From Limnohabitans sp. INBF002 (GTDB taxonomy: Bacteria; Pseudomonadota; Gammaproteobacteria; Burkholderiales; Burkholderiaceae_C), in NCBI RefSeq assembly GCF_027924905.1, contig NZ_AP027055.1:1612001-1676000 (forward strand): a stretch of 64,000 nt of DNA. Reading direction: 5' to 3'. The notes under the pieces were generated by a model that made no database searches, was not told where the DNA came from, and saw only the letters and a list, made by a program, of their open reading frames with translations. Below are positions 1-64,000 of the stretch, in pieces. Both the position numbers and the translations under genes were made by a program. The first letter of the stretch is position 1. Each line of letters begins with the position of its first letter.

Positions 1-1261
1 TGACCGTGGGCGAGAACAAAGACCAGACAAAGTTGATGCGGTCGTTCACAGCCAAGTTGTGTTTGTTGGCATCGCGAAAACGGTTGGCTTCGCGCGTCTC
101 TTGGGCGAAGGCTTTGACGACGCGGATGCCAGGAATGGTGTCAGCCAACACGTTGGTCAACTCCGACCAGACGCGGTCGATCTTCTCGAAACCGGTGCGC
201 AGCTTGTCACGCACGGTGTGAATCAACCAAACGATGAAAGGCAGCGGCAGCAAGGTGGCCGCTGCCAACTTGGGGTCGATGCTGATGAGGATGGAAGCCG
301 TCATCACAATCATCAGCACGTCGGTGGCGAAATCTAGCAAATGCAGCGACAAAAACACGCAAATGCGGTCGGTCTCAGCACCAATGCGGTTCATCAAGTC
401 GCCCGTGCGTCGTCCGCCAAAGTATTCGAGCGACAAGCGCATCAAATGTTCATAGGCCGTGGTGCGCAAGTCAGCGCCGATGCGTTCAGACACCAAGGCC
501 AAGATGTAGGTTTTGAGCCAGCCCAAGCCCCAGGCCAGCAAAGCGGCGCCCAGCAAGCCGCCCAAATACATATAGACCAAATCATGGTCGATGTCTTTGC
601 CGTTTTGGAACGGGATCAGCACATCGTCCATCAGCGGCATGGTCAGGTAAGGCGGCACCAAGGTGGCCGCGGTGGACGCCAGCGTCAACAAAAAGCCAGC
701 CAGTAAACGCCAGCGGTAAGGATGCGCAAAGCGCCAGAGGCGGAACAAGCCCCAGGTAGACAGCGGCGCGTGCTGCTCGCGGCTGCACACAGGGCATTCA
801 TCGCCCACATGTTCGAGTTGCAATTTGCACTGAGGGCAACGCGCCTGAGCCGATGTCGCCAGCGATTTGCCATGGGTCAACACCTCAAGGCGTTCGGCAA
901 ACTTCTCTTGCAGGCGCATGGCCGTGACGTTGTGCGTCAGGGTGAATCGCCAGCTGGCGATGCGGTGCGTGGCATCGACCAAGCTCAAGGTGCCCACACC
1001 CGCATGGTCGGTGTGCTTCATCTTCATGCCTGCAGCCAATGTCCAACTGTCCCAAACAGGGCTTGAACCCGCCTGTTGAGAGCCAAAAAGCACCCTTTGG
1101 TCTGTCACAATTAGTAGCCCTAGCGAAAAATGCAATTGGGCATTCAAGTCAACCTCTAGCCAGGCTAGAACGTTTTCATGAGTAGACAGTTGTGCAAAAG
1201 CTGAAGTTTGCCAGCCCTCGGGCAAAACAACTTTGGCGGAAGCCGATAAAGAAGAATTCAT
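1..1261 (-). CDS. Cyanophycin-locus ABC transporter, fused permease/ATPase (5' part only)
   Basis: The window holds the first ~420 codons; the ATPase domain lies beyond the left edge. The N-terminal ~140 residues are a soluble domain rich in beta-strand-like sequence. A zinc-ribbon-like pair follows (Cys142/145 and Cys156/159: CPQC and CPVC), then an ABC type-1 exporter transmembrane domain. Membrane segments include WRLLAGFLLTL near 185, and the coupling-helix sequence RRTGDLMNRIGAETDR is typical of MsbA-type exporters. Fused ABC proteins with this N-terminal extension are recurrently encoded next to cyanophycin synthetases in Burkholderiales. Here it is divergent from cphA'. Substrate is unknown; handling of cyanophycin or its dipeptides is an inference from the neighbourhood. 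The ATG at 1261 has only a weak ribosome binding site. Confidence 0.85.
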   Translation of the reverse strand, partial: MNSSLSASAKVVLPEGWQTSAFAQLSTHENVLAWLEVDLNAQLHFSLGLLIVTDQRVLFGSQQAGSSPVWDSWTLAAGMKMKHTDHAGVGTLSLVDATHRIASWRFTLTHNVTAMRLQEKFAERLEVLTHGKSLATSAQARCPQCKLQLEHVGDECPVCSREQHAPLSTWGLFRLWRFAHPYRWRLLAGFLLTLASTAATLVPPYLTMPLMDDVLIPFQNGKDIDHDLVYMYLGGLLGAALLAWGLGWLKTYILALVSERIGADLRTTAYEHLMRLSLEYFGGRRTGDLMNRIGAETDRICVFLSLHLLDFATDVLMIVMTASILISIDPKLAAATLLPLPFIVWLIHTVRDKLRTGFEKIDRVWSELTNVLADTIPGIRVVKAFAQETREANRFRDANKHNLAVNDRINFVWSLFSPTV

Positions 1262-1352
1262 TATTGGAATTTTGCTGCTTCAACCGATGTCAATCGATGG
1301 ACGGCGATAAAAATAAAAGCAGGAGCCAAGACTTTGTTGTACCCCCGCACGT

Positions 1353-1368
1353 ATACAAATGATTGTAT
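1353..1368. promoter_or_regulatory. Inverted repeat in the divergent cphA'/ABC transporter promoter region
   Basis: ATACAA-ATGA-TTGTAT is a perfect 6-bp-arm inverted repeat in the 195-bp divergent intergenic space, about 90 bp before cphA'. Size and symmetry fit a dimeric repressor or activator site, but the regulator is unknown. The rest of the 1262-1456 gap shows no confident promoter hexamers. Confidence 0.35.
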
Positions 1369-1456
1369 CGCCGCAGCCTCGGAGGTCGCTGTGGTGACCT
1401 CGGCTCTCCCCCTGCTTCAGCCACACCAAACCTCCGCTCAAAACTTCCGCTAATTT

Positions 1457-3670
1457 ATGGCCTTCAAAGACATTCAAATCCTGCGCATGAACTACTTGCG
1501 TGGGCCCAATATCTGGACTTACCGCCCCATCATCGAAGCGCTCATCGACTTGGGCGAGATGGAAGACCACCCCTCCAACAAAATTGACGGTTTCAATGAC
1601 CGCATCAACGCTTGGTTGCCCGGCTTGGTCGAACACCATTGCGGTGTGGGCCACCGTGGCGGCTTCTTGACCCGTTTGGTCGGCGGCACATGGATGGGCC
1701 ACATCATGGAGCACGTCTCCATCGAGTTGCAGCTCTTGGCCGGTGCGCGCGCTGAGTTTGGCAAGGCCCGTGAAATCAGCAAGCGCGGCATCTACAAGGT
1801 GGTGTTCCGTACCGAACACGAAGAACTGGGCCGCGAAAGCTTTTTGGCCGCTCGTGAACTCGTGATGGCCGCCGCCAACAACAAGCCTTTTGACATCGCA
1901 GCCACCGTCGAGCGTTTGAAGAAGATCGCCGACTTGCGTTGCTTAGGCCCCAGCACAGCCTGCATCGTCGATGCAGCGGTCGAACGCAAAACCCCCTTCA
2001 TTCGGCTGACCGAAGGCAACTTGGTACAACTGGGCTATGGTGCCAAGCAGCGCCGCATCTGGACTGCTGAAACCGACCGCACCAGCGCCATCGCAGAAAG
2101 CATTTCTAGCGACAAAGACCTGACCAAGCGCTTGCTGACGCAATGCGGCATTCCTGTGCCTGAAGGCCAAATTGTCAAAACGGCAGACGAAGCGTGGGAA
2201 GCCGCGCAAGACATCGGCTTGCCCGTGGTGGTGAAGCCCTTGGACGGCAACCGCGGCTGGGGCGTGTCCCTCGACGTGAACACCGAAGCAGGCGTGCGCC
2301 AAGCTTGGGTGGCTGCTGAAAAAGAAGGCAGCGAAGTGTTGATTGAGCGCTATGTGCGGGGTGATGAGCACCGCGTCTTGGTGGTGGGCGACCGCGTGGT
2401 GGCCGCCACCCGTGGCGAAACGGCTTACATCACCGGTGACGGCACATCAACCGTGGAGCAATTGATTGACAGCCAAATCAACACCGACCCACGTCGCGGC
2501 ATTGCCGAAGGCTTCCCACTCGACCTGATTCGCTTGCACACCCCACGCGGTGAAATGTCATTGCTCGAAATTCAACGCCAAGGTCTTGAGCCCAGCAGCG
2601 TGCCCGAAAAAGGCCGCATCGTGGTGGTGCAGCGCAACGGCAACCTCAACAACGACGTGACCGATTTGGTCCACCCCGAAGTCGCGGCCGTGGCCACCCT
2701 CGCCGCTCGCGTGATTGGCTTGGACATTGCCGGCATCGACATCGTGACGCAAGATATTTCACGCCCCCTGGAAGAAACCAAGGGTGCCATCATCGAGGTC
2801 AATGCAGGCCCAGGCTTGCTGATGCACGTCAAACCTGCAGTGGGTCAACCCCGCCCTGTGGGCAAGGCCATCGTCGAGCACCTGTTTGGCCCCAATGAAT
2901 CTGGCCGCATCCCCGTGGTGGGCATTTCGGGTAGCCAGCAAACCACCGAGCTGTCTCAGCTCGTCGCTTGGTTGCTGCACCTCTCAGGCAAACGCACCGG
3001 CTTGGCTTGCAAAGATGGCCTGTACATGGACCAGCAGCATTTGGGCAAAAGCGATTCACGCGGCTTTGAAGCCTCGGAGCGCTTGCTCATCAACCGTGCG
3101 CTGGACGCTGCCGTGTTCGAAACCACGCCAGCTCACATCTTGGACGAAGGCTTGGCCTACGACCGCTGCTTGGTCGGTGTCGTGACCAACATGCCTGCAA
3201 CGAATGACGTGCTGATTGAAAAACACGACATCCAAACCGCAGAACAAATGCGCACCGTGGTTCGCACACAAATCGACTTGGTGTTGCCCGAAGGCGCCGC
3301 CGTCCTCAACGCCGACGAAGAAGCTGTCACCACCTTGGCCGAGCTGAGTGATGGTGAAGTGGTGTACTACGCCAAACAGCAAGACAACGCCACCTTGATG
3401 GCCCATTTACAAGCGGGCGGTCGTGCGGTGTTCTGCAAAGACGGCCACGTCACCTTGGCGCGCGGCGACCAAGAAACGCAGCTGTTCCATCTCGACCTCG
3501 AGTTGATTGCACGCTTGCTCAAAGACGGTTTGCACATTTCGACACTGCTGGCCGCTGTGGCGACCGCTTGGTCGCTGGACATCGCGCCACTGCTGATTCG
3601 CGCTGGTTTGAAAAATTTTGGGCAACAAAACCAACATGTTGCCAAAGACGTTGCAAGGATGAATGGCTAA
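1457..3670 (+). CDS. cphA': CphA' - cyanophycin synthetase homologue with degenerate Mur-ligase half
   Basis: 737 residues. The N-terminal cyanophycin synthetase domain (~1-160) is followed by an ATP-grasp domain (~200-480) and a Mur-ligase-like domain (~485-720). The ATP-grasp half is well preserved (VVVKPLDGNRGWGVS, EVNAGPGLLMH). In the Mur-ligase half the P-loop that reads GTNGKTTT in the neighbouring CphA is replaced by GISGSQQTT (residues ~489-497), so the lysine and the first glycine pattern are lost. The protein is also ~120 residues shorter than CphA. Loss of that site predicts loss of the arginine-adding, ATP-dependent step while the aspartate-adding ATP-grasp site may survive. Paired cphA/cphA' genes are known in Cupriavidus-like betaproteobacteria. 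The stop overlaps the cphA start (TAATG). Confidence 0.9.
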   Translation: MAFKDIQILRMNYLRGPNIWTYRPIIEALIDLGEMEDHPSNKIDGFNDRINAWLPGLVEHHCGVGHRGGFLTRLVGGTWMGHIMEHVSIELQLLAGARAEFGKAREISKRGIYKVVFRTEHEELGRESFLAARELVMAAANNKPFDIAATVERLKKIADLRCLGPSTACIVDAAVERKTPFIRLTEGNLVQLGYGAKQRRIWTAETDRTSAIAESISSDKDLTKRLLTQCGIPVPEGQIVKTADEAWEAAQDIGLPVVVKPLDGNRGWGVSLDVNTEAGVRQAWVAAEKEGSEVLIERYVRGDEHRVLVVGDRVVAATRGETAYITGDGTSTVEQLIDSQINTDPRRGIAEGFPLDLIRLHTPRGEMSLLEIQRQGLEPSSVPEKGRIVVVQRNGNLNNDVTDLVHPEVAAVATLAARVIGLDIAGIDIVTQDISRPLEETKGAIIEVNAGPGLLMHVKPAVGQPRPVGKAIVEHLFGPNESGRIPVVGISGSQQTTELSQLVAWLLHLSGKRTGLACKDGLYMDQQHLGKSDSRGFEASERLLINRALDAAVFETTPAHILDEGLAYDRCLVGVVTNMPATNDVLIEKHDIQTAEQMRTVVRTQIDLVLPEGAAVLNADEEAVTTLAELSDGEVVYYAKQQDNATLMAHLQAGGRAVFCKDGHVTLARGDQETQLFHLDLELIARLLKDGLHISTLLAAVATAWSLDIAPLLIRAGLKNFGQQNQHVAKDVARMNG

Positions 3671-6252
3671 TGGAAGTCTCTCGTATCCGCGCCCTACGCG
3701 GCCCCAACCTCTGGACCCGTCACACTGCTGTGGAAGCCATGGCCACGTGTGACGCGGGTGAAGTCGATCTGAGCCAACACCCAGACTTTGAAAACCGCCT
3801 GCGTAACTTGTTTCCAGGTGTGGGCAACTTGCAGCCGACCGACCACAAGGTCAAGCTCAGCATGGCGCATGCGTTGGAAGCCGCCACTTTGCATTTACAA
3901 ATTGAAGCCGGCTGCCCTGTCACCTTCAGCCGCACCACGGCCACCACCGACCACGGTTTGTTTCAAGTCGCGGTGGAGTACACGGAAGAACAAGTGGGCA
4001 TCATGGCCATCAAGTTGGCACACGAGCTGTGCCTCGCGGCCCTCAACAACACCAGCTTTGATGTGGACGCCGCCATTCACCAATTGCGCGAACTGGATGA
4101 AGACATTCGCCTGGGCCCATCGACAGCCTCCATTGTTAACGCTGCGATCGCACGTGGTATTCCCTTCCGTCGCTTGACCGAAGGTAGCTTGGTCCAACTG
4201 GGCTGGGGCAGCAAACAACGCCGCATTCAAGCGGCTGAGATTGACTCCACCAGTGCCATTGCCGAATCCATCGCGCAAGACAAAGAACTCACCAAAAAGC
4301 TGCTGCACGCAGCGGGTGTGCCCGTGCCTTTGGGCCGCCCAGCCATCAGCCCCGAAGATGCGTGGGCTGCGGCACAAGAAATCGGCTTACCCGTGGTGGT
4401 CAAGCCACGCGACGGCAACCAAGGCAAAGGCATTTCTGTCAACGTCACCACCGAAGAAGGCGTCAAAGCCGCTTACCTTGCGGCACGCGCTTGCCGTGAA
4501 GAGGTATTGGTTGAACGCTTCTTGCCTGGCAGCGACTACCGCTTGCTGGTCGTAGGCAACAAGCTCGTTGCCGCCGCCAGACGCGAACCGCCGCTGGTGA
4601 TTGGCAACGGCAAAAACACCGTGCGTGAACTGGTTGACATCGTCAACGCCGATCCACGCCGTGGCGAAGGCCATGCCACCTCGCTGACCAAAATTCGCTT
4701 TGACGACATCGCCATTGCGCGCCTGAAAGAACAAGGCTTTGAGGCCAACTCCGTGCCCGCCAAAGGCGCACGCGTGATTCTGCGCAACAACGCCAACCTC
4801 TCCACAGGCGGCACTGCCACCGACGTGACAGATGACGTGCACCCCGAAGTTGCCTTGCGTGCCATTGCAGCCGCGCAAATGGTGGGCCTGGACATTTGTG
4901 GCGTCGACGTGGTGTGCGAATCTGTGTTGCGTCCCCTCGAAGAACAAAGCGGCGGCGTGGTCGAAGTCAACGCTGCCCCTGGCTTGCGCATGCACTTAAG
5001 CCCCTCGTTCGGCAAAGGCCGTGACGTGGGCGAAGCTGTCATGGCCACCATGTTCCCCGATGGTGGCGATGGTCGTATTCCTGTGATTGCTGTCACCGGC
5101 ACCAACGGCAAAACCACCACCGTGCGTTTGACCTCTCACCTGCTGCGCGCCAATGGCTTGCGCGTGGGCATGACCAACACCGACGGTGTGTACGTGAATG
5201 GCCGCCAAACCGACAGCGGCGACTGCAGCGGCCCACGCAGCGGTCGCAACGTGTTGGCACACCCCGATGTGGATGCGGCGGTGCTCGAAACCGCACGCGG
5301 CGGCATGTTGCGTGAAGGCTTGGCCTTTGACCGCTGCCAAGTGGCCGTGGTCACCAACATCGGCATGGGTGACCACCTCGGTTTGAACTACATCTCCACC
5401 GTCGAAGACCTCGCTGTGTTGAAGCGCGTCATCGTGCAAAACGTGGCAGCGTCAGGCACCGCCGTATTGAATGCGACCGACCCCATCGTCGCCGCCATGG
5501 CCAACAACTGCCCCGGCCAAGTGACCTTCTTTGGCCTGGACTCGCACCACCCCGTCATTGCCACACACCGTGCGCAAGGCAAACGCGTGCTGTTTGTAGA
5601 AGACGACCAAATTGTGGCCATGCAAGGCCACCACTCGGTGCGTATTCCTTTGTCGGAAATTCCGGTCACACGCAGTGGCGCGATTGGCTTTCAAATTGAA
5701 AACGCCATGGCTTCCATCGGTGCGGCATGGGCGGTGGGTGTGCCTTGGCAAACCATCTGCAAAGGCTTGGCCACCTTTGTGAGCGACAGCAATGCGGTGC
5801 CCGGCCGTTTCAACGTGTTCGACTACAAAGGCGCCACAGTCATTGCCGATTACGGCCACAACCCAGACGCCATCAAAGCCTTAGTGCAAGCCGTGACCAA
5901 CCTGCCAGCGCAGCGCCGCAGTGTGGTGATCAGCGGTGCGGGCGACCGCCGTGACGAAGACATCCGCGAACAAACGCGTCTGATCGGTGAAGCGTTTGAC
6001 GATGTGGTGTTGTACCAAGACGCATGCCAACGTGGCCGTGTGGATGGCGAGGTGTTGAAGCTTTTGCGCCAAGGTTTGGACGGTGCAAAACGCACGACAC
6101 ACATCGATGAAATTCACGGCGAGTTTTTGGCGATTGACCGTGCGATGGAGCGTTTGCAAAAGGGCGACTTGTGCTTGATCTTGATTGACCAAGTGGATGA
6201 GGCTTTGGCGCACATCACACAGCGGGTGAACTCAGCGGCTTTGGCTGGCTAA
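3670..6252 (+). CDS. cphA: Cyanophycin synthetase CphA
   Basis: 860 residues, the usual length for the family. It builds multi-L-arginyl-poly-L-aspartate, a cytoplasmic nitrogen reserve. The order is N-terminal domain (~1-155), ATP-grasp domain (~195-470; VVVKPRDGNQGKGIS, EVNAAPGLRMH) that adds aspartate to the backbone, and Mur-ligase domain (~470-860; intact P-loop GTNGKTTT at 477-484) that adds arginine to the side chain. The frame is open upstream of 3670, but the ATG overlapping the cphA' stop gives the sequence MEVSRIRALRGPN, which matches the CphA' N-terminus (ILRMNYLRGPN), so I take that start. It is translationally coupled to cphA' and followed by a strong terminator. Confidence 0.96.
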   Translation: MEVSRIRALRGPNLWTRHTAVEAMATCDAGEVDLSQHPDFENRLRNLFPGVGNLQPTDHKVKLSMAHALEAATLHLQIEAGCPVTFSRTTATTDHGLFQVAVEYTEEQVGIMAIKLAHELCLAALNNTSFDVDAAIHQLRELDEDIRLGPSTASIVNAAIARGIPFRRLTEGSLVQLGWGSKQRRIQAAEIDSTSAIAESIAQDKELTKKLLHAAGVPVPLGRPAISPEDAWAAAQEIGLPVVVKPRDGNQGKGISVNVTTEEGVKAAYLAARACREEVLVERFLPGSDYRLLVVGNKLVAAARREPPLVIGNGKNTVRELVDIVNADPRRGEGHATSLTKIRFDDIAIARLKEQGFEANSVPAKGARVILRNNANLSTGGTATDVTDDVHPEVALRAIAAAQMVGLDICGVDVVCESVLRPLEEQSGGVVEVNAAPGLRMHLSPSFGKGRDVGEAVMATMFPDGGDGRIPVIAVTGTNGKTTTVRLTSHLLRANGLRVGMTNTDGVYVNGRQTDSGDCSGPRSGRNVLAHPDVDAAVLETARGGMLREGLAFDRCQVAVVTNIGMGDHLGLNYISTVEDLAVLKRVIVQNVAASGTAVLNATDPIVAAMANNCPGQVTFFGLDSHHPVIATHRAQGKRVLFVEDDQIVAMQGHHSVRIPLSEIPVTRSGAIGFQIENAMASIGAAWAVGVPWQTICKGLATFVSDSNAVPGRFNVFDYKGATVIADYGHNPDAIKALVQAVTNLPAQRRSVVISGAGDRRDEDIREQTRLIGEAFDDVVLYQDACQRGRVDGEVLKLLRQGLDGAKRTTHIDEIHGEFLAIDRAMERLQKGDLCLILIDQVDEALAHITQRVNSAALAG

Positions 6253-6270
6253 GTTTTTACTGCTCCATGA

Positions 6271-6303
6271 AAAAGCCACTCGTTTGAGTGGCTTTTCTTT
6301 TTT
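6271..6303 (+). terminator. Intrinsic terminator after cphA, probably bidirectional
   Basis: An 11-bp perfect stem (AAAAGCCACTC / GAGTGGCTTTT) with a 4-nt loop is followed by a T-rich run. The A-run on the left arm also gives a U-run on the minus strand, so it could also stop transcripts from the convergent malonate operon. Confidence 0.9.
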
Positions 6304-6309
6304 CTGTCG

Positions 6310-6393
6310 CGGATGCTGACGGGGCTGAGCGGCGGCTGACTCATGCTGGAGCACCAGAAATCGTCAGCCGCCGCTCAGCCCCGTCAGCATCCG
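6310..6393. repeat. 31-bp perfect inverted repeat (long GC-rich hairpin)
   Basis: Arms 6310-6340 and 6363-6393 are exact reverse complements (31 bp, GC-rich, beginning CGGATGCTGACGGGG) around a 22-nt loop that itself contains CTGG-AGCA-CCAG. It lies between the convergent cphA and matB genes, just past the cphA terminator. No T-run follows on either strand, so it is not a plain terminator; a REP-like element, an RNA-stabilising hairpin or a small MITE are possible. Confidence 0.85.
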
Positions 6394-6468
6394 AGTGTGG
6401 GAAATCAAAAGATTGAAAGCCACTTCTCGGATACCGGCTGATCGCCTTGGCGAAGCGCGTGGAAGAAC

Positions 6469-8004
6469 TTAGAACAAGCCTTTGTATTGATCGCGAAGTA
6501 AGTTCTTTTGCACTTTGCCCATGGTGTTGCGCGGCAACTCTGCGACCACAAAACACTTCTTCGGAATTTTGAAGTTCGCCAGTTGGGACTTGAGCGCTGC
6601 AACCACCGCGTCTGCATCCACCTTGGCACCGGGCTTGGCAATGACCACCGCCACGCCCACTTCGCCAAAGTCAGGGTGCGGCACACCAATCAAGGCGCTT
6701 TCAGCCACGCCGGGCATGTCGTTGATGTAGCCCTCAATCTCTGCGGGGTAGACGTTGTAGCCGCCGCTGATGATGAGGTCTTTGCTGCGGCCCACGATGA
6801 CCACGTAGCCACGCTCGTCCACTTTGCCCACATCGCCTGTTTTGAAGTAACCGTCAGCAGTGAATTCTTCTTTGGTTTTTTCCGGCATGCGCCAGTAGCC
6901 GCCAAACACGTTGGGGCCTTTGACTTGGATGCCGCCAATTTCACCCACGGGCAAGGCGTGGCCTTGGTCGTCTTGCACGCGCAAGGAGACACCGGGAAGC
7001 GGGAAGCCCACGGTGCCACCACGGCGTTCGGTTTGGCCGGGGTAGCGCGCATCGGCTGCATAGGGGTTGGAGGTGAGCATGACGGTTTCGCTCATGCCGT
7101 AGCGCTCGAGAATGGTTTGACCTGTGCGCTCTTGCCATTCGTTGAACGTCTCCAGCAACAACGGCGCTGAACCTGCGATGAACAAACGCATGTTCGACGC
7201 TTGTGCTTTGGTCAGGCTTGGTTCTGCCAACATGCGCACATAGAGTGTGGGTACACCCATGAACACGGTGGCTTCTGACATTTTGGCGATGACGAGCTTC
7301 GGGTCAAACTTGGACAACCAAATCATCTTGCTGCCATTGAGCAAGGCGCCATGGATGGCCACAAACAAACCGTGCACATGGAAGATGGGCAAAGCGTGAA
7401 TCAACACATCGCCCGGCTTCCAGCCCCAGTATTTTTTCAAGGTTTGGGCATTGCTGAGCATGTTGCCGTGCGAGAGCATGGCGCCTTTGCTGCGACCTGT
7501 TGTGCCACTGGTGTACAAAATGGCGGCCAAATCATCAGCCTTGTTTTGCACCACTTGGTGTTTGTCTGAGCAATGTGCGGCGCGCTCTAACAAGCTGCCT
7601 GTGCGGTTGTCGTCCAAGGTGAACACGTTTTGCGTGCCCGCCTTGAAGGCAATCTTGCTGACCCAGCCAAAGTTCTTGCTGCTGCACACCACCACGGCGG
7701 GCTCGGCGTTGCCAATGAAATATTCAATCTCTGCGCTTTGGTACGCCGTGTTCAAGGGCAAGAACACATAGCCCGCACGCAAAGTGGCGAGGTAGAGCAT
7801 GACGGCTTCGACCGACTTCTCCACTTGCACCGCCACGCGCGCACCTTTAGGGATGTGTAGTGAATCCAGCAGATTGGCCATCATCGCGCTGGCGCGCTCA
7901 AGGTCTGACCAGCTGTAGAACAAGCCATCGTCTGTTTCGATGGCTGTTGCGTTTAAGTCTTTGGGGAACGCGGCACGCAAAGCCGCATAGAGGTTGTGAT
8001 TCAT
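6469..8004 (-). CDS. matB: Malonyl-CoA synthetase (malonate-CoA ligase) MatB
   Basis: 511 residues, an AMP-forming acyl-CoA synthetase of the ANL superfamily. The phosphate-binding loop is YTSGTTGRSKGAM (~165), the A5 motif is ERYGMSET (~300), the hinge region is YFKTGDVGKVDERGYVVIVGRSKDLIISGGYNVYP (in parts, ~390-425), and the C-terminal catalytic lysine lies in PRNTMGKVQKN. It converts malonate, CoA and ATP to malonyl-CoA. The malonate assignment rests on the operon, which also holds malonyl-CoA decarboxylase, a Bug receptor and a FCD-type GntR regulator. It is the last gene of the operon, 13 bp after the Bug gene. Confidence 0.92.
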   Translation of the reverse strand: MNHNLYAALRAAFPKDLNATAIETDDGLFYSWSDLERASAMMANLLDSLHIPKGARVAVQVEKSVEAVMLYLATLRAGYVFLPLNTAYQSAEIEYFIGNAEPAVVVCSSKNFGWVSKIAFKAGTQNVFTLDDNRTGSLLERAAHCSDKHQVVQNKADDLAAILYTSGTTGRSKGAMLSHGNMLSNAQTLKKYWGWKPGDVLIHALPIFHVHGLFVAIHGALLNGSKMIWLSKFDPKLVIAKMSEATVFMGVPTLYVRMLAEPSLTKAQASNMRLFIAGSAPLLLETFNEWQERTGQTILERYGMSETVMLTSNPYAADARYPGQTERRGGTVGFPLPGVSLRVQDDQGHALPVGEIGGIQVKGPNVFGGYWRMPEKTKEEFTADGYFKTGDVGKVDERGYVVIVGRSKDLIISGGYNVYPAEIEGYINDMPGVAESALIGVPHPDFGEVGVAVVIAKPGAKVDADAVVAALKSQLANFKIPKKCFVVAELPRNTMGKVQKNLLRDQYKGLF

Positions 8005-8017
8005 CGTCTGTTTTCAG

Positions 8018-9010
8018 TTAGTCGAGTTTGGCGCCAGAAGCTTTCACCACAGTGGCCCAACGCTTGATTTCGTTGTGCACAAAGCTGCCAAATTGGGCGC
8101 TGGTCATGTTGGGGAAATCTGCACCGTTGTTGGCCCAAGCTACTTTGAGTTCATCACCTGTCGAGGCCTTTTTCACTTCCTCGAGAATGCGTGCTTGCAC
8201 ATCAGCAGGCGTGCCCTTGGGAGCCCACAAGCCATACCAAGTGGTGACGGTGTAGTCGGGCAAGCCCAGCTCAGCGGCGCAAGGCACATCGGGGAAGGCA
8301 GGGTTGCGTTTGTTTCCAGACACCATCAAAGCACGGACACGCCCCCCCTTGATGTGCTGTGCAGATGAACCCAAGCCATCAAACATCATGTCCACGTTGC
8401 CGCCAATCAAGTCTTGCAGCGCAGGCCCCGCACCGCGGTACGGGATGTGGGTGATGAACGTATTGGTTTGCAGCTTGAACAGCTCACCTGCCATGTGGTG
8501 CGAGGTGCCGCCGCCTGCCGAGCCGTAGTTGAATTTGCCAGGGTTCTTGCGCACTTCGGCCAAGAATGATTTGAAATCACCTGTGATTTTTTTGGGGTTG
8601 ACCACCAACACTTGCGGCACCATGGCAATCATGGTCAGTGGCACAAAATCGCGTTCAAGGTCGTAATCGAGCTTGGCATACATTGACGGTGCGATCGAAT
8701 GATGCACCGCCCCCATGAACAAGGTGTAGCCATCGGGCGCGGCTTTGGCAGCGACACCCGCGCCTAAGTTGCCACCCGCACCACCGCGGTTGTCGATGAC
8801 CAAGGTTTTGCCTGATTGCTTAGAGAACTGCGCAGAAAACGGACGGGCAAATGCGTCAGTGCCACCGCCTGCGGGGAACGGAACAATCAGGGTCACGGGT
8901 TTGGTGGGCCATGTGGTCTGCGCTTGCGCGCCGAGACTGAATGCAGCACATGCAGCGGCGGTAAGCGCCATCCACTGTCGGCGGCTTGCGTTGGTTTTGA
9001 GATGGTTCAT
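8018..9010 (-). CDS. Bug/TctC-family periplasmic substrate-binding protein
   Basis: 330 residues with an N-terminal signal peptide ending near AQA (residues ~1-30). The fold markers of the tripartite tricarboxylate transporter receptor family are present: WPTKPVTLIVPFPAGGGTD, NRGGAGGNLGA, and the GSAGGGTSHHMAGELF and PYRGAGPALQDLIGG segments. It should capture a carboxylate in the periplasm; malonate is the obvious candidate from its place between matA and matB. No TctA/TctB membrane partner is in the operon, as is common for the expanded Bug families of Comamonadaceae, so it must use a transporter encoded elsewhere or act as a sensor. Confidence 0.92.
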   Translation of the reverse strand: MNHLKTNASRRQWMALTAAACAAFSLGAQAQTTWPTKPVTLIVPFPAGGGTDAFARPFSAQFSKQSGKTLVIDNRGGAGGNLGAGVAAKAAPDGYTLFMGAVHHSIAPSMYAKLDYDLERDFVPLTMIAMVPQVLVVNPKKITGDFKSFLAEVRKNPGKFNYGSAGGGTSHHMAGELFKLQTNTFITHIPYRGAGPALQDLIGGNVDMMFDGLGSSAQHIKGGRVRALMVSGNKRNPAFPDVPCAAELGLPDYTVTTWYGLWAPKGTPADVQARILEEVKKASTGDELKVAWANNGADFPNMTSAQFGSFVHNEIKRWATVVKASGAKLD

Positions 9011-9042
9011 GTTTGTCTCCTTGAAGGTTTTAGTTCACTGAC

Positions 9043-10479
9043 TCATTTGAAATACATGTCTTGCACATCGCCAGACGCGGGGGCAATGCCCTTTTCTAGC
9101 ATTTGACGATGTTTGTCTAACCGCTTGAGATCGTAGAGGTAATTGACCATCAAGCCGTGCGATTGTTTGACGCCTTTGGCCGAAGGGTCGGCAAACCAGT
9201 TGATGCGCTCAATGCGCGCCCCGTTGCCCAAGTGAAAGCGTGCCACAGGGTCCAACACTTGCTCGCCATGTTTGGCTTGGCCCAAGTAATGCGCACCCGC
9301 ACGCGTGAGGAACTGGCGCAACGGCGATTTGGCTGACAAAGCCGAGAGAACTTGAGGCTGCTCAATGGCGGCCAACACATGGCTGGCTGTCGGTGGCTCA
9401 AAACTGATTTCACGCCCCAAAGCCGACAGCTCTTTCTCATTCAGGTGCCCCAGCAACATCTCGACATTCTTGGACAACCAAGGGCGCAAGCCAGGAATGG
9501 GTGACAAAGTGGCAAAGGTTTTGAGCTTGGGGAATTCACCACGCAAAGTTTCGACCACACGTTTGATGAGCGAGTCGCCAAAGCTGACCCCCTTCAAACC
9601 ACCCTGCGTGTTACTGATGGAATAAAAAATCGCCACGGTTGACTTTTGCAAATCCTCCGGTGCGGCCAATTCGTCAAGCAACGGCATGATGTTGTCTGCC
9701 ATCTCGTGCAGCAAGGCCACTTCCACAAAAATCAAAGGCTCGTTGGGCAAGCTGGGATGGAAGAAGCCGTAGCAGCGGCGGTCACTGTCCAAACGGTTTT
9801 TCAAATCGGCCCAACTGCGAATGTCGTGCACCGCTTCGTACTTGATGAGCTTTTCAATCAGCGAAGCGGGAGAATCCCAGCTGATGCTGCGTAGCTCTAA
9901 AAAGGCCACGTCAAACCAAGTAGAGAACAAATTCTCTAACTCCGCGTCCAGCGCCAACAACCGCTTGTTGCCTTTGAGATGTGGGAGTAACTCAGCACGC
10001 AAGTCCACCAAAAAGCGCATGCCACCTGCCGACGCTGCAAAGCGTTGCAACAAACGCGTGCGAGGCGAGACCAAGGCACGGCGCAAACGAATCTCAGCAG
10101 GGCCTTCATCCACGGTGCCCAAGGCTGCGTCGTAGTCGTCGCGCGCGGCACGCACCTTCACGGCGTCTGGTCCAAACTGCTCACTGATGAGCAGCCACAA
10201 ATCTTGACGCTCTGCGGCCTCGGCTTTGGCATACCAATCGGCCAAGGCTTTGGCGCGGCGACCGCCCTCCACTTCGCTCACGCGTGGGTCCACCACGGCT
10301 TGCAACAGGGTCAACGTGCGGCGCAATGAACGCGGTGATAAGGCCTCTTTCTTTTGTCGCAATGTGGCATCCAGACGCTCACGCGTGGAGCGGTCTTCAG
10401 GCTTAGATACCTCACCAGCAGCCGGAGCCGAGTTACGAAGTAAATTGATTTTGCTGCTGAGCCAAGTGGTCGCGTTCAT
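9043..10479 (-). CDS. matA: Malonyl-CoA decarboxylase MatA
   Basis: 478 residues. The helical N-terminal domain (~40-190) is followed by the GNAT-like catalytic domain (~200-440). Recognisable blocks are FFHPSLPNEPLIFVEVAL, IFYSISNTQGGLKGVSFG and the C-terminal RFHLGNGARIERINWFAD containing the family histidine. It releases CO2 from malonyl-CoA to give acetyl-CoA, which feeds central metabolism. It lies 20 bp after matR and 32 bp before the Bug gene, on the same strand, so it is co-transcribed with both. Confidence 0.95.
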   Translation of the reverse strand: MNATTWLSSKINLLRNSAPAAGEVSKPEDRSTRERLDATLRQKKEALSPRSLRRTLTLLQAVVDPRVSEVEGGRRAKALADWYAKAEAAERQDLWLLISEQFGPDAVKVRAARDDYDAALGTVDEGPAEIRLRRALVSPRTRLLQRFAASAGGMRFLVDLRAELLPHLKGNKRLLALDAELENLFSTWFDVAFLELRSISWDSPASLIEKLIKYEAVHDIRSWADLKNRLDSDRRCYGFFHPSLPNEPLIFVEVALLHEMADNIMPLLDELAAPEDLQKSTVAIFYSISNTQGGLKGVSFGDSLIKRVVETLRGEFPKLKTFATLSPIPGLRPWLSKNVEMLLGHLNEKELSALGREISFEPPTASHVLAAIEQPQVLSALSAKSPLRQFLTRAGAHYLGQAKHGEQVLDPVARFHLGNGARIERINWFADPSAKGVKQSHGLMVNYLYDLKRLDKHRQMLEKGIAPASGDVQDMYFK

Positions 10480-10498
10480 TCCTGTTTTCTTTCTGGCG

Positions 10499-11167
10499 TC
10501 AAGCCGTCAACACACTGCGTTTGGCGAAGGCCAGCTCACGCAAAGCCTCGCGCTGTTGCAACAAATGATTGCGCATGGCTAGGTCTGCGCCTGCGGCATC
10601 ACCCGCTTTGAGTGCAGCAAACACCGCCAGGTGCTCTTTCAAACTCTGCTTCAAACGCCCGGGTGCATGCAGCTGTTGCAAACGCGCAAGCTTCAAAATT
10701 TTGCGCAAGTCGGCAATGGTTTGTGCCAGCCACTTGTTGTTGGCCAGCTGGATGATGGCTTCGTGGATGGCGAAGTTGGCTTCGTAATAGTCGTTGATGC
10801 GGCCTGCTTCGGCGTGCTGCTTTAAGCGCTGGTGCCACACCTCAAGCGCCTGAACATCGGCTGGCGTGGCGCGTTGGGTGGCATCAAAAGCGCAGCGCCC
10901 TTCAAGCAAGGCAATGACAGGAAAAATGTCATCAAGGTCTTGCTCGGTCACCTCGTTCACGAAGCAACCTCGACGCGGTTCATGGCGCACCAAGCCTTCG
11001 GCCGTCAGCACCTTCAGCGCCTCGCGCAACGGCGTGCGCGAGATGGACCACAGCTCACACAAAGTCACTTCGTCAATGAAGCTGCCGGGCCTGAGCTGGC
11101 CGTCAAAGATGTAGTTGCGCAGCTGCAAAGCCACATCGTCGTGCAAGGAGCTAGGAAGTGTGCGCAT
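10499..11167 (-). CDS. matR: GntR-family regulator, FCD subfamily (MatR-like)
   Basis: 222 residues. The winged helix-turn-helix (~5-70) contains ISRTPLREALKVLTAEGLV, the GntR recognition signature. It is followed by an all-helical FCD ligand domain (~80-210) with the metal-binding histidine pattern seen in NFAIHEAII. It is the first gene of the malonate operon and is expected to sense malonate or malonyl-CoA and control its own operon through the palindrome at 11190-11207. The assignment to MatR is from operon context. Confidence 0.9.
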   Translation of the reverse strand: MRTLPSSLHDDVALQLRNYIFDGQLRPGSFIDEVTLCELWSISRTPLREALKVLTAEGLVRHEPRRGCFVNEVTEQDLDDIFPVIALLEGRCAFDATQRATPADVQALEVWHQRLKQHAEAGRINDYYEANFAIHEAIIQLANNKWLAQTIADLRKILKLARLQQLHAPGRLKQSLKEHLAVFAALKAGDAAGADLAMRNHLLQQREALRELAFAKRSVLTA

Positions 11168-11189
11168 TGGGTTTGGGTTGATGCATCTC

Positions 11190-11207
11190 TGTAATTACAC
11201 GTAATTA
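11190..11207 (-). promoter_or_regulatory. Palindromic operator upstream of the malonate operon
   Basis: TGTAATTACA (11190-11199) is a perfect 10-bp palindrome. It overlaps a second arrangement, TAATTAC-AC-GTAATTA (7-bp arms). The GT-N4-AC core fits the half-site style of FCD-subfamily GntR repressors, and it lies 23 bp before the matR start, as expected for autoregulation. Confidence 0.65.
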
Positions 11208-11283
11208 TGAGATTCAAACAGCGAAAAACCAGCCCTAATTCGCAGGGACTTTCCCTCAAAGGATTAACCCTTAAATCGAAAAA

Positions 11284-12099
11284 TTAAACGGGATTTGTTT
11301 GGCGCACCGCGTGCAGCCACAAGGCCACACCCACCAACACCATGGGCACGCACAGCCATTGGCCCATGCTCATGCCCAGTGCCAGCAAACCCAGATGCGC
11401 ATCGGGTTCGCGGAAGTATTCGGCCACAAAGCGCAAGCTGCCATAGCCGATCATGAACACACCAGACACCGCCCCCACAGCACGTGGCTTGCGGGCGTAC
11501 AACCACAGCACCACAAACAGCAAAAGGCCTTCGCCTAAGAATTGGTAGATCTGTGAAGGATGACGCGGGATGAGGCTGCCACTTTGTGGAAACACCATGG
11601 CCCAAGGCAAACTTGGGTCTGCCGCCCTGCCCCACAACTCGCCATTGATGAAATTGCCCACGCGACCTGCGGCCAAGCCCGTCGGCACGCAAGGCGCAAT
11701 GAAGTCGGTCACCCACAACCAAGGGCGATGACGCTGCCACGCAAACACCGCCGTGGCCACAAACACGCCCAACATGCCGCCATGAAAGCTCATGCCGCCT
11801 TGCCACAAAGCCAACACTTCGAGTGGATGCTCAAGGTAATACGCGGGGTTGTAGAACACGCAATAGCCAATGCGCCCGCCCAAGATCACGCCCATCACAC
11901 CGTAAAACAGAATGTCTTCGATGTCTTGTTTAGACCACGACCCCAGCACCACTTGCGCGGCATAGGGCTCATGCGTCAAACGCAAGCGCGCCAAACCCAC
12001 AAACAAAGCGAATGCAGCCAAGTAAGTCAGGCCGTACCAGTGAATGGCCAACGGGCCGACAGCCAACGCCACCGGATCAATTTGCGGGTGAATCAACAT
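11284..12099 (-). CDS. lgt: Prolipoprotein diacylglyceryl transferase Lgt
   Basis: 271 residues, an inner-membrane enzyme with seven hydrophobic segments. It transfers diacylglycerol from phosphatidylglycerol to the lipobox cysteine of prolipoproteins. The Lgt signature [14 protein letters not shown] (~150) and the essential-histidine segment MSFHGGMLG (~105) are intact. Length is normal. It follows ilvD by 18 bp on the same strand, a pairing common in Comamonadaceae. Confidence 0.97.
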
Positions 12100-12117
12100 G
12101 CGCGCTAAGCCTGTTGA

Positions 12118-13974
12118 TTAGTCGAGCATAGACAAATCACGCACCGCGCCTTTGTCTGCCGAGGTGGCCAGCAAGGCATACGCTTTAAGTGCAGCAGAGA
12201 TTTTGCGAGGACGCGCCAACACAGGCTTCCAGCCCAGCTTGTCTTGCTCGACACGGCGCTTGGCCAGTTCTTCATCACTCACCAACACATTGATGCTGCG
12301 ATTCGGAATGTCGATGCGAATGCGGTCGCCGTTCTTCACCAAACCAATCGTGCCGCCAGCCGCCGCTTCGGGCGAACAGTGACCAATCGACAGACCAGAA
12401 GTGCCGCCAGAGAAACGACCATCGGTCAACAACGCACAGGCCTTGCCCAAGCCCTTGGACTTGATGTAGCTCGTGGGGTACAACATTTCTTGCATACCGG
12501 GACCGCCCTTGGGGCCTTCGTAACGCACCACGACGATGTCGCCTGCTTTGACTTTGTCGCTCAAGATGTTTTCCACGGCTTCGTCTTGGCTTTCCACCAC
12601 ATGGGCAGGGCCTTCAAACACCAACAGGCTGTCGTCCACGCCAGCCGTCTTCACCACGCAGCCATCGAGCGCGATGTTGCCGCGCAACACGGCCAAGCCG
12701 CCTTCTTTGTTGAATGCATGGTCGAGCGAGCGAATGCAACCTTCGGAACGGTCAGTGTCGAGGCTAGGCCAACGGGTGTTTTGGCTGAAGGCCACTTGCG
12801 TCGGAATGCCTGCGGGGCCGGCCATGTAAAACTTTTTCACAGCGTCTGATGGGTTGCGTGCAATGTCCCATTCGTCGAGCACTTCCTTCATGGTCTTGCC
12901 CAACACGGTGCCCACGTCGGTGTGCAACTTGCCTGCCCGGTCCAGCTCGCCCAAGATGCCCATGATGCCGCCCGCGCGGTGCACGTCTTCGATGTGGTAC
13001 TTGTTGGTGTTGGGTGCGACCTTGCACAACTGAGGCACGATTTTCGACATGCGGTCGATGTCGGCCATGGTGAATTCAATCTCGGCTTCTTGGGCAATCG
13101 CCAAGATGTGCAGGATGGTGTTGGTCGAGCCGCCCATGGCGATGTCAAGCGCAATCGCGTTTTCAAAGGCTTTGAAGCCCATGGAGCGTGGCAACACCGA
13201 TGCGTCGTCTTGTTCGTAATAACGTTTGCACAAATCCACAATCGTGCGGCCGGCTTGTTTGAACAGTTGTTCGCGGTCGGCGTGTGTTGCCACCACGGTG
13301 CCGTTGCCTGGCAAAGCCAAACCCAACGCTTCAGCCAAGCAGTTCATAGAGTTGGCGGTGAACATGCCCGAGCATGAACCGCAAGTGGGGCAAGCGGAGC
13401 GTTCGACTTCAGCCAAATCGGCGTCTGACACTTTGTCGTCCGCCGCCATCACCATGGCGTCAATCAAGTCGAGCTTCTTGAATTCCATGACTTGCGTCTC
13501 TGGGTTGGCCAGACGCACTTTGCCCGCTTCCATCGGGCCACCCGACACAAAGATGACGGGGATGTTCAAGCGCATGGCGGCCATCAACATGCCGGGGGTG
13601 ATCTTGTCGCAGTTGGAGATACACACAATCGCATCAGCGCAGTGGGCGTTGACCATGTACTCCACCGAATCCGCAATGATGTCGCGACTGGGCAGCGAAT
13701 ACAACATGCCGTCATGGCCCATGGCAATGCCGTCGTCCACAGCGATGGTGTTGAACTCTTTGGCCACGCCACCCGCGGCTTCAATTTCGCGAGCGACCAG
13801 TTGGCCCAAGTCCTTCAAATGCACATGGCCTGGCACAAACTGTGTGAACGAGTTGGCAATGGCGATGATGGGTTTGCTGAAGTCGTCATCCTTCATGCCT
13901 GTGGCGCGCCACAGCGAACGAGCACCCGCCATGTTGCGGCCAGCGGTAGAGGTCTTGGAACGGTAAGCAGGCAT
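12118..13974 (-). CDS. ilvD: Dihydroxy-acid dehydratase IlvD
   Basis: 618 residues. It dehydrates 2,3-dihydroxy-isovalerate and 2,3-dihydroxy-methylvalerate in valine and isoleucine synthesis. The iron-sulfur cluster cysteines are visible in [12 protein letters not shown] (~120) and [19 protein letters not shown] (~195), and the C-terminal [20 protein letters not shown] block is intact. This is the standard long form. The ATG at 13974 is well placed, and the divergent cytochrome c gene begins 180 bp away. Confidence 0.98.
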
Positions 13975-14154
13975 GTGAGGGCTCCGGTCAAAAAAGCGTC
14001 AATAAAAGTCTTGGTTAATTATCGCCCACGCATCACGCCTTCCCCGAAGCCAACATGCCAAGTCATCACCCCGGGCGGGGACAAACGTGACCGCACACAG
14101 ACCGATATAAACTGGCACAACGTCTACGACTTAACGCATTGAAGGGGCCACGAC

Positions 14155-14466
14155 ATGAAAAAGAATCTTTTAACTTTGCTCACCTTCGCTGTCACCTCGG
14201 TGTCTGCCCCCGCTTGGGCTGACCAAGCTTTGGCCACATCCAAGAACTGCATGGCCTGCCATGCGACGGACAAAAAACTGGTTGGCCCCGCTTTCAAAGA
14301 TGTGGCCGCTAAATACGCCAGCGACAAATCTGCCGCAGACAAGCTGGCCACCAAAATTCAAAAAGGTGGGGCGGGCGTGTGGGGCCCCGTGCCTATGCCC
14401 GCCAACACACAAGTCAATGATGCAGAAGCCAAGAAATTGGCCGCTTGGGTCTTGACCATCAAGTAA
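14155..14466 (+). CDS. Small periplasmic class I cytochrome c
   Basis: 103 residues. A signal peptide (~1-22, cleaved near APAWA-D) precedes a mature ~80-residue cytochrome c551/c552-like domain. The haem site is CMACH (~32-36), and the distal methionine is in the PVPMPANTQV segment near the C-terminus. It should shuttle electrons in the periplasm to a terminal oxidase or reductase. A good ribosome binding site (AAGGGG) precedes the ATG. It is monocistronic with its own terminator. Confidence 0.95.
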   Translation: MKKNLLTLLTFAVTSVSAPAWADQALATSKNCMACHATDKKLVGPAFKDVAAKYASDKSAADKLATKIQKGGAGVWGPVPMPANTQVNDAEAKKLAAWVLTIK

Positions 14467-14483
14467 CGACGTCACCCCATGAG

Positions 14484-14512
14484 AAACCGCTGCGCACCTC
14501 AGCGGTTTTTTT
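14484..14512 (+). terminator. Intrinsic terminator after cytochrome c gene
   Basis: AAACCGCTG / CAGCGGTTT, 9-bp stem with a 7-nt loop, followed by seven T residues. Confidence 0.9.
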
Positions 14513-14610
14513 ATGCCCAAACGTCACGCACAAGCTGACAGCATCCCGACAGGGGCTTTGAGTAAACTCACCCGCTGTTATTACCTCTGGCCTTTTTCAG
14601 GACTTCATCC

Positions 14611-16161
14611 ATGACCACGATCCGCCAAAACGACCTGATTGAATCGGTCGCCGCTGCCCTGCAGTACATCAGCTACTACCACCCCGCCGACTTCATCAGC
14701 CACTTGGCCAGCGCGTACCAGCGCGAGCAAAGCCCAGCCGCCAAAGACGCTATTGCGCAAATCTTGACCAACAGCAAGATGAGCGCCATGGGGCACCGCC
14801 CCATTTGCCAAGACACGGGCATCGTGAACGTGTTCTTGAAAATCGGCATGGACGTGCGCTGGGAAGGTTTCACCGGCAGCTTGGACGACGCCATCAACGA
14901 AGGCGTGCGCCGTGGCTACAACCACCCCGACAACATGCTGCGCGCCTCGGTGGTCGATGACCCTCAGTTCGCGCGCAAAAACACCAAAGACAACACACCC
15001 GCCGTGATCTTCACGCAAATCGTGCCTGGCAACAAAGTGGACGTGACCGTGGCAGCCAAAGGCGGCGGCAGCGAGAACAAGTCCAAGATGTACATGCTCA
15101 ACCCCAGCGACAACATCGTCGATTGGGTGCTGAAAACTGTCCCCACCATGGGCGCGGGCTGGTGCCCTCCTGGCATGTTGGGCATTGGCATTGGCGGCAC
15201 CGCTGAAAAAGCCGTGCTCATGGCCAAAGAAAGCTTGATGGACGACCTCGACATGTACCAGTTACTGGAGAAATCCAGCAAGGGCGAGAAGCTCACGCAA
15301 GTTGAAGAACTGCGTTTGGAGCTATACCACAAGGTCAACGCGTTGGGCATTGGCGCACAAGGCTTGGGCGGCTTGACCACCGTGCTCGACGTGAAGATCA
15401 AGATGTACCCCACGCACGCGGCCAGCAAGCCGATTGCGATGATCCCCAACTGCGCCGCCACACGCCACGCCCACTTTGTGATGGATGGCTCAGGCCCTGT
15501 GTATTTGGAAGCGCCCTCGCTCGACCTGTGGCCCGATGTCAACTGGACCCCAGACACACAAAAGAGCAAGCGCGTGGACCTCAACACCCTCACCAAAGAA
15601 GAAGTGGCGAGCTGGAAACCTGGTCAAACTATTCTGCTCAACGGCAAGATGCTCACCGGCCGCGATGCGGCGCACAAACGCATCCAAGACATGCTGGCCA
15701 AGGGCGAGAAGTTGCCCGTGGACTTCACCAACCGCGTGATTTACTACGTCGGCCCCGTCGACCCTGTGCGTGACGAAGTGGTTGGACCAGCTGGCCCAAC
15801 AACAGCCACCCGCATGGACAAGTTCACCGAGATGATGTTGTCTCAAACTGGCTTGATCTCGATGGTGGGCAAAGCCGAACGCGGCCCAACCGCCATTGAA
15901 GCCATCAAGAAGCACAAGTCGGCCTACCTGATGGCAGTGGGCGGCGCGGCTTACCTCGTGTCCAAAGCCATCAAGCACGCCAAAGTGGTGGGTTTTGCCG
16001 ACCTCGGCATGGAAGCCATTTATGAGTTTGACGTGGTCGACATGCCCGTGACCGTGGCTGTGGATTCAGGCGGCACCAGCGCCCACATCACCGGCCCTGC
16101 TGAGTGGGAAAAGCGCATTGCCACGGGTGAATTCAAAGGCATCGGCATCAAATCCAACTGA
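14611..16161 (+). CDS. fumA: Fumarate hydratase class I (Fe-S)
   Basis: 516 residues, the single-chain class I fumarase of the TCA cycle, which interconverts fumarate and malate using a 4Fe-4S cluster. The N-terminal (alpha-like) part carries the cluster cysteines in HRPICQDTG (~65), GWCPPGMLGIGIGG (~185) and IPNCAATRHAHF (~280). The C-terminal (beta-like) part covers ~330-516 (NGKMLTGRDAAHKR, YYVGPVDPV). It is monocistronic, with a terminator on the far side. Confidence 0.96.
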   Translation: MTTIRQNDLIESVAAALQYISYYHPADFISHLASAYQREQSPAAKDAIAQILTNSKMSAMGHRPICQDTGIVNVFLKIGMDVRWEGFTGSLDDAINEGVRRGYNHPDNMLRASVVDDPQFARKNTKDNTPAVIFTQIVPGNKVDVTVAAKGGGSENKSKMYMLNPSDNIVDWVLKTVPTMGAGWCPPGMLGIGIGGTAEKAVLMAKESLMDDLDMYQLLEKSSKGEKLTQVEELRLELYHKVNALGIGAQGLGGLTTVLDVKIKMYPTHAASKPIAMIPNCAATRHAHFVMDGSGPVYLEAPSLDLWPDVNWTPDTQKSKRVDLNTLTKEEVASWKPGQTILLNGKMLTGRDAAHKRIQDMLAKGEKLPVDFTNRVIYYVGPVDPVRDEVVGPAGPTTATRMDKFTEMMLSQTGLISMVGKAERGPTAIEAIKKHKSAYLMAVGGAAYLVSKAIKHAKVVGFADLGMEAIYEFDVVDMPVTVAVDSGGTSAHITGPAEWEKRIATGEFKGIGIKSN

Positions 16162-16177
16162 GCCTGCGACGCTTAAG

Positions 16178-16213
16178 AAAAAACCGGCTCTCTTTGCAGA
16201 GGCCGGTTTTTTA
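16178..16213 (+). terminator. Intrinsic terminator after fumarase
   Basis: The AAACCGGC(TCT) arm pairs with (AGAG)GCCGGTTT, followed by a T-run. A small bulge is present. Confidence 0.85.
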
Positions 16214-16262
16214 TGGTTTCAAACATCCGAAGCAATGGCGCTTCGATTTGTCGTCTTGTGCG

Positions 16263-16892
16263 TCAGTGCAAATGGCGTGGCTTGCGACCACCATGACCGC
16301 CACCACCGTGACCGCCGTTGGGTCCACGCGGAGGGCGACCCAAATCGAGCGAGTTCACCAAGTTGTCAAAGCGCTCTGAAAAGAGCTTGTCAATTTCGTT
16401 GACCACGCCGCCCAATTCGGCGCCGTCAAAGTGGCGCTCCATCAGGTGAATCACGTCGTTGACCAACATGTCGCGTTGCGCTTGCATGATATCGGCAGGT
16501 GTGGGGCCTACAAACAGCATCATGAAATCATCGCGTGAGTCTTGGCCACGTGAATCGTCCTCTTCGTCAAAGTCGTTGTCATAAAACGTGACTTCAATGG
16601 GCGCACCCGCGGCGGTGAGCTCGTTCAAGCTCATGCACATTTCATCCAAGCTTTGACGAAAATCGTCATCGCCTGAGACTGTCCAGCACATCTGCAATGT
16701 GCGCTCTTCGGGGTTGAAACGAATACCGGGCTCTTCGGGGTATGAGCTGCTTGCGCCGTCCTCAAGCGATGAGGCGCCTGCGTATTGCCACAAAGGGCGC
16801 AACGCGTCTTGCAACTGTTCCAGGCCAACTTCGGCCTGTAGGGGAATCAGTCCATGCACATGAATTTCATACGCGGCGTTGTAGCGTGCCAT
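16263..16892 (-). CDS. Conserved Burkholderiales hypothetical protein with Gly/His-rich tail
   Basis: 209 residues. I recognise this as a type of protein seen next to housekeeping genes in Burkholderiales but know no function (a DUF6806-type assignment is possible, not certain). The first ~110 residues form a compact domain (YEIHVHGLIPLQAEVG). A very acidic stretch follows at ~108-118 (DNDFDEEDDS), and the tail after ~190 is rich in glycine, histidine and arginine and could bind metal. It has a good ribosome binding site (AAGGAAGGAG), no signal peptide and no membrane segment, so it is probably cytoplasmic. Confidence 0.8.
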   Translation of the reverse strand: MARYNAAYEIHVHGLIPLQAEVGLEQLQDALRPLWQYAGASSLEDGASSSYPEEPGIRFNPEERTLQMCWTVSGDDDFRQSLDEMCMSLNELTAAGAPIEVTFYDNDFDEEDDSRGQDSRDDFMMLFVGPTPADIMQAQRDMLVNDVIHLMERHFDGAELGGVVNEIDKLFSERFDNLVNSLDLGRPPRGPNGGHGGGGHGGRKPRHLH

Positions 16893-16920
16893 GACGAAAC
16901 TCCTTCCTTGTGCCTATTGA

Positions 16921-17010
16921 TGGTGCCCGAGACCGGAATCGAACCGGTACGCCCCTTACGGAAGCGAGAGATTTTAAGTCTCTTGTGTCTACCAATTTCA
17001 CCACTCGGGC
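16921..17010 (-). tRNA. tRNA-Leu (anticodon UAA), CCA encoded
   Basis: On the minus strand the acceptor stem GCCCGAG pairs with CTCGGGC, followed by discriminator A and CCA. The anticodon stem-loop GAGACTTAAAATCTC presents UAA. A long variable arm and the T-loop GGTTCGATTCC are present. Length is 87 nt plus CCA, as expected for a class II tRNA. Confidence 0.98.
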
Positions 17011-17163
17011 AGTGTCGTTGTGTGCGCTGATTTTACGCCAGCCACCTCTGTGACGTGCGCTAAGCAACGCTGATTTTTCATATTTTTAGTCTATATTGGC
17101 ACTGGAAATTTTTAAGCATGCCTTAAAACTTGAAACCGTTGAACAACCTATAGGAGAGCATCC

Positions 17164-17541
17164 ATGACACAGCGCACCACACACCAACTTTTGCTGGCCA
17201 CCCTGCTGGGCTTGTGCCTCAGCGTGTCACATGCAGCAGACAAAAAAGAAGCTGCAGAGCCCGTGGTTAAAAAATCAGATTCAGGCATCTGCCATGACAA
17301 AACCAGCGCCTCTTTTGGTAACACCAAAAAATTCACAGGCTTTGCCTCAATGGACGAGTGCATCAAGAGCGGTGGCCGTCCCGTTGCCGGTCAAGCAGCG
17401 GCTGAGCCGATTGTGAAAAAATCGGAATCCGGCATTTGTCACGACAAAAACAGCACCAGCTACGAGCGCACTAAAAAATTCACCGAATTCAAAACCCTGG
17501 ATGAATGTGTGAAAAGTGGCGGTGCACTGCCTAAAAAGTAA
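17164..17541 (+). CDS. Secreted protein with two copies of a SGICHD-type cysteine motif
   Basis: 125 residues. A signal peptide (~1-25, ends SHA-A) is followed by two nearly identical ~40-residue repeats. Each reads KKS(D/E)SGICHDK..S.......KKFT.F.....EC(I/V)KSGG and holds two cysteines, which could form one disulfide per repeat. A GGR ending after repeat 1 is reminiscent of short Cys motifs found beside secreted nucleases and excalibur-like domains, but function is unknown. The ribosome binding site is strong (AGGAG). It is probably periplasmic or extracellular. Confidence 0.85.
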   Translation: MTQRTTHQLLLATLLGLCLSVSHAADKKEAAEPVVKKSDSGICHDKTSASFGNTKKFTGFASMDECIKSGGRPVAGQAAAEPIVKKSESGICHDKNSTSYERTKKFTEFKTLDECVKSGGALPKK

Positions 17542-17565
17542 GCGAGAAGTCCACGGCGCAGGAGG

Positions 17566-18492
17566 TCAAAGACCTGCGCTGTTGCGTGCCACTTCGTCAA
17601 AAATCTTTTGGCGAATTTCGTTTTTGCGGCGCAATTGCGATCGCTTGTTAGAAGGCACATCTTGCTCTGAGCGTGCGACCCATTGGATCGGTAAATTCCA
17701 ATGCACCTTCGACAAAGCCCCCGTGGTGCCCATTTCTGCCCACAGGCCGTCGTAGCTCTGGCCCACACGCTGAGACAAACTGCGATAACCGGAATAAACG
17801 TGGGCGACATCAGATACACCCACCATCCCCACTAACTGCCAGCCTGAAGCCAAGCCCTGCAACGCAGTCATCAAAATATTTTGTGGACGTGTGCGCTCCA
17901 TTTTTTGCGTGACGATTTTGATTTCTTGATTCAAAAAACGCTGGCCTTGCATGTTCCCAATTGCCATGACAAAACCGGGCTCTTGCATACCCACCATCTG
18001 AGCAGGCAAGATGCTAAATGCAGCACGCATCACTGCAGCGCCGTTGAACTTGAGGTGAAGCTCAAACTCACCTTCACGCCCTAAACCTCGTCCAGGCTCG
18101 ATATCAATGGTGATATCACCCTCGGGATAGCTTTGTTTGAAGAACGTGTACGAGCCGCGCTTGTAAAAATCAACCACCGCTTGGGCTGAGTGACGCGCCA
18201 TCAACCACTCAAAATGCGCGAGCATGGCGTTGGTCCGTGCCTCAACCCCTAGACCGCCCCACAGATAAGGGCGCATGGGACGCAACATCACCGGCAGTTC
18301 GGTGTGCGTGAGTTCAGCCAATCCATGGTCTTGGAAGAAGCTGTGAATGCGTCGCAAATGTGCTTCACACCACCAATAACGCAAACGAAATTTCAACCGA
18401 CGCTTGGCAGTCTGCAACCATCCACCAGAACCGTTGTCGGTCAGGCGGAATAACTCTTGCGAGGTGGGTGCATCCAAACTTCTGTGGGTCAT
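17566..18492 (-). CDS. VirK/YbjX family protein (DUF535)
   Basis: 308 residues, a full-length DUF535 protein. Characteristic segments are RPYLWGGLGVEARTNAMLAHF (in part, ~75-95), the EGEFELHLKF strand and the IGNMQGQ block, followed by DVAHVYSGYRSLSQRVGQSYDGLWAEMG (in part) near the C-terminus. Family members such as Shigella VirK and E. coli YbjX are linked to outer-surface or stress phenotypes, but the biochemical role is not settled. The gene is convergent with the small secreted-protein gene and monocistronic. Confidence 0.9.
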   Translation of the reverse strand: MTHRSLDAPTSQELFRLTDNGSGGWLQTAKRRLKFRLRYWWCEAHLRRIHSFFQDHGLAELTHTELPVMLRPMRPYLWGGLGVEARTNAMLAHFEWLMARHSAQAVVDFYKRGSYTFFKQSYPEGDITIDIEPGRGLGREGEFELHLKFNGAAVMRAAFSILPAQMVGMQEPGFVMAIGNMQGQRFLNQEIKIVTQKMERTRPQNILMTALQGLASGWQLVGMVGVSDVAHVYSGYRSLSQRVGQSYDGLWAEMGTTGALSKVHWNLPIQWVARSEQDVPSNKRSQLRRKNEIRQKIFDEVARNSAGL

Positions 18493-18555
18493 TGGTGTTG
18501 CTTCGATAGATACAAAAAAGCCCCTGCAACATGTGTTTCAGGGGCTCTTTGAAAT

Positions 18556-18631
18556 TGGAGCGGGAAACGAGGCTCGAACTCGCGACCTCAACCTTGGCAA
18601 GGTTGCGCTCTACCAACTGAGCTATTCCCGC
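18556..18631 (-). tRNA. tRNA-Gly (anticodon GCC), CCA encoded
   Basis: On the minus strand the acceptor stem GCGGGAA pairs with TTCCCGC, followed by discriminator T and CCA. The D-arm is GCTCAGTTGGTAGAGC, the anticodon loop CTTGCCAAG gives GCC, and the T-arm is GCGAGTTCGAGCCTCG. Total 76 nt. Confidence 0.98.
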
Positions 18632-18710
18632 GTGGAGTGTTTAATTCCGAAGCCGTAATTCTAATCTCAAATTCACCCGATTTCAGGACTACGATCAAGA
18701 AAATTTAAAG

Positions 18711-21284
18711 ATGGTGATGCCCCAAGATTCAGCAGGCCCCAAAATCAACGCCAACGCGGCGCCTTGGTGGATAGCTGCGCCAAACGAATACACAGAAAAA
18801 ACAGCAAGTCGCGGGTTGTCATCGACAGAAGCGCTGGAACGCATCCGCAATTTTGGCCCCAACACACTGTCGCGCCATCAAGGTCCGTCGCTGATTCGCC
18901 AGTTTCTCGCCCGCTTCAAAAATCCATTGGTTGTGGTGCTGTTGCTGGCAAGCTCCGTGTCGGTACTGACGGGTGAAATCACAAACTTCATCATCATCAG
19001 CGGCATCGTGCTGCTGAGCGTCACCTTGGACTTTGTGCAAGAGTTCCGAGCCAATGCGGCAGCGGACAAACTCCGGCAATCGGTTTCGGTACGAACCACG
19101 GTGCTGCGTGATGGCCAATCTGTAGAAATACCGGTACGCGATGTGGTCCCTGGCGATGTGGTCTTGTTGAGTGCCGGCAGTTTGGTGCCTGCAGATGCCT
19201 TGGTATTAGAAGCCAATGACTTCTTCGTCAACCAATCGTTGCTCACGGGTGAGGCCTACCCCGTGGAAAAACATCCCAGCACCTTGCTCCCAACGTCCAC
19301 CGACTTGCAAGAAGCCAGCAATGCCGTTTTCATGGGGACCTCGGTCATTGGTGGCAGCGCACGTGTATGGGTCGTCAAGACGGGCACGCAAACGGCAATG
19401 GGCGACATTGCAGACAGCATTCAAAAGCCCACGCCCGCCACCTCGTTTGAAATAGGCACGCGTCGCTTTGGCATGCTCATCATGCGATTGACCGTGGTGT
19501 TGGTGTTGTTTGTGCTGTTGGTGAACGCATGGTTTCATAAACCTTGGTTGGAGTCGTTCTTGTTTGCGGTGGCGTTGGCTGTGGGCTTGACGCCAGAGCT
19601 GTTACCGATGGTGGTGTCGGTCACGCTGTCACGTGGTGCCATTCGACTGGCCAAGCTCCAAATGATTGTGAAGCGACAAACGGCGATCCAAGATTTGGGC
19701 TCTATGGATGTGCTGTGCACCGATAAAACAGGCACGCTCACGGAAGCCAAGATTCGCCTTGAGCGCCATTTAGACCTCAGTGGCCAAGACAGCCCCCGTG
19801 TTTTAGAGCTGGCTTACATCAACAGCTTTTTTGAAACAGGTTTGAAAAGTCCGCTCGACGAAGCCATTCTGAATCACCAAACCATCGACGTCAGCGCTTG
19901 GCAAAAAATTGATGAAATCCCGTTTGACTTTGAGCGCCGCTGCGTCTCGGTATTGGTCGATAACGGCACGCAACGCTGGCTGGTCGCCAAAGGTGCGGCC
20001 GAAGACATTGTTCGCTTGTGTACGCATGTAGAAATCAACGCGGAGGGCTGCATCGCACCCAGCGAAGTCAACGATGCTCGCTTGCAAGCGATTCGTGATC
20101 GCTACCACGCACTGGAAAGCGACGGCTTGCGCGTGCTCGGTGTGGCGTGGCGCGAAGTGCAGCGCGATCACGCCATGGCCGTGGTGAACGATGAATCGGC
20201 CTTGGTGTTGGCAGGCTTTGCCGCCTTTCTTGATCCTCCCAAAGAAAGTGCAGCCCCTGCCCTTGCGAAACTTCAACAAGCGGGCGTCACCATCAAGGTG
20301 GTCACAGGCGACAGTGATTTGGTCACGCGTCATGTGTGCGCGCAATTGAACATTGAAGTAACGGGCGTGTTGACCGGCAAAGAAATTGCCCAACTCGACG
20401 ACCAAGCGCTGCAACGCCGCGTAGAAACTGCGAACCTGTTTTGTCGTGTGAACCCCGGGCAAAAACAGCGCGTCATCTTGGCGCTCAAGGGCAATGGCCA
20501 TGTGGTGAGCTATATGGGCGATGGCATCAACGATGCACCGTCGCTGCACGCAGCAGACGTGGGCTTGTCTGTGGACTCAGCCGTTGATGTGGCCAAGGCA
20601 GCCGCCGACATCATCATGTTGAAACAAGATTTGAATGTGTTGCACGCTGGCGTCTTGGAAGGACGCCGGACGTTTGGCAACATCATGAAGTACATCATGA
20701 TGGGCACCAGCTCAAACTTTGGCAATATGTTCAGCATGGCGGGAGCGGCTTTGTTTTTGCCCTTCTTACCGATGTTGCCCACGCAAATTTTGCTGAACAA
20801 CATTCTGTATGACATCTCTGAAATTCCAATTCCTTTGGACGAAGTGGATGCCCAAGAGACAGCCAAACCGCGCGTGCTCGACCTCGACTTCATTCGAAAC
20901 TTCATGCTGGTCATCGGCCCCATCAGCTCGGTGTTCGACTTCTTGACTTTCTATGTACTGCTGGAAGTTTTGAAAGCCGAAGAACAACTGTTTCAAACAG
21001 GGTGGTTTGTGGAATCGCTTTGCACACAGGTGTTGGTGATTTTCATCATTCGTACGCGCGGCAACCCGTTCAAGAGCAAGCCGCATCCGTTGCTCGCCTT
21101 CACCTCAATTGCGGTTGTGGCCACGGCCATCGGGCTGCCGCTCACACCGCTGGGATCGCATCTGGGCTTTGTGGCACCCCCTGCGTATTTTTATGGCATC
21201 TTGGGGGCGATGGTGGTCACCTATCTGGGCGTGGTCGAGGTGGTGAAACGCATTTTTTACCAACGCGCCTTGAGCCATCAATAG
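18711..21284 (+). CDS. mgtA: Mg2+-importing P-type ATPase MgtA
   Basis: 857 residues, a type IIIB P-type ATPase of the inner membrane that imports magnesium. Domain order is a cation-transporter N-terminal domain (~20-80), an actuator loop with LTGEAYPV (~182), the phosphorylation site CTDKTGTLTEA (aspartate ~343), a nucleotide-binding domain, the hinge GDGINDAPS (~603), and six C-terminal membrane helices. The E1-E2 machinery appears complete. No separate riboswitch-like leader is evident in the ~80 bp between the tRNA-Gly gene and the start. The 3' end overlaps the convergent radical SAM gene by 7 bp. Confidence 0.96.
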   Translation: MVMPQDSAGPKINANAAPWWIAAPNEYTEKTASRGLSSTEALERIRNFGPNTLSRHQGPSLIRQFLARFKNPLVVVLLLASSVSVLTGEITNFIIISGIVLLSVTLDFVQEFRANAAADKLRQSVSVRTTVLRDGQSVEIPVRDVVPGDVVLLSAGSLVPADALVLEANDFFVNQSLLTGEAYPVEKHPSTLLPTSTDLQEASNAVFMGTSVIGGSARVWVVKTGTQTAMGDIADSIQKPTPATSFEIGTRRFGMLIMRLTVVLVLFVLLVNAWFHKPWLESFLFAVALAVGLTPELLPMVVSVTLSRGAIRLAKLQMIVKRQTAIQDLGSMDVLCTDKTGTLTEAKIRLERHLDLSGQDSPRVLELAYINSFFETGLKSPLDEAILNHQTIDVSAWQKIDEIPFDFERRCVSVLVDNGTQRWLVAKGAAEDIVRLCTHVEINAEGCIAPSEVNDARLQAIRDRYHALESDGLRVLGVAWREVQRDHAMAVVNDESALVLAGFAAFLDPPKESAAPALAKLQQAGVTIKVVTGDSDLVTRHVCAQLNIEVTGVLTGKEIAQLDDQALQRRVETANLFCRVNPGQKQRVILALKGNGHVVSYMGDGINDAPSLHAADVGLSVDSAVDVAKAAADIIMLKQDLNVLHAGVLEGRRTFGNIMKYIMMGTSSNFGNMFSMAGAALFLPFLPMLPTQILLNNILYDISEIPIPLDEVDAQETAKPRVLDLDFIRNFMLVIGPISSVFDFLTFYVLLEVLKAEEQLFQTGWFVESLCTQVLVIFIIRTRGNPFKSKPHPLLAFTSIAVVATAIGLPLTPLGSHLGFVAPPAYFYGILGAMVVTYLGVVEVVKRIFYQRALSHQ

Positions 21285-23206
21285 CCCAAGGCTTTGGCAA
21301 TTTTGTGACGCGGCACCGTAGTTTTCGGACACTTGGCCTTTGGTAAGTCAAACCACTGGCGCACGTCCTCTTCCACCCCCACGCCATGCATGTAGTTGTA
21401 AATGGCCTTCTTCAGTCCAAGGCCTAAGGTGTCGTGGTCTGTGCCGGTTGGGTCGATGAAAGCAATGTCGTTTTTCGCAAAACTCACCTCTGGAAGGGGC
21501 ACCACTTGCACACCGTAGTCAGCGGGGTTTTGCCCCACAGGTGAATGCACGGTACATGCAAAGCGATGGAAGAAACCGCTTTGAATACAGCCGTTCTCAA
21601 ACAGTTGGCGCACGTACTCCAGCGCATCCACGGTGTCTTGCAGTGTCTGCGTCGGAAAGCCGTACATCAAATAGGCGTGCACCAAGATGCCTGCCTCCGA
21701 GAAGCCTTTGGTGACTTGCGCCACCTGCTCGACCGAGACGCCTTTTTTCATCAAACTCAAAAGCCGATCTGAGGCAACCTCCAAACCGCCGGACATGGCG
21801 ATGCAACCGCTCTGCGCAAGCAATTCAGCCAACTCGGGCGTGAAGGTTTTTTCAAATCGAATATTGCCCCACCAAGAGATATGAACCTTGCGGCGCAACA
21901 GCTCTTCGGCCAAAGCTTTGAGGGCCTTGGGTGGTGCGGCCTCATCTACAAAGTGAAAACCGGTTTGCCCTGTCTCGGCCACGATTTTTTCAATGCGATC
22001 GACCAACGTGCTTGCCGATGCCGTTTCGTAGCGCGAGATGTAGTCCAGGCTGACGTCGCAAAAACTGCACTTCTTCCAGTAACAGCCGTGGGCCACCGTC
22101 AGCTTGTTCCAACGGCCATCGCTCCACAAGCGGTGCATGGGGTTGAGCATGTCAAGCAGCGACAGGTAACGGTCCAACGGCAAGCCATCCCAAGTGGGTG
22201 TGCCCACATCCTCAAACGGCACATCGGGCTCGGCCCAATTCATCAAGCGCACTTCGCCTGCATCGTTGCGCACAAAGGTACGCACCAACCGCTGCACGCT
22301 TCGTTTGCCTTGCAAGTGCTCAAGCAAAGCCAGTAAAGGCCGCTCGCCGGCATCGAGGCTGATGAAGTCAACATAGTCAAACACGCGAGGCTCGGTCAGC
22401 TCGCGCAACTCGGTGTTGACAAACCCGCCGCCTAAGCCAATGTGGATGTGTGGGTGATGGGCCTTGATGGTCTGCGCCATGCGAAAAGCTGCGTACACCG
22501 CGCCAGGAAAAGGCACGGAAAGCAACACCAACTGCGGCTGGTGTTTGGCAATGACCGCCAGCGTCAAAGCTTGAAGTGTGTCGTCCACCAGCGTGGGGGC
22601 GGCGGCCAAGGCTTGGGCCAAGGGCTCGAACGTGGCTTGACTGCCCGCCAGCTGTTCGGCGTAACGCACAAATTCAAAGCGGCTGTCGACTGCATCGCGC
22701 AACACATCGGCCAAGTCGTTCAAATACAAAGTGGCCAAGTGGCGTGCGCGGTCTTGTTGACCCAACGCCCCAAAGGCCCAAGCCAAGGGGTCACCACTGC
22801 CTTCATCGTCATAGGCGTCCAGCGAAGCAAAGCGCGGGCCTTCCGGCAAAAAGCCACGGCCTGCAATGCGGTGGCTCAACGTGGCATCACGCCCTTGCAA
22901 AAATGCAAGGGTGGGGGCAATGGTGGATTGGTAGCTCTCGAAATAGTCTAAAAAGTAATTCACGCTGGCGCTGCGCTGGGCCTCTGGCTGCGCCAAGGCA
23001 GACGCTCGCACTTGGGCCAAACCGTTCGGTGTGAACAACTCCAACACCAAGGCCAAAGCCAAATCCTCCTGCACAGCATCCACGCCCTGGGAACGCAAAA
23101 ACCCCGTCAGGTAGGCGGTGGAGGGGTAAGGCGTGTTGAGCTGCGTCATCGGAGGGATGAGGCTCAAAACGCGAAAGGTGGGGGCTGGCAAGTGAGATTC
23201 AGACAT
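21278..23206 (-). CDS. B12-binding-domain radical SAM protein
   Basis: 642 residues from the ATG at 23206 (a GTG three codons upstream is possible). The N-terminal half (~1-330) is a cobalamin-binding-like Rossmann domain (LVLLSVPFPGAVYAAFRMAQ; HIHIGLGGGFVNTELRE in part). The radical SAM barrel carries the cluster motif CYWKKCSFCD (CxxxxCxxC spacing, ~375-390) and the GGLEVASDRLL segment. It is followed by a C-terminal domain of ~100 residues. The reaction is unknown; related proteins do methylations or rearrangements. It is monocistronic and convergent with mgtA. Confidence 0.9.
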   Translation of the reverse strand: MSESHLPAPTFRVLSLIPPMTQLNTPYPSTAYLTGFLRSQGVDAVQEDLALALVLELFTPNGLAQVRASALAQPEAQRSASVNYFLDYFESYQSTIAPTLAFLQGRDATLSHRIAGRGFLPEGPRFASLDAYDDEGSGDPLAWAFGALGQQDRARHLATLYLNDLADVLRDAVDSRFEFVRYAEQLAGSQATFEPLAQALAAAPTLVDDTLQALTLAVIAKHQPQLVLLSVPFPGAVYAAFRMAQTIKAHHPHIHIGLGGGFVNTELRELTEPRVFDYVDFISLDAGERPLLALLEHLQGKRSVQRLVRTFVRNDAGEVRLMNWAEPDVPFEDVGTPTWDGLPLDRYLSLLDMLNPMHRLWSDGRWNKLTVAHGCYWKKCSFCDVSLDYISRYETASASTLVDRIEKIVAETGQTGFHFVDEAAPPKALKALAEELLRRKVHISWWGNIRFEKTFTPELAELLAQSGCIAMSGGLEVASDRLLSLMKKGVSVEQVAQVTKGFSEAGILVHAYLMYGFPTQTLQDTVDALEYVRQLFENGCIQSGFFHRFACTVHSPVGQNPADYGVQVVPLPEVSFAKNDIAFIDPTGTDHDTLGLGLKKAIYNYMHGVGVEEDVRQWFDLPKAKCPKTTVPRHKIAKALGY

Positions 23207-23360
23207 GATGTGCACCCATTATCGGTGCCCCCTGTTGGCCGCACGGGCACCATCGGATATCTGTAAAAATCAACAAAACCTACAAAACCACTCAAGGTTA
23301 TAGGTTTGATGCCGAACTCCAATGGCTAACTCTTTTTTCAAACTCAACAAGGACACCACT

Positions 23361-23939
23361 GTGAGCCACATGACCCCTACTTGCGCCTGCTGCGGCCCGC
23401 TTCAATTGGCCGGCAATCACTCACGCCGAGGCTTCTTAGCGGCCGGCGCTGCCACGGTGGCTGGCGGCATGATGGGCATGATGCCCTTCCAAGCCCAAGC
23501 TGCAAGCGGCAACTACGAAGCCATGCTGGTCAACTGCATTGACCCGCGCTTCACCACCCTGAGCTGGCAATACATGGGCCTGTTGCAAGGCATCAGCCGC
23601 GACAAGTTAACGGACAACTACAGCCAATTCGTGATCGCAGGCGGCCCCATTGGCGCGGTGCACCCCAAGTTTTCTGCTTGGCACAAAGCGTATTGGGACA
23701 ACTTGGACATCACCGTCTCGTTGCATCACATCAAGCGCGTCGTGGGCATCACCCACCGCGATTGCGGCGCGGCCAAACTGGCGTTCGGTGACGACAAGGT
23801 GGCTGACAAGCACGATGAAACCGAAGCGCATGCAGAGGCTTTGAATGAGTTCCGCCGCCAAGTTCAAAAGCGCCACCCCAAGTTGAGCGTCATCACCGGC
23901 GTGATGAGCTTGGACGGTCGTGTCGATTTGATCGGCTAA
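23361..23939 (+). CDS. Tat-exported beta-carbonic-anhydrase-like protein
   Basis: 192 residues from a GTG preceded by AAGGA; an in-frame ATG at 23322 is the alternative. A twin-arginine signal (SRRGFLAAGAATVAGG) indicates folded export to the periplasm. The mature part carries the zinc-site motifs of beta-class carbonic anhydrases: CIDPR (Cys-x-Asp-x-Arg) and HRDC (His-x-x-Cys) ~80 residues later. It would interconvert CO2 and bicarbonate in the periplasm. A second Cys pair (CACC) lies before the Tat motif and would be removed with the signal. The family is short here (about 160 mature residues), so activity is inferred. Confidence 0.85.
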   Translation: MSHMTPTCACCGPLQLAGNHSRRGFLAAGAATVAGGMMGMMPFQAQAASGNYEAMLVNCIDPRFTTLSWQYMGLLQGISRDKLTDNYSQFVIAGGPIGAVHPKFSAWHKAYWDNLDITVSLHHIKRVVGITHRDCGAAKLAFGDDKVADKHDETEAHAEALNEFRRQVQKRHPKLSVITGVMSLDGRVDLIG

Positions 23940-23998
23940 ACCGCTAAAGCCCTAGCACCTTGCGCCGATACAAAGGGTTCAAGGTTGCTATGGTTTAT

Positions 23999-24074
23999 GA
24001 CCGCTCTCGCCACCAGCCCGAAGTTTGAGGGCGCGTGTGGACTCCAATTCACCGCCGAGAGCGGTCCCCTTTTA
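23999..24074 (+). terminator. Branched stem structure after the carbonic anhydrase gene
   Basis: GACCGCTCTCG (23999-24009) and CGAGAGCGGTC (24056-24066) form a perfect 11-bp outer stem enclosing 46 nt. Inside, CCACCAGCCC and GGGCGCGTGTGG can form a second helix. CCCCTTTTA follows the outer stem. It probably terminates the upstream gene, but the internal structure is more elaborate than a plain terminator and an RNA with another role is possible. Confidence 0.55.
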
Positions 24075-24527
24075 TTTGCACGCTACCTCATGGATGCGGT
24101 AGTGCTTGATGTCATCAAAGCGCAACGGCGTTTTGATGAATTGCTTGGCAAACTCTGAATTGCTGCCTTGAATGAAAGCGTCTTTCATCGTGTGCGTGAT
24201 GAACGGTGTCTTCCCTGCCCCATCGCGGTAAAAAATACGCTCGGTCAACTGAATCGTTTGATCTTGGCAATTCAGCTCATAAGTCGATTGCTCAGACGCG
24301 TAGTTGTACAAGGTCACTTTCACCACAGCTTTCGGCGTGTGATAAGGCACCTTGGCATCGACGGGCAGCTGCGAAAACGTGCGCAGCACCTTCACCTTGC
24401 CTTTGTCCTCCACGGGCGCGAAGTAATACTCGTTCGAGGCGTGGTTGTTGTTCGTGAAATACACCCAACCGGCCCAAGCCGAGGGTTGCATGGCAATCAC
24501 GAACAGTATGAGTAAATATTGAGGCAT
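24072..24527 (-). CDS. Small secreted protein, surface-adhesin-E-like
   Basis: 151 residues with a signal peptide (~1-19, ends AWA-G). The mature protein starts GWVYFTNNNHASNEYYFAP and has two cysteines, in YELNCQDQ and at the C-terminal VACK. This layout resembles the short surface-adhesin protein E family common in Burkholderiales genomes, where the function is unknown. The family placement is from pattern memory, not alignment. Convergent with the carbonic anhydrase gene. Confidence 0.8.
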   Translation of the reverse strand: MPQYLLILFVIAMQPSAWAGWVYFTNNNHASNEYYFAPVEDKGKVKVLRTFSQLPVDAKVPYHTPKAVVKVTLYNYASEQSTYELNCQDQTIQLTERIFYRDGAGKTPFITHTMKDAFIQGSNSEFAKQFIKTPLRFDDIKHYRIHEVACK

Positions 24528-24568
24528 AAGGTGTTGAGATTTTATGACGGTCTAAATCGTGGAAAATC

Positions 24569-24826
24569 ATGCACATGACTGACGCAACTACACAACGCCC
24601 CGCCCTGCCCGACCACCTGTCGATCGACCCACGCAGCCCACACTATGCACCTGCGGTGTTTGAACACGAGATTGGCATTCGCTTCAACGACAAAGAACGC
24701 TTCGATGTGGAAGAGTATTGCTTGTCTGAAGGCTGGGTCAAAGTTCCTGCCAACAAAACGCTCGACCGTAAAGGCAAACCTCTGCTCATCAAAATCAAAG
24801 GCAAAGTCGAAGCGTTCTACAAGTAA
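24569..24826 (+). CDS. DUF3297 family small protein
   Basis: 85 residues (an ATG two codons later is also possible). The sequence HLSIDPRSPHY, the segment HEIGIRFN and the ending KVEAFYK match the short cytoplasmic DUF3297 family widespread in Proteobacteria. Function unknown. It is followed after 11 bp by a DUF1330 gene, so the two are probably co-transcribed with the next membrane-protein gene. Confidence 0.88.
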   Translation: MHMTDATTQRPALPDHLSIDPRSPHYAPAVFEHEIGIRFNDKERFDVEEYCLSEGWVKVPANKTLDRKGKPLLIKIKGKVEAFYK

Positions 24827-24837
24827 GAACACCAAGT

Positions 24838-25134
24838 ATGAGTAAGGCGTATTTGATCGGCCAAATCACGGTCACCAACCCGCAAGCTTATGCGGTGTAT
24901 TCCGCACAAGTACCGCACACCATTGCGGCATTTGGCGGCAAATATTTGGTCCGTGGGGGCCATGCCACTCAATTGGAGGGGAAAGCCCAAGGCGAACGCA
25001 ACGTGGTGGTGGAGTTTCCGAGCCGTGAAATTGCTGAAGCTTGGTACAACAGCGAAGCCTACCAAGCCATCCTTCAACACCGCCTCAACAACTCCACAGG
25101 GGCGCTCGCTTTGGTCGATGGTTACGACCTATGA
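24838..25134 (+). CDS. DUF1330 domain protein
   Basis: 98 residues, a single ferredoxin-like alpha/beta domain of the dimeric alpha-beta barrel type. Diagnostic segments are GGKYLVRGG (~38) and ERNVVVEFPSREIAEAWYNS (in part), followed by YQAIL. Function of the family is unknown. A second DUF1330 gene is present at 32769-33056 in the island. The stop overlaps the start of the next gene by 4 nt (ATGA). Confidence 0.92.
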   Translation: MSKAYLIGQITVTNPQAYAVYSAQVPHTIAAFGGKYLVRGGHATQLEGKAQGERNVVVEFPSREIAEAWYNSEAYQAILQHRLNNSTGALALVDGYDL

Positions 25135-25532
25135 AGCTGACACGAATTCAAAAGATGGGCCTCGTCTTCTTTGTTTGCACCCTACTGCCAGCCTATTGGA
25201 TTGCCAATTGGCGCTACGAAGCAAACTTAGCCAACCTCACCGAAACGCTGAACAAAGAGCAGGCACTGCACCTCAGCACAGACAAGCTGCTGCGCAATTG
25301 CGAAAAAAATGCCGAGGGCAAAGCACACCCCTACGATGCAACGCATCAAATCTGCAACCAAGGTTCGGACATCCATGCGCGTACGGATCATGCAATGGAT
25401 TTGTTAACGCAAGAAAAAGCAAACAATGAAACCAAGTGGTATCGCAACTTTGCACTTTCTATCTTGTTCTTTAACCTGCTCGCCGCGGCCCTTTACCGCT
25501 TGAATACTTACCTCAACCGAGACGTTGGATAA
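25131..25532 (+). CDS. Small membrane-anchored protein of unknown function
   Basis: 133 residues from the ATG overlapping the DUF1330 stop. A hydrophobic segment near residues 10-27 (GLVFFVCTLLPAYWIANW) and another near 112-128 (NFALSILFFNLLAAALY) flank a ~80-residue soluble part with two cysteines. The topology suggests a periplasmic or cytoplasmic loop between two helices. I recognise no family. Confidence 0.75.
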   Translation: MKLTRIQKMGLVFFVCTLLPAYWIANWRYEANLANLTETLNKEQALHLSTDKLLRNCEKNAEGKAHPYDATHQICNQGSDIHARTDHAMDLLTQEKANNETKWYRNFALSILFFNLLAAALYRLNTYLNRDVG

Positions 25533-25564
25533 GCACAGTCAACCTGGCTAATAAACAGGCAAGA

Positions 25565-25600
25565 AAAAAGCCGTTACTGCGAACAGTAACGGCTTTTTAT
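25565..25600 (+). terminator. Strong intrinsic terminator at the island boundary
   Basis: A perfect 15-bp stem (AAAAAGCCGTTACTG / CAGTAACGGCTTTTT) with a CGAA tetraloop and T-run. It ends 2 bp before the tRNA-Cys fragment, so it is on the chromosomal side of the junction. Confidence 0.92.
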
Positions 25601-25601
25601 T

Positions 25602-25645
25602 TGGAGGCGCGACCCAGAGTCGAACTGGGCTAAACGGATTTGCAA
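25602..25645 (-). other. 3' fragment of tRNA-Cys (GCA): attachment-site scar, left end of island
   Basis: On the minus strand the fragment begins in the anticodon loop (TTGCAAATCCG, anticodon GCA) and continues through an intact T-arm (CCCAGTTCGACTCTGGG) and the 3' acceptor strand to T-CCA. The 5' half of the tRNA is absent; the sequence turns into AT-rich DNA at 25646. This is the usual product of a tyrosine integrase that recombines within a tRNA 3' half. The polarity (CCA to the left) places the island to the right of it. No intact tRNA-Cys was seen elsewhere in the window. Confidence 0.88.
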
Positions 25646-25662
25646 CGTATATAAGTCTAAAT

Positions 25663-25727
25663 TAACCTATATAAATCAATAGGTTATATATACATTCTTG
25701 AGCCGTGTAATAAAACGTGTAATAAAA
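25663..25727. repeat. Inverted and direct repeats inside the island edge
   Basis: TAACCTAT (25663-25670) and ATAGGTTA (25679-25686) form an 8-bp inverted repeat. CGTGTAATAAAA occurs twice in tandem at 25704-25715 and 25716-25727. They lie 20-80 bp inside the tRNA fragment, where arm-type integrase or excisionase sites are expected. That role is an inference. Confidence 0.6.
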
Positions 25728-25832
25728 GTATGGCTCTAAAAACAAGAACCGAACTCTATCCAGCTATTTTTAATCTTCGACCGTTCAAACACAGGCAAGC
25801 ATCAAAACACTAAATCTGAGCAAACTTCAGAA

Positions 25833-26522
25833 CTACCAATGTGCCGGTTTTTTAGCGGGTTTCTTGTTCGTATTGACGTTTTTAGGCAATTGAGAGCTCT
25901 CAAGCTCTGCATCCAGGATGTGCTGACGAACCCAATGGACTCGCTTGGTTAGGCGCTTATTTGAAACTGCATCACCAGAAAGCCCCTTTTCTCGCAGCGG
26001 GACAACTAGACCAATCTGGACATTTGGCGCATCTTGACGAACCAGCTGCAAGGCGGGCTCAAGATCGCTGTCATTCGTACAAATGACTTGGTGGTCACAC
26101 TCACCTCGCACCGCATCTCTGTAAACCTGCAAAGCCAAGTTCACGTCTGTCTGCTTTTCCTCGATCATCCAGACAGGTGCTAGGTTCTGCTTATCTGGCT
26201 CAGCCCCCTCAACATGCATTGGCATGTTGGTTTTGCCAAAGATGTGAAACCCTTGAATGATCTGAATCAAGTCACCATGAATCGCTTTTAAGGCACGGTG
26301 ATATTGAGTTTGGGCATGTTCAGATGCAACGCCATGCCGAGCATAGGAAGCTTTGACAGGTGCAGTGAAGTACTTGATGCAGATGACATTTGCACTGGGA
26401 TCCTGCGGCTTAAGGATTTGATCACGGAACAGCGCCCCCACATCTAGCCATTTATGAGGCGTGCCCTTCAACCTTGAGTAATAGAGGTTGTAGCCGTCGA
26501 TGTAGATGATGGTTCGTGACAA
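25833..26522 (-). CDS. NYN-domain (PIN-like) putative nuclease
   Basis: 229 residues. The core is a NYN/LabA-type PIN domain: first acidic motif YIDGYNLYY (Asp9, Asn12), second TDVNLAL (~130), third ICTNDSDLEPAL (~152-160). These acidic residues normally chelate the metal of an RNA or DNA nuclease. Annotated relatives are sometimes labelled 6-hydroxy-3-succinoylpyridine monooxygenase HspA, which I do not adopt. The tail is basic and lysine-rich (NTNKKPAKKPAHW). It is the first gene of the island, alone on the minus strand. A role in defence or RNA turnover is plausible but not shown. Confidence 0.85.
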   Translation of the reverse strand: MSRTIIYIDGYNLYYSRLKGTPHKWLDVGALFRDQILKPQDPSANVICIKYFTAPVKASYARHGVASEHAQTQYHRALKAIHGDLIQIIQGFHIFGKTNMPMHVEGAEPDKQNLAPVWMIEEKQTDVNLALQVYRDAVRGECDHQVICTNDSDLEPALQLVRQDAPNVQIGLVVPLREKGLSGDAVSNKRLTKRVHWVRQHILDAELESSQLPKNVNTNKKPAKKPAHW

Positions 26523-26694
26523 GTTCTGCGCCTAGAAAGTGAAAAGGCCATCTTGCGATGACCTTTTCGCCCTAAGCCTGAGCCAACCTAATGACACCGC
26601 GAAGGGATTGTGTTTTTATTCTAGTGCTAGTTTGTGAAGTTTCGCGAACCAATTCAACGTCATTCACACCGTTTGTAGCGTTTACCTTACACAT

Positions 26695-26726
26695 TGCTCT
26701 ACACTGCACATGTGCAGTGTAGAGCA
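26695..26726. repeat. 32-bp perfect palindrome
   Basis: TGCTCTACACTGCACA is followed immediately by its exact reverse complement, with no spacer and CATG at the centre. It is in the 346-bp gene-free stretch between the NYN gene and the zinc-finger gene, 143 bp before the latter. It could be an operator, a recombination site, or a cruciform-forming element. No other clear feature was seen in 26523-26868 apart from a weak hairpin near 26541-26567. Confidence 0.85.
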
Positions 26727-26868
26727 TTATGACTATTTTTGCAATCTTTTCAGTTCTGCAACTGAGCCTTTGCAATTCGAAAACTCTATACGGAACACTC
26801 TTTAACGCACCCTCGGGCATGAGCATGACTGGCGTTTTCATTTAACTCCCTTTAAACGGAGAACATCA

Positions 26869-27321
26869 ATGAAATCCAAGCAATGCGTGAATTGTGGAAA
26901 AACCTTCAAACCAGCACCACAAGCTACCAAGCAGACCTACTGCAACTCAATGGCTTGCCAAAAAGAGCGCCGCAAGAAATGGCAAACAAACAAACTCAAG
27001 ACTGATCCAGACTACAAAGAAAACCAAGCACGCGCTCAAAAAGCTTGGGCCACTCGGAATCATGATTACTGGCGCAAGTACCGAGAATCTGAACGCGATC
27101 ATGAAATCCAGCCTGCAAAAGTGGCTCAAATTCCAATCAAGCGGGAACTCTCCAACAAAGTAAAGATGGATGCGCAATCATCTGGAATTCCCTTTGCGGA
27201 TGGGTTGTTCACGCTCAAAGTCATCGCTCCAGTACCCAATGTAAAGATGGACTCATGGATTGTCGAAATCACTAGATTTGATGCGGGTTCTAAGCATCAA
27301 ACAACAGATATCAAGAGATGA
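26869..27321 (+). CDS. Zinc-finger protein heading the recombinase/ParB cassette
   Basis: 150 residues. The N-terminus carries a treble-clef-like finger (CVNCGKTF, then YCNSMACQKERRKKWQ: Cys-x2-Cys...Cys-x4-Cys). A basic, aromatic stretch follows (DPDYKENQARAQKAW; DYWRKYRESE). Proteins of this look occur upstream of recombinase and ParB-like genes in many environmental bacteria, but I know no assigned function. Binding to DNA or RNA is likely from composition. The C-terminal ~50 residues appear to form a separate small domain. A 7-bp hairpin (27414-27434) lies between this gene and the recombinase. Confidence 0.8.
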   Translation: MKSKQCVNCGKTFKPAPQATKQTYCNSMACQKERRKKWQTNKLKTDPDYKENQARAQKAWATRNHDYWRKYRESERDHEIQPAKVAQIPIKRELSNKVKMDAQSSGIPFADGLFTLKVIAPVPNVKMDSWIVEITRFDAGSKHQTTDIKR

Positions 27322-27472
27322 CTTGATAGCCATCTAAGGCTCTTCTGGCTACCTTATGCCCTAAGAGCTTTTGAAACTCCTTCTCGTCATGGCACAAGAG
27401 ATGGTTGGGGTGTGCCACATTCAGCTGATGTGGCTTCAGGAGTCAAAAAAAGAAAACTGAAGCGATAAAAAA

Positions 27473-29038
27473 ATGCAGTATGGCACCCCCTCAAATGTTG
27501 AAGCGACTCAGAAGTCAATTTTCAAAGCAGTCAGATACGTCCGCATGTCTACTGAACACCAACAGTACTCAACGGAAAACCAAGCCGACAAGATCACAGA
27601 ATATGCGGAAAAGCGTGGCATCGAAATTATTAGAACGTATGCCGACGAAGGTAAAAGTGGACTTCGGATTGAAGGACGGCAAAGTCTTCAAGAGCTCATA
27701 AGAGTAGTTGAGTCAGGGCAAGCTGATTTTCAAATCATTTTGGTTTATGACATTAGCCGCTGGGGGCGCTTTCAAGACGCTGATGAAAGTGCCTATTACG
27801 AATACATCTGTAGACGTAAGGGTATCCAAGTCGCCTACTGCGCAGAGCAATTTGAAAATGATGGCTCTCCCGTCTCCACTATTGTGAAAGGTGTAAAACG
27901 GGCAATGGCTGGTGAATACAGCCGTGAGCTCTCAACAAAGGTGTTTGCAGGCCAATGCCGTCTCATTGAAATGGGATATCGGCAAGGTGGTCCAGCCGGA
28001 TATGGATTGCGACGCGTCTTAATTGATCAAACTGGATCGATGAAAGGCGAACTAACCCGAGGCGAACATAAAAGCCTGCAAACAGATCGCGTTATCTTGA
28101 TGCCAGGGCCGGAAGAAGAAATCAGGGTCGTCAATCAAATCTACGACTGGTTCATCAACGATGGCATCCTCGAAGCGGAAATTGCCACTCGACTCAACGG
28201 TTTAAGCATAACAACTGACTTAGATCGACCATGGACACGCTCGACAGTCCATCAGATTCTCACAAATGAAAAATACATTGGCAACAACGTCTATAACCGT
28301 ATTTCATACAAGCTCAAAAAGCTTCGCGTGATCAACACCCCGCAAATGTGGATCAAGAAAGAGTCAGCATTTGAAGCCATTGTTCCCACTGAAGCGTTTT
28401 ACACGGTACAAGGAATGATTCGTGCACGTACTCACAGATTTACCGATGAAGAGTTAATTGACAAGCTTCGGATGCTTTACCGAAATCGTGGCTACTTGTC
28501 TGGTCTAGTCATCGATGAGACAGAAGGAATGCCCTCCTCGTCAGCCTACATACAAAGATTTGGAAGCTTAATTCGCGCTTATGAAACGGTTGGTTTCACA
28601 CCAGACAGAGACTATCGCTACTTAGAAGTTAATCGCTACCTACGACAAATGCACCCGCAGATAGTTAATGACACTGAAAAAAAGATTAATGACATCGGCG
28701 GATACACCCAACGAGATAACAGCACCGAACTAATCACTGTGAATAAAGAGTTCTCAGTGTCGATTGTTCTTGCGCGATGCCAGGCATTTGAAACCGGTCG
28801 ACTTAGATGGAAAGTTAGATTTGACACAAGTTTGCAGCCAGACATAACTGTTGCTGTCAGGCTGAACCAGGACAACTCCTCTGCTTTGGACTATTACCTA
28901 TTGCCGAGACTTGATTTTGGTTCGCAAGGCATCAGCTTGGCTGAACGCAACGGAATTGAGTTCGAAAGCTATCGCTTTGAAGACCTTGAATATCTATACG
29001 GCATGGCGGAGAGAACCCGCATTAGGAGAGCAGCGTGA
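27473..29038 (+). CDS. Large serine recombinase
   Basis: 521 residues. The resolvase catalytic domain (~18-165) has the nucleophile in YVRMSTEHQ (Ser26), the SIENQ-like STENQ, an active-site region with DEGKSGL and the ISRWGRFQDADE motif with catalytic arginines. A recombinase domain follows (~185-300; GPAGYGLRRVL, WTRSTVHQILTNEKYIGNNVYNR in parts). The remaining ~200 residues lack the obvious zinc ribbon/coiled coil of phage integrases. It may integrate, excise or invert the element. The stop overlaps the next start (GTGA), coupling it to the ParB-like genes. Confidence 0.93.
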   Translation: MQYGTPSNVEATQKSIFKAVRYVRMSTEHQQYSTENQADKITEYAEKRGIEIIRTYADEGKSGLRIEGRQSLQELIRVVESGQADFQIILVYDISRWGRFQDADESAYYEYICRRKGIQVAYCAEQFENDGSPVSTIVKGVKRAMAGEYSRELSTKVFAGQCRLIEMGYRQGGPAGYGLRRVLIDQTGSMKGELTRGEHKSLQTDRVILMPGPEEEIRVVNQIYDWFINDGILEAEIATRLNGLSITTDLDRPWTRSTVHQILTNEKYIGNNVYNRISYKLKKLRVINTPQMWIKKESAFEAIVPTEAFYTVQGMIRARTHRFTDEELIDKLRMLYRNRGYLSGLVIDETEGMPSSSAYIQRFGSLIRAYETVGFTPDRDYRYLEVNRYLRQMHPQIVNDTEKKINDIGGYTQRDNSTELITVNKEFSVSIVLARCQAFETGRLRWKVRFDTSLQPDITVAVRLNQDNSSALDYYLLPRLDFGSQGISLAERNGIEFESYRFEDLEYLYGMAERTRIRRAA

Positions 29039-29943
29039 ATATGATTCCGCGTGAGGGTGAATTGAGATTGATCCCTATTGATGCCATTGAGGTACTTAAT
29101 CCAAGGGAACGAAACAACAAAATCTTCGAAGAAATAGTTGGAAACATCAAAGCCATTGGCTTGAAAAAACCAATCACCGTGACATCTAGGCCAGGACCAG
29201 ATGGCGAAGAGCGTTATTTGCTTGTATGCGGTGAAGGACGAATGAAAGCATTTAAGGCGCTAGGCGAAACAAGCATTCCCGCAATGATTGTGAACGTTAG
29301 TGATGATGATGCATTCATCATGAGCCTAGCTGAAAACATAGCACGAAGACACTGCCGTGCCGTCGAGTTGCTTGCTGGCATCCAACGTTTGCGCGATCAG
29401 GGATATGACAAGTCGACTATTGCTGAAAAAACTGGTCTAAGCACTGACTACATTCAAGGAATTCTTCAACTTCTTGGCAACAAGGAAGATCGTTTGCTAA
29501 CCGCAGTAGAAGCAGGAAAAATCCCCTTGTACGTAGCCCTAGCAATTAATGGAGCAGGCAATGATGACAAAGCAATACAAATAGCTTTGCAAGAAGCATA
29601 TGAATCGGGGAAGTTGAAGGGAAAACAACTGATAAACGCAAAGCGTTTAGTTGAGAAGCGCCAAGCATTAGGTAAGACATTGGGCGGCTACCGCATCAAA
29701 AACAAACGTGATGCTGGCGTTACATCTTCAAGCTTGGTCAGAAGTTATCAACGTGAAGTTGAAAGACAAAAACTACTTATCAAGAAGTCAGACTTCACTC
29801 AACAAAAACTCATGTTCGTAATCGGAGCACTACGGTCTTTGCTTGCGGAGGAAAGTTTCTCCACCCTATTGCGTGCAGAAGGTTTAGACACACTACCCAC
29901 TTTTTTAGCTGAACGTGTTTGGCCTGTAGGAGTCTCCACATGA
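29035..29943 (+). CDS. ParB-like partition protein, first of two
   Basis: 302 residues from a GTG overlapping the recombinase stop. The N-terminal ParB/Srx-type CTP-binding domain is present: PIDAIEVLNPRERN, then CGEGRMKAFKALG (~66-78) and ENIARRH (~100-106). A helix-turn-helix region follows (STIAEKTGLSTDYIQGIL, ~136-153). The C-terminal half is helical and resembles the RepB plasmid-partition C-terminal domain. No ParA is encoded alongside, so classical segregation is not certain; a recombination-accessory or regulatory role is equally possible. Overlaps the next gene by 4 nt. Confidence 0.87.
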   Translation: MNMIPREGELRLIPIDAIEVLNPRERNNKIFEEIVGNIKAIGLKKPITVTSRPGPDGEERYLLVCGEGRMKAFKALGETSIPAMIVNVSDDDAFIMSLAENIARRHCRAVELLAGIQRLRDQGYDKSTIAEKTGLSTDYIQGILQLLGNKEDRLLTAVEAGKIPLYVALAINGAGNDDKAIQIALQEAYESGKLKGKQLINAKRLVEKRQALGKTLGGYRIKNKRDAGVTSSSLVRSYQREVERQKLLIKKSDFTQQKLMFVIGALRSLLAEESFSTLLRAEGLDTLPTFLAERVWPVGVST

Positions 29944-30821
29944 ATCAAGTCGCGCTTGGCTTCATCCCTGAACCCATGCTGGTTCAATTTGAAAAAATAC
30001 TCCCATCACGCAAATTACCGGGAAACATTGACGTCTCTCGAAAATACAAGCAGGTGCTCGAATCTATACGTTCGATAGGACTAATTGAACCTTTAACTCT
30101 TTGCTCGGCAACAACTGACTCAGGTATGCACATACTGCTTGATGGACACACTCGCCTTCATGCAATGCGAGAGCTTGGATTCACTGAGTCTCAATGTCTG
30201 CTAGCGACAGACGATGAGACCTACACATACAACAATAGGGTTAATCGACTATCAACTGTCCAAGAACATTTAATGATCAAGCGGGCTATAAATCGAGGAG
30301 TATCACCAGAAAAACTTGCAAAAAGTCTAAACATTGACCTTGGCAACATCATGAGAAAAGTTCGTTTACTTGACGGCGTTTGCACAGAAGCTGCTGAACT
30401 TTTAAGAGATCAAATTTTCTCAATAAAAATTGGCGGAATTCTTCGAAAAATGAAGCCAACTCGGCAAATTGAGTGCGTCGAATTAATGCTCTCTGCAAAC
30501 AACATTACGGTGACTTATGCGGAAGCACTTCTCGCCGCATCCCCTGCATCATTACTTACTGATGAACTTACGCCCAAAAAAATACGTGGCGTCAGTGCAG
30601 AGCAAATGGTCAAGATGGAACGAGAAATGGGAAATTTGCAAGAGCAGTACAAACTAGTAGAAGACTCATACGGGCAAGATGTGTTGAATCTCGTTCTTGC
30701 TAAAGGTTTTTTGGTCAAGTTGCTTGATAACCCAACAGCATCTAGATACATCAAACAATTTCAACCTGAAGTTCATGCCGAATTTGTCAACATCATTCAG
30801 ACTGATTCATTAGACAAATGA
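29940..30821 (+). CDS. ParB/RepB-like protein, second of two
   Basis: 293 residues from the ATG overlapping the previous stop. It has a ParB N-terminal domain with LLDGHTRLHAMRELGF (~66-81) and VNRLSTVQEHLMIKRA (~106), then a helix-turn-helix (SPEKLAKSLNIDLGNIMRKV) and a helical C-terminal domain resembling RepB partition proteins. The CTP-binding motifs diverge from those of the first ParB-like protein, suggesting a heteromeric pair with divided roles. It overlaps the following DUF3987 gene by 4 nt. Confidence 0.85.
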   Translation: MNQVALGFIPEPMLVQFEKILPSRKLPGNIDVSRKYKQVLESIRSIGLIEPLTLCSATTDSGMHILLDGHTRLHAMRELGFTESQCLLATDDETYTYNNRVNRLSTVQEHLMIKRAINRGVSPEKLAKSLNIDLGNIMRKVRLLDGVCTEAAELLRDQIFSIKIGGILRKMKPTRQIECVELMLSANNITVTYAEALLAASPASLLTDELTPKKIRGVSAEQMVKMEREMGNLQEQYKLVEDSYGQDVLNLVLAKGFLVKLLDNPTASRYIKQFQPEVHAEFVNIIQTDSLDK

Positions 30822-32173
30822 GTCAGTTCAATAAATTTGAATCATTAACGGTCAGAGAGAGACAAACCGTTGAGGCGTTTCCTGAAAGTCAGCTACACAG
30901 AAACATTCCCACAGCAGATCCGAAATGCCTATACGGACTCGTCGGTGATGTTGCTCTTGCGGGAAGTGATGGGAATGAGACTAATCCATTCGCGATAGCA
31001 CTCAATTTTCTGAGCTACATATCCTGTGCGTTAGGTCGAGGGATTTATCTGCCAGTGGGAAACACCGCGCATCACCCTCGCCTATTTGGTCTTCATGTTG
31101 GCAGATCTGGGCGCGGCCGCAAGGGTGACTCGCTTTCTCTAGTCATAAAAATTCATGAAGCTATCAACTCACGAGACCCATGCATTAGCCCTCAGATTCA
31201 CCGTGGAGGTCTGTCGTCTAGAGAGGGACTAGCAACACTAATTCATGATGGATTCAAACAAGGAAATCAAGAAGTCCCAGCAGTAGAAGATAAAAGACTC
31301 TGGGTTGTCGAGTCAGAGTTTGCGAACATTCTTCAGCAAGGCCGCCGTCAAGGCAACACACTATCTACGGCACTACGTGATTGCTGGGATGGGGTTTGCA
31401 TTAAACCAGCAACAAAGACTAATCGCGTATTTGCTAGTCGCCCACATGTTTGCATGAGCGGTGCGATTACTCCAGATGAACTGATATCGCTCCTTGGAGC
31501 TAGAGAATTGAGTAACGGCTTTGCAAATCGTTTTTTAATAATTTGGGCAGAACGAACGCAAATTACAGCGTTCCCCCAATCAACGCCAAATGCAACGATA
31601 TCAGAGCTTGCCGAACGAACCTTGAACGTACTAAATTTTGCAAAAGTTGGGGGCTCATCCCATAAAGAAAACCAGATTCAAATGGCGATAACCCCTGAAG
31701 CCAAAGCGAAGTACAACGCCATCTATGTAAAGCAATTATCTCAAGATCACGGCATTGAACGTGTCAATGCAATGCTTGAAAGGCGTGCTCCACTGCTTTT
31801 GAGATTAGCTATGGTTTTCGCCATGTGCGACAAGACAATCCATATTGAAACGGCGCATCTAGATGCAGCAAACGCTTGGATCAACTATTTCACTGACTCA
31901 ATTCAATTCGTGTTCACGACAGCCAGCGAATCTGTTCGTACAACCGAAGCCATTGAACACTCTCACTTATTGTTGAAATTTTTGTCACAACGAAAGACAG
32001 CGACGCGCAGTGACATAAGTAGACATTGTTTCAAGGGACATGCCAGTAAATCACAAATTGACCGCTGCCTAAACTACCTTCTGTCTACATCTCCACCCCA
32101 GATTAAAGTAGAAAAAATGGCGCGCTCAGACCAAAAACCTGGCGCTCCATCGCATTTGTACACCTTGATTTAG
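30818..32173 (+). CDS. DUF3987 (YfjI-like) P-loop protein
   Basis: 451 residues. A Walker-A-like loop GRSGRGRKGDS (residues 95-105) replaces the canonical GxxGxGKS/T, as in DUF3987 proteins of mobile elements. A Walker-B-like acidic strand (RLWVVESEFANIL, ~160) and the segment GARELSNGFANRFLIIWAER (in part, ~230) follow; the C-terminus carries a winged-helix-like region (KTATRSDISRHCFKGHA). Related proteins occur with primases and are believed to act in element replication. It is the last gene of the four-gene overlapping operon. No clear terminator was seen downstream. Confidence 0.88.
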   Translation: MSQFNKFESLTVRERQTVEAFPESQLHRNIPTADPKCLYGLVGDVALAGSDGNETNPFAIALNFLSYISCALGRGIYLPVGNTAHHPRLFGLHVGRSGRGRKGDSLSLVIKIHEAINSRDPCISPQIHRGGLSSREGLATLIHDGFKQGNQEVPAVEDKRLWVVESEFANILQQGRRQGNTLSTALRDCWDGVCIKPATKTNRVFASRPHVCMSGAITPDELISLLGARELSNGFANRFLIIWAERTQITAFPQSTPNATISELAERTLNVLNFAKVGGSSHKENQIQMAITPEAKAKYNAIYVKQLSQDHGIERVNAMLERRAPLLLRLAMVFAMCDKTIHIETAHLDAANAWINYFTDSIQFVFTTASESVRTTEAIEHSHLLLKFLSQRKTATRSDISRHCFKGHASKSQIDRCLNYLLSTSPPQIKVEKMARSDQKPGAPSHLYTLI

Positions 32174-32348
32174 CCAAAAATTTCGCAAGGTTCGCACACG
32201 AAAAATCGTTATAAATCATTGATTGATAAATAATTTCGCTAGATTCTCAAACTTCGCATTTATGTACCACTCAGCTCAATCATTTACCCTAATGGCCATT
32301 ACACCACTAGCGATTATTTTGTACATGTGCTATCGGTGCTGCGCCATC

Positions 32349-32378
32349 TTTGTAGCGTTGCTTCTTCAAAAATTGGTG
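32349..32378. repeat. Short duplicate of the 3' end of the gene at 33104-33613
   Basis: 32349-32378 and 33113-33143 share about 27 of 31 positions (TTTGTAGCGTTG, TTCTTCA, GGTG blocks), and both encode FLKKQRYK on the minus strand. The left copy has no gene around it, so it looks like a remnant of a duplicated or rearranged gene end. The remainder of the 32174-32434 gap is AT-rich with no supported gene. Confidence 0.55.
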
Positions 32379-32434
32379 CTTTGTGTTGACGATTTCTCTT
32401 TCTAGTCGAGAAATCAGACCTACCTTTTCCCCAC

Positions 32435-32752
32435 TCAATCAGTAATGCCATGCTCCTTTAAGACATATTGAAGAGCTAGTTGAGAGTAGTCATCGCCAAC
32501 TCTTGGTGCAATCTTCCCTTCAAGTTCTAACTTTCGACCAAGCTCAGCCAGTTTAGTGTTGATTGGTATCAGCTGGTGCAGTGAAGCCATATAAGTGATT
32601 GACTGCGTTACGTCTATTGCAAACTTATCTAGCGGCTTTGTCTTGTCAGTCACCCCAGGCTCAGGACGAGCAACACCGTCTTTTTCGGATTGAAGTTTTT
32701 GACACAACTTGAGTAACTCAACACCAGTTTGAATTTTTTCTTCGTAGCTCAT
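32435..32752 (-). CDS. Hypothetical small helical protein
   Basis: 105 residues, acidic to neutral, predicted largely helical (YEEKIQTGVELLKLCQKLQSE). No signal peptide, membrane segment or recognised motif. It lies in a run of minus-strand genes that ends the AbiE region. The reading frame has a plausible start but no family I know. Confidence 0.6.
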   Translation of the reverse strand: MSYEEKIQTGVELLKLCQKLQSEKDGVARPEPGVTDKTKPLDKFAIDVTQSITYMASLHQLIPINTKLAELGRKLELEGKIAPRVGDDYSQLALQYVLKEHGITD

Positions 32753-32768
32753 TTTTATTCCTTAGTAT

Positions 32769-33056
32769 CTAACAGCCTTCAACCGCCACCAATCGCGCAG
32801 AACTACACTCGTCTCGGATTGCCTTTAGCCCTTGGTAAACAGGGCCATGATAGAAAGTTTCCCAAGCATCTATGGATGGGAACTCCAAGATCACGACTCG
32901 CCTTGGCTTCCAGTCACCTTCATAAATGCGGTGTTCACCGCCACGCGTCAAATACTTTGCCCCAGCTTCGGCAAGCGCTGGTTTAACTAGATTCATGAAA
33001 TCCTGGTATCGAACTGAATCACGAATTTCGACATCAAAAATTACATAGGCACTCAT
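32769..33056 (-). CDS. DUF1330 domain protein (island copy)
   Basis: 95 residues from the ATG giving MSAYVIFDVEIRD. The family hallmarks are AKYLTRGGEHRIYEGDWKP and VVILEFPSIDAWETFYHGPVY (both in part), including the conserved GG and the EFPS strand. It is a single ferredoxin-like domain of unknown function. It is paralogous to the chromosomal DUF1330 at 24838-25134 but clearly divergent, so it was not copied recently from it. Confidence 0.9.
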   Translation of the reverse strand: MSAYVIFDVEIRDSVRYQDFMNLVKPALAEAGAKYLTRGGEHRIYEGDWKPRRVVILEFPSIDAWETFYHGPVYQGLKAIRDECSSARLVAVEGC

Positions 33057-33103
33057 GCACACCTCACTTAAAAACAAATTTCAGCCGCACGAACTAACTG
33101 GAC

Positions 33104-33613
33104 TCAAGCATTTTTGTAGCGTTGTTTCTTCAGAAAATCGGTGAGCTTAACTAGATCACTAACCCATGGACCATCTTCAAATCTATGGACGGTCAGTTCG
33201 CATATATGTTTTACGCCGTATTCACGTCTGCGACCTTTCAAGCCGTAGTCGACTAGCACATCCATCACACACTTACCGTTGTGGATCACGTACATGACAT
33301 TGAATTTGGCGTAATCAGGAGCGTCATCAAAAGTTCCTGAACTCTTGTCACACACCACTAGTTGAATTCGTTGGCCACCTGTGTATCTGATGTTGCGCTG
33401 ATCTTCAATCTCATTGATCATCAAGCTTCTCTTCAAATCGGGCGCAATCCCTTTTGTATCTGTGAATGCATTTTCTGGAATCAAAACAGGCGTATTCAAA
33501 ATCCATGCAACGTTATCTGAAAATTTGTATGCTTCTAATTTTTCACGAAATGCACGCAACTCAGGGGGCAGTGTGGGTTCTGAAAAAAAGTAATCCATAT
33601 CCATAAGACTCAC
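33104..33613 (-). CDS. Hypothetical protein
   Basis: 169 residues, unrecognised. It begins MSLMDMDYFF and ends in a basic tail (FLKKQRYKNA). The middle has alternating strand-like segments (QRIQLVVCDKSSG; FNVMYVIHNGKCVMDVLVDYG in part). No signal peptide. It starts 4 bp after the AbiEii stop on the same strand, so it is probably part of the abiE transcript and may be an accessory to that module. Confidence 0.65.
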   Translation of the reverse strand: MSLMDMDYFFSEPTLPPELRAFREKLEAYKFSDNVAWILNTPVLIPENAFTDTKGIAPDLKRSLMINEIEDQRNIRYTGGQRIQLVVCDKSSGTFDDAPDYAKFNVMYVIHNGKCVMDVLVDYGLKGRRREYGVKHICELTVHRFEDGPWVSDLVKLTDFLKKQRYKNA

Positions 33614-33617
33614 CCAA

Positions 33618-34466
33618 CTAACCCTTCATTACAAAAGCAAATCGCTCACGAAGATAAATCACTGTGGCTGAAAGTGACTCCGCGTTCAATTTATTGCGGC
33701 CGACGAAAGCATCCCACAACGCGATGCGAGTTCTTCCTTGCGCGAATTGATCGCTCAGACCTACTGGGATCACTGTCGGCATCGCTGTCACTCTTCTGTT
33801 GAACGTCGCATGCACCGCTTGCTCAAGAATTTGCTGATCCAAGTCAGCATTTCGCAGCAACACCCACAAGTCAAAGTAATCCTTCATGCGGCTGTTAGCC
33901 ATACCCAGCGAAACAATCGCTTCAAACTTCTCCGCAATCACTGTGTACTGCGGATAGACACGCAACTCAGGTGCTGGCATGTCTTCGAGCATGACAGGGT
34001 ATATTGCCATTTCTGGCGCTGGCGTAACGGCATCACCATAGCCAACGTCAACTTGGACAGTACATTTAGCGCCGTCAATCGTGCCTACGACTGTCACTCG
34101 TGTGCCTGAGTAATTTGCGTCTTTGCGAATCTCTTCTGCAGTGATGCTTGCTGACTCAAAGTTGATACCGTCTTCGACTTGAATTGCGCATAAGTCTTCA
34201 AACACTTTGATGAGGTGTGGAATCTCTGCCATGCCAAAACCCAACAAGTCGATGTCGCGTGTTGGTCGTAGTGGCACGTCGTACCAAAGATCAAATAGCA
34301 AAGCCCCCTTGAGCAAGAAGCTGTCACGATGCTCAGACACAGCCAATCGATACAACATCCGCTCCAATGCGTAGCGCGTCAACAGGAACTGTGTATTGAC
34401 GTTATCTGCTTTGGCTTTATTGTTGATACGCGCTCGAACAGAAGCGCCAATGTTTTTCACCGTCAT
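33618..34466 (-). CDS. abiEii: AbiEii-family toxin (nucleotidyltransferase)
   Basis: 282 residues, a DUF1814-type nucleotidyltransferase and the toxin of the type IV AbiE system. The diagnostic motifs are FLLKGALLFDLWYD and PTRDIDLLGFG (DxD metal site, ~70-77), with the later KFEAIVSLGMANSRMKDYFDLW (in part, ~190) containing the conserved lysine and aspartates. Members modify tRNA or other targets to halt growth after phage infection. The start overlaps the AbiEi stop by 4 nt, as in typical abiEi-abiEii operons. Confidence 0.93.
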   Translation of the reverse strand: MTVKNIGASVRARINNKAKADNVNTQFLLTRYALERMLYRLAVSEHRDSFLLKGALLFDLWYDVPLRPTRDIDLLGFGMAEIPHLIKVFEDLCAIQVEDGINFESASITAEEIRKDANYSGTRVTVVGTIDGAKCTVQVDVGYGDAVTPAPEMAIYPVMLEDMPAPELRVYPQYTVIAEKFEAIVSLGMANSRMKDYFDLWVLLRNADLDQQILEQAVHATFNRRVTAMPTVIPVGLSDQFAQGRTRIALWDAFVGRNKLNAESLSATVIYLRERFAFVMKG

Positions 34467-35068
34467 ACCAAGCTCTCCATGTAGGGGCGCATGACGTTGG
34501 CAACTCGGCAGTGTTCAGCCGCTTGCCATAGCTCGTCCATCGTGACCTTCTTTTGCTGCCAAGCATCTCTCAGGGCTTCAAGTGCCACATCAAGCCCAAT
34601 CTTGTTTCTAAACTTGAAACAGTCTGCAATTGTCTTGGCGACATCCGTCACAGGGATTCGCACCACACCATCGACTGATGCTGTCTTAATGCCGTATTCC
34701 ACGTCACTCATACGCACGACATGCAGTGGCGGGTATTCAATGTTTGGAGCACGCGCCTTCTGACCAACAGCAACCCACACCTCATGTGGGGACTGCGTTG
34801 TTAGCCCGTGCAGCTGCAATGCGGTAAGCAAACAAAAAACCAAGCGCGGATACTTAATTGCAATTGGGCCCAGGTCGTCCAGCTCTGTCGGCTTACGCCC
34901 TGCTGGTGCGTAAACACCTCGGCCTACTTTGACCAAGCTGCCTGTCTTGAGGAGTTGCTGAAGAGTTCCCCCAGCTGCGCCGACTAGCGCCAGTTCACGC
35001 GCACGAACAAAGCCCTGCTTATTTGCAAGGTCGAGGGCTGGGTGTTGAGAGATCGGATGCATGCCCAT
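34463..35068 (-). CDS. abiEi: AbiEi-family antitoxin/autorepressor
   Basis: 201 residues. The N-terminal winged helix-turn-helix (~10-60; GFVRARELALVGAAGGTLQQLLKTG in part) is followed by the GVYAPAG turn. The C-terminal AbiEi domain (~75-195) has YPRLVFCLLTALQLHGLTTQ and VTDVAKTIADCFKFRNKIGLDVALEAL (in parts). It neutralises AbiEii indirectly and represses the operon. An operator palindrome overlaps the -35 box upstream. The promoter -10 box touches the first ATG, so the transcript is leaderless or starts at the second ATG (residue 3). Confidence 0.9.
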   Translation of the reverse strand: MGMHPISQHPALDLANKQGFVRARELALVGAAGGTLQQLLKTGSLVKVGRGVYAPAGRKPTELDDLGPIAIKYPRLVFCLLTALQLHGLTTQSPHEVWVAVGQKARAPNIEYPPLHVVRMSDVEYGIKTASVDGVVRIPVTDVAKTIADCFKFRNKIGLDVALEALRDAWQQKKVTMDELWQAAEHCRVANVMRPYMESLV

Positions 35069-35104
35069 ATTTTACGTTTTTGTCTGTACTTGTCAACAAG
35101 TACA
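35069..35104 (-). promoter_or_regulatory. abiE promoter with overlapping operator palindrome
   Basis: On the minus strand TTGACA (35091-35096), a 16-bp spacer and TAAAAT (35069-35074) sit directly against the abiEi ATG at 35068. TGTACTTGT-CA-ACAAGTACA (35085-35104, 9-bp perfect arms) covers the -35 box. AbiEi proteins are known to autorepress by binding inverted repeats, so this is the likely operator. Confidence 0.8.
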
Positions 35105-35130
35105 TGCAATTTCATAAAACAAGAATTTAA

Positions 35131-35340
35131 TTAGGAGGACTTTGAACACCACTGACCACACGAATGCTCAGCAGCCACAGCAGGAAAACTGCTGAGCTTC
35201 ACAACCTTGCGCTCCTTGGCTGGTTGCTGGAAGTACTCATACCCACAATGCAAAGTGGGATGCGCCGTATCACCGCGAAGCACATGGACGCAGCACTGAC
35301 AACCGCCCTTCTCTCGTGTCTTCAACTGCACCTCTGGCAT
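35131..35340 (-). CDS. Small Cys-rich protein, divergent from umuD
   Basis: 69 residues from an ATG at 35340; an ATG at 35376 within the SOS box would add 12 residues. Six cysteines are present, in GGCQCCVH, HPTLHCGYEYF and SCGQWC, a pattern that suggests metal binding. Similar small proteins with a HPTLHCG-type block occur near umuDC genes in accessory regions (from memory). The LexA box at 35363-35382 sits directly upstream and may control both directions. Function unknown. Confidence 0.65.
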   Translation of the reverse strand: MPEVQLKTREKGGCQCCVHVLRGDTAHPTLHCGYEYFQQPAKERKVVKLSSFPAVAAEHSCGQWCSKSS

Positions 35341-35362
35341 TACTGAGCCCCTAATCTTGCGA

Positions 35363-35382
35363 TACTGTTCTTTCATACAGTA
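35363..35382. promoter_or_regulatory. LexA (SOS) box
   Basis: TACTGT-TCTTTCAT-ACAGTA matches the consensus CTGT-N8-ACAG perfectly and extends the symmetry by two bases on each side. It lies 11 bp before the umuD start and 23 bp before the divergent Cys-rich gene. Confidence 0.93.
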
Positions 35383-35392
35383 TAGTGCGCCC

Positions 35393-35833
35393 ATGCCAGT
35401 TTTGTCAATTTCAGCAGATCAACCAATTCAAATAAGCCCCAACAGCCTGTGGCTAGAGCTGTGCGGGTGGAAAGTATCCGCAGGTTTTCCCAGCCCTGCT
35501 GCCGATCACACTCAAAAACGAGTTGATCTCAACGATCACCTGATTCGCAATAAAGAAGCAACATTCCTCTTCCGTGTTCGCGGTGACTCTATGACGGGCG
35601 CTGGCATCTATGAAGGCGACACACTAGTAGTTGACCGCAGCATTGAGGCAAAGCACAACAGCATCGTTCTAGCCATCTTGAATGACGAGTTCACAGTCAA
35701 GCGACTTTATCGACGAGGCGGTGTTTTCAAACTGGTTGCAGAGAACCCCATCTACCCTCCCCGCGTCATCAAACCCGAAGAGGAGCTGACTATCTGGGGT
35801 GTAGTGACCTTTAACCTTCACAAGTTGTGCTGA
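35393..35833 (+). CDS. umuD: UmuD-like S24 peptidase, DNA polymerase V accessory subunit
   Basis: 146 residues from the ATG giving MPVLSIS. It has the self-cleavage region SAGFPSPA (Ala30-Gly31), catalytic serine in RGDSMTGAGI (Ser66) and catalytic lysine in FTVKRLY (Lys103). RecA-stimulated self-cleavage yields UmuD', which joins UmuC to make the mutagenic polymerase V. It sits directly after a consensus SOS box and overlaps the next gene by one base (TGATG), so the operon is damage-inducible. Confidence 0.96.
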   Translation: MPVLSISADQPIQISPNSLWLELCGWKVSAGFPSPAADHTQKRVDLNDHLIRNKEATFLFRVRGDSMTGAGIYEGDTLVVDRSIEAKHNSIVLAILNDEFTVKRLYRRGGVFKLVAENPIYPPRVIKPEEELTIWGVVTFNLHKLC

Positions 35834-36654
35834 TGGACAAACAGCCTGCACATCAAATCGACTCTCAAAGCTTGGATGCCCTGCCCCGTAGTGCAGGGGT
35901 TTACATCTTTCGTGGAGACGGCACGCTACCACTCTACATTGGTAAGAGCGTGGACATTCGCTCACGCGTGCTATCGCATCTGCGCACGCCAGATGAAGCA
36001 AGGATGATTGCTCAAACCAGAAGAATCGATTTCATAGAGACTGCTGGTGAGATTGGCGCTTTGTTGCTTGAAGCGCAAATGATCAAAACGCACAGCCCTT
36101 TGTTCAACATTCGATTGCGACGACTGAGGAACATGAACTCCATTCGTCTGACTCAAACTGAGACTGGTGCGAAACCTGAAATCGTCAGCAGTAAGGACAC
36201 AGAGATTGGACAGGTTGAAGGTCTCTACGGACTATTCAGCTCACAACGATCTGCGCAAGAACGACTGCGCGAATTAGCCATAGAGCACGAACTCTGTAAC
36301 GCGTTACTGGGCTTGGAGAAGCTAAGCAAGCGAGGTTGCTTTGGCCTGCAAATAAAGACATGCCGTGGCGCTTGCGTTGGACAGGAAGAGCGGCAAGTTC
36401 ATGACCAACGCCTGTTCTCTGCCTTGTTGGACATGAAAGTGCATGCTTGGCCCTATAAAGGCGCAATCGATTTGATAGAGCACACAGACGGGTGGACACA
36501 AAAGCACCGCGTACATAACTGGAGACACCTTGGCTCATGGTGCTCCAAAGCACAAAGCCATCTCGACTCCGCTCAGACGTCCTTTGATCTTGATACCTAC
36601 AAGATCCTCGTCAAGCCAATCATGCTGGGAACTGTCACTGTTGAAGAAGTATGA
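35833..36654 (+). CDS. cho: Cho-like excinuclease (GIY-YIG, UvrC homologue)
   Basis: 273 residues. The GIY-YIG endonuclease domain occupies ~15-105 (GVYIFRGDGTLPLYIGKSVDIRSRV in part; Glu in LLLEAQMIK). A UvrC-like Cys-containing region follows (RGCFGLQIKTCRGACVGQE in part, ~165-185). E. coli Cho makes a single 3' incision beside bulky lesions and is SOS-induced. Here the gene lies between umuD and umuC, overlapping both (1 nt and 4 nt), an arrangement that joins nucleotide-excision incision with translesion synthesis in one operon. Confidence 0.92.
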   Translation: MDKQPAHQIDSQSLDALPRSAGVYIFRGDGTLPLYIGKSVDIRSRVLSHLRTPDEARMIAQTRRIDFIETAGEIGALLLEAQMIKTHSPLFNIRLRRLRNMNSIRLTQTETGAKPEIVSSKDTEIGQVEGLYGLFSSQRSAQERLRELAIEHELCNALLGLEKLSKRGCFGLQIKTCRGACVGQEERQVHDQRLFSALLDMKVHAWPYKGAIDLIEHTDGWTQKHRVHNWRHLGSWCSKAQSHLDSAQTSFDLDTYKILVKPIMLGTVTVEEV

Positions 36655-37922
36655 AGCAGCAGCTCGCCTTGATCGATTGCAACAACTTCTATGTGAGTTG
36701 TGAAAGACTCTTTCGTCCAGACATCCGAAAGACTCCTGTCGTTGTACTGTCTAACAATGATGGATGCGTAGTCTCACGCTCCAATGAAGCCAAAGCCATT
36801 GGCATACGCATGGGACAGCCTTGGTTTGAATGCAAGGAACTGGCAAAAGAACATGGCGTTCTAGCCCTGAGCAGTAACTACGCTTTGTATGCCGACCTTT
36901 CCAACCGTGTGATGTCGATCTTGTCGACTTACTCACCAAGACACGAGGTTTACAGCATTGACGAGTGCTTTGTTGACCTGACAGGCACGGCCAAACTGAG
37001 GGATGTCAGTTACCAAATGCGCGAGCACGTCATTAACTGGTCTGGCATACCTGTATGTGTAGGCATTGGCCCAACAAAGACTTTGGCAAAGCTTGCAAAC
37101 TTTGTGGCCAAACGCCACCCACGATCTAAAGGCGTCTTCAACTACAACGATCTCAATGAACAGCGACAAGCCAAGTTACTAGGACAAATCACTGTGGATG
37201 AAGTCTGGGGCGTAGGCAGGCGAATTAGTAAACGGCTTGCAGAACACAACATACATACAGTCGAAGAACTGAGACATGCACACACTCCAACACTTCGCTC
37301 AGAGTTTGGCGTCGTAATGGAAAAAACTCAGCGCGAGCTACAAGGAATTGCATGCATTGATTTACAAGAAGTAGTGCCTGACAAGCAGCAAATCATCTCC
37401 AGTCGCTCATTTGGCAGCATGGTCCAGGATGTGGACGTACTCAAAGATGCCATGAGCACATTTGTAGCTAACGCATGTGCCAAGCTCAGAGCGCAGGAAT
37501 CTCATGCAGCATTGATACAAGTGTTCCTGCACACCAATCGGTTCCGCAAAGACTTGCCCCAGTACATGCCATGCCTAGCTATTCCACTGCCCTACCCGAC
37601 CAATGACAGCTTAGCGGTTAACAAGTGGGCCGGATTTTTAGTAGAGCAAATGTATAAGCCTGAGTACCAGTACAAAAAGGCTGGCATCGTGTTGAGTGAG
37701 ATCTCACCTGTCACTCACTATCAAGGTGACCTGCTAGCGCCTGAAATTACAGAGACTGGAAGCACTAAGCTGATGACTGCCATTGACCAGTTAAACCAAC
37801 GCTTTGGGCGCGGCGCGGTAAAGATATCAACACAAGGCGCTCACAAAGGGTGGCAGATGAAGCAGGAGAGAAAGTCACCTTGCTACACAACTAACTGGAA
37901 TGAGCTTCCACATGCCCAATGA
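36651..37922 (+). CDS. umuC: UmuC-like Y-family DNA polymerase (Pol V catalytic subunit)
   Basis: 423 residues, the normal length. The palm motifs are intact: ALIDCNNFYVSCERLF (Asp9) and YSIDECFVDLTG (Asp/Glu ~103), and the little-finger and DUF4113 C-terminal parts are present (~300-423). With UmuD' it bypasses lesions at low fidelity. It is the last gene of the SOS operon. The lower GC and accessory position suggest carriage by the mobile element rather than a native umuC. Confidence 0.96.
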   Translation: MKQQLALIDCNNFYVSCERLFRPDIRKTPVVVLSNNDGCVVSRSNEAKAIGIRMGQPWFECKELAKEHGVLALSSNYALYADLSNRVMSILSTYSPRHEVYSIDECFVDLTGTAKLRDVSYQMREHVINWSGIPVCVGIGPTKTLAKLANFVAKRHPRSKGVFNYNDLNEQRQAKLLGQITVDEVWGVGRRISKRLAEHNIHTVEELRHAHTPTLRSEFGVVMEKTQRELQGIACIDLQEVVPDKQQIISSRSFGSMVQDVDVLKDAMSTFVANACAKLRAQESHAALIQVFLHTNRFRKDLPQYMPCLAIPLPYPTNDSLAVNKWAGFLVEQMYKPEYQYKKAGIVLSEISPVTHYQGDLLAPEITETGSTKLMTAIDQLNQRFGRGAVKISTQGAHKGWQMKQERKSPCYTTNWNELPHAQ

Positions 37923-37981
37923 TCAGCTAGTACTGCATGTCCAACAAGTGCATGAGCACTCAGTACCGTCCATTCATTAGG

Positions 37982-38269
37982 TCAACACCAATCGCCATTA
38001 ATACTCAATTGGCAACCCTTAGCTAAAGTACGAAAAACTTGACTAAGGTCGTCAAGAAAAGAGTCGTGATCGCCAATCTCAGCTGCCCCAACATCCGCAA
38101 CTTCCATAACAGTCAGCTTATCTGATCCAGACTCAGATTGGGCAAGCGCATACCCTTCAGGCCAGCGCTTGCTCATATACGCAGCGATATGGTTTTCCCA
38201 GCGGTCATAGAGGCTCTCGTTACGACTAACAATTTCCCAGGCTTCGTCGTATAGGGATTCTTTGTTCAT
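37982..38269 (-). CDS. Hypothetical acidic protein
   Basis: 95 residues from the ATG giving MNKESLYDEAWEIV; a GAGCAGAG purine-rich tract precedes it. Acidic and helical at the N-terminus (YDRWENHIAAYMSKRWPEG). No known motif, signal or membrane segment. Convergent with umuC. Confidence 0.6.
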   Translation of the reverse strand: MNKESLYDEAWEIVSRNESLYDRWENHIAAYMSKRWPEGYALAQSESGSDKLTVMEVADVGAAEIGDHDSFLDDLSQVFRTLAKGCQLSINGDWC

Positions 38270-38418
38270 GCTCTGCTCCGTTCGTTGAAAGGTCAAATAG
38301 GTAACTAGCGAACCGGCTTGGGGATTCGGCTAGACAGATGTATTTCACCTTAACGGAGCGTAATTAGGGGCAAATAATCTCTTTGAATTGGCTATGTTAG
38401 TTGGCCACCATGTTGAAT

Positions 38419-38808
38419 TTATCCTCGAACCATCACGAATGGCATAGCGCCAAAGACTCCCGAAATTTCATCATCTTTTGGGTATCCTAGTAAGGAAGCC
38501 TCATCCCAAACCTTGTCCATTAGCTCGACTTCGTGAGAAAAGCGTTTAACGATCTCTCTCGCAATCATCGTCTGAATAAATTTAACCAGCCTTGACTTGG
38601 CGCTATCCCTATCAAATCGAATACGCTGAACATCCAAATGCTCATTCAGATGGATAAGTGCAGAATTTGAAATTTTCAACCCTTGAGAGGTCACACTGCT
38701 CCAATAGCCATCACTCATTCCCATCGCCCGGCTGATAGACCTAACAGTCGTTTCAGGAAAAGCTTTGCACATAGCTCCATAGAGTTCTTCATCAAAATTG
38801 ATCATCAT
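38419..38808 (-). CDS. Putative helix-turn-helix protein
   Basis: 129 residues from the ATG preceded by AGGAGG. The segment TVRSISRAMGMSDGYWSSVTSQGLKIS (in part, ~20-50) has the spacing of a helix-turn-helix, followed by a helical tail (ALIHLNEHLDVQRIRFDRDSAK in part). A matching palindrome lies directly upstream and a half-copy of it covers the divergent gene's start, which supports autoregulation. The family is not recognised with certainty (DUF6626-like is possible). Confidence 0.7.
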   Translation of the reverse strand: MMINFDEELYGAMCKAFPETTVRSISRAMGMSDGYWSSVTSQGLKISNSALIHLNEHLDVQRIRFDRDSAKSRLVKFIQTMIAREIVKRFSHEVELMDKVWDEASLLGYPKDDEISGVFGAMPFVMVRG

Positions 38809-38820
38809 GACCTCCTCATT

Positions 38821-38898
38821 GCATAAAGTATTTATGCGCCGAAATGGACATCTCATGGTGTTACGAATTCACTCACGATTGGAATCGGCATAAATACT
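38821..38898. promoter_or_regulatory. Paired operator-like sites in the divergent promoter region
   Basis: GCATAAA-GTA-TTTATGC (38821-38837) is a perfect 7-bp-arm inverted repeat. Its 11-bp half GCATAAATACT recurs at 38888-38898, just before the plus-strand ATG at 38901. The two sites lie at the two ends of the divergent intergenic space, one before each gene, and could bind the helix-turn-helix protein encoded at 38419-38808. Confidence 0.65.
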
Positions 38899-38900
38899 GC

Positions 38901-39242
38901 ATGAAGACTTTCACCGCATTGATCAAGGCCACAGTCAACGGTAACGTTCGCGCTGTTCCAACTCAAATTACAGCGCAAAACTCTACGGATGCACGATGGC
39001 TACTACAGGCCATTTATGGTTTTCACGCACTGGTATCTGCTCCTACAGAGATTCATGAAGATAATGAGATCACTGAAATCATCCAACCTAAGACACCAGA
39101 ACAATTGCGATTGGACAACCTCAGGGCGGCCAAGGACAGAGCTAATGACGCACTAAAGATTGAGCGAAATAGGCAAGCCAAGCAGCGCGCAATTAAGACT
39201 CTCTCGAGCATCAACAATCCCAAAATTTCTTCAAACTTATAG
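38901..39242 (+). CDS. Hypothetical protein with basic C-terminal helix
   Basis: 113 residues. The N-terminal ~55 residues look like a small alpha/beta domain (FTALIKATVNGNVRAVPTQ; DARWLLQAIYG) of the kind often found in conjugative and integrative elements. The C-terminal part is a charged helix (LRLDNLRAAKDRANDALKIE). Function unknown. The start overlaps the edge of an operator-like site. Confidence 0.65.
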   Translation: MKTFTALIKATVNGNVRAVPTQITAQNSTDARWLLQAIYGFHALVSAPTEIHEDNEITEIIQPKTPEQLRLDNLRAAKDRANDALKIERNRQAKQRAIKTLSSINNPKISSNL

Positions 39243-39396
39243 TCAGAAAAAAATCCACCTAATCGGCGATCACTCTGATGATTCATTTAATCAGCTGAAA
39301 TTTTTGCAGTAACAACGTAAGTCACTTATTCATTTCCGCTAGACCAACTTTTGGCGAAACATCCTCAATCTGTACACCCAGCTCAATGGTTACCGG

Positions 39397-40899
39397 CTAG
39401 ATGTAGACCGTTGATGAAAATTCACATCCTGCAGCCCTTCGCTCTGCATTTTCCAACCGTGCTTTATGCTCTGCCTCGTACAAAAGCACGTCCTTGCTCA
39501 CCGATGTGTACTTAAACAGCTGAGTAGACTCCAAACGCCAGTAGTGATTCATTGTTTTTTCTTGTATCTCCATCTCAATTTCACTCTTGAGATCAGCACC
39601 CAATCGGTTACGAAAAAAAACAGCGTCATGCACATTTGCCAGCGGTTTTCTTCCGTGGCTTGCCGCAACTTCACGCAGTACGTTCATGACCTGCGTTTCA
39701 CTTTGTTGGTAATAAAAAGCCAGGACTTTTGATTTACTCAATCGCCCGCTTGAAGTCTGAAGGAACGGACTTGTCAAGATATCGCCTGCGTCATTTTGAA
39801 AGTGGTTGAATATGTAGTTATCCAAACAATTCTGCTCCTGTATGAACTTGCGTATCGTTGCGTCTCCTAGGAATCTCTTGCGCTCCTCGGAATTCTTAAT
39901 GATGTCAACAAGTGCAGAATTTTTCCATGCTCCAGTCATGTCGTACCACCCTGTTGTAGTAGCTCTGGCACCAAAACTGATCGCTGTGACAGCTGCCTTG
40001 AGCAGCTTAGTCTGTAATTCTTTTGGAACATTGGTGCCCTCCAAAAAAGTGAAGTGCCGCATCGTCCGCATGAAGTCTGCTTTATCTTCCAAATAACCCG
40101 TTGTTACAGAAAATGCTTCACGCACAGTACGACCGTCCTGATTAGCCGCAAGAACACTTTTGGCAAAGCCCATCTTCCAACTAATCACACTAGATCGAAT
40201 GTCATACTCCCAGCAATCACCCAAGATAGCACTACGTAGCTGTTTATTCACGTTTTGAATACTGGTGCCTTCGTAGTAAATGCGACCAAAGAAGCTGGGC
40301 CTCTTTCGTTGGTAGTACCAGCCACCTTCACTAATTGCAGTTGCCAATATGGTTCGCGCCTGCCTAAGCGCCAAGGATTTGCTCTCAACTTTCATCAAGC
40401 TTGACTCATCAGTAAGCCATTGAATGTAGGCTTGCAATGACTTTTGATTGACTTGCAAGGCATCGTACTCATCAGGACTCCAACGTTCTGCAGTATTCAT
40501 ACACCCAGATACAGCAACACTTAGCGGCTCTTCGAGCTCATCCCATTCTTCTGTCATCACCACTAGTTCCGTCAACTTAACATCGGAGATTTTTCCTGTC
40601 AGATTTGATCCTTGCGTAACTGTTCGCACCAGCTCTAAACCGTTTTCCCTAAGCCACGCATGCACACGCTTTCGGTTTTCGCCAATCTGCCCACCTAAAT
40701 TTGCCAAACGTTGTAATGAAATGCTGTATGCGCCTAACTTTCTCTGCACAGGGCTTTGCCCATGCATAAGCGCCTGACACACCAACCCCTCCAAAGTTTT
40801 TACATATTTAGCTAAAGCTCTTTTGGCCGAATTTTTAGGAAGCGGAAATGCCGCAGCCAAGGCCTGCTCAACTTCAGGCCGAACATTAATCTTGATCAT
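39397..40899 (-). CDS. Family A (Pol I/T7-like) polymerase-domain protein, no exonuclease
   Basis: 500 residues. The C-terminal ~300 residues carry, in order, the blocks of a family A polymerase. Pre-motif A is FGRIYYEGTSIQNV (~204-217), like TGRL...NLQNI. Motif A is EYDIRSSVIS (Asp233). Motif B is KAAVTAISFG (Lys301, Phe309, Gly310), matching K-x7-(Y/F)-G. The Q-helix is YYQQSETQVMNVLREV (~397), and motif C is NVHDAVFF (His424, Asp425). Lys301 to Asp425 is 124 residues, the same as in E. coli Pol I (758 to 882). Motif C has HDA instead of HDE. The first ~190 residues are helical and match neither the 5' nuclease nor the 3'-5' exonuclease domain. DNA polymerase, primase-like or single-subunit RNA polymerase activity is an inference. 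RBS GGGGG precedes the ATG. Confidence 0.8.
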   Translation of the reverse strand: MIKINVRPEVEQALAAAFPLPKNSAKRALAKYVKTLEGLVCQALMHGQSPVQRKLGAYSISLQRLANLGGQIGENRKRVHAWLRENGLELVRTVTQGSNLTGKISDVKLTELVVMTEEWDELEEPLSVAVSGCMNTAERWSPDEYDALQVNQKSLQAYIQWLTDESSLMKVESKSLALRQARTILATAISEGGWYYQRKRPSFFGRIYYEGTSIQNVNKQLRSAILGDCWEYDIRSSVISWKMGFAKSVLAANQDGRTVREAFSVTTGYLEDKADFMRTMRHFTFLEGTNVPKELQTKLLKAAVTAISFGARATTTGWYDMTGAWKNSALVDIIKNSEERKRFLGDATIRKFIQEQNCLDNYIFNHFQNDAGDILTSPFLQTSSGRLSKSKVLAFYYQQSETQVMNVLREVAASHGRKPLANVHDAVFFRNRLGADLKSEIEMEIQEKTMNHYWRLESTQLFKYTSVSKDVLLYEAEHKARLENAERRAAGCEFSSTVYI

Positions 40900-40952
40900 T
40901 TATCCCCCTTAATTTGCGTGGGTGGTATTAACTTATTTATCCCGTCACAAAA

Positions 40953-40983
40953 TAGGTGTGTGCATTATGCAAAGTAGGTGTGT
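40953..40983. repeat. Direct repeat TAGGTGTGT upstream of the polymerase-like gene
   Basis: TAGGTGTGT occurs at 40953-40961 and 40975-40983, 22 bp apart (two helical turns), in the 183-bp AT-rich gap before the polymerase-like gene. Phased direct repeats fit an operator or short iteron set; only two copies were found. Confidence 0.45.
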
Positions 40984-41082
40984 TAAAGAAAAAGTAACAC
41001 GCTTATAGTAATTAAGCCGACCAGCCCATTGCGGACTTATTACTGCATACTTGGATTGGTCACTTGCAGTTCATATTTTTTT

Positions 41083-41349
41083 TCAAACTAACGTAACTTG
41101 ATATTCTTCGCCGTCTTTGTAGGTATCCTGCATTTGATCAGGTTTGCAGTTACTAAGTAGACTGAAGATGATATCTTCCAGGCCATCGTTCTGAATTGCA
41201 TTGACAAAATCAACAGGCGTTGATGCATTAGATAGATCAATATCGTAGTTGGTCAATAATAAATTGATCAAATCGTTTGTGGATTTTTGATCCAATTCAA
41301 AGCTGCAGCTAGTAACAACAACTGTCTCACGCTTAACAGTAAATTTCAT
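41083..41349 (-). CDS. Hypothetical small protein
   Basis: 88 residues from the ATG giving MKFTVKRETVVV. Strand-rich N-terminus followed by acidic helical segments (STNDLINLLLTNYDIDLSNA in part). No recognised family. It is upstream of the polymerase-like gene on the same strand, 184 bp away. Confidence 0.55.
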   Translation of the reverse strand: MKFTVKRETVVVTSCSFELDQKSTNDLINLLLTNYDIDLSNASTPVDFVNAIQNDGLEDIIFSLLSNCKPDQMQDTYKDGEEYQVTLV

Positions 41350-41499
41350 CCTCTTTGCTCCTAGAAAAAAATTAAAAATTTCCAACACGGACGACCATAA
41401 AGCATAGCCAATACCAATTGGCTAGCTATCCGCACTTAATGCATTGGAACATTGCTCCAATGCATTAGCGCAAGTAATATGCTCTTGTAATTTGTACTG

Positions 41500-42081
41500 T
41501 CAACCAAGTAAGCTCTGCTTAAGTCTCATACTATCACGCACAATCTTTGAAGAGCTAGCGCCGTTGAATTCTTCCACCATGCTCTCGTTGCCTTCTTTAA
41601 AGAATGAGATTCGACTTACCCAACCCTGCGGGGTCAACTGCTGCAGTGTTGAATTGTTAATTAACAATCGTCGTGATGCAATCGCCCATAAATCGACACG
41701 ATCACCAACTTTTTTGGCTGTTAACTCAAGAGTTTTTCCATAAGGTGTCCTCACGAGCTTGTTACGTTGATAACTGCCATACCAAGCTTTAATTTCTGGA
41801 TGTTTGTCGAAATCAAATGCAAATCGCCATATTCCACCCAAATATTTAGCAACTTTTAAATGATCTACTGGCGCCCGACTTTTTAATTGATTAATTAAAC
41901 TCGTTTCTGGCAACTCAGGAATCATCGGTAATGCACTAGTCGGATATGAATCTTCCTTAGTTAGCCAAACCAAATTTTCATTCGGCAAACCCACGATCGC
42001 GGGAGCAATTGCATTAATTTCTTGGTTCAAAATAATTGAACCAACTTTATAACCCTTTGTATAATGATATACTTTTTTCAT
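41500..42081 (-). CDS. Hypothetical protein with ADP-ribosyltransferase-like N-terminus
   Basis: 193 residues from the ATG preceded by AAGGA. The N-terminus KKVYHYTKGYKVGSIILNQEI and the later LVWLTKEDSYPTSAL recall the His-Tyr-Thr pattern at the start of DarT-like and other small ADP-ribosyltransferases (HxT ... xxIL ... G). No matching catalytic glutamate was identified with confidence. Such proteins can be toxins or phage-defence effectors. No antitoxin partner is obvious; the 92-residue gene upstream (42178-42456) is the only candidate. Unproven. Confidence 0.6.
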   Translation of the reverse strand: MKKVYHYTKGYKVGSIILNQEINAIAPAIVGLPNENLVWLTKEDSYPTSALPMIPELPETSLINQLKSRAPVDHLKVAKYLGGIWRFAFDFDKHPEIKAWYGSYQRNKLVRTPYGKTLELTAKKVGDRVDLWAIASRRLLINNSTLQQLTPQGWVSRISFFKEGNESMVEEFNGASSSKIVRDSMRLKQSLLG

Positions 42082-42177
42082 TTTCAATCCTTAATTTAAA
42101 AAACTCAAATATTTGAGCAACTCCATACTCTGGCATCGCTTCAATTTACTTAATTAACAGGTTAGTTTGTTACCAAC

Positions 42178-42456
42178 TTAATCATTGGAAAGTATCACAG
42201 CCAAATCATGAATCCAATCATGAATGTTATTTCTAATATGATCTCTCATCTCTTCTTTTGCACTATATAAATAGTCATTACAATCATTTTCTAGCGCAAT
42301 ACTCAGCTCATCAATTAATGCTTGCTCCCTAGCGCAATCAGGATCAACCTGCAAAAGTACATCATTTCCAGCACTGCAAAACCCTTTATGTTTGGCAAAT
42401 GCTGACTTTGTTTGATCACTAATTTCAATTTCTCTACCCAATATCTCTATTTTCAT
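42178..42456 (-). CDS. Hypothetical acidic small protein
   Basis: 92 residues with a good ribosome binding site (AAGGAGT). It starts MKIEILGREIEISDQ (strand-rich), then becomes helical and acidic (IDELSIALENDCNDYLYS). Acidic and small, so it could be an antitoxin for the 41500-42081 product, 96 bp downstream on the same strand, but nothing beyond adjacency supports this. Confidence 0.6.
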   Translation of the reverse strand: MKIEILGREIEISDQTKSAFAKHKGFCSAGNDVLLQVDPDCAREQALIDELSIALENDCNDYLYSAKEEMRDHIRNNIHDWIHDLAVILSND

Positions 42457-42754
42457 AGAATCACTCCTTGCTTATAATTTAAGATCCATAATTTGATATT
42501 TAATAATCCATCCATTTACATATCTACCTCCGTAAAACTGATGATCGAACTGTAATAAAATGAATGCCGTATTAGGATAAACAATGATTTAAAGAAGATT
42601 TTGTTAACACGTCCAATTCACAAGAAACCCTTACGACAAAAAAATCTTTAATACGATTTAAATTTAAAAGTGCCAATCAACAATAGATACAGATTTTGAA
42701 ATTAATGACACTAAGTGAAATAATGAGCTCAAACTAACTCAGCTAAAGTCCAAA
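42457..42754. other. AT-rich intergenic region without a supported gene
   Basis: About 300 bp of divergent intergenic DNA, strongly AT-rich. It should hold the promoters of the genes on both sides. I see no clear repeat, RNA gene or consensus promoter. Confidence 0.5.
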
Positions 42755-43489
42755 ATGATTACAGATGAAGAACTTGGCAGATTGAAGGCGATTCCCCGAT
42801 CATTCAGAAAACCACTACCCTCGGAAGAAGAAGCTCGCGAAGTTGAAGGGAGCCTTTATCACATGTGGTGGCGCTGTCTGCGAGCAAGTAGCAAGTACTT
42901 GGAATGTTGCGAAGTGGAAGGTCGTAACCACGCACTTTCCCAAACCTACGCAAACTTTGGAGATGTGCGGGTTAAATGGCCCATATGGTGGAGACGTACG
43001 GGAAGAGTTATCTTTAGTGAGCGACATGACTACCCGAAGGTTCGCGCAATCACCAAAGACAGAGCACTTACAAAACTGAATGTGGAATCCGAGAGCTTTC
43101 TGATCTTGGATGTTCCCTTGGGACTACGTAGGACAACCGTCCTTGAGCAGATCAATAAACTACTAGATGAACATCACCCAGGTCGTGATTTAGATGTCTG
43201 GGCTCAAAGCACTGCGAAGGTCAAACTTCATAAGAGCAAGTTACATGAGAAAACTTTGCCACAGTTAGTACTTGTAGCCGAGATCCTGCACAAGAAACCT
43301 GAGATCTTGTTATATGAACTTGCAGAAGTTGCTGGACTAGCTGAAATTCATCTTGGTCGATCTGTACAAGAAGAATTAACCAAGAGAGAGGAACATCAAC
43401 GCAGAGAAATGGCTGCAAGCAGATATAAAGACCAAGCCAATAAACTTGTTATAAATGCAGCTCACGGCCGATTTCCGTGCATTGATTAG
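42755..43489 (+). CDS. Hypothetical protein of integrative elements
   Basis: 244 residues. The N-terminal half is rich in tryptophan and arginine (LYHMWWRCLRASSKYLECCEVEG in part; FGDVRVKWPIWWRRTG). A charged helical C-terminal half follows (EELTKREEHQRREMAASRYKDQ in part). No signal peptide. I recognise this general layout from hypothetical proteins of integrative elements in Beta- and Gammaproteobacteria, without known function. Confidence 0.7.
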   Translation: MITDEELGRLKAIPRSFRKPLPSEEEAREVEGSLYHMWWRCLRASSKYLECCEVEGRNHALSQTYANFGDVRVKWPIWWRRTGRVIFSERHDYPKVRAITKDRALTKLNVESESFLILDVPLGLRRTTVLEQINKLLDEHHPGRDLDVWAQSTAKVKLHKSKLHEKTLPQLVLVAEILHKKPEILLYELAEVAGLAEIHLGRSVQEELTKREEHQRREMAASRYKDQANKLVINAAHGRFPCID

Positions 43490-43492
43490 TTT

Positions 43493-43807
43493 TTATTGCA
43501 CGTCAATCAATATTGGTTCACAAACGCGTTCTAAGTTTTCATTTAAATCTTGAAAAACGGACTCGATTGCTTCGCATATTTCATCACTACGTGTAATTTC
43601 ATTTTGGTCAGCGTAATCGTAAATGGCCCCGACAATCATTTCATTAATCTGAACGATCTGAGCAGTCCCTCTAGCGCCTATAACGTGCAACTTGCTAGCT
43701 AACCCTTTAGCAATTTCATCTCTTCGAGAAGAAGATAACCGCAGCACTTCAATTTGACTGAATTTATTTTCACAACAAGCACACTTCATTACCAAATAAT
43801 TTCCCAT
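43493..43807 (-). CDS. Hypothetical protein with CxxC motif
   Basis: 104 residues from the ATG preceded by AGGAG. CACC near the N-terminus (MKCACCENKFSQIEV) could bind a metal or start a small zinc finger. The remainder is helical and acidic (SDEICEAIESVFQDLNENLE). Convergent with the preceding plus-strand gene, with 3 bp between the ends. Confidence 0.6.
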   Translation of the reverse strand: MGNYLVMKCACCENKFSQIEVLRLSSSRRDEIAKGLASKLHVIGARGTAQIVQINEMIVGAIYDYADQNEITRSDEICEAIESVFQDLNENLERVCEPILIDVQ

Positions 43808-43903
43808 AACCAATCTCCTGTAAAGTTGAGATTGATATGATCATTCAAAGCAGCTTAGAAAAAATGAAATATTCATTTTCAAAGGGCTCAGTTAACATTA
43901 ATT

Positions 43904-44263
43904 TCAATACTCGCTGGGCAACATGATCACCCAGTGCTCACCGTCCCAACAGGCGTACAAAGTAATACCCTGCATCGGAAAGTCTGTATAAGGGATCTGT
44001 TGACGAGCATGCTCTTTGCCGTTTCCATCCTCGTAGTACATGGTTGCCTTGCTGTTCTTCACTGTCATACGCACTTGAACAAACCAGTCCTGTGTCCCAA
44101 TTTCGGACAGATGGCTTGCAATCGCATCCATCATCCAGAAGCACTCAGCCTCTTCAGCCAGATACTTGGTGCCATCTGTGAGCAAGTGTCTGCGACTGAT
44201 TCGGTAATAGCCCGTTGTGCCAATAAATTGCGTAAGTTGGGTTGAGTCAAATTTCTTTTTCAT
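43904..44263 (-). CDS. DUF6876-type small protein
   Basis: 119 residues. FIGTTGYYRISRRHLLTDGTKYLAEEAECFWMMDAIASH (in parts) followed by a strand-rich C-terminus (WVIMLPSEY) is a layout I associate with the DUF6876 family of plasmids and integrative elements. Function unknown. Its ribosome binding site (GGAGG) lies at the end of a 22-codon reading frame that stops 1 bp before its ATG, suggesting translational coupling. Confidence 0.75.
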   Translation of the reverse strand: MKKKFDSTQLTQFIGTTGYYRISRRHLLTDGTKYLAEEAECFWMMDAIASHLSEIGTQDWFVQVRMTVKNSKATMYYEDGNGKEHARQQIPYTDFPMQGITLYACWDGEHWVIMLPSEY

Positions 44264-44264
44264 T

Positions 44265-44333
44265 TCACGCCTCCAACTTAGCCAACTCAGCTTGTCTATT
44301 GACTTGCTCTTTTGTATAACTATCCATTTGCAT
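44265..44333 (-). CDS. 22-codon reading frame coupled to the DUF6876 gene
   Basis: MQMDSYTKEQ... through ...LAKLEA, 22 residues, with GAGGAC a few bases upstream and its stop overlapping the leader of the next gene (GTGAAATG). It could be a small protein or a leader peptide that controls translation of the downstream gene. Confidence 0.35.
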   Translation of the reverse strand: MQMDSYTKEQVNRQAELAKLEA

Positions 44334-44905
44334 GTCCTCTGTTGTTTGTGTAACTACAGTTTGTTTTCAGACGCACAGATGGACAACCGAAAAATTGGTA
44401 ACCCGATAACTTGGACGGGTACCGAGTAAAAAACACCAGGGGTTGAAAAATCCGATTTCAAAATTTTTCGCAACCCAGAAATTTTGGGATGCAAGACCCA
44501 TTCGGGCAGCAGTTGCAAACCGCACTACTTTCAAAATTTCTCTCATATCTAGCAAATTTCTACGCGTTAAAACGCCCTACAGCACGTCGATTTCTGAGCC
44601 CGAATACTTTGAGTGCTGAGAACCCAGATCAGCGCTTGTAGGGCTTTCTATGCAACCTGCGCTGGTTATCCACAGCTCGCGTGAGTTATCCAAAAAAAAT
44701 CACGAAAAATGCTGCTTTTAATAGATTTCAAAGTTTGGGCGTTGAAATCATTGAAGAAAAAAACCGCTAAAAAGTTATCCACAGTCAGTTCGTTTCGCCC
44801 TGCTCCAGCTCAGAAACCCGACAGTTTGGACGGACTCAGGTTGTCCAGATAAATATATGAAAACACAATGCAATTAACGCAAACACATGATTTAGGAGAG
44901 ACGAA
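44334..44905. other. Gene-free region with DnaA boxes: possible replication origin of the element
   Basis: Within 570 bp lacking a supported gene there are two perfect DnaA boxes TTATCCACA (44666-44674, 44775-44783) and one near-match TTATCCAAA (44686-44694). They are separated by A/T-rich sequence with runs of A. CCCTACA and TGTAGGG flank a ~70-bp segment just before the first box. This is compatible with a plasmid-type origin retained after integration. No Rep gene of a classical family is adjacent; the polymerase-like and DUF3987 genes are in the same island. Confidence 0.5.
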
Positions 44906-45478
44906 ATGGCACAAGCAAAAACACTCACAGCATCAAAACTGGATCAACTACTGAACTACATCAATACGCGCAAGTACGCAGCCCGTAACAGAAGCATGAT
45001 GCTGCTAACGCACTGGGCAGGTTTGCGTATTGGTGAAGTTGCTTGTTTACGCTGGTGCGATGTCACAACCACAGACGGAAAAATTAAAGATGAGATCCGC
45101 TTGCTGCCCGACATGACCAAGGGCCGTCACGCTCGTACTGTGTTTATAAATGCCAAGCTAAAATCTGAATTGCAAGCCTACGCAGCACAAACAAAGTGTG
45201 TAGATCGTAGTTACCCATTTTTTGCAAGCCAAAAAAGCGTCAAGGCAGGATTTAGCGCAAACAGCTTGTCACAAACATTTGCCCTGCTGTACGAGGGTGC
45301 TGGGCTTGAGGGCGCAAGCAGTCACAGTGGGCGCAGAACGTTTCTTACAAACCTTGCCAACAAGGGTACAGCAATTCATTTGCTCAAAACGCTTGCTGGT
45401 CACCGCAGCATCCAAACCACTGCCACTTACCTGTACAGCAGCCCCGCGCAGCTGCGCGCTGTTGTTGAGTTAGCCTAA
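44906..45478 (+). CDS. Catalytic-domain-only tyrosine recombinase
   Basis: 190 residues, only the C-terminal catalytic domain of a phage-type integrase. The active site is complete: Arg in AGLRIGEVACLRW (~41), Lys in MTKGRHART (~73), His-x-x-Arg in SSHSGRRTF (~140), His in LAGHRSIQTT (~164) and Tyr in ATYLYSSP (~173-175). The N-terminal core-binding and arm-binding domains are absent, as in FimB/FimE and some small transposon recombinases. RBS is AGGAGAG. It could act on the attachment sites of the island or invert or resolve DNA. Confidence 0.93.
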   Translation: MAQAKTLTASKLDQLLNYINTRKYAARNRSMMLLTHWAGLRIGEVACLRWCDVTTTDGKIKDEIRLLPDMTKGRHARTVFINAKLKSELQAYAAQTKCVDRSYPFFASQKSVKAGFSANSLSQTFALLYEGAGLEGASSHSGRRTFLTNLANKGTAIHLLKTLAGHRSIQTTATYLYSSPAQLRAVVELA

Positions 45479-45488
45479 GCTTTAGCTC

Positions 45489-45514
45489 AAAAAAAAGCTC
45501 ACTAAAAGTGAGCT
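45489..45514 (-). terminator. Terminator for the polysaccharide operon (minus strand)
   Basis: AGCTCACT-TTT-AGTGAGCT followed by a run of seven or more T on the minus strand. It lies between the convergent recombinase and winged-helix genes and marks the right edge of the recognisable island genes. Confidence 0.85.
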
Positions 45515-45540
45515 CATCTTTCTCAAGTAATAGGCGCAAT

Positions 45541-45885
45541 TTAAGAGTCGTCTGTTACAGCCTCAATTAAAGCAGCACCAAGGTGTGAGTAATAAGTGTA
45601 AACAATATCACTTACACACAAATATTTTGTACGTCGATCCGATCCCAAGTGAAAAGCTTTAGCAAGACCATTCTCTCTAATCGACCATAAGGAACGGTGA
45701 ATTGTGCAAGGAGATCCAAGCTGTCTAGAACCCATAACATCTGTAATCTTTAATGGTTGATTTATCGAAGCTCTTACAGAAATAACCTCAAGAAGCTTCA
45801 TTTCAAATTGACTGATAGCGTGCAACTGCATGAACTCTTCTTCAAGCGCATTTTTTAAATTAGTAAATTTCAAATAACTGTTCAT
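45541..45885 (-). CDS. Putative winged-helix regulator
   Basis: 114 residues. The central part (FEMKLLEVISVRASINQPLKITDVM; SRQLGSPCTIHRSLWSIRENGLA in parts) fits a MarR-like winged helix with the recognition helix around residues 55-70. It starts 10 bp after the GT1 gene on the same strand and is closed by a strong terminator, so it is the last gene of the capsule-side operon. Regulation of that operon is inferred from place. Confidence 0.7.
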   Translation of the reverse strand: MNSYLKFTNLKNALEEEFMQLHAISQFEMKLLEVISVRASINQPLKITDVMGSRQLGSPCTIHRSLWSIRENGLAKAFHLGSDRRTKYLCVSDIVYTYYSHLGAALIEAVTDDS

Positions 45886-45895
45886 CTTTAACGCC

Positions 45896-47158
45896 TTACG
45901 TGATCAATAAACGATGAATTTGTTCGCATGCAACCCTGATGCCATCTTCTAGTGTGAAAGATTGCGCACTGTCTCTTAACTTTCCATCAGTTTTTTTAGA
46001 GTCAGACAACACGCTCAACACACCCGCAAGTAGTTCATCTTCGGATAGCTTTTTAAAAGGTAAGACTTCTGCAACACCGATTTTTTGAGCCCTTACTGCT
46101 TGGTCAAATTGATCTAGTGTTCTAGGAAGAATCAAACTTGGTTTACCAGCAGCAATCACCTGCATAAGCGTTGCCACGCCTCCGTGATGCACCACGCATT
46201 GACATGCCCTAAAGAGCACTGAGTAATCAGCAAAGCTACACACATGTACAGGCATTGATTGGCCAAAATTTAATGGGACACCCTCGCGCTTTATGAGTAC
46301 AGCCCTCACACCAAGCTTTGCAATTACCTTGAGAGCCAAGTCATAAAAATCTTGTGGGTCCACCCTAGCAACAGAACCTAATGTAAAAACAACAGGTGCC
46401 GGACCAGATGCCAAAAAATGTTCAAGGCCTACATCGTGAGTCTGATGCGCTACACGGATCGTTTCTTTCACGAAACCACACTGAACCGTCTTCGCAGGCC
46501 AATCAGCTTGAGGTTTAGCCAGCAACGGCGAGAACAAAGCCAAGTTCAACCAAGGTGAGTAACGCCCTGCAAACAAGGGGTGTTGATGGGACAACCCAAG
46601 CTCTTGCTCTATCTGGCGGTAATCCACATAAATCACGTCTGATAGTTTTAAGAAAAACCACCGTAAGACAGCTTTCCACCAATTTGGCAGCACCGAGTCT
46701 TTGCCTAGCCAGCGCAAGCCATGCAAATAAGGTGGGTCTGTGAATGAGATATACGCCATCGGCGACACACCCGAAAAGACCCAAGGCTTGCCCAGCGCAC
46801 GTGCAACTAATGGCGCAGCCAAACTGGTTTGAGAACCAATAATCAAGTCAAAGCTAGGAGCCAACCTTTGAATGCATGCCACTTCTTCGCGTAGGTGCCA
46901 ACCAAGCTTGCGAAGCACTTTCAAACTTCCCAAAAGGCTTTGCGATAAACCTTTAAAAGCTTTTGTGTTTTGCGCATCAGCATCTTGGCCAACATCAAAT
47001 GCCACGCATTCAATGCCTTGTTTTTTCACAACGCCTAAATTTGAAGCATTCACAACCATCAAGACCTGATGACCGTTTTTTTGCAGACCATGCGCAAGGG
47101 CGATGTATGGCAGTACATCTCCCAAAGAGCCGCGTGTACAAATCAGAATTTTTGACAA
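45896..47158 (-). CDS. GT1-family glycosyltransferase (MGT/UGT type)
   Basis: 420 residues with a GT-B fold. The N-terminal Rossmann motif is CTRGSLGDVLPYIALAHGLQ (in part, ~8-25). The C-terminal nucleotide-sugar-binding region is CVVHHGGVATLMQVIAAGKPSLILP (in part, ~345-370), with the His-Gly-Gly typical of sterol, flavonoid, macrolide and glycolipid glucosyltransferases. It transfers a sugar from a UDP- or TDP-sugar to a small lipophilic acceptor. Neighbouring P450s and the hydrolase suggest the acceptor is an oxygenated lipid or isoprenoid. Not coupled to the preceding gene (23-bp gap) but on the same strand. Confidence 0.9.
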   Translation of the reverse strand: MSKILICTRGSLGDVLPYIALAHGLQKNGHQVLMVVNASNLGVVKKQGIECVAFDVGQDADAQNTKAFKGLSQSLLGSLKVLRKLGWHLREEVACIQRLAPSFDLIIGSQTSLAAPLVARALGKPWVFSGVSPMAYISFTDPPYLHGLRWLGKDSVLPNWWKAVLRWFFLKLSDVIYVDYRQIEQELGLSHQHPLFAGRYSPWLNLALFSPLLAKPQADWPAKTVQCGFVKETIRVAHQTHDVGLEHFLASGPAPVVFTLGSVARVDPQDFYDLALKVIAKLGVRAVLIKREGVPLNFGQSMPVHVCSFADYSVLFRACQCVVHHGGVATLMQVIAAGKPSLILPRTLDQFDQAVRAQKIGVAEVLPFKKLSEDELLAGVLSVLSDSKKTDGKLRDSAQSFTLEDGIRVACEQIHRLLIT

Positions 47159-47181
47159 AGGGTTGCTTTAACTGCTGAGCA

Positions 47182-47526
47182 TCAAAAAATGGTTTGGCTG
47201 TCGAGCTTGGATTTGCGAATCAAGTCCACCACCGGCTGCTCCCGCTTGTTCGCGCGCTGGCAGTGGCCCGGTTGAAACTTATCGGTAATGCGAATCACCA
47301 CTTTCGCCCAGCGCTTGTCGCGCTCACGCCACGCATGAGAAGAAATCGATTCCCATGCGTAGCCATTAAAAATAGTTGCATTCACAAAGTTATCCATTGC
47401 ACGAACACCTGCACGTCCTCGTGAATTAGGTCCGAAAATACCAATCCAAACAAGAATCCAATAACCAAAAACGGCTAAAGGGATCAACGCGCACAGAAGA
47501 ATAAAGCCAACCGCCCTCTCCCTCAT
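47182..47526 (-). CDS. Small single-pass membrane protein
   Basis: 114 residues. One strong N-terminal membrane helix (AVGFILLCALIPLAVFGYWI, ~5-24, possibly a second at 25-33) precedes a soluble, basic part with NATIFNGYAWESISSHAWRE and a C-terminal HCQR. This ISS..R...HC layout is reminiscent of small phage or prophage membrane proteins, but I can name no family. It overlaps the P450 stop by 4 nt, so it is co-translated with it; anchoring or electron-transfer support of the P450s is possible but unproven. Confidence 0.7.
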   Translation of the reverse strand: MRERAVGFILLCALIPLAVFGYWILVWIGIFGPNSRGRAGVRAMDNFVNATIFNGYAWESISSHAWRERDKRWAKVVIRITDKFQPGHCQRANKREQPVVDLIRKSKLDSQTIF

Positions 47527-48911
47527 ACAGCTTCGCTTCGTCTATGTAGCTTCAGCCGCACCCCGTTCGCTGAACGAATCGTCAAACGCCCCACAGGTTG
47601 TGGCTCGTGCTCTGGCAAGGCTGAAATCCGGTAGTCACGTACCAAGCTTGCCAAGATCAACGTCGCCTCTTGCAACGCAAAGGCCGCGCCCATGCAGACC
47701 CTCGGCCCCATGCCAAACGGCAAGTAGGCTTGCTTCAATGACTCGCGTGAAGCGTCGTTGTCATAACGATCGGGGTTAAACACATCAGGGTCATCCCACA
47801 ACTCACGGTGTCGCTGAATGAGCCATGGCGACACCACCACTGTCGCCCCCTGCTCTACCGTCTTTTTGCGCATGGGGCATACAGAAGTAGATTGCCTAGC
47901 CATGAACCCCACAGGCGGAAACAGGCGTAAGGTTTCTCTGAACACATTGCGCACCAAGTCTAGGTAGCGCATGTCTGACAGCTCGGGCTGCCTATCTGCC
48001 AAATGCATCACCACATCTTGGTGCATGCGCTCTTGTATATCGGGTGCGTTGGCCATCAAATAAGCAGCCCAGGTTAAGGCGCTGGCCGAAGTTTCGTGCC
48101 CTGCTAAAAACAACATAGCCACTTGGTCTAGCAACTCTTCAAAGCTAAAACCCTCGCCTGATACTTCATCTTTGGCATCTAAAAACGATTGCAAGATGTC
48201 TGTGGTGTGATTCGGCTTAGCTGCACGGTGCGCATCAAAGCGCGGGCGAATCAGTTGCCCTAACAACCCGCGAATGGCAGCTGCCGCACGCCGACTGCGC
48301 CAAACATCCCAAGGCCACACCAACCAACGCAGCCCGTAGATAGACGGCAGCATCAGCCGAGGCGCAATGGCCTGAAACCTTGCAAACTCTGTGAAGATGC
48401 GCTTGGCATCAGCGCCCTCCATGGGCACCGAAAAAATAGTGCGAAAGATAATGTCTGCCGTCACATGCGTCATCTCAACTTCTAGGTCGTACTCCGCCCC
48501 ATCTGGCAAAGCAGACAAACGCGTCAGCATGTCACCAACCGCTGCTTGCATCACTGGAAAAGCCACATTAAGGCGCGCCTGTGCAAATGCGGGGTCCATC
48601 ATGTTGCGTTGCTTGCGCCATTGGTCACCCGATGTCGTAAAGATGCTTTCTCCCAACAAAGGCTTCAAGGCCTCACCTAGCAAATTGCTTTTAGGGAAAG
48701 CCTCAGCCTGCGTGTCCATCACCTGCTTCACCAAAGTAGGTTCGTTCACCATGTAAAGGTCTAAGCCAGGTAAGTGCACCTCGCCCATGCGCATGCGGTA
48801 GCTGCGCTCATACAAGGCATCCAGCCACGAACGTCTGGCGCTGAAAAACATCAGCAAGGCTGAAGCCTTGCTTTGGCGAGGCTTGGGGTACACAGGGCAA
48901 AAATGGCGCAT
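47523..48911 (-). CDS. Cytochrome P450, downstream copy
   Basis: 462 residues from the ATG overlapping the preceding P450 stop (TGATG). I-helix oxygen-binding motif LAGHETSASALTW (~260), K-helix ExxR in FRETLRLFPP (~315), and haem loop PFGMGPRVCMGAAFA (Cys ~405) are intact. No membrane anchor is visible. It is a close relative of the adjacent P450 and probably arose by tandem duplication. It likely hydroxylates a lipid, fatty acid or terpenoid; the redox partner is not encoded nearby. Confidence 0.95.
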   Translation of the reverse strand: MRHFCPVYPKPRQSKASALLMFFSARRSWLDALYERSYRMRMGEVHLPGLDLYMVNEPTLVKQVMDTQAEAFPKSNLLGEALKPLLGESIFTTSGDQWRKQRNMMDPAFAQARLNVAFPVMQAAVGDMLTRLSALPDGAEYDLEVEMTHVTADIIFRTIFSVPMEGADAKRIFTEFARFQAIAPRLMLPSIYGLRWLVWPWDVWRSRRAAAAIRGLLGQLIRPRFDAHRAAKPNHTTDILQSFLDAKDEVSGEGFSFEELLDQVAMLFLAGHETSASALTWAAYLMANAPDIQERMHQDVVMHLADRQPELSDMRYLDLVRNVFRETLRLFPPVGFMARQSTSVCPMRKKTVEQGATVVVSPWLIQRHRELWDDPDVFNPDRYDNDASRESLKQAYLPFGMGPRVCMGAAFALQEATLILASLVRDYRISALPEHEPQPVGRLTIRSANGVRLKLHRRSEAV

Positions 48912-50278
48912 CACAACTTTCTCTTCAGCATCACTTGTATGCCCTTGGCTGATCGCACAGTCAAACGCCCCACCACCTGTGGCTCAAACCCCGGTACGGG
49001 CAACACGTCGTAGTTCTTCATCACAGCATTCAAAATTAAAGCGGCTTCTTGCATGGCAAAGCCTGCCCCAATGCAGGCACGTGCTCCCAAACCAAAGGGC
49101 AAGTAAGTGCCTCGCACGGGGGCGTTGTCTTTGTTCAAGAAACGTTCAGGATTAAACACATCGGGCTCACGCCACCAGCGTCTGTGCCGATGCAACAGCC
49201 ACGGAAACACCAGCAAAGCATCACCCTTCTTCACCTTAGCACCGCGAATTTCTTGGTCTTGCATCGCCTCGCGCGGAAAGTAGCCAACGGGCGGGTACAA
49301 ACGCAAGACCTCTCGAAACATAGCAGCCACAACACTAAGCTGCCGCATCTCTGTAAAGTTCAGTTCACCCGTAGGGGCAACCTGAAGTAATTCATCTACC
49401 AATTGTTTTTGTAGCTCGGGTGCCTCGCCCAACACATACAAGCACCAGCTCAACGAACTAGCCGATGTTTCGTGCCCTGCCAAAAAGAGCATGCACACTT
49501 GGTCTAGCACCTCTTGCTCGGTCAAAGCAGCGCCGTCTTCTGGGTCTATGGCACAACGCAAGCCAGACAAAATGTCAGCACCGTTTTGCTCTTCGCAAGT
49601 GGTTAAAAACTCAAACCGTCGGCGCACTTTTTCACCCAAAAAGGCTTTGATCACTGCCGCGTATTGGCGACGGCGATAGTCATACCAAAGCACTGGCAAA
49701 CGCAGCAGTTTGCAAACCATCACCTTTTGCGCAAATTCTTGGTAGCGGGTGAAAGCAGCAAACAGGCTAGCTGCTTCGGCCTCACCCAACGGCGCTGAAA
49801 AAATGGTGCGGTACACGATGTCTGCCGTCACATGCGTCATGGCGGCATCGACATCTAGGGGCTTGCCAAGGTCCTGCTGCTCAAACCGCAACAACATATC
49901 GTGGCACGCCTGCTGCATGAGCGGGAACACCAAACTCAAACGAGCATGACCAAAGGCCTGGTCCAGCATGCGCCGCTGCCGCTGCCACACTGCGCCATTG
50001 GTGGTGAATGGGCTAGAGCCAATCAACGGTTCTAACGACTCGTGCATCAAACGGTGTTTGGGGTAGTTGGCTGGCTCTTTCACCAAAATGCGCTCGACCC
50101 ACTTGGGGTCGTTGACGATGAATACACGCATGGCTGGCAGCCAAAAGTGGCCTAGCAGCATCTCGTAGCTTTTGTGGCTGAGTGCGTCTATCCACGAGTG
50201 GGCCACTCGCCAAAAGCCCAGCACCCCCACCTTGCTTTTTTGTAGCGGCGTAGGAATGGGTGGTGTGAACTTAGGCAT
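48911..50278 (-). CDS. Cytochrome P450, upstream copy
   Basis: 455 residues from the ATG giving MPKFTPP, which overlaps the hydrolase stop by 8 bp. I-helix LAGHETSASSLSW (~270), ExxR in FREVLRLYPPVGYFPR (~325) and haem loop PFGLGARACIGAGFA (Cys ~405) are intact. Similarity with the next gene runs along the whole length (for example HASW/AHSWIDAL near the start, and PVGFMARQ against PVGYFPRE). It is the first of the two P450s in the co-translated chain KpsC-hydrolase-P450-P450. Confidence 0.95.
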   Translation of the reverse strand: MPKFTPPIPTPLQKSKVGVLGFWRVAHSWIDALSHKSYEMLLGHFWLPAMRVFIVNDPKWVERILVKEPANYPKHRLMHESLEPLIGSSPFTTNGAVWQRQRRMLDQAFGHARLSLVFPLMQQACHDMLLRFEQQDLGKPLDVDAAMTHVTADIVYRTIFSAPLGEAEAASLFAAFTRYQEFAQKVMVCKLLRLPVLWYDYRRRQYAAVIKAFLGEKVRRRFEFLTTCEEQNGADILSGLRCAIDPEDGAALTEQEVLDQVCMLFLAGHETSASSLSWCLYVLGEAPELQKQLVDELLQVAPTGELNFTEMRQLSVVAAMFREVLRLYPPVGYFPREAMQDQEIRGAKVKKGDALLVFPWLLHRHRRWWREPDVFNPERFLNKDNAPVRGTYLPFGLGARACIGAGFAMQEAALILNAVMKNYDVLPVPGFEPQVVGRLTVRSAKGIQVMLKRKL

Positions 50279-51464
50279 GCGCCCTCTCAATGTGCTGCTC
50301 AAACAATTTGGGGCCATACAGCACGTCAAACAAATTAAAGTTACCCGCTAACTCTGGCGCACGCAAATACAAAAAATGCGCGTCTAGTTTGTTTTGCCAA
50401 ATCAACGCCCAGCTTTGAGGGGTGTACATCTTGAAAAAACTGGCACTGTGCAACACAGGCATCAGGGCCTTGCTGTGGTCCACATCTGTTTTGACCAAGG
50501 GGTGCGCACGGTAAAAACACAGTGGGTCAATCTTGGCCGTCACATCCCACCACAGCAAATGTGTATGGAAGCTCAAGCGCTGCAAAGCTTCTTTGAATAA
50601 CTGGGCTTTCGGCCTTGGCACCATGGCAATGAACGGGTAGCACTGCCCCAAAGTCAGCACCTTGGTTTTTCGCCCCTGCTGCAACGCCTGCCAGCGTGGG
50701 TCTTGCAGCAAAGCATCCACAGCGCCCACCATCATCAAGGTGCCAATGCTGTGGCCCACCAGCAGCACCTCATCCACTGGGTCTTCTTGTTGGCTCTGTA
50801 TCACGTGCTCTACCCATTGCTGGGTACGTTGTTCTGCACCCTCTATGCCACTGCGCCCCATGCGAATGACATACGTAAAAATTCGAAGCAGCCAAAACAA
50901 GCCCCTGCGCTCGCCATACACACCCAGTACCACCACCAACCCAGCCCCCATAAGCCAAGCAAACACTTGCCACACCCATTGCAGCCATTGGGGCGCCGAC
51001 ATCAACGCAGTAAGTGACTGCAAACCCAAAGCTAGCAAAACACCAAGCAACAACAAACCCAGCAAATAGGCCCCCGGCAATATACCGGTCATATAAACGC
51101 CCTCAAAAATTTGCTTCACCCGCGACAAATCCACATCAAAAATAATGCCGCGATACGCAAGCCAAAACTCTTTGGCTAAAGCCCAAGGGCTTTTGCTCCA
51201 ATGGTTGCGGATGATGTCGTCCCAACTCATAAACACATGCTGGGTTTCAACCGACTGAGCATCTTTGCCGCTGCTTTGCCAGCTGACTGTCCAATGGTTG
51301 AACAGCTTGCCCATGCGTCTGCGGCGGCCAACACTCAAGTTGCCGCCCTGCACCTGCGGCTTGGCTGCTTCTTCTTCACACAAGCGGTGGTAACAGGCCG
51401 CACCTCGTGGGTCAAAACCGCTGAAATAATGCACGCGGCGGTGTAATGAAGGCTGCTTTGTCAC
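50271..51464 (-). CDS. Membrane-associated alpha/beta-hydrolase-like protein of the capsule locus
   Basis: 397 residues from a GTG that overlaps the KpsC stop (GTGA). The N-terminus HYFSGFDPRGAACYHRL is a recurrent signature of this capsule-associated group. Two membrane helices lie at ~130-185 (AYLLGLLLLGVLLALGL; WLMGAGLVVVLGVYG). The nucleophile elbow is LLVGHSIGTLMM (~240; Gly-His-Ser-Ile-Gly), with an acidic residue and a late histidine (DVDHSKALMP) that could complete a triad. It may act as a lipase or esterase on the lipid anchor or on a secreted glycan. Function not established. Confidence 0.88.
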   Translation of the reverse strand: MTKQPSLHRRVHYFSGFDPRGAACYHRLCEEEAAKPQVQGGNLSVGRRRRMGKLFNHWTVSWQSSGKDAQSVETQHVFMSWDDIIRNHWSKSPWALAKEFWLAYRGIIFDVDLSRVKQIFEGVYMTGILPGAYLLGLLLLGVLLALGLQSLTALMSAPQWLQWVWQVFAWLMGAGLVVVLGVYGERRGLFWLLRIFTYVIRMGRSGIEGAEQRTQQWVEHVIQSQQEDPVDEVLLVGHSIGTLMMVGAVDALLQDPRWQALQQGRKTKVLTLGQCYPFIAMVPRPKAQLFKEALQRLSFHTHLLWWDVTAKIDPLCFYRAHPLVKTDVDHSKALMPVLHSASFFKMYTPQSWALIWQNKLDAHFLYLRAPELAGNFNLFDVLYGPKLFEQHIERAHA

Positions 51465-53611
51465 AACCGCCCTGTCCAACTGTCAAACAACACCTTGGCC
51501 TTGCGCAACTGTCGGCGCACAAAACCCACACGCAGTTTGTGCAAACCACCATTCGCTTCTAAGGCTGCACGCTGTTCAACAATGCGATGCAACACTGCTT
51601 CACATGTGGTGTAGCCCTTTAAATCCCAATCCCAATAAATGGGGTAATGCAGCAGAGCCCCTGCTACCAGCTCATCCAAGGTCAAACGGCGCTGCCGTCT
51701 CTCAAACGCAGTGGCGTTTTCTGCGTAGTCTTCGGTGAGGCCCCAGCCTGCATAAAAAGGCTGGCCATACGTCACAACCTTTTTACCGCGTAGCAAAGCA
51801 TCAAACCCTGTCAACGATGTCATGGTGTGTACCTCATCGCTGGCTTCAATACAACTCACCACCGACACACCCGCCTCTACATGGTCTGCATACTCGCGTG
51901 CGGCCGCCAAGGCCACGCGCCCTTTGCGGTTGAGGCTCAACACATCTGGGTGTGGCTTGTACACAATGAACGCATCAGGCCGAGCCTGGCGAACAGCACG
52001 CAGCAAATCTAAGTTGGTCTGCACAGAGGTGCAGCCTAGGCCAATAGAGGCATCGGTTTCTACCTGCCCTGGTACCAGCACCACCAAACGCCCACGGCTT
52101 GGCCATTGCACAGTTTGTCGCGGCTCTAAGTTGTATTTGGTAATGCCGTGTTCAACGATGAACGCCCTCACCTGCTGCGCCCGCTGCACATCGTCTGACG
52201 TGAACTCTCGATTGGCCAGCAGGTGTTCTAAATCCGAAGGACGTGTGGCATCAAAGTAAATGCCGCGCTCATCCAGAACTAAAGACTGAGGACGAATGAG
52301 GTCGGAGCCCAAACCTACTGAGCGAACAAAGCCGTCTTCCAAATGGAGGAGTTTTAGTTGCTTGTCTTGCGCGAACACACAAAGCTCAGGGGGAGGACTA
52401 GCCCCCCAACAAACTAAAGTTTCTTTAGGTTGAGGTGAAAGCTTTTCTAAACCACTTACATTTGGAGCAAATTGCACCAGCTCACGATGCAAGCCAAGCA
52501 TGGGCTTTAGGTTAGCCGCCTTCCAGCGCCGAAAACCAACACCCAGTACACGCCCTTGGCGTTGCTCACCGTGCATGCGATTGGCCATCTCTTTTTGGCA
52601 TGCCAACCAATCGATCACATTCAAAATGCTGCCCCGCTGGTGCGTGACCGGATTGAGGTAACGGGTGTAGTGGATGTAAGCCGCCGCAAACAACTCGCGC
52701 ATCGATCGGTGGCGCGTGCGCCGCTCCCAAGCAGGTGAATCTTTGCAACGGTCATCCGTCACGCCCCAGCCTGCGTACCAAGGCACCCCAAAGCACACGA
52801 CAGGTTTGCCCGCCAGCAAGGCCTCAAAGCCCATGGTGCTGGTGACCACATACACCTTGTCCATGTGGCCGAGCAAGCTCATGGGGTTGACCGCATCGCG
52901 CAGCAACACGGTGCGATCATCAGGCTGCACCTGCGTCAAATAGCCGCCCTTGCGGCCTGAAGACACTTCGGGGTGCGTCTTCACAAAAATAGTAGCGTCT
53001 GGGTTTTCTGCCCTGGCCGCTGCAAACATGTCTGCGAAAGTTTGAGCCGACGCACCACCCAGCGACACGCTCATGTCACCCATCGTTTGATCAACCACCA
53101 ACACACGCTGCATCAACCCTTCATTGCTCGAGTTCCCCTCGTCATTGCGATCGAAGTGAAGCAATCTCAGATCAAAGTCTGCCGCGTGGTTGTATTTACT
53201 CAAACCTTTTACACGCAGCACGCGCAAGGCTTGATCTACCAGCACCTCATGGTCTGATAACACGTCATGGGAACTGGTCAGCAAAACCTCCAGCGCGCTG
53301 GGGCGGGAACAGTCGTAATAAATGCCTGCATGGTCCAGCACCAAGGCCAGTGCGGGGACAGCTTGGCCTGTGCCAAAGGAGCGTAAAAACCCATCCTCAA
53401 GGCAAGCCACCTGACTACTCCCGACCTTTGCGCACCACTTGGCAGATGCCATGCTGCGCTTTCTGCCCCAGCCCAGCCATGCGCCGTCTTGGCCTTTGCG
53501 CCATGGCCATGCGCTGGCGCGAGGCTGTTGGCCCAAAAACGAAGCCAACAAAGGCAAGCGCAGCAAGCCCATGCTCCAGAAGGGTAACCACCACTGACTG
53601 GCTTGTTTCAA
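51461..53611 (-). CDS. kpsC: KpsC-like capsule polysaccharide beta-Kdo transferase, two modules
   Basis: 716 residues with two homologous glycosyltransferase halves (~1-340 and ~370-690). Each ends in a nearly identical block: VTSTMGFEALLAGKPVVCFG then PWYAGWGVTDD (module 1), and MTSLTGFDALLRGKKVVTYG then PFYAGWGLTED (module 2). KpsC of E. coli builds the poly-Kdo linker that joins group 2 capsules to lipid. The second module also keeps FVYKPHPDVLS-like residues (IVYKPHPDV). Overlaps the upstream CgeB-like gene by 4 nt and the downstream hydrolase by 4 nt. Confidence 0.93.
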   Translation of the reverse strand: MKQASQWWLPFWSMGLLRLPLLASFLGQQPRASAWPWRKGQDGAWLGWGRKRSMASAKWCAKVGSSQVACLEDGFLRSFGTGQAVPALALVLDHAGIYYDCSRPSALEVLLTSSHDVLSDHEVLVDQALRVLRVKGLSKYNHAADFDLRLLHFDRNDEGNSSNEGLMQRVLVVDQTMGDMSVSLGGASAQTFADMFAAARAENPDATIFVKTHPEVSSGRKGGYLTQVQPDDRTVLLRDAVNPMSLLGHMDKVYVVTSTMGFEALLAGKPVVCFGVPWYAGWGVTDDRCKDSPAWERRTRHRSMRELFAAAYIHYTRYLNPVTHQRGSILNVIDWLACQKEMANRMHGEQRQGRVLGVGFRRWKAANLKPMLGLHRELVQFAPNVSGLEKLSPQPKETLVCWGASPPPELCVFAQDKQLKLLHLEDGFVRSVGLGSDLIRPQSLVLDERGIYFDATRPSDLEHLLANREFTSDDVQRAQQVRAFIVEHGITKYNLEPRQTVQWPSRGRLVVLVPGQVETDASIGLGCTSVQTNLDLLRAVRQARPDAFIVYKPHPDVLSLNRKGRVALAAAREYADHVEAGVSVVSCIEASDEVHTMTSLTGFDALLRGKKVVTYGQPFYAGWGLTEDYAENATAFERRQRRLTLDELVAGALLHYPIYWDWDLKGYTTCEAVLHRIVEQRAALEANGGLHKLRVGFVRRQLRKAKVLFDSWTGRL

Positions 53612-54588
53612 ATGCCAGCTACCTCAGCTATCTGTTGCAAACGGTGCTGCCATGTGTGGTGCTTGAGCACATAGTCGGCGCCCGCCAACGCACGGTCACG
53701 GTCGGCTTTGCTCAAACCGTCTTTGGCTATGCGCTGCATCAACTCGGCACACTCTTCTTGGTTGTGAACGGTGACCACATAGTCTTTAAAAAACCGGTCC
53801 ACCGAAGGCGACGGATTGGTCACAGCCAAACCACCACAGGCCACAATTTCGACCAAACGACGCGAAAACATGGTGGGCGAATCGTCTACCGTGTTCACGT
53901 TCAGGGACACCATGTGATGTCTGTAAATGTCGGCCGTTTGGGCGTAGGGCACGCTGTTACGAATTTCCAGCCAAGGCAATGCTGGATAGCGGTAATGGTC
54001 TGCCTTGCGGCCAGAGTTGCGGTCATACACCGTCAAACCTAGTGGCTGGGCTGCGGCAAACATCAAGTCTTGCCACTCGCGGCGGTTGTTATGAATGTGG
54101 TGGCTGTAGCTACCCACAAAGTTGGCACGGCGCAGACTGGGGGCCTGAGGCAGCGGGTGGTGAATGGCAGGCTGCACCGCAAAAGGCAGCACCCCCAACT
54201 TCACGCTTGAACCCAAGCGCTCGCGGTAGAGGGGAATGCAATTTTCATCAACGGTAAGCACGGTGTCGAACAGCGCCGCACTGTCAATGAAACGCTCAAA
54301 GTGCACACCGTCCTCTTTGTTCCAAAACACAGTGGGGATGCCCAAGTCACGGGCACGGGCAACCAAGTGACGCAACTTGCTGTTGTTACGGTTGGGATGG
54401 TCGGGGTAGGACGCGATGCCGAACTTCCACTTGTTTCGCCAACCATTCCAAGCAGACTCAACAAACAATACATCGGGCCGATACAACTGCAACGCAAAAT
54501 GCCTGCTAAAAGGCGTGAGGTGGAGGACCGAAGTTTGGAGAGCCAAAGCATTAGCCGTTAAATCATCTGAAACGAGCGCTATCTTCAA
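53608..54588 (-). CDS. CgeB-like glycosyltransferase
   Basis: 326 residues, a GT-B fold protein of the CgeB/DUF3880 type. Characteristic parts are PDVLFVESAWNGWRNKW (~37), IPTVFWNKEDGVHFERF (~84), a VLTVDENCIPLYRER segment, and MFSRRLVEIVACGGLAVT (~255), the sugar-nucleotide-binding Glu region. It probably adds a sugar in the capsule or glycan pathway. The ATG at 54588 is followed directly by MKIALVSDD. Overlaps the KpsC start by 4 nt. Confidence 0.88.
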   Translation of the reverse strand: MKIALVSDDLTANALALQTSVLHLTPFSRHFALQLYRPDVLFVESAWNGWRNKWKFGIASYPDHPNRNNSKLRHLVARARDLGIPTVFWNKEDGVHFERFIDSAALFDTVLTVDENCIPLYRERLGSSVKLGVLPFAVQPAIHHPLPQAPSLRRANFVGSYSHHIHNNRREWQDLMFAAAQPLGLTVYDRNSGRKADHYRYPALPWLEIRNSVPYAQTADIYRHHMVSLNVNTVDDSPTMFSRRLVEIVACGGLAVTNPSPSVDRFFKDYVVTVHNQEECAELMQRIAKDGLSKADRDRALAGADYVLKHHTWQHRLQQIAEVAGI

Positions 54589-54713
54589 ATTGAAACCATC
54601 AAATAGAATATTCTTAATTCACAATTTCTGTATCTTAGAGATTTTGCATCACTCTAATAAGGGCGGATTCAGAAGTCGACCTTTTAAAGAGTTAGTTTTT
54701 TAGCTGCGCGCTC

Positions 54714-55349
54714 CTAGACTGCTCTTCCGGGCAGGTCGAGAAATAACATCTCATACGGCGGATCGAGAAAAGCACCCCACGCTGGGGACTTCAGGAGTTT
54801 GTAATTAACCCCTCCCAACTTCTCAATAAATGTCTCATCGAAAATATTGATGTGACCTTTAGTCAGTATTTCTGGGCGCTCCTTCCATGGGGCTAACACA
54901 AAGACACGCTTCTTCGCGAGCGCCTGCAGTTTAAATATGAATTTCTCAGGATTCGGAACATGTTCGATGACGTGAGAGCAAGAGACGTAGTCAAAAATAC
55001 TATTAAGATCGTAGACATCATCCTTAATGTTTTCTTTGATATTTTCGCCAACAAAATCCATCAGCTTGTGATATCTGCTGATGATATCGAGTGTGCTAAG
55101 GTTTAGTTTGTAGTCAAGAGTCCAACTGCTATGCATGTCGGCGAGAAAATTAGCCGCAAACCCTGCGCCAGGTCCGACGTCCAGCCAAGAGTATTCAGTA
55201 AATCTTTTGTTTTCGGTTAATCGTTCCCAAATCATTGGGAGCATGGAAATCAGAAATGCATATGATTGCGCACCATTTTTAGAAAGAATTTCATTTGGAG
55301 TTTGGCCACCAAGCTGATCAGCTAAATCAGTTACAACAAGTCTTCGCAA
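54714..55349 (-). CDS. SAM-dependent methyltransferase with disturbed 5' end
   Basis: 211 residues from an unlikely TTG start. The class I methyltransferase core is visible: SWLDVGPGAGFAANFLAD (~55), FDYVSCSHVIEHVPNPEKFI (in part, ~118) and the KRVFVLAPWKERPE strand. Coding sequence continues upstream in frame to about 55425 (ELLNEKIELVDLIDSL...YKE) but meets TGA codons at 55427-55438 with no ATG. One alternative reading frame begins ATGAATGAGATAACT and would join this frame after a single indel. Either the gene carries a frameshift, or translation starts internally. It may methylate a sugar of the surface glycan. Confidence 0.7.
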   Translation of the reverse strand: MRRLVVTDLADQLGGQTPNEILSKNGAQSYAFLISMLPMIWERLTENKRFTEYSWLDVGPGAGFAANFLADMHSSWTLDYKLNLSTLDIISRYHKLMDFVGENIKENIKDDVYDLNSIFDYVSCSHVIEHVPNPEKFIFKLQALAKKRVFVLAPWKERPEILTKGHINIFDETFIEKLGGVNYKLLKSPAWGAFLDPPYEMLFLDLPGRAV

Positions 55350-55440
55350 CTCTTTGTAGAGATCAAAGCGCTCAGACGAGGAAAGGGAGTCAATTAAGTC
55401 GACTAATTCTATTTTTTCATTTAATAATTCTCAGTTATCT

Positions 55441-55765
55441 CATTCATGTTCTGCTTCTATTGCCATAAACCCCTCAATCCCCAAGTAACTTTTCGACTCA
55501 CCACAAAAAACAGTTAGATACAGGTTGATCCAGAGTTTTGTTGTGAGCGCTGTCAGTTTTGACCTCAATAGTCAGCCCCGTTAGTCAGGGTCACATAACA
55601 GGCACGCCTTACATAGCTAATATTTCTAGATGCATATACCGAACAGTTTACGGACTCGAAGAGACTTTGTAGCTTTCGCCTGATGACATCTTGGAAAAAA
55701 TTTAGCTAACATTATCTTTATTGAATACGCATTGGTCACTATTTATAAAGAAGCTAAAATATATT
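55441..55765. other. Intergenic region without a supported gene
   Basis: About 325 bp. The right part, next to the AT-rich glycosyltransferase gene, is AT-rich. I see no tRNA, no terminator with a T-run and no intact reading frame. It contains the possible disrupted start of the methyltransferase gene at its left edge. Confidence 0.5.
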
Positions 55766-58108
55766 TTAGCTAATTTTTTCTATTTTCAACTCAGTCATTT
55801 TCATCATCAACCTAGCACTTTCGTGAATATCACCAATTCTGGATTTAACAAAAAATGGTGGAGCAATTTTTAATCTATCAAGCTCACTTCCTTCTTCGCA
55901 CAAGGCCCATACTGGAGTCCCACTTCCTATGTAGTCACTTAACTTCGATGGCAAATAAGGGTTAATCCACTTTATATTCTTAGTCTCTGTATCATTAACC
56001 ACTAAAACATCAAAGGACTTCGAGACTGCCAAAAAGTCAAGATATGGAACTATTTCATTAACGAGCAGGTTATTATTAAATTTATGATCGACATTTACAG
56101 ACTCAGGGCTCGGAGTAAAGATATGGACCCTAATTATTTCTTTTATCTCATCCGACACGATAGCGAGTGATTTCATTAAATCACCAATACCACGGTTAAC
56201 ATAAAATGAACCGAAATATCCAATATTAAATTTTGATTTCTCTAGTGGATAATTAAAATTCGATAACCTATAAAATTTTTCGGGCAATGTTGGATGGCTT
56301 AACACTAAAGCTCTTTCCTCAACCCTACTTTTTAATCCATGATCAGACAGCATATTTAACATATAAGCTTTCTGAGACTCGTTAGTGAAAATAATCTGAT
56401 CAGAAAAAACATAAGGCAACATCTCACACCAATAAAAAAGACGAGCCTTGCCGTCAATCTTAAATACACTTTTTTCAATTGCGTTTGTGAAACCATTCAC
56501 GGCAAGCCAGGCACTATCCATATCTATGAGTCTTTCCTGGCCCTGAACATCAATGCGAAGAGGATCAGAAAACTCCGCAACCCATCTTAATTTCGGATAC
56601 TTTATTTTCAAAAGAGCGGCAGCAAAATGTGAGCCAGGCCACATTGACCTACTATAAACATCGGTGTATTTTTCAATATTTCTCTCAGCAGCAGTTACCG
56701 CTTTTTTACAAAAGTCTTCTATAGCTTTCCAGTTAGCGAAACTAGGGAACGCCTGAATTTCTTGGAAGTTACCAACATATGGCTTCACTAAATCCCAGAG
56801 ACTATCGTCTCGCTCCCGCACGCCTTTCATAGTATTTGAAATCACATCAACGGGCTTATTGTTTTGAATAATCCGCTTGGCACAGACTATTCCAGCAGTA
56901 TCTATGTATGGCGGAAAACAGTAAGAAATTACTAAAGTATTTGACTGTTTCTCGTTTACATACTGGAATGCCCTAGGGCTGATATCTAGTCGCTCTGCAA
57001 AGTCTTTAAATTTCACCCATTCACCGGGGTTTTCCAACAAGTATCTGTTTACAAAACCAAGCTGAGAGTTGACTTTACCAATTATGAAAGCCTTCATTTC
57101 ATCATTTGATACAATTTTTTCAAGCTCGACTACAACTTCCAAACGCTGCTTTACATTGAATTCAAATGATTTCGGTTGCCTAGAAACGGAGTTATCTTTT
57201 ACACGACGATAGTAAATCGCATCATTTTCTTTATTAACAATACTAAAGCAAGGCTTAAAAAGGGAAACTAGCTTTGTAAAATAGACTACATCTTCGCCAC
57301 TCTTGAGTTGATTGCTATATTGAATACTCTTTGCGATACCTGTTGGAACAAGCTTGCACGCATTTAACGTAATCGCTGAAGTTATGCTTTCGTACTTAAC
57401 TTGCCCATCTATCACAGCTTTATCAATTTGCTGGTTAATCGAGCTTTCAAAAAAACCAAAGTCGTTAAAGTCTTTAATATTAGAAATAACAATATCGCTG
57501 TGGATAGAGTGAGCGAGGAGTCCTTGCAAAAACCCCTTCGATACAAAATCGTCGTCGTCGATAAATGTAACAAACTTACGTGTCGCAAGTGAAAGCCCAT
57601 GATTCCTAGCGGCACCGGCTCCAACCAACTCGTTACGTGTTATCAATAGATTTATTTCAGGATTTTCGTTCTTGAATTTACTTAAAATATTTTCGGTGCC
57701 GTCATGCTCACCATTAAGTATAACAATAACTTCAAAGTCTTTTTTTGTAAGTGTTTGCAAAGCTAAACTATCCAGGCACTTTTTTATTGTGCCTGCACCC
57801 TTACAGCTGGGAATGATTACGCTTACGCCATTTTTGTAAAGGGCATCAAAAATTTCTGTCTCAATAAATGAAACTTGTTTATTTTTTATGTTTTCCTGCT
57901 TAAGCTCCTTCGTTTTTATTTCTGCTTCTATTTTCTTCAAGGGCATCACAGATTTCTGCTCATCAATTCGCCTCTCACACATACGGATATTTACCAAAAA
58001 GAGTGCTTCACCCATTTGGATTCCTAGGTGTTTATAAATTTTTAATGCAGCTGAGTAGTTGCCTTCACGGTATTTTTTTAATGCTAAAGCCACATGTGAA
58101 ATTTTCAT
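55766..58108 (-). CDS. Two-domain glycosyltransferase (GT2 plus GT-B-like), AT-rich
   Basis: 780 residues. A short TPR-like N-terminus (~1-40; YREGNYSAALKIYKHLG) is followed by a GT2/GT-A domain (~92-320). The latter shows VSVIIPSCKGAGTIKKCLDSL (in part), ARNHGLSLATRKFVTFIDDDD (in part; DxD at ~182-186) and SGEDVVYFTKL. A C-terminal GT-B-like half (~385-770) has LVISYCFPPYIDTAGIVCAKR (in part), WVAEFSDPLR, NIGYFGSFYVNRGIGDLM and LPSKLSDYIGSGTPVWALCEEG (in part). It should assemble the repeat unit of the surface polysaccharide. AT-rich codon use, unlike its neighbours, points to separate acquisition. Confidence 0.92.
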   Translation of the reverse strand: MKISHVALALKKYREGNYSAALKIYKHLGIQMGEALFLVNIRMCERRIDEQKSVMPLKKIEAEIKTKELKQENIKNKQVSFIETEIFDALYKNGVSVIIPSCKGAGTIKKCLDSLALQTLTKKDFEVIVILNGEHDGTENILSKFKNENPEINLLITRNELVGAGAARNHGLSLATRKFVTFIDDDDFVSKGFLQGLLAHSIHSDIVISNIKDFNDFGFFESSINQQIDKAVIDGQVKYESITSAITLNACKLVPTGIAKSIQYSNQLKSGEDVVYFTKLVSLFKPCFSIVNKENDAIYYRRVKDNSVSRQPKSFEFNVKQRLEVVVELEKIVSNDEMKAFIIGKVNSQLGFVNRYLLENPGEWVKFKDFAERLDISPRAFQYVNEKQSNTLVISYCFPPYIDTAGIVCAKRIIQNNKPVDVISNTMKGVRERDDSLWDLVKPYVGNFQEIQAFPSFANWKAIEDFCKKAVTAAERNIEKYTDVYSRSMWPGSHFAAALLKIKYPKLRWVAEFSDPLRIDVQGQERLIDMDSAWLAVNGFTNAIEKSVFKIDGKARLFYWCEMLPYVFSDQIIFTNESQKAYMLNMLSDHGLKSRVEERALVLSHPTLPEKFYRLSNFNYPLEKSKFNIGYFGSFYVNRGIGDLMKSLAIVSDEIKEIIRVHIFTPSPESVNVDHKFNNNLLVNEIVPYLDFLAVSKSFDVLVVNDTETKNIKWINPYLPSKLSDYIGSGTPVWALCEEGSELDRLKIAPPFFVKSRIGDIHESARLMMKMTELKIEKIS

Positions 58109-58199
58109 TTTTTATTTATAAGGATTTAGATTTTGACTTCTATTAGTTATTACTAGGTTTTATCCTAGATAGTATGTGTTGTACCTGTTTGTGACGGTC

Positions 58200-59465
58200 T
58201 TACAGAAGGCCGACTACATCAATAACTAGAGCGTGGCTGCGTATGCTGGCGACGGCTTGTACAAAGAGGCGGTGCTTGATGAGTACGCACACCACATCTG
58301 CGGTCGTGAGCGCGTCGTCCAGGCCACTGAATGAGAGCTTGGGAATAGCAAGCTTTTTTGGCAGCACTGCGATATTGGGCTCTACCGCAAGAACCTGGCA
58401 ACCGAATTGGGCAATATTCTGGATGATTTCTACGGCAGGGCTTTCGCGCAGATCGTCAATATCGGGCTTAAAGGCTAGCCCTAGGCATGCAACCTTGATA
58501 TCGGCCATGGTGCTGCCGGGCCTGCGGGCGAGTGCGTCGGCAATGGCTGCTTTTACTTTCCCCAACACCCATTCGGGCTTATGGTCGTTAACCTCGCGCG
58601 CGTTGCGAATGATGCGTGCTTCTTCGGGCGTGGTATCGACAATGAACCAAGGGTCCACGGCAATACAGTGCCCTCCCACACCCGCGCCGGGCTGCAGGAT
58701 GTTGACGCGTGGGTGCCGATTGGCCAGCTTAATCAGCTCCCACACGTTAATTTGCAGCTTGTCGCAGATCATGGACAGCTCGTTGGCAAAGGCAATGTTC
58801 ACGTCGCGGAAGCTGTTTTCGGTCAGCTTGCACATTTCGGCCGTTCGCGAGTTGGTGACGATGCACTCGCCTTCCACAAAAGTTTTGTAAAGGGCAATCG
58901 CCATGTCGCTGGCTTTGCGCGTCATGCCGCCGATGACTCGGTCGTTGCTGACCAGCTCTCGAACCACATGGCCAGGCAGCACACGCTCAGGGCAATAAGC
59001 CACTTGCACGTCAGCTTGCTCCCCCGCTTGTTGCGGAAAACTCAGGTCGGGTCGGGCGGCCGCCAACCAGTCGGCAAGCTGCTCTGTGGCACCCACGGGT
59101 GATGTGCTTTCTAGCACCACCAAGTCCCCTTTCTTCAGCACAGGTGCTATGCCATGCGCTGCAGCTTGTATGTAGCTGAGATCGGGCTTGTGCTCACCTT
59201 TGAATGGGGTGGGCACAGCAATCAAAAATGCGTCGGCTGGTTCTGGCTTCGTGGTGGCACGCAGATAGCCTTCGGTCACAGCTGCGTGCACCAATATGTC
59301 CAGATCGGGCTCCACGATGTGGATCTTGCCTTGATTGATGGTATCGACAGCGTGTTGATTGACGTCAACGCCAATGACTTTAAGTTTTCTAGATGCAAAC
59401 AGGGTGGCGGTAGGCAGGCCGATGTAGCCCAAGCCGATCATGGAGATGGTGGTAAAGGTATTCAT
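58200..59465 (-). CDS. wecC: UDP-N-acetyl-D-mannosamine dehydrogenase WecC
   Basis: 421 residues. It oxidises UDP-ManNAc to UDP-ManNAcA with NAD+. The N-terminal Rossmann motif is MIGLGYIGLPTATLFASR (~9-25), the catalytic-Cys block is GAGVGGHCIAVDPWF (~255-268), and the C-terminal half carries GLAFKPDIDDLRESPA. Length is normal. It follows wecB by 12 bp, so the two supply ManNAcA for the polysaccharide. Confidence 0.96.
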   Translation of the reverse strand: MNTFTTISMIGLGYIGLPTATLFASRKLKVIGVDVNQHAVDTINQGKIHIVEPDLDILVHAAVTEGYLRATTKPEPADAFLIAVPTPFKGEHKPDLSYIQAAAHGIAPVLKKGDLVVLESTSPVGATEQLADWLAAARPDLSFPQQAGEQADVQVAYCPERVLPGHVVRELVSNDRVIGGMTRKASDMAIALYKTFVEGECIVTNSRTAEMCKLTENSFRDVNIAFANELSMICDKLQINVWELIKLANRHPRVNILQPGAGVGGHCIAVDPWFIVDTTPEEARIIRNAREVNDHKPEWVLGKVKAAIADALARRPGSTMADIKVACLGLAFKPDIDDLRESPAVEIIQNIAQFGCQVLAVEPNIAVLPKKLAIPKLSFSGLDDALTTADVVCVLIKHRLFVQAVASIRSHALVIDVVGLL

Positions 59466-59477
59466 ATTTGGTGACTT

Positions 59478-60620
59478 TTATGCTGGTAGCAGCTGCCCTT
59501 GGGGCTGTGTGGCGAGCATTTGGGCAATGCGCTGTGAGGCTTGTCCATCGCCATAGGGGTTGTGTGCTCGTGCCATGCTTTGGTAGGCCACTAGGTCATT
59601 GAGCAATAGCTGGGCCATATCCACAATGCGCTTTGTGCCTGTGCCAACTAAGCGAACAGTGCCTGCGGCCACAGCCTCTGGCCGTTCGGTGGTGTCGCGC
59701 ATCACCAGCACGGGTTTGCCCAGAGATGGGGCCTCTTCTTGCACGCCGCCCGAATCCGTCAAGATCAGACTGCTGCGTTGCATGAGGTATACAAAAGGCA
59801 GGTAGTCTTGTGGCTCAAGTAGGTGCACATTGGGGCACTGACCTAATATGCGGTTGACGGGCTCTTGCACATTGGGGTTGAGGTGCACTGGGTAGACCAC
59901 TTGCACGTCGCCCCGCTGCGCCAGCTGGGCCAAGGCTTGGCAAATGTTTTCAAAGCCTTGGCCAAAGTTTTCGCGGCGGTGACCTGTGACCAGCAACATG
60001 CGCTTGGCACCGTCCAAAAAGTTGAACCTCTGCGCCATGCTGGTTTGCAAGGCAGTGTCTGTCTGCACCCGCTCCACCACTTGCAACAGGGCGTCGATCA
60101 CTGTGTTGCCCGTCACCGAAATGTTTTGGCTTTCAACACCTTCAGAAAGCAGGTTTTGGCGTGACTGCTCGGTGGGGGCAAAGTGCAGGTCAGCCAACGC
60201 GCCAGTGAGTCGGCGGTTCATTTCTTCAGGCCAGGGTGCATATTTGTTACCGGTGCGCAGCCCGGCTTCTACGTGGCCCACCTGCACCTTGGCGTAATAG
60301 GCCGCCATGCTGGCCCCTAGGGTGGTGGAGGTGTCGCCATGCACCAGCACCATGTCGGGCAACCATTGCTTGAACACATTGCGCAAACCCAACAGCACAT
60401 TGCTGGTGATGTCCGTGAGGTCTTGCCCGGGCTTCATGAGGTTGAGATCGAACTCGGGCTTGATGCCAAAGAGTTCGAGCACCTGGTCAAGCATTTGCCG
60501 ATGCTGTCCAGTCACACACACTCGCACGTCAATGCTGGGTGTGTTTTTTAGGGCTTTATAAACCGGAGCCATTTTGATGGCTTCGGGGCGTGTGCCGAAC
60601 ACCAAGAGAATTTTTTTCAT
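59478..60620 (-). CDS. wecB: UDP-N-acetylglucosamine 2-epimerase (non-hydrolysing) WecB
   Basis: 380 residues. It epimerises UDP-GlcNAc to UDP-ManNAc. The signature [17 protein letters not shown] (~8-24), [32 protein letters not shown] (in parts, ~93-122), and [29 protein letters not shown] (in parts, ~285-312) are all intact. The start overlaps the upstream methyltransferase-coiled-coil gene by 4 nt, so expression is coupled. Confidence 0.97.
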
Positions 60621-63268
60621 GACTGGGCCTTGGTGATGAGCAAACAGGCCTGTTTTTCAAACTGTTTGAGTTCTTGTTTTTCAACTTGGCGGCCTTGCTG
60701 CTGAAGGTGCGCCTGCCACAAATCAACGATGTTCCGTTCGTCTTGACGGATATAGTCGTCCATGAGGTAGTGCACTTCGGCCCTGCCTTCAAAGGCCTGC
60801 TCTATGGCCTGCATGGCGGGGAACCGTGCCAACGGGTCTGTGGCCGCAGGTGGGCCATCTACAAATACGAGCAACTTTGGGTTCGGCTTGGTAATTGACT
60901 GCCTGAGTTGCTGCAGAGTGTCTTTACAGTCGTAATAGAGAGATGGTTTGTTTTGAGCCCCTGATGTTTCAATGAGGGGCGCGTAGACAAGCTCCACGGA
61001 TTCGCTCAACTGAGCTTGATGCAATTGAGCTTGTGTTTGCTGCAGGTACGGCTCGAGGTGTTCGAAGCTCAAAAACGGTGTACTGGCGCTGTTGTCAGGT
61101 TGGTCAGCCGCCTTTTGAAGCGCCAGCGCAATGAGCTGTGTGGACACTCCGGAGCCAAATTCCACAATGGCATCAAAGCCACCTGTTTCGACCAACCGGA
61201 TGATGTAAACACCCAGATCAGGGCTAACAGGCCAGCCGTGCATGTCGGGCAACACCATGCGATCGCCACAGTAGTTTTGAAGGCGCAAGAACGATTCAAT
61301 CTGACGCAAGCTGTTTTGATTTTGGCTTTGTAGCTCTTTTTGCAGTTTGGTTTGAAGCTCAATCAGCTTTTTGTCAAACCCTGTATGGCTGTGCTGCATG
61401 GCTTCGGCCACTTCTATGGCCAAGCTGTTTTCCAACTTAAAACCCGTGTTTTGCGGGTTAAGGCTGCCAGAGCCCGCCAGCCTGATACCTATGGCGTAGC
61501 TAGCTGAGTTGGCTTGTGTTTTTAAAAAAGCCCTGAATTCACCGTTTTGGGTTGTGAATGTGTGGCTGTTGATCTTTTTGTTGTGTTGGTCATATTCAAA
61601 CAACCAAACCACGGGTTGGATAGGGCCTTCAAAAATAACTGTGCCCGTGAATTCATAGGCTTTGTTGGGCTCAAGGCGCAATGAATTCAGCTTGGGTGCA
61701 ATGTCAAAGTCACCCGCCTCGTTGCTAACCAAATAAGCAGGGGTATTGCCTGGTAGGTCGTACTTGACTAGACCTTGCTTGTTTTTGTAAATACCGTCTG
61801 ATTTGCTGTTGAAACGAAGTTGTGTGGATGCTTCAGAGCCTACGGTGAGGGTGGTTTGCAGCAATGTTTCGCTTTGCAATAACTTAAATTTGATGCTGTG
61901 AAAATCTTTTTTAATAGCTGAGTTCTCGGCTTCTAGGGCTTGACGCGTTTGATCTAGCTGGCTTTGGAGCTCGACCTTGGCTTTGGCTTCTTCTTCTCTA
62001 GCTTTCGTCAGCTCGTCACAACAATGACGCATTTCCGCCAACACTTGGTCTTTGGCCTTTTGCTCTGCCGCCCTGTCTTGGGTCTCGGCTTCTAGGGCTT
62101 GACGCGTTTGATCTAGCTGGCTTTGTAGCTCGACCTTGGCTTTGGCTTCTTCTTCTCTGGCTTTCGTCAGCTCGTCACAACAATGACGCATTTCCGCCAA
62201 CACTTGGTCTTTGGCCTTTTGCTCTGCCGCCCTGTCTTGGGTCTCGGCTTCTAGGGCTTGACGCGTTTGATCTAGCTGGCTTTGTAGCTCGACCTTGGCT
62301 TTGGCTTCTTCTTCTCTGGCTTTCGTCAGCTCGTCACAACAATGACGCATTTCCGCCAACACTTGGTCTTTGGCCTTTTGCTCTGCAACCCTCTCTTGCG
62401 TCTCGGTTTCTAGGGCTTGACGTGTTTGATCTAGCTGGCTTTGGAGCTCGACCTTGGCTTTGGCTTCTTCTTCTCTAGCTTTCGTCAGCTCGTCACAACA
62501 ATGACGCATTTCCGCCAACACTTGGTCTTTGGCCTTTTGCTCTGCCGCCCTGTCTTGGGTCTCGGCTTCTAGGGCTTGACGCGTTTGATCTAGCTGGCTT
62601 TGTAGCTGAGCAGGATCGCGCACAAACAGGACTTTGCCAATAGCGCTGTTTCGTTCTGCAAAGGCTGCCACCGCTTTGAAGCCGGAGCCATTCAAAACCG
62701 CATGCACATCCGTAAGACTTGCGCCACTTGGGGCGTCATTTGCAAGCAGAACACGCGCCAACACAACTTGAGTGCTGGCGGGCAAGCGAGTGCTCTGCAG
62801 CAAATTAGCAGCGGGAAGGCAGTCCACCAGCAGCCAACTGGCAGGCAACAGGTTGGCCAGTTCCACGCTTTCATTGAAGTTTTCGCTTTGCAGCAGTAGG
62901 CCTGGCCACAAGGGGCGCAACGCTTCTAGAGGCAACAAGCTGTTTTCGGCTGCTAGGCTATATTGATAGAACACGTGCTCGCCCCGTGCTGGGGTCAGCA
63001 TGTCGGGCAACAACTGCCAATCAGCGCACGCCTCAATTCCTGCCAGCCGCTTGGCCAGCTGGGCCATGCTGGGGGCGTGGGGTTCCAGCAGGGTCACGGC
63101 AGGGGCGCCCTGCCCTGCATCACTAGTCAAGTTATGCAGCCACTGCACAAGAGGACCAGTTCCATTGCCAGCACCTACCAGGGCTACTTGCTTGGGCGGG
63201 TAAACCTTAGCAACTATGGTTAGCCAGGAAGGCAAGTTGCTAACTGAGGTCACATGCGGTTTGCTCAT
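60617..63268 (-). CDS. Two methyltransferase-like domains joined by a tandem-repeat coiled coil
   Basis: 883 residues. The N-terminal domain (~20-220) has [17 protein letters not shown], a nucleotide or SAM-binding-like loop. Residues ~223-455 are a coiled coil built of four near-identical 53-residue units plus a partial fifth (each starting [13 protein letters not shown] and containing [15 protein letters not shown]). A carbohydrate-binding-like beta domain follows (~465-640). The C-terminal class I methyltransferase (~650-880) has [21 protein letters not shown] and [12 protein letters not shown]. The plan resembles WbdD-type O-antigen chain terminators, whose coiled coil measures glycan length. 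That role is an inference. Confidence 0.82.
61931..62618 (-). repeat. 159-bp tandem repeat, four full copies plus a partial fifth
   Basis: The sequence CTAGGGCTTGAC recurs at 61933, 62092, 62251, 62410 and 62569, exactly 159 bp apart. Units differ at only a few bases; the 62410 copy is the most diverged ([11 protein letters not shown] against [11 protein letters not shown]). All copies stay in frame inside the 60617-63268 gene and encode a 53-residue coiled-coil unit. Confidence 0.95.
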
Positions 63269-64000
63269 AACCTCGCCTTTTTGAAGTTGTTAGCTGTGCT
63301 TGCTAACGCAAAAGGCAAAACAAACCAGCCCCATGGAGTTTTGTTGTATTTAAGAAAAGCTTGTCCTAACTTGTACGAAAGGTGCTGCTTGTAGCACTCT
63401 GCCTCGTAGGCATCTGCATATGAATGAATAGGGGGTAGGCTTTGATGAGCCTTTTTAGACATATCAACACGATAGGCGCGCACTTCACGGCGAAGCGCAA
63501 AAGGCATTCGCAGCCATCCCCCCAAGCTACGGCTGTTGGCAATGAGTATGGCACCTAGACGGTATGTGAGTTGTTGCTGGATGCGATCAGCTGCGCCATA
63601 GAGCGTCGCTTTTGGTTTGACTTGATTTTTTTTGAGTGATTGATTTTCCAGGTAATAACGCTCTAGCTCTTCTTGCACTTGGTGTAACTGTGTCAGCAGC
63701 AGGTCGCTTTCTTCCTCAAGCTCTTTCAATTTAGGTGCGGGCAAGGCCTGCACTTGAGTCGGCGGATTGGCTAACAACTTTTTAGATTGATCCAGCTCAT
63801 TCGCTAACTTGGTAATTTGACTTTGCTGTGCCTGCAGCTGAGACAGCTGCGTTTGCAGTTTTTCATACAAGGCCATGACCAAATCAGCGGTAGCTTGTCG
63901 CTGCTGAATCAACTGGAGCCAAGCAGTGCCAGGATGCACATCAGAGGAATCGACCGGAGGGTTAGAAACAGTTGAAGCAGCTTCAAGCTCTGCAAAAACT
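63265..64000 (-). CDS. Coiled-coil protein of the polysaccharide locus (start beyond the window)
   Basis: The last ~245 codons are visible; the frame is open through the right edge (VFAELEAASTVSNPPVDSSD). A long heptad-rich helix runs through ATADLVMALYEKLQTQLSQLQAQQ (in part) and LEEESDLLLTQLHQVQEELERY (in part). The C-terminal ~110 residues are basic and contain two repeated blocks (YRLGAILIANSRSLGGWLRMPFALR and YKLGQAFLKYNKTPWGWFVLPFALA, in part), the second at the very end. The blocks look membrane-peripheral. It overlaps the methyltransferase gene by 4 nt. Glycosyltransferases of polysaccharide loci sometimes end this way, but the N-terminal domain is not visible. Confidence 0.75.
   Translation of the reverse strand, partial: VFAELEAASTVSNPPVDSSDVHPGTAWLQLIQQRQATADLVMALYEKLQTQLSQLQAQQSQITKLANELDQSKKLLANPPTQVQALPAPKLKELEEESDLLLTQLHQVQEELERYYLENQSLKKNQVKPKATLYGAADRIQQQLTYRLGAILIANSRSLGGWLRMPFALRREVRAYRVDMSKKAHQSLPPIHSYADAYEAECYKQHLSYKLGQAFLKYNKTPWGWFVLPFALASTANNFKKARL

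Follow-up and report, generated by a model that had tools for sequence, protein, structure and literature searches.

To our knowledge, primases fall into two classical families, with a few exceptions carried by mobile elements. The TV-Pols, found in Sputnik V13, Microcystis phage Ma-LMM01 and bacterial mobile elements, are predicted prim-pols with a hairpin arginine, two palm aspartates, an RxxxK signature in a fingers helix and a thumb formed by a two-helix coiled coil; they have a fused or neighbouring D5-like helicase or an all-helical N-terminal domain, and standalone members are described as well (Iyer, Abhiman & Aravind 2008, PMC2579912). De novo DNA priming has been demonstrated for CcPol-MP of SCC elements, a PolA-SSB primase (PMC7581432, PMC10061031), whose polymerase CcPol keeps E710 and F762, the ribonucleotide-exclusion residues of Escherichia coli Pol I (Bebel et al., PMC7581432). 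A minimal, divergent family A palm is also found in divPolA2, from large lytic phages that have a regular polymerase in addition (PMC11348598), while pipolins are integrative elements with the self-priming polymerase piPolB (PMC7385651).

The window analysed here, a 64-kb stretch of DNA from Limnohabitans sp. INBF002, encodes on its minus strand a 500-residue protein that we term POL (Table 1). A first-pass annotation had recognized in it five blocks of the family A palm and fingers, and all five are present in the right order in an ORF at the stated coordinates: the pre-motif A block F204-GRIYY...SIQN, the motif A block YDIRSS containing D233, motif B, a helix with Q398, and V423-H424-D425-A426 at motif C. 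Motifs B and C are separated by 124 residues, the spacing already likened to that of Pol I and recovered exactly in the host's own Pol I (124), while motifs A and B are 68 residues apart versus 53 in Pol I. Searches of Pfam, PHROGs, NCBIfam and PDB sequences with POL gave no meaningful match. The Pol I family PF00476 was not detected in the Pfam search, the host polA being located elsewhere, and the family searches returned no nuclease domain, as the annotation had said of the exonucleases. In the profile–profile comparison that it had proposed, POL aligns in register with both Pol I and T7 RNA polymerase, but the scores are weak (E 0.16 and 0.026, respectively), so the argument for a polymerase rests on the fold and on motif specificity. 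An ordered pattern with loose spacings, GR..Q..D..K-x7-[FY]G..HD, recovers 48 of the 49 family members and has no match in 20,000 shuffles. Among 284 other ORFs of at least 400 residues it picks out 27, each of them a bona fide Pol I or T7-type RNA polymerase; its weakness is that it was composed after the POL sequence was known.

Table 1. Features of the POL gene and its element, in window coordinates.
Feature	Coordinates	Strand	Evidence or remarks
UmuD-type/UmuC-type SOS genes adjoining the element	35357..37922	(+)	Peptidase_S24 3.9e-33; UmuC-type read from sequence
O145, small conserved gene after O132	38419..38856	(-)	4 POL loci: L040, L076, L089, L091
O132, small gene facing POL, downstream side	38844..39242	(+)	BLAST matches in 23 POL loci
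POL, family A-like polymerase, 500 aa	39397..40899	(-)	ORF with ATG start; AF2; Foldseek; 37-sequence alignment
POL domains			N-terminal ~1-140; thumb helices ~152-190; R206 beta-hairpin; palm/fingers 219-461
Motif C, H424-D425-A426 codons	39622..39630	(-)	H and D in 37/37, A in 36/37; turn of predicted hairpin 421-429
Motif B, K301-x7-F309-G310, O-helix equivalent	39970..39999	(-)	K301, T305, F309, G310 in 37/37
Motif A, catalytic Asp233 codon	40201..40203	(-)	37/37 invariant; end of predicted strand 229-235
Three small genes in the DUF6876-POL interval (101, 195, 92 aa)	41083..42456	(-)	195-aa gene common to L040
O244, conserved accessory gene, opposite strand	42755..43489	(+)	Related ORF in 17 POL loci; 86% identical in L040
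DUF6876 gene	43904..44263	(-)	PF21781 2e-32; adjoins INT190 in most elements; 22 loci in clustering
Conserved intergenic region, candidate origin or recombination site	44264..44905	(.)	Aligns across 17 other elements
INT190, tyrosine recombinase, 190 aa, outward-facing, element edge	44906..45478	(+)	PF00589 7e-24

An AlphaFold2 model built from a 12-sequence alignment (pLDDT 82, pTM 0.60) supports a family A-type right-hand polymerase fold for POL. The 50 best PDB matches listed by Foldseek are all family A DNA polymerases (top E 5.4e-7, probability 1.00), with modest TM-scores of 0.29–0.41 over the query, in line with the fold match that the annotation had named as support. The predicted DSSP elements follow one another in an order that fits the family A palm: R206 lies in a beta-hairpin spanning residues 194–209 (strands 194–201 and 207–209), motif B occupies helix 293–308 and the residues F309-G310 just past its end, Q398 sits within helix 389–414, and D233 and the H424-D425 pair fall on the expected strand and hairpin. 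Two further helices (152–164 and 171–190) are predicted in the thumb region, and the N-terminal region is modeled as mixed alpha/beta, with a putative winged-helix, DNA-binding-like domain at residues 58–117. Among the viral models of BFVD, the top matches are uncharacterized proteins of uncultured Caudovirales (4.6e-29, 24% identity, TM 0.73); three uncharacterized phage proteins are structural relatives of POL, and virophage replication proteins resemble it too (Zamilon V6BPG7, 3.3e-8; Qinghai Lake virophage).

POL is a real, conserved family. Relatives were found in nine other genomes of the same genus (101 searched), and the family occupies 55 loci in a collection of species-representative genomes, mostly in freshwater Burkholderiales (Limnohabitans). 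The hosts comprise Limnohabitans, other Comamonadaceae, Oxalobacteraceae, Alcaligenaceae, Polynucleobacter and Methylococcales, along with one MAG each of Thiosymbion and Bacteroidetes. In IMG/VR, a relative with 30% identity lies on a single contig (L095); records of isolate phages and plasmids gave no match, and in a phylum-wide sample of 398 genomes POL was found only in the window's own genome. Some strains hold multiple copies, for example four in G053. Despite a family identity range of 30 to 62%, R206, Q215, R222, D233, S236, K242, K301, T305, F309, G310, A311, E355, Q356, Q398, E401, H424 and D425 are invariant in all 37 aligned sequences. The replacement of HDE by HDA at motif C, seen earlier in the single sequence, proves to be family-wide, the third residue being alanine in all but one of the 37, which has cysteine. 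Pairwise dN/dS values of about 0.03–0.09 indicate strong purifying selection. Some copies are broken by insertion sequences, of the IS3 type in L037:8900-10130 and of the IS21 type in L092:450-4080, and POL is therefore not essential to the host cell. These interruptions were also considered as introns, a reading that we rejected because the inserted ORFs look like transposases.

Like the TV-Pols, POL is a standalone, minimal, nuclease-free family A-like protein of ~500 residues that resides in mobile elements with integrases or resolvases. The hairpin arginine (R206) and the two palm aspartates (D233 and D425) are kept throughout the aligned family, and the Zamilon and other virophage matches of the model point in the same direction. 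The RxxxK signature is not conserved, however, as K301 is invariant but an arginine at position −4 occurs in just 3 of 37 sequences. The N-terminal domain is predicted to be mixed alpha/beta rather than all-helical, and no helicase or primase gene, D5 type included, was recognized among the neighbours scanned, a difference that is not decisive given the standalone TV-Pols described. In the MAP_030 protein of Ma-LMM01, which we take to be that phage's TV-Pol, the motifs are closely similar (KTAVLAVINGAR/HDG versus KAAVTAISFGAR/HDA in POL), and a profile comparison with POL is in register, with a weak E value of 0.05.

With CcPol-MP, POL shares an exonuclease-less family A polymerase in an integrative element, usually with a small gene after the polymerase. 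The two differ in that CcPol closely resembles Pol I, retaining E710 and F762, where POL has V/A/I and T. PolA-SSB elements use large serine recombinases, whereas POL elements use tyrosine recombinases, and no helicase of the COG3378/DUF927 type was recognized among the scanned POL neighbours; the DUF3987 gene of the window (30818-32173) has no match in POL loci. DUF6641, a recurrent gene of INT190 elements (L040:8639-9109 and homologues), was considered as an MP-like OB-fold SSB partner and is not supported in that role, its confident model (pLDDT 89) having no significant Foldseek match in the PDB and the gene being absent from the window. In divPolA2 we find the same lack of an exonuclease, an N-terminal domain of its own and a similar GRMY...IQN...YDF block, but no significant similarity to POL (hhalign E 0.16); its motif C reads FDE, not HDA, and Glu stands where POL has V/A/I at the E710 position. 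Pipolins offer a working analogy, as integrative elements with a tyrosine recombinase and their own polymerase, although that polymerase belongs to family B. Because an RxxxK signature, a D5 or COG3378 helicase and an OB-fold partner were not found, we file POL under neither the TV-Pols nor the PolA-SSB primases. By analogy of working, it would plainly be a polymerase of their kind, and a new branch. The initial description of POL as an undescribed family is supported but needs qualifying, since the analogous TV-Pols, PolA-SSB primases and phage divPolA were already known.

Site-specific recombinases are encoded at most POL loci that have enough flank. In the main clade, the order is integrase, conserved intergenic region with DnaA boxes, DUF6876, cargo and polymerase; in its fuller form, an outward-facing INT190 is followed by an intergenic region of ~640 bp, DUF6876, cargo, POL, usually DUF6641, and further genes. 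The window presents INT190, DUF6876, O244 with the small genes, POL, O132 and O145, and its element lacks DUF6641 and INT461, a second tyrosine recombinase that marks the far end of POL elements in 13 loci. A third type, c7, occupies that end in 12. INT461 adjoins tRNA-Asn in six of its loci and tRNA-Val or tRNA-Lys in two. INT190 is present in 25 POL loci with identities of up to 91%, and its median identity (75%) exceeds that of POL (48%), the two being correlated (rho 0.51); this higher conservation is consistent with modular exchange. A search for the precise boundaries of the element in the window did not locate them; strong synteny with the chromosomes of relatives extends to ~25.5 kb. 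Repeats of tRNA-Asn were rejected as ends of the POL element, as they bound a small c7-integrase unit instead. This unit has an intact tRNA-Asn on one side and the 5′ half of that tRNA, directly repeated, on the other (L049:18911-20663, L060:18365-20018, L077:17650-19861), the repeat measuring 38 bp, or 21+16 bp in L049.

The intergenic region between DUF6876 and INT190 is 71–84% identical at the nucleotide level in other genomes. It holds the DnaA boxes that had been noticed at the outset, two perfect copies of TTATCCACA at 44666-44674 and 44775-44783 and the only two in the window, together with AT-rich tracts and a flanking inverted motif, TGGACAACC / GGTTGTCCA. The box at 44775 is kept in nearly all of the 17 aligned elements. 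Upstream of INT190, at least one perfect box is found in 18 of 23 POL-bearing loci versus 7 of 23 listed loci without POL, the latter seven including the window's own shortened element and several incomplete contigs. Because the distribution of the boxes tracks the INT190 clade, their association with POL is not independent.

On balance, we think it probable that POL is the minimal, template-directed polymerase of family A fold of a tyrosine-recombinase element, priming and/or extending replication of the excised element. The element would be excised by its own recombinase, and host DnaA, and through it DnaB, would open the DnaA-box region beside the integrase gene. POL, guided by its DNA-binding-like N-terminal domain, would then make and/or extend primers without proofreading, and host Pol III and ligase would complete the replication, allowing the element to copy itself independently of the chromosome. 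Support comes from the family A motifs, the predicted fold, conservation, purifying selection, recombinase linkage and the conserved DnaA-box region, as well as from the association of POL with INT190, DUF6876, other integrases and tRNA genes across loci and from the known or predicted activity of the analogues CcPol-MP and TV-Pols; from this base we infer activity, substrate, winged-helix binding, excision and use of the DnaA-box region as an origin.

POL could instead serve as a polymerase for repair, bypass or defence that travels with UmuDC as cargo and takes no part in element replication. The SOS polymerase genes reported nearby do adjoin the element as UmuD-type (peptidase S24) and UmuC-type genes, probably themselves cargo, and such genes also occur within the L056 and L060 elements; most POL loci, however, are without UmuDC. 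Cargo varies between elements and extends, as read from gene sequences, to RND-type efflux and type I restriction–modification-like genes, and POL is retained in 55 loci despite these changes, its place with respect to INT190, DUF6876 and DUF6641 staying the same. INT190 elements without POL also exist, some of them carrying DUF6641, and no replacement replicase appeared among 10 large ORFs scanned in them. POL is therefore one module among several, and, with no helicase partner recognized, the cargo reading keeps a minor share of the probability; we consider it unlikely. As an example of the cargo observed, L049 and L056 carry what we judge to be a TolC/RND-type efflux cluster in the interval between the integrase side and POL.

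The substrate of POL bears on a further alternative, a single-subunit RNA polymerase that, in the manner of T7 RNA polymerase, would start from promoters of its own to transcribe the element's genes. The position of Pol I E710 is occupied by V, A or I (33, 3 and 1 of 37) and that of F762, T305 in POL, by threonine throughout. Motif C lacks the second carboxylate, as does the HDS of T7 RNA polymerase, motif B (K-x7-[FY]G) is common to both enzymes, and the weak profile match to T7 RNA polymerase is in register at motif C. The motif spacings of T7 RNA polymerase (94 residues from A to B and 181 from B to C, versus 68 and 124) nevertheless depart from those of POL, no RNA polymerase appears among the 50 PDB matches listed, and a search of the element for multicopy promoter-like repeats found none. 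Position 309, moreover, is phenylalanine in all 37 sequences, where T7 RNA polymerase has Tyr639. The substitution Y639F in T7 RNA polymerase leads to loss of sugar discrimination. Both the spacing of the motifs and the structural matches speak for a DNA polymerase, and we regard an RNA polymerase as quite improbable. A catalytically dead fold acting as a DNA-binding or structural replication initiator is more improbable still, for although the second acidic residue of motif C and the RxxxK arginine are absent and, in PolA-SSB pairs, some of the Pol-like members no longer have their catalytic residues (PMC10061031), both metal-binding aspartates, the motif B lysine, the hairpin arginine and the glutamine of the Q-helix are kept in 37/37 under strong purifying selection.

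For a priming and extending POL, replacement of E710, F762 and the motif C glutamate, together with F309, leads to the testable prediction of a relaxed sugar choice. With both Pol I ribonucleotide-exclusion residues replaced, use of ribonucleotides is plausible, and putative NTP use fits primer-making. More tentatively, these loci may represent a hitherto unrecognized family of freshwater integrative elements, equipped with a DnaA-box origin of their own and with a family A polymerase that primes itself and uses both NTPs and dNTPs, sugar discrimination having been lost; if so, this family of NTP/dNTP primase-polymerase elements would be the family A counterpart of pipolins. As a widespread, unannotated family A-like polymerase with neither exonuclease domains nor the motif C glutamate nor either exclusion residue, POL would offer a natural system in which to study how DNA polymerases, RNA polymerases and primases diverged from one another. 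It likewise identifies a class of islands found repeatedly in Limnohabitans and in other bacteria abundant in lakes, with INT190, DUF6876, DUF6641 and the DnaA-box region as candidate partners.

Several further features surround the element. A second UmuD/UmuC-like region of the same genome (G000:C1:888887-890689) is 67–78% identical in DNA to the window copy. At 27473-35068, a serine recombinase, two ParB/RepB-like genes and the DUF3987 gene are followed by an AbiE-type toxin–antitoxin pair; the recombinase, ParB/RepB and DUF3987 module (27.5–32.2 kb) has no matches in POL loci, and the region is probably a second mobile element beside that of POL. Adjoining the element, the stretch 45896-58108 encodes glycosyltransferases, two cytochromes P450, a capsule-synthesis gene and a methyltransferase, and is possibly a glycan or secondary-metabolite locus.
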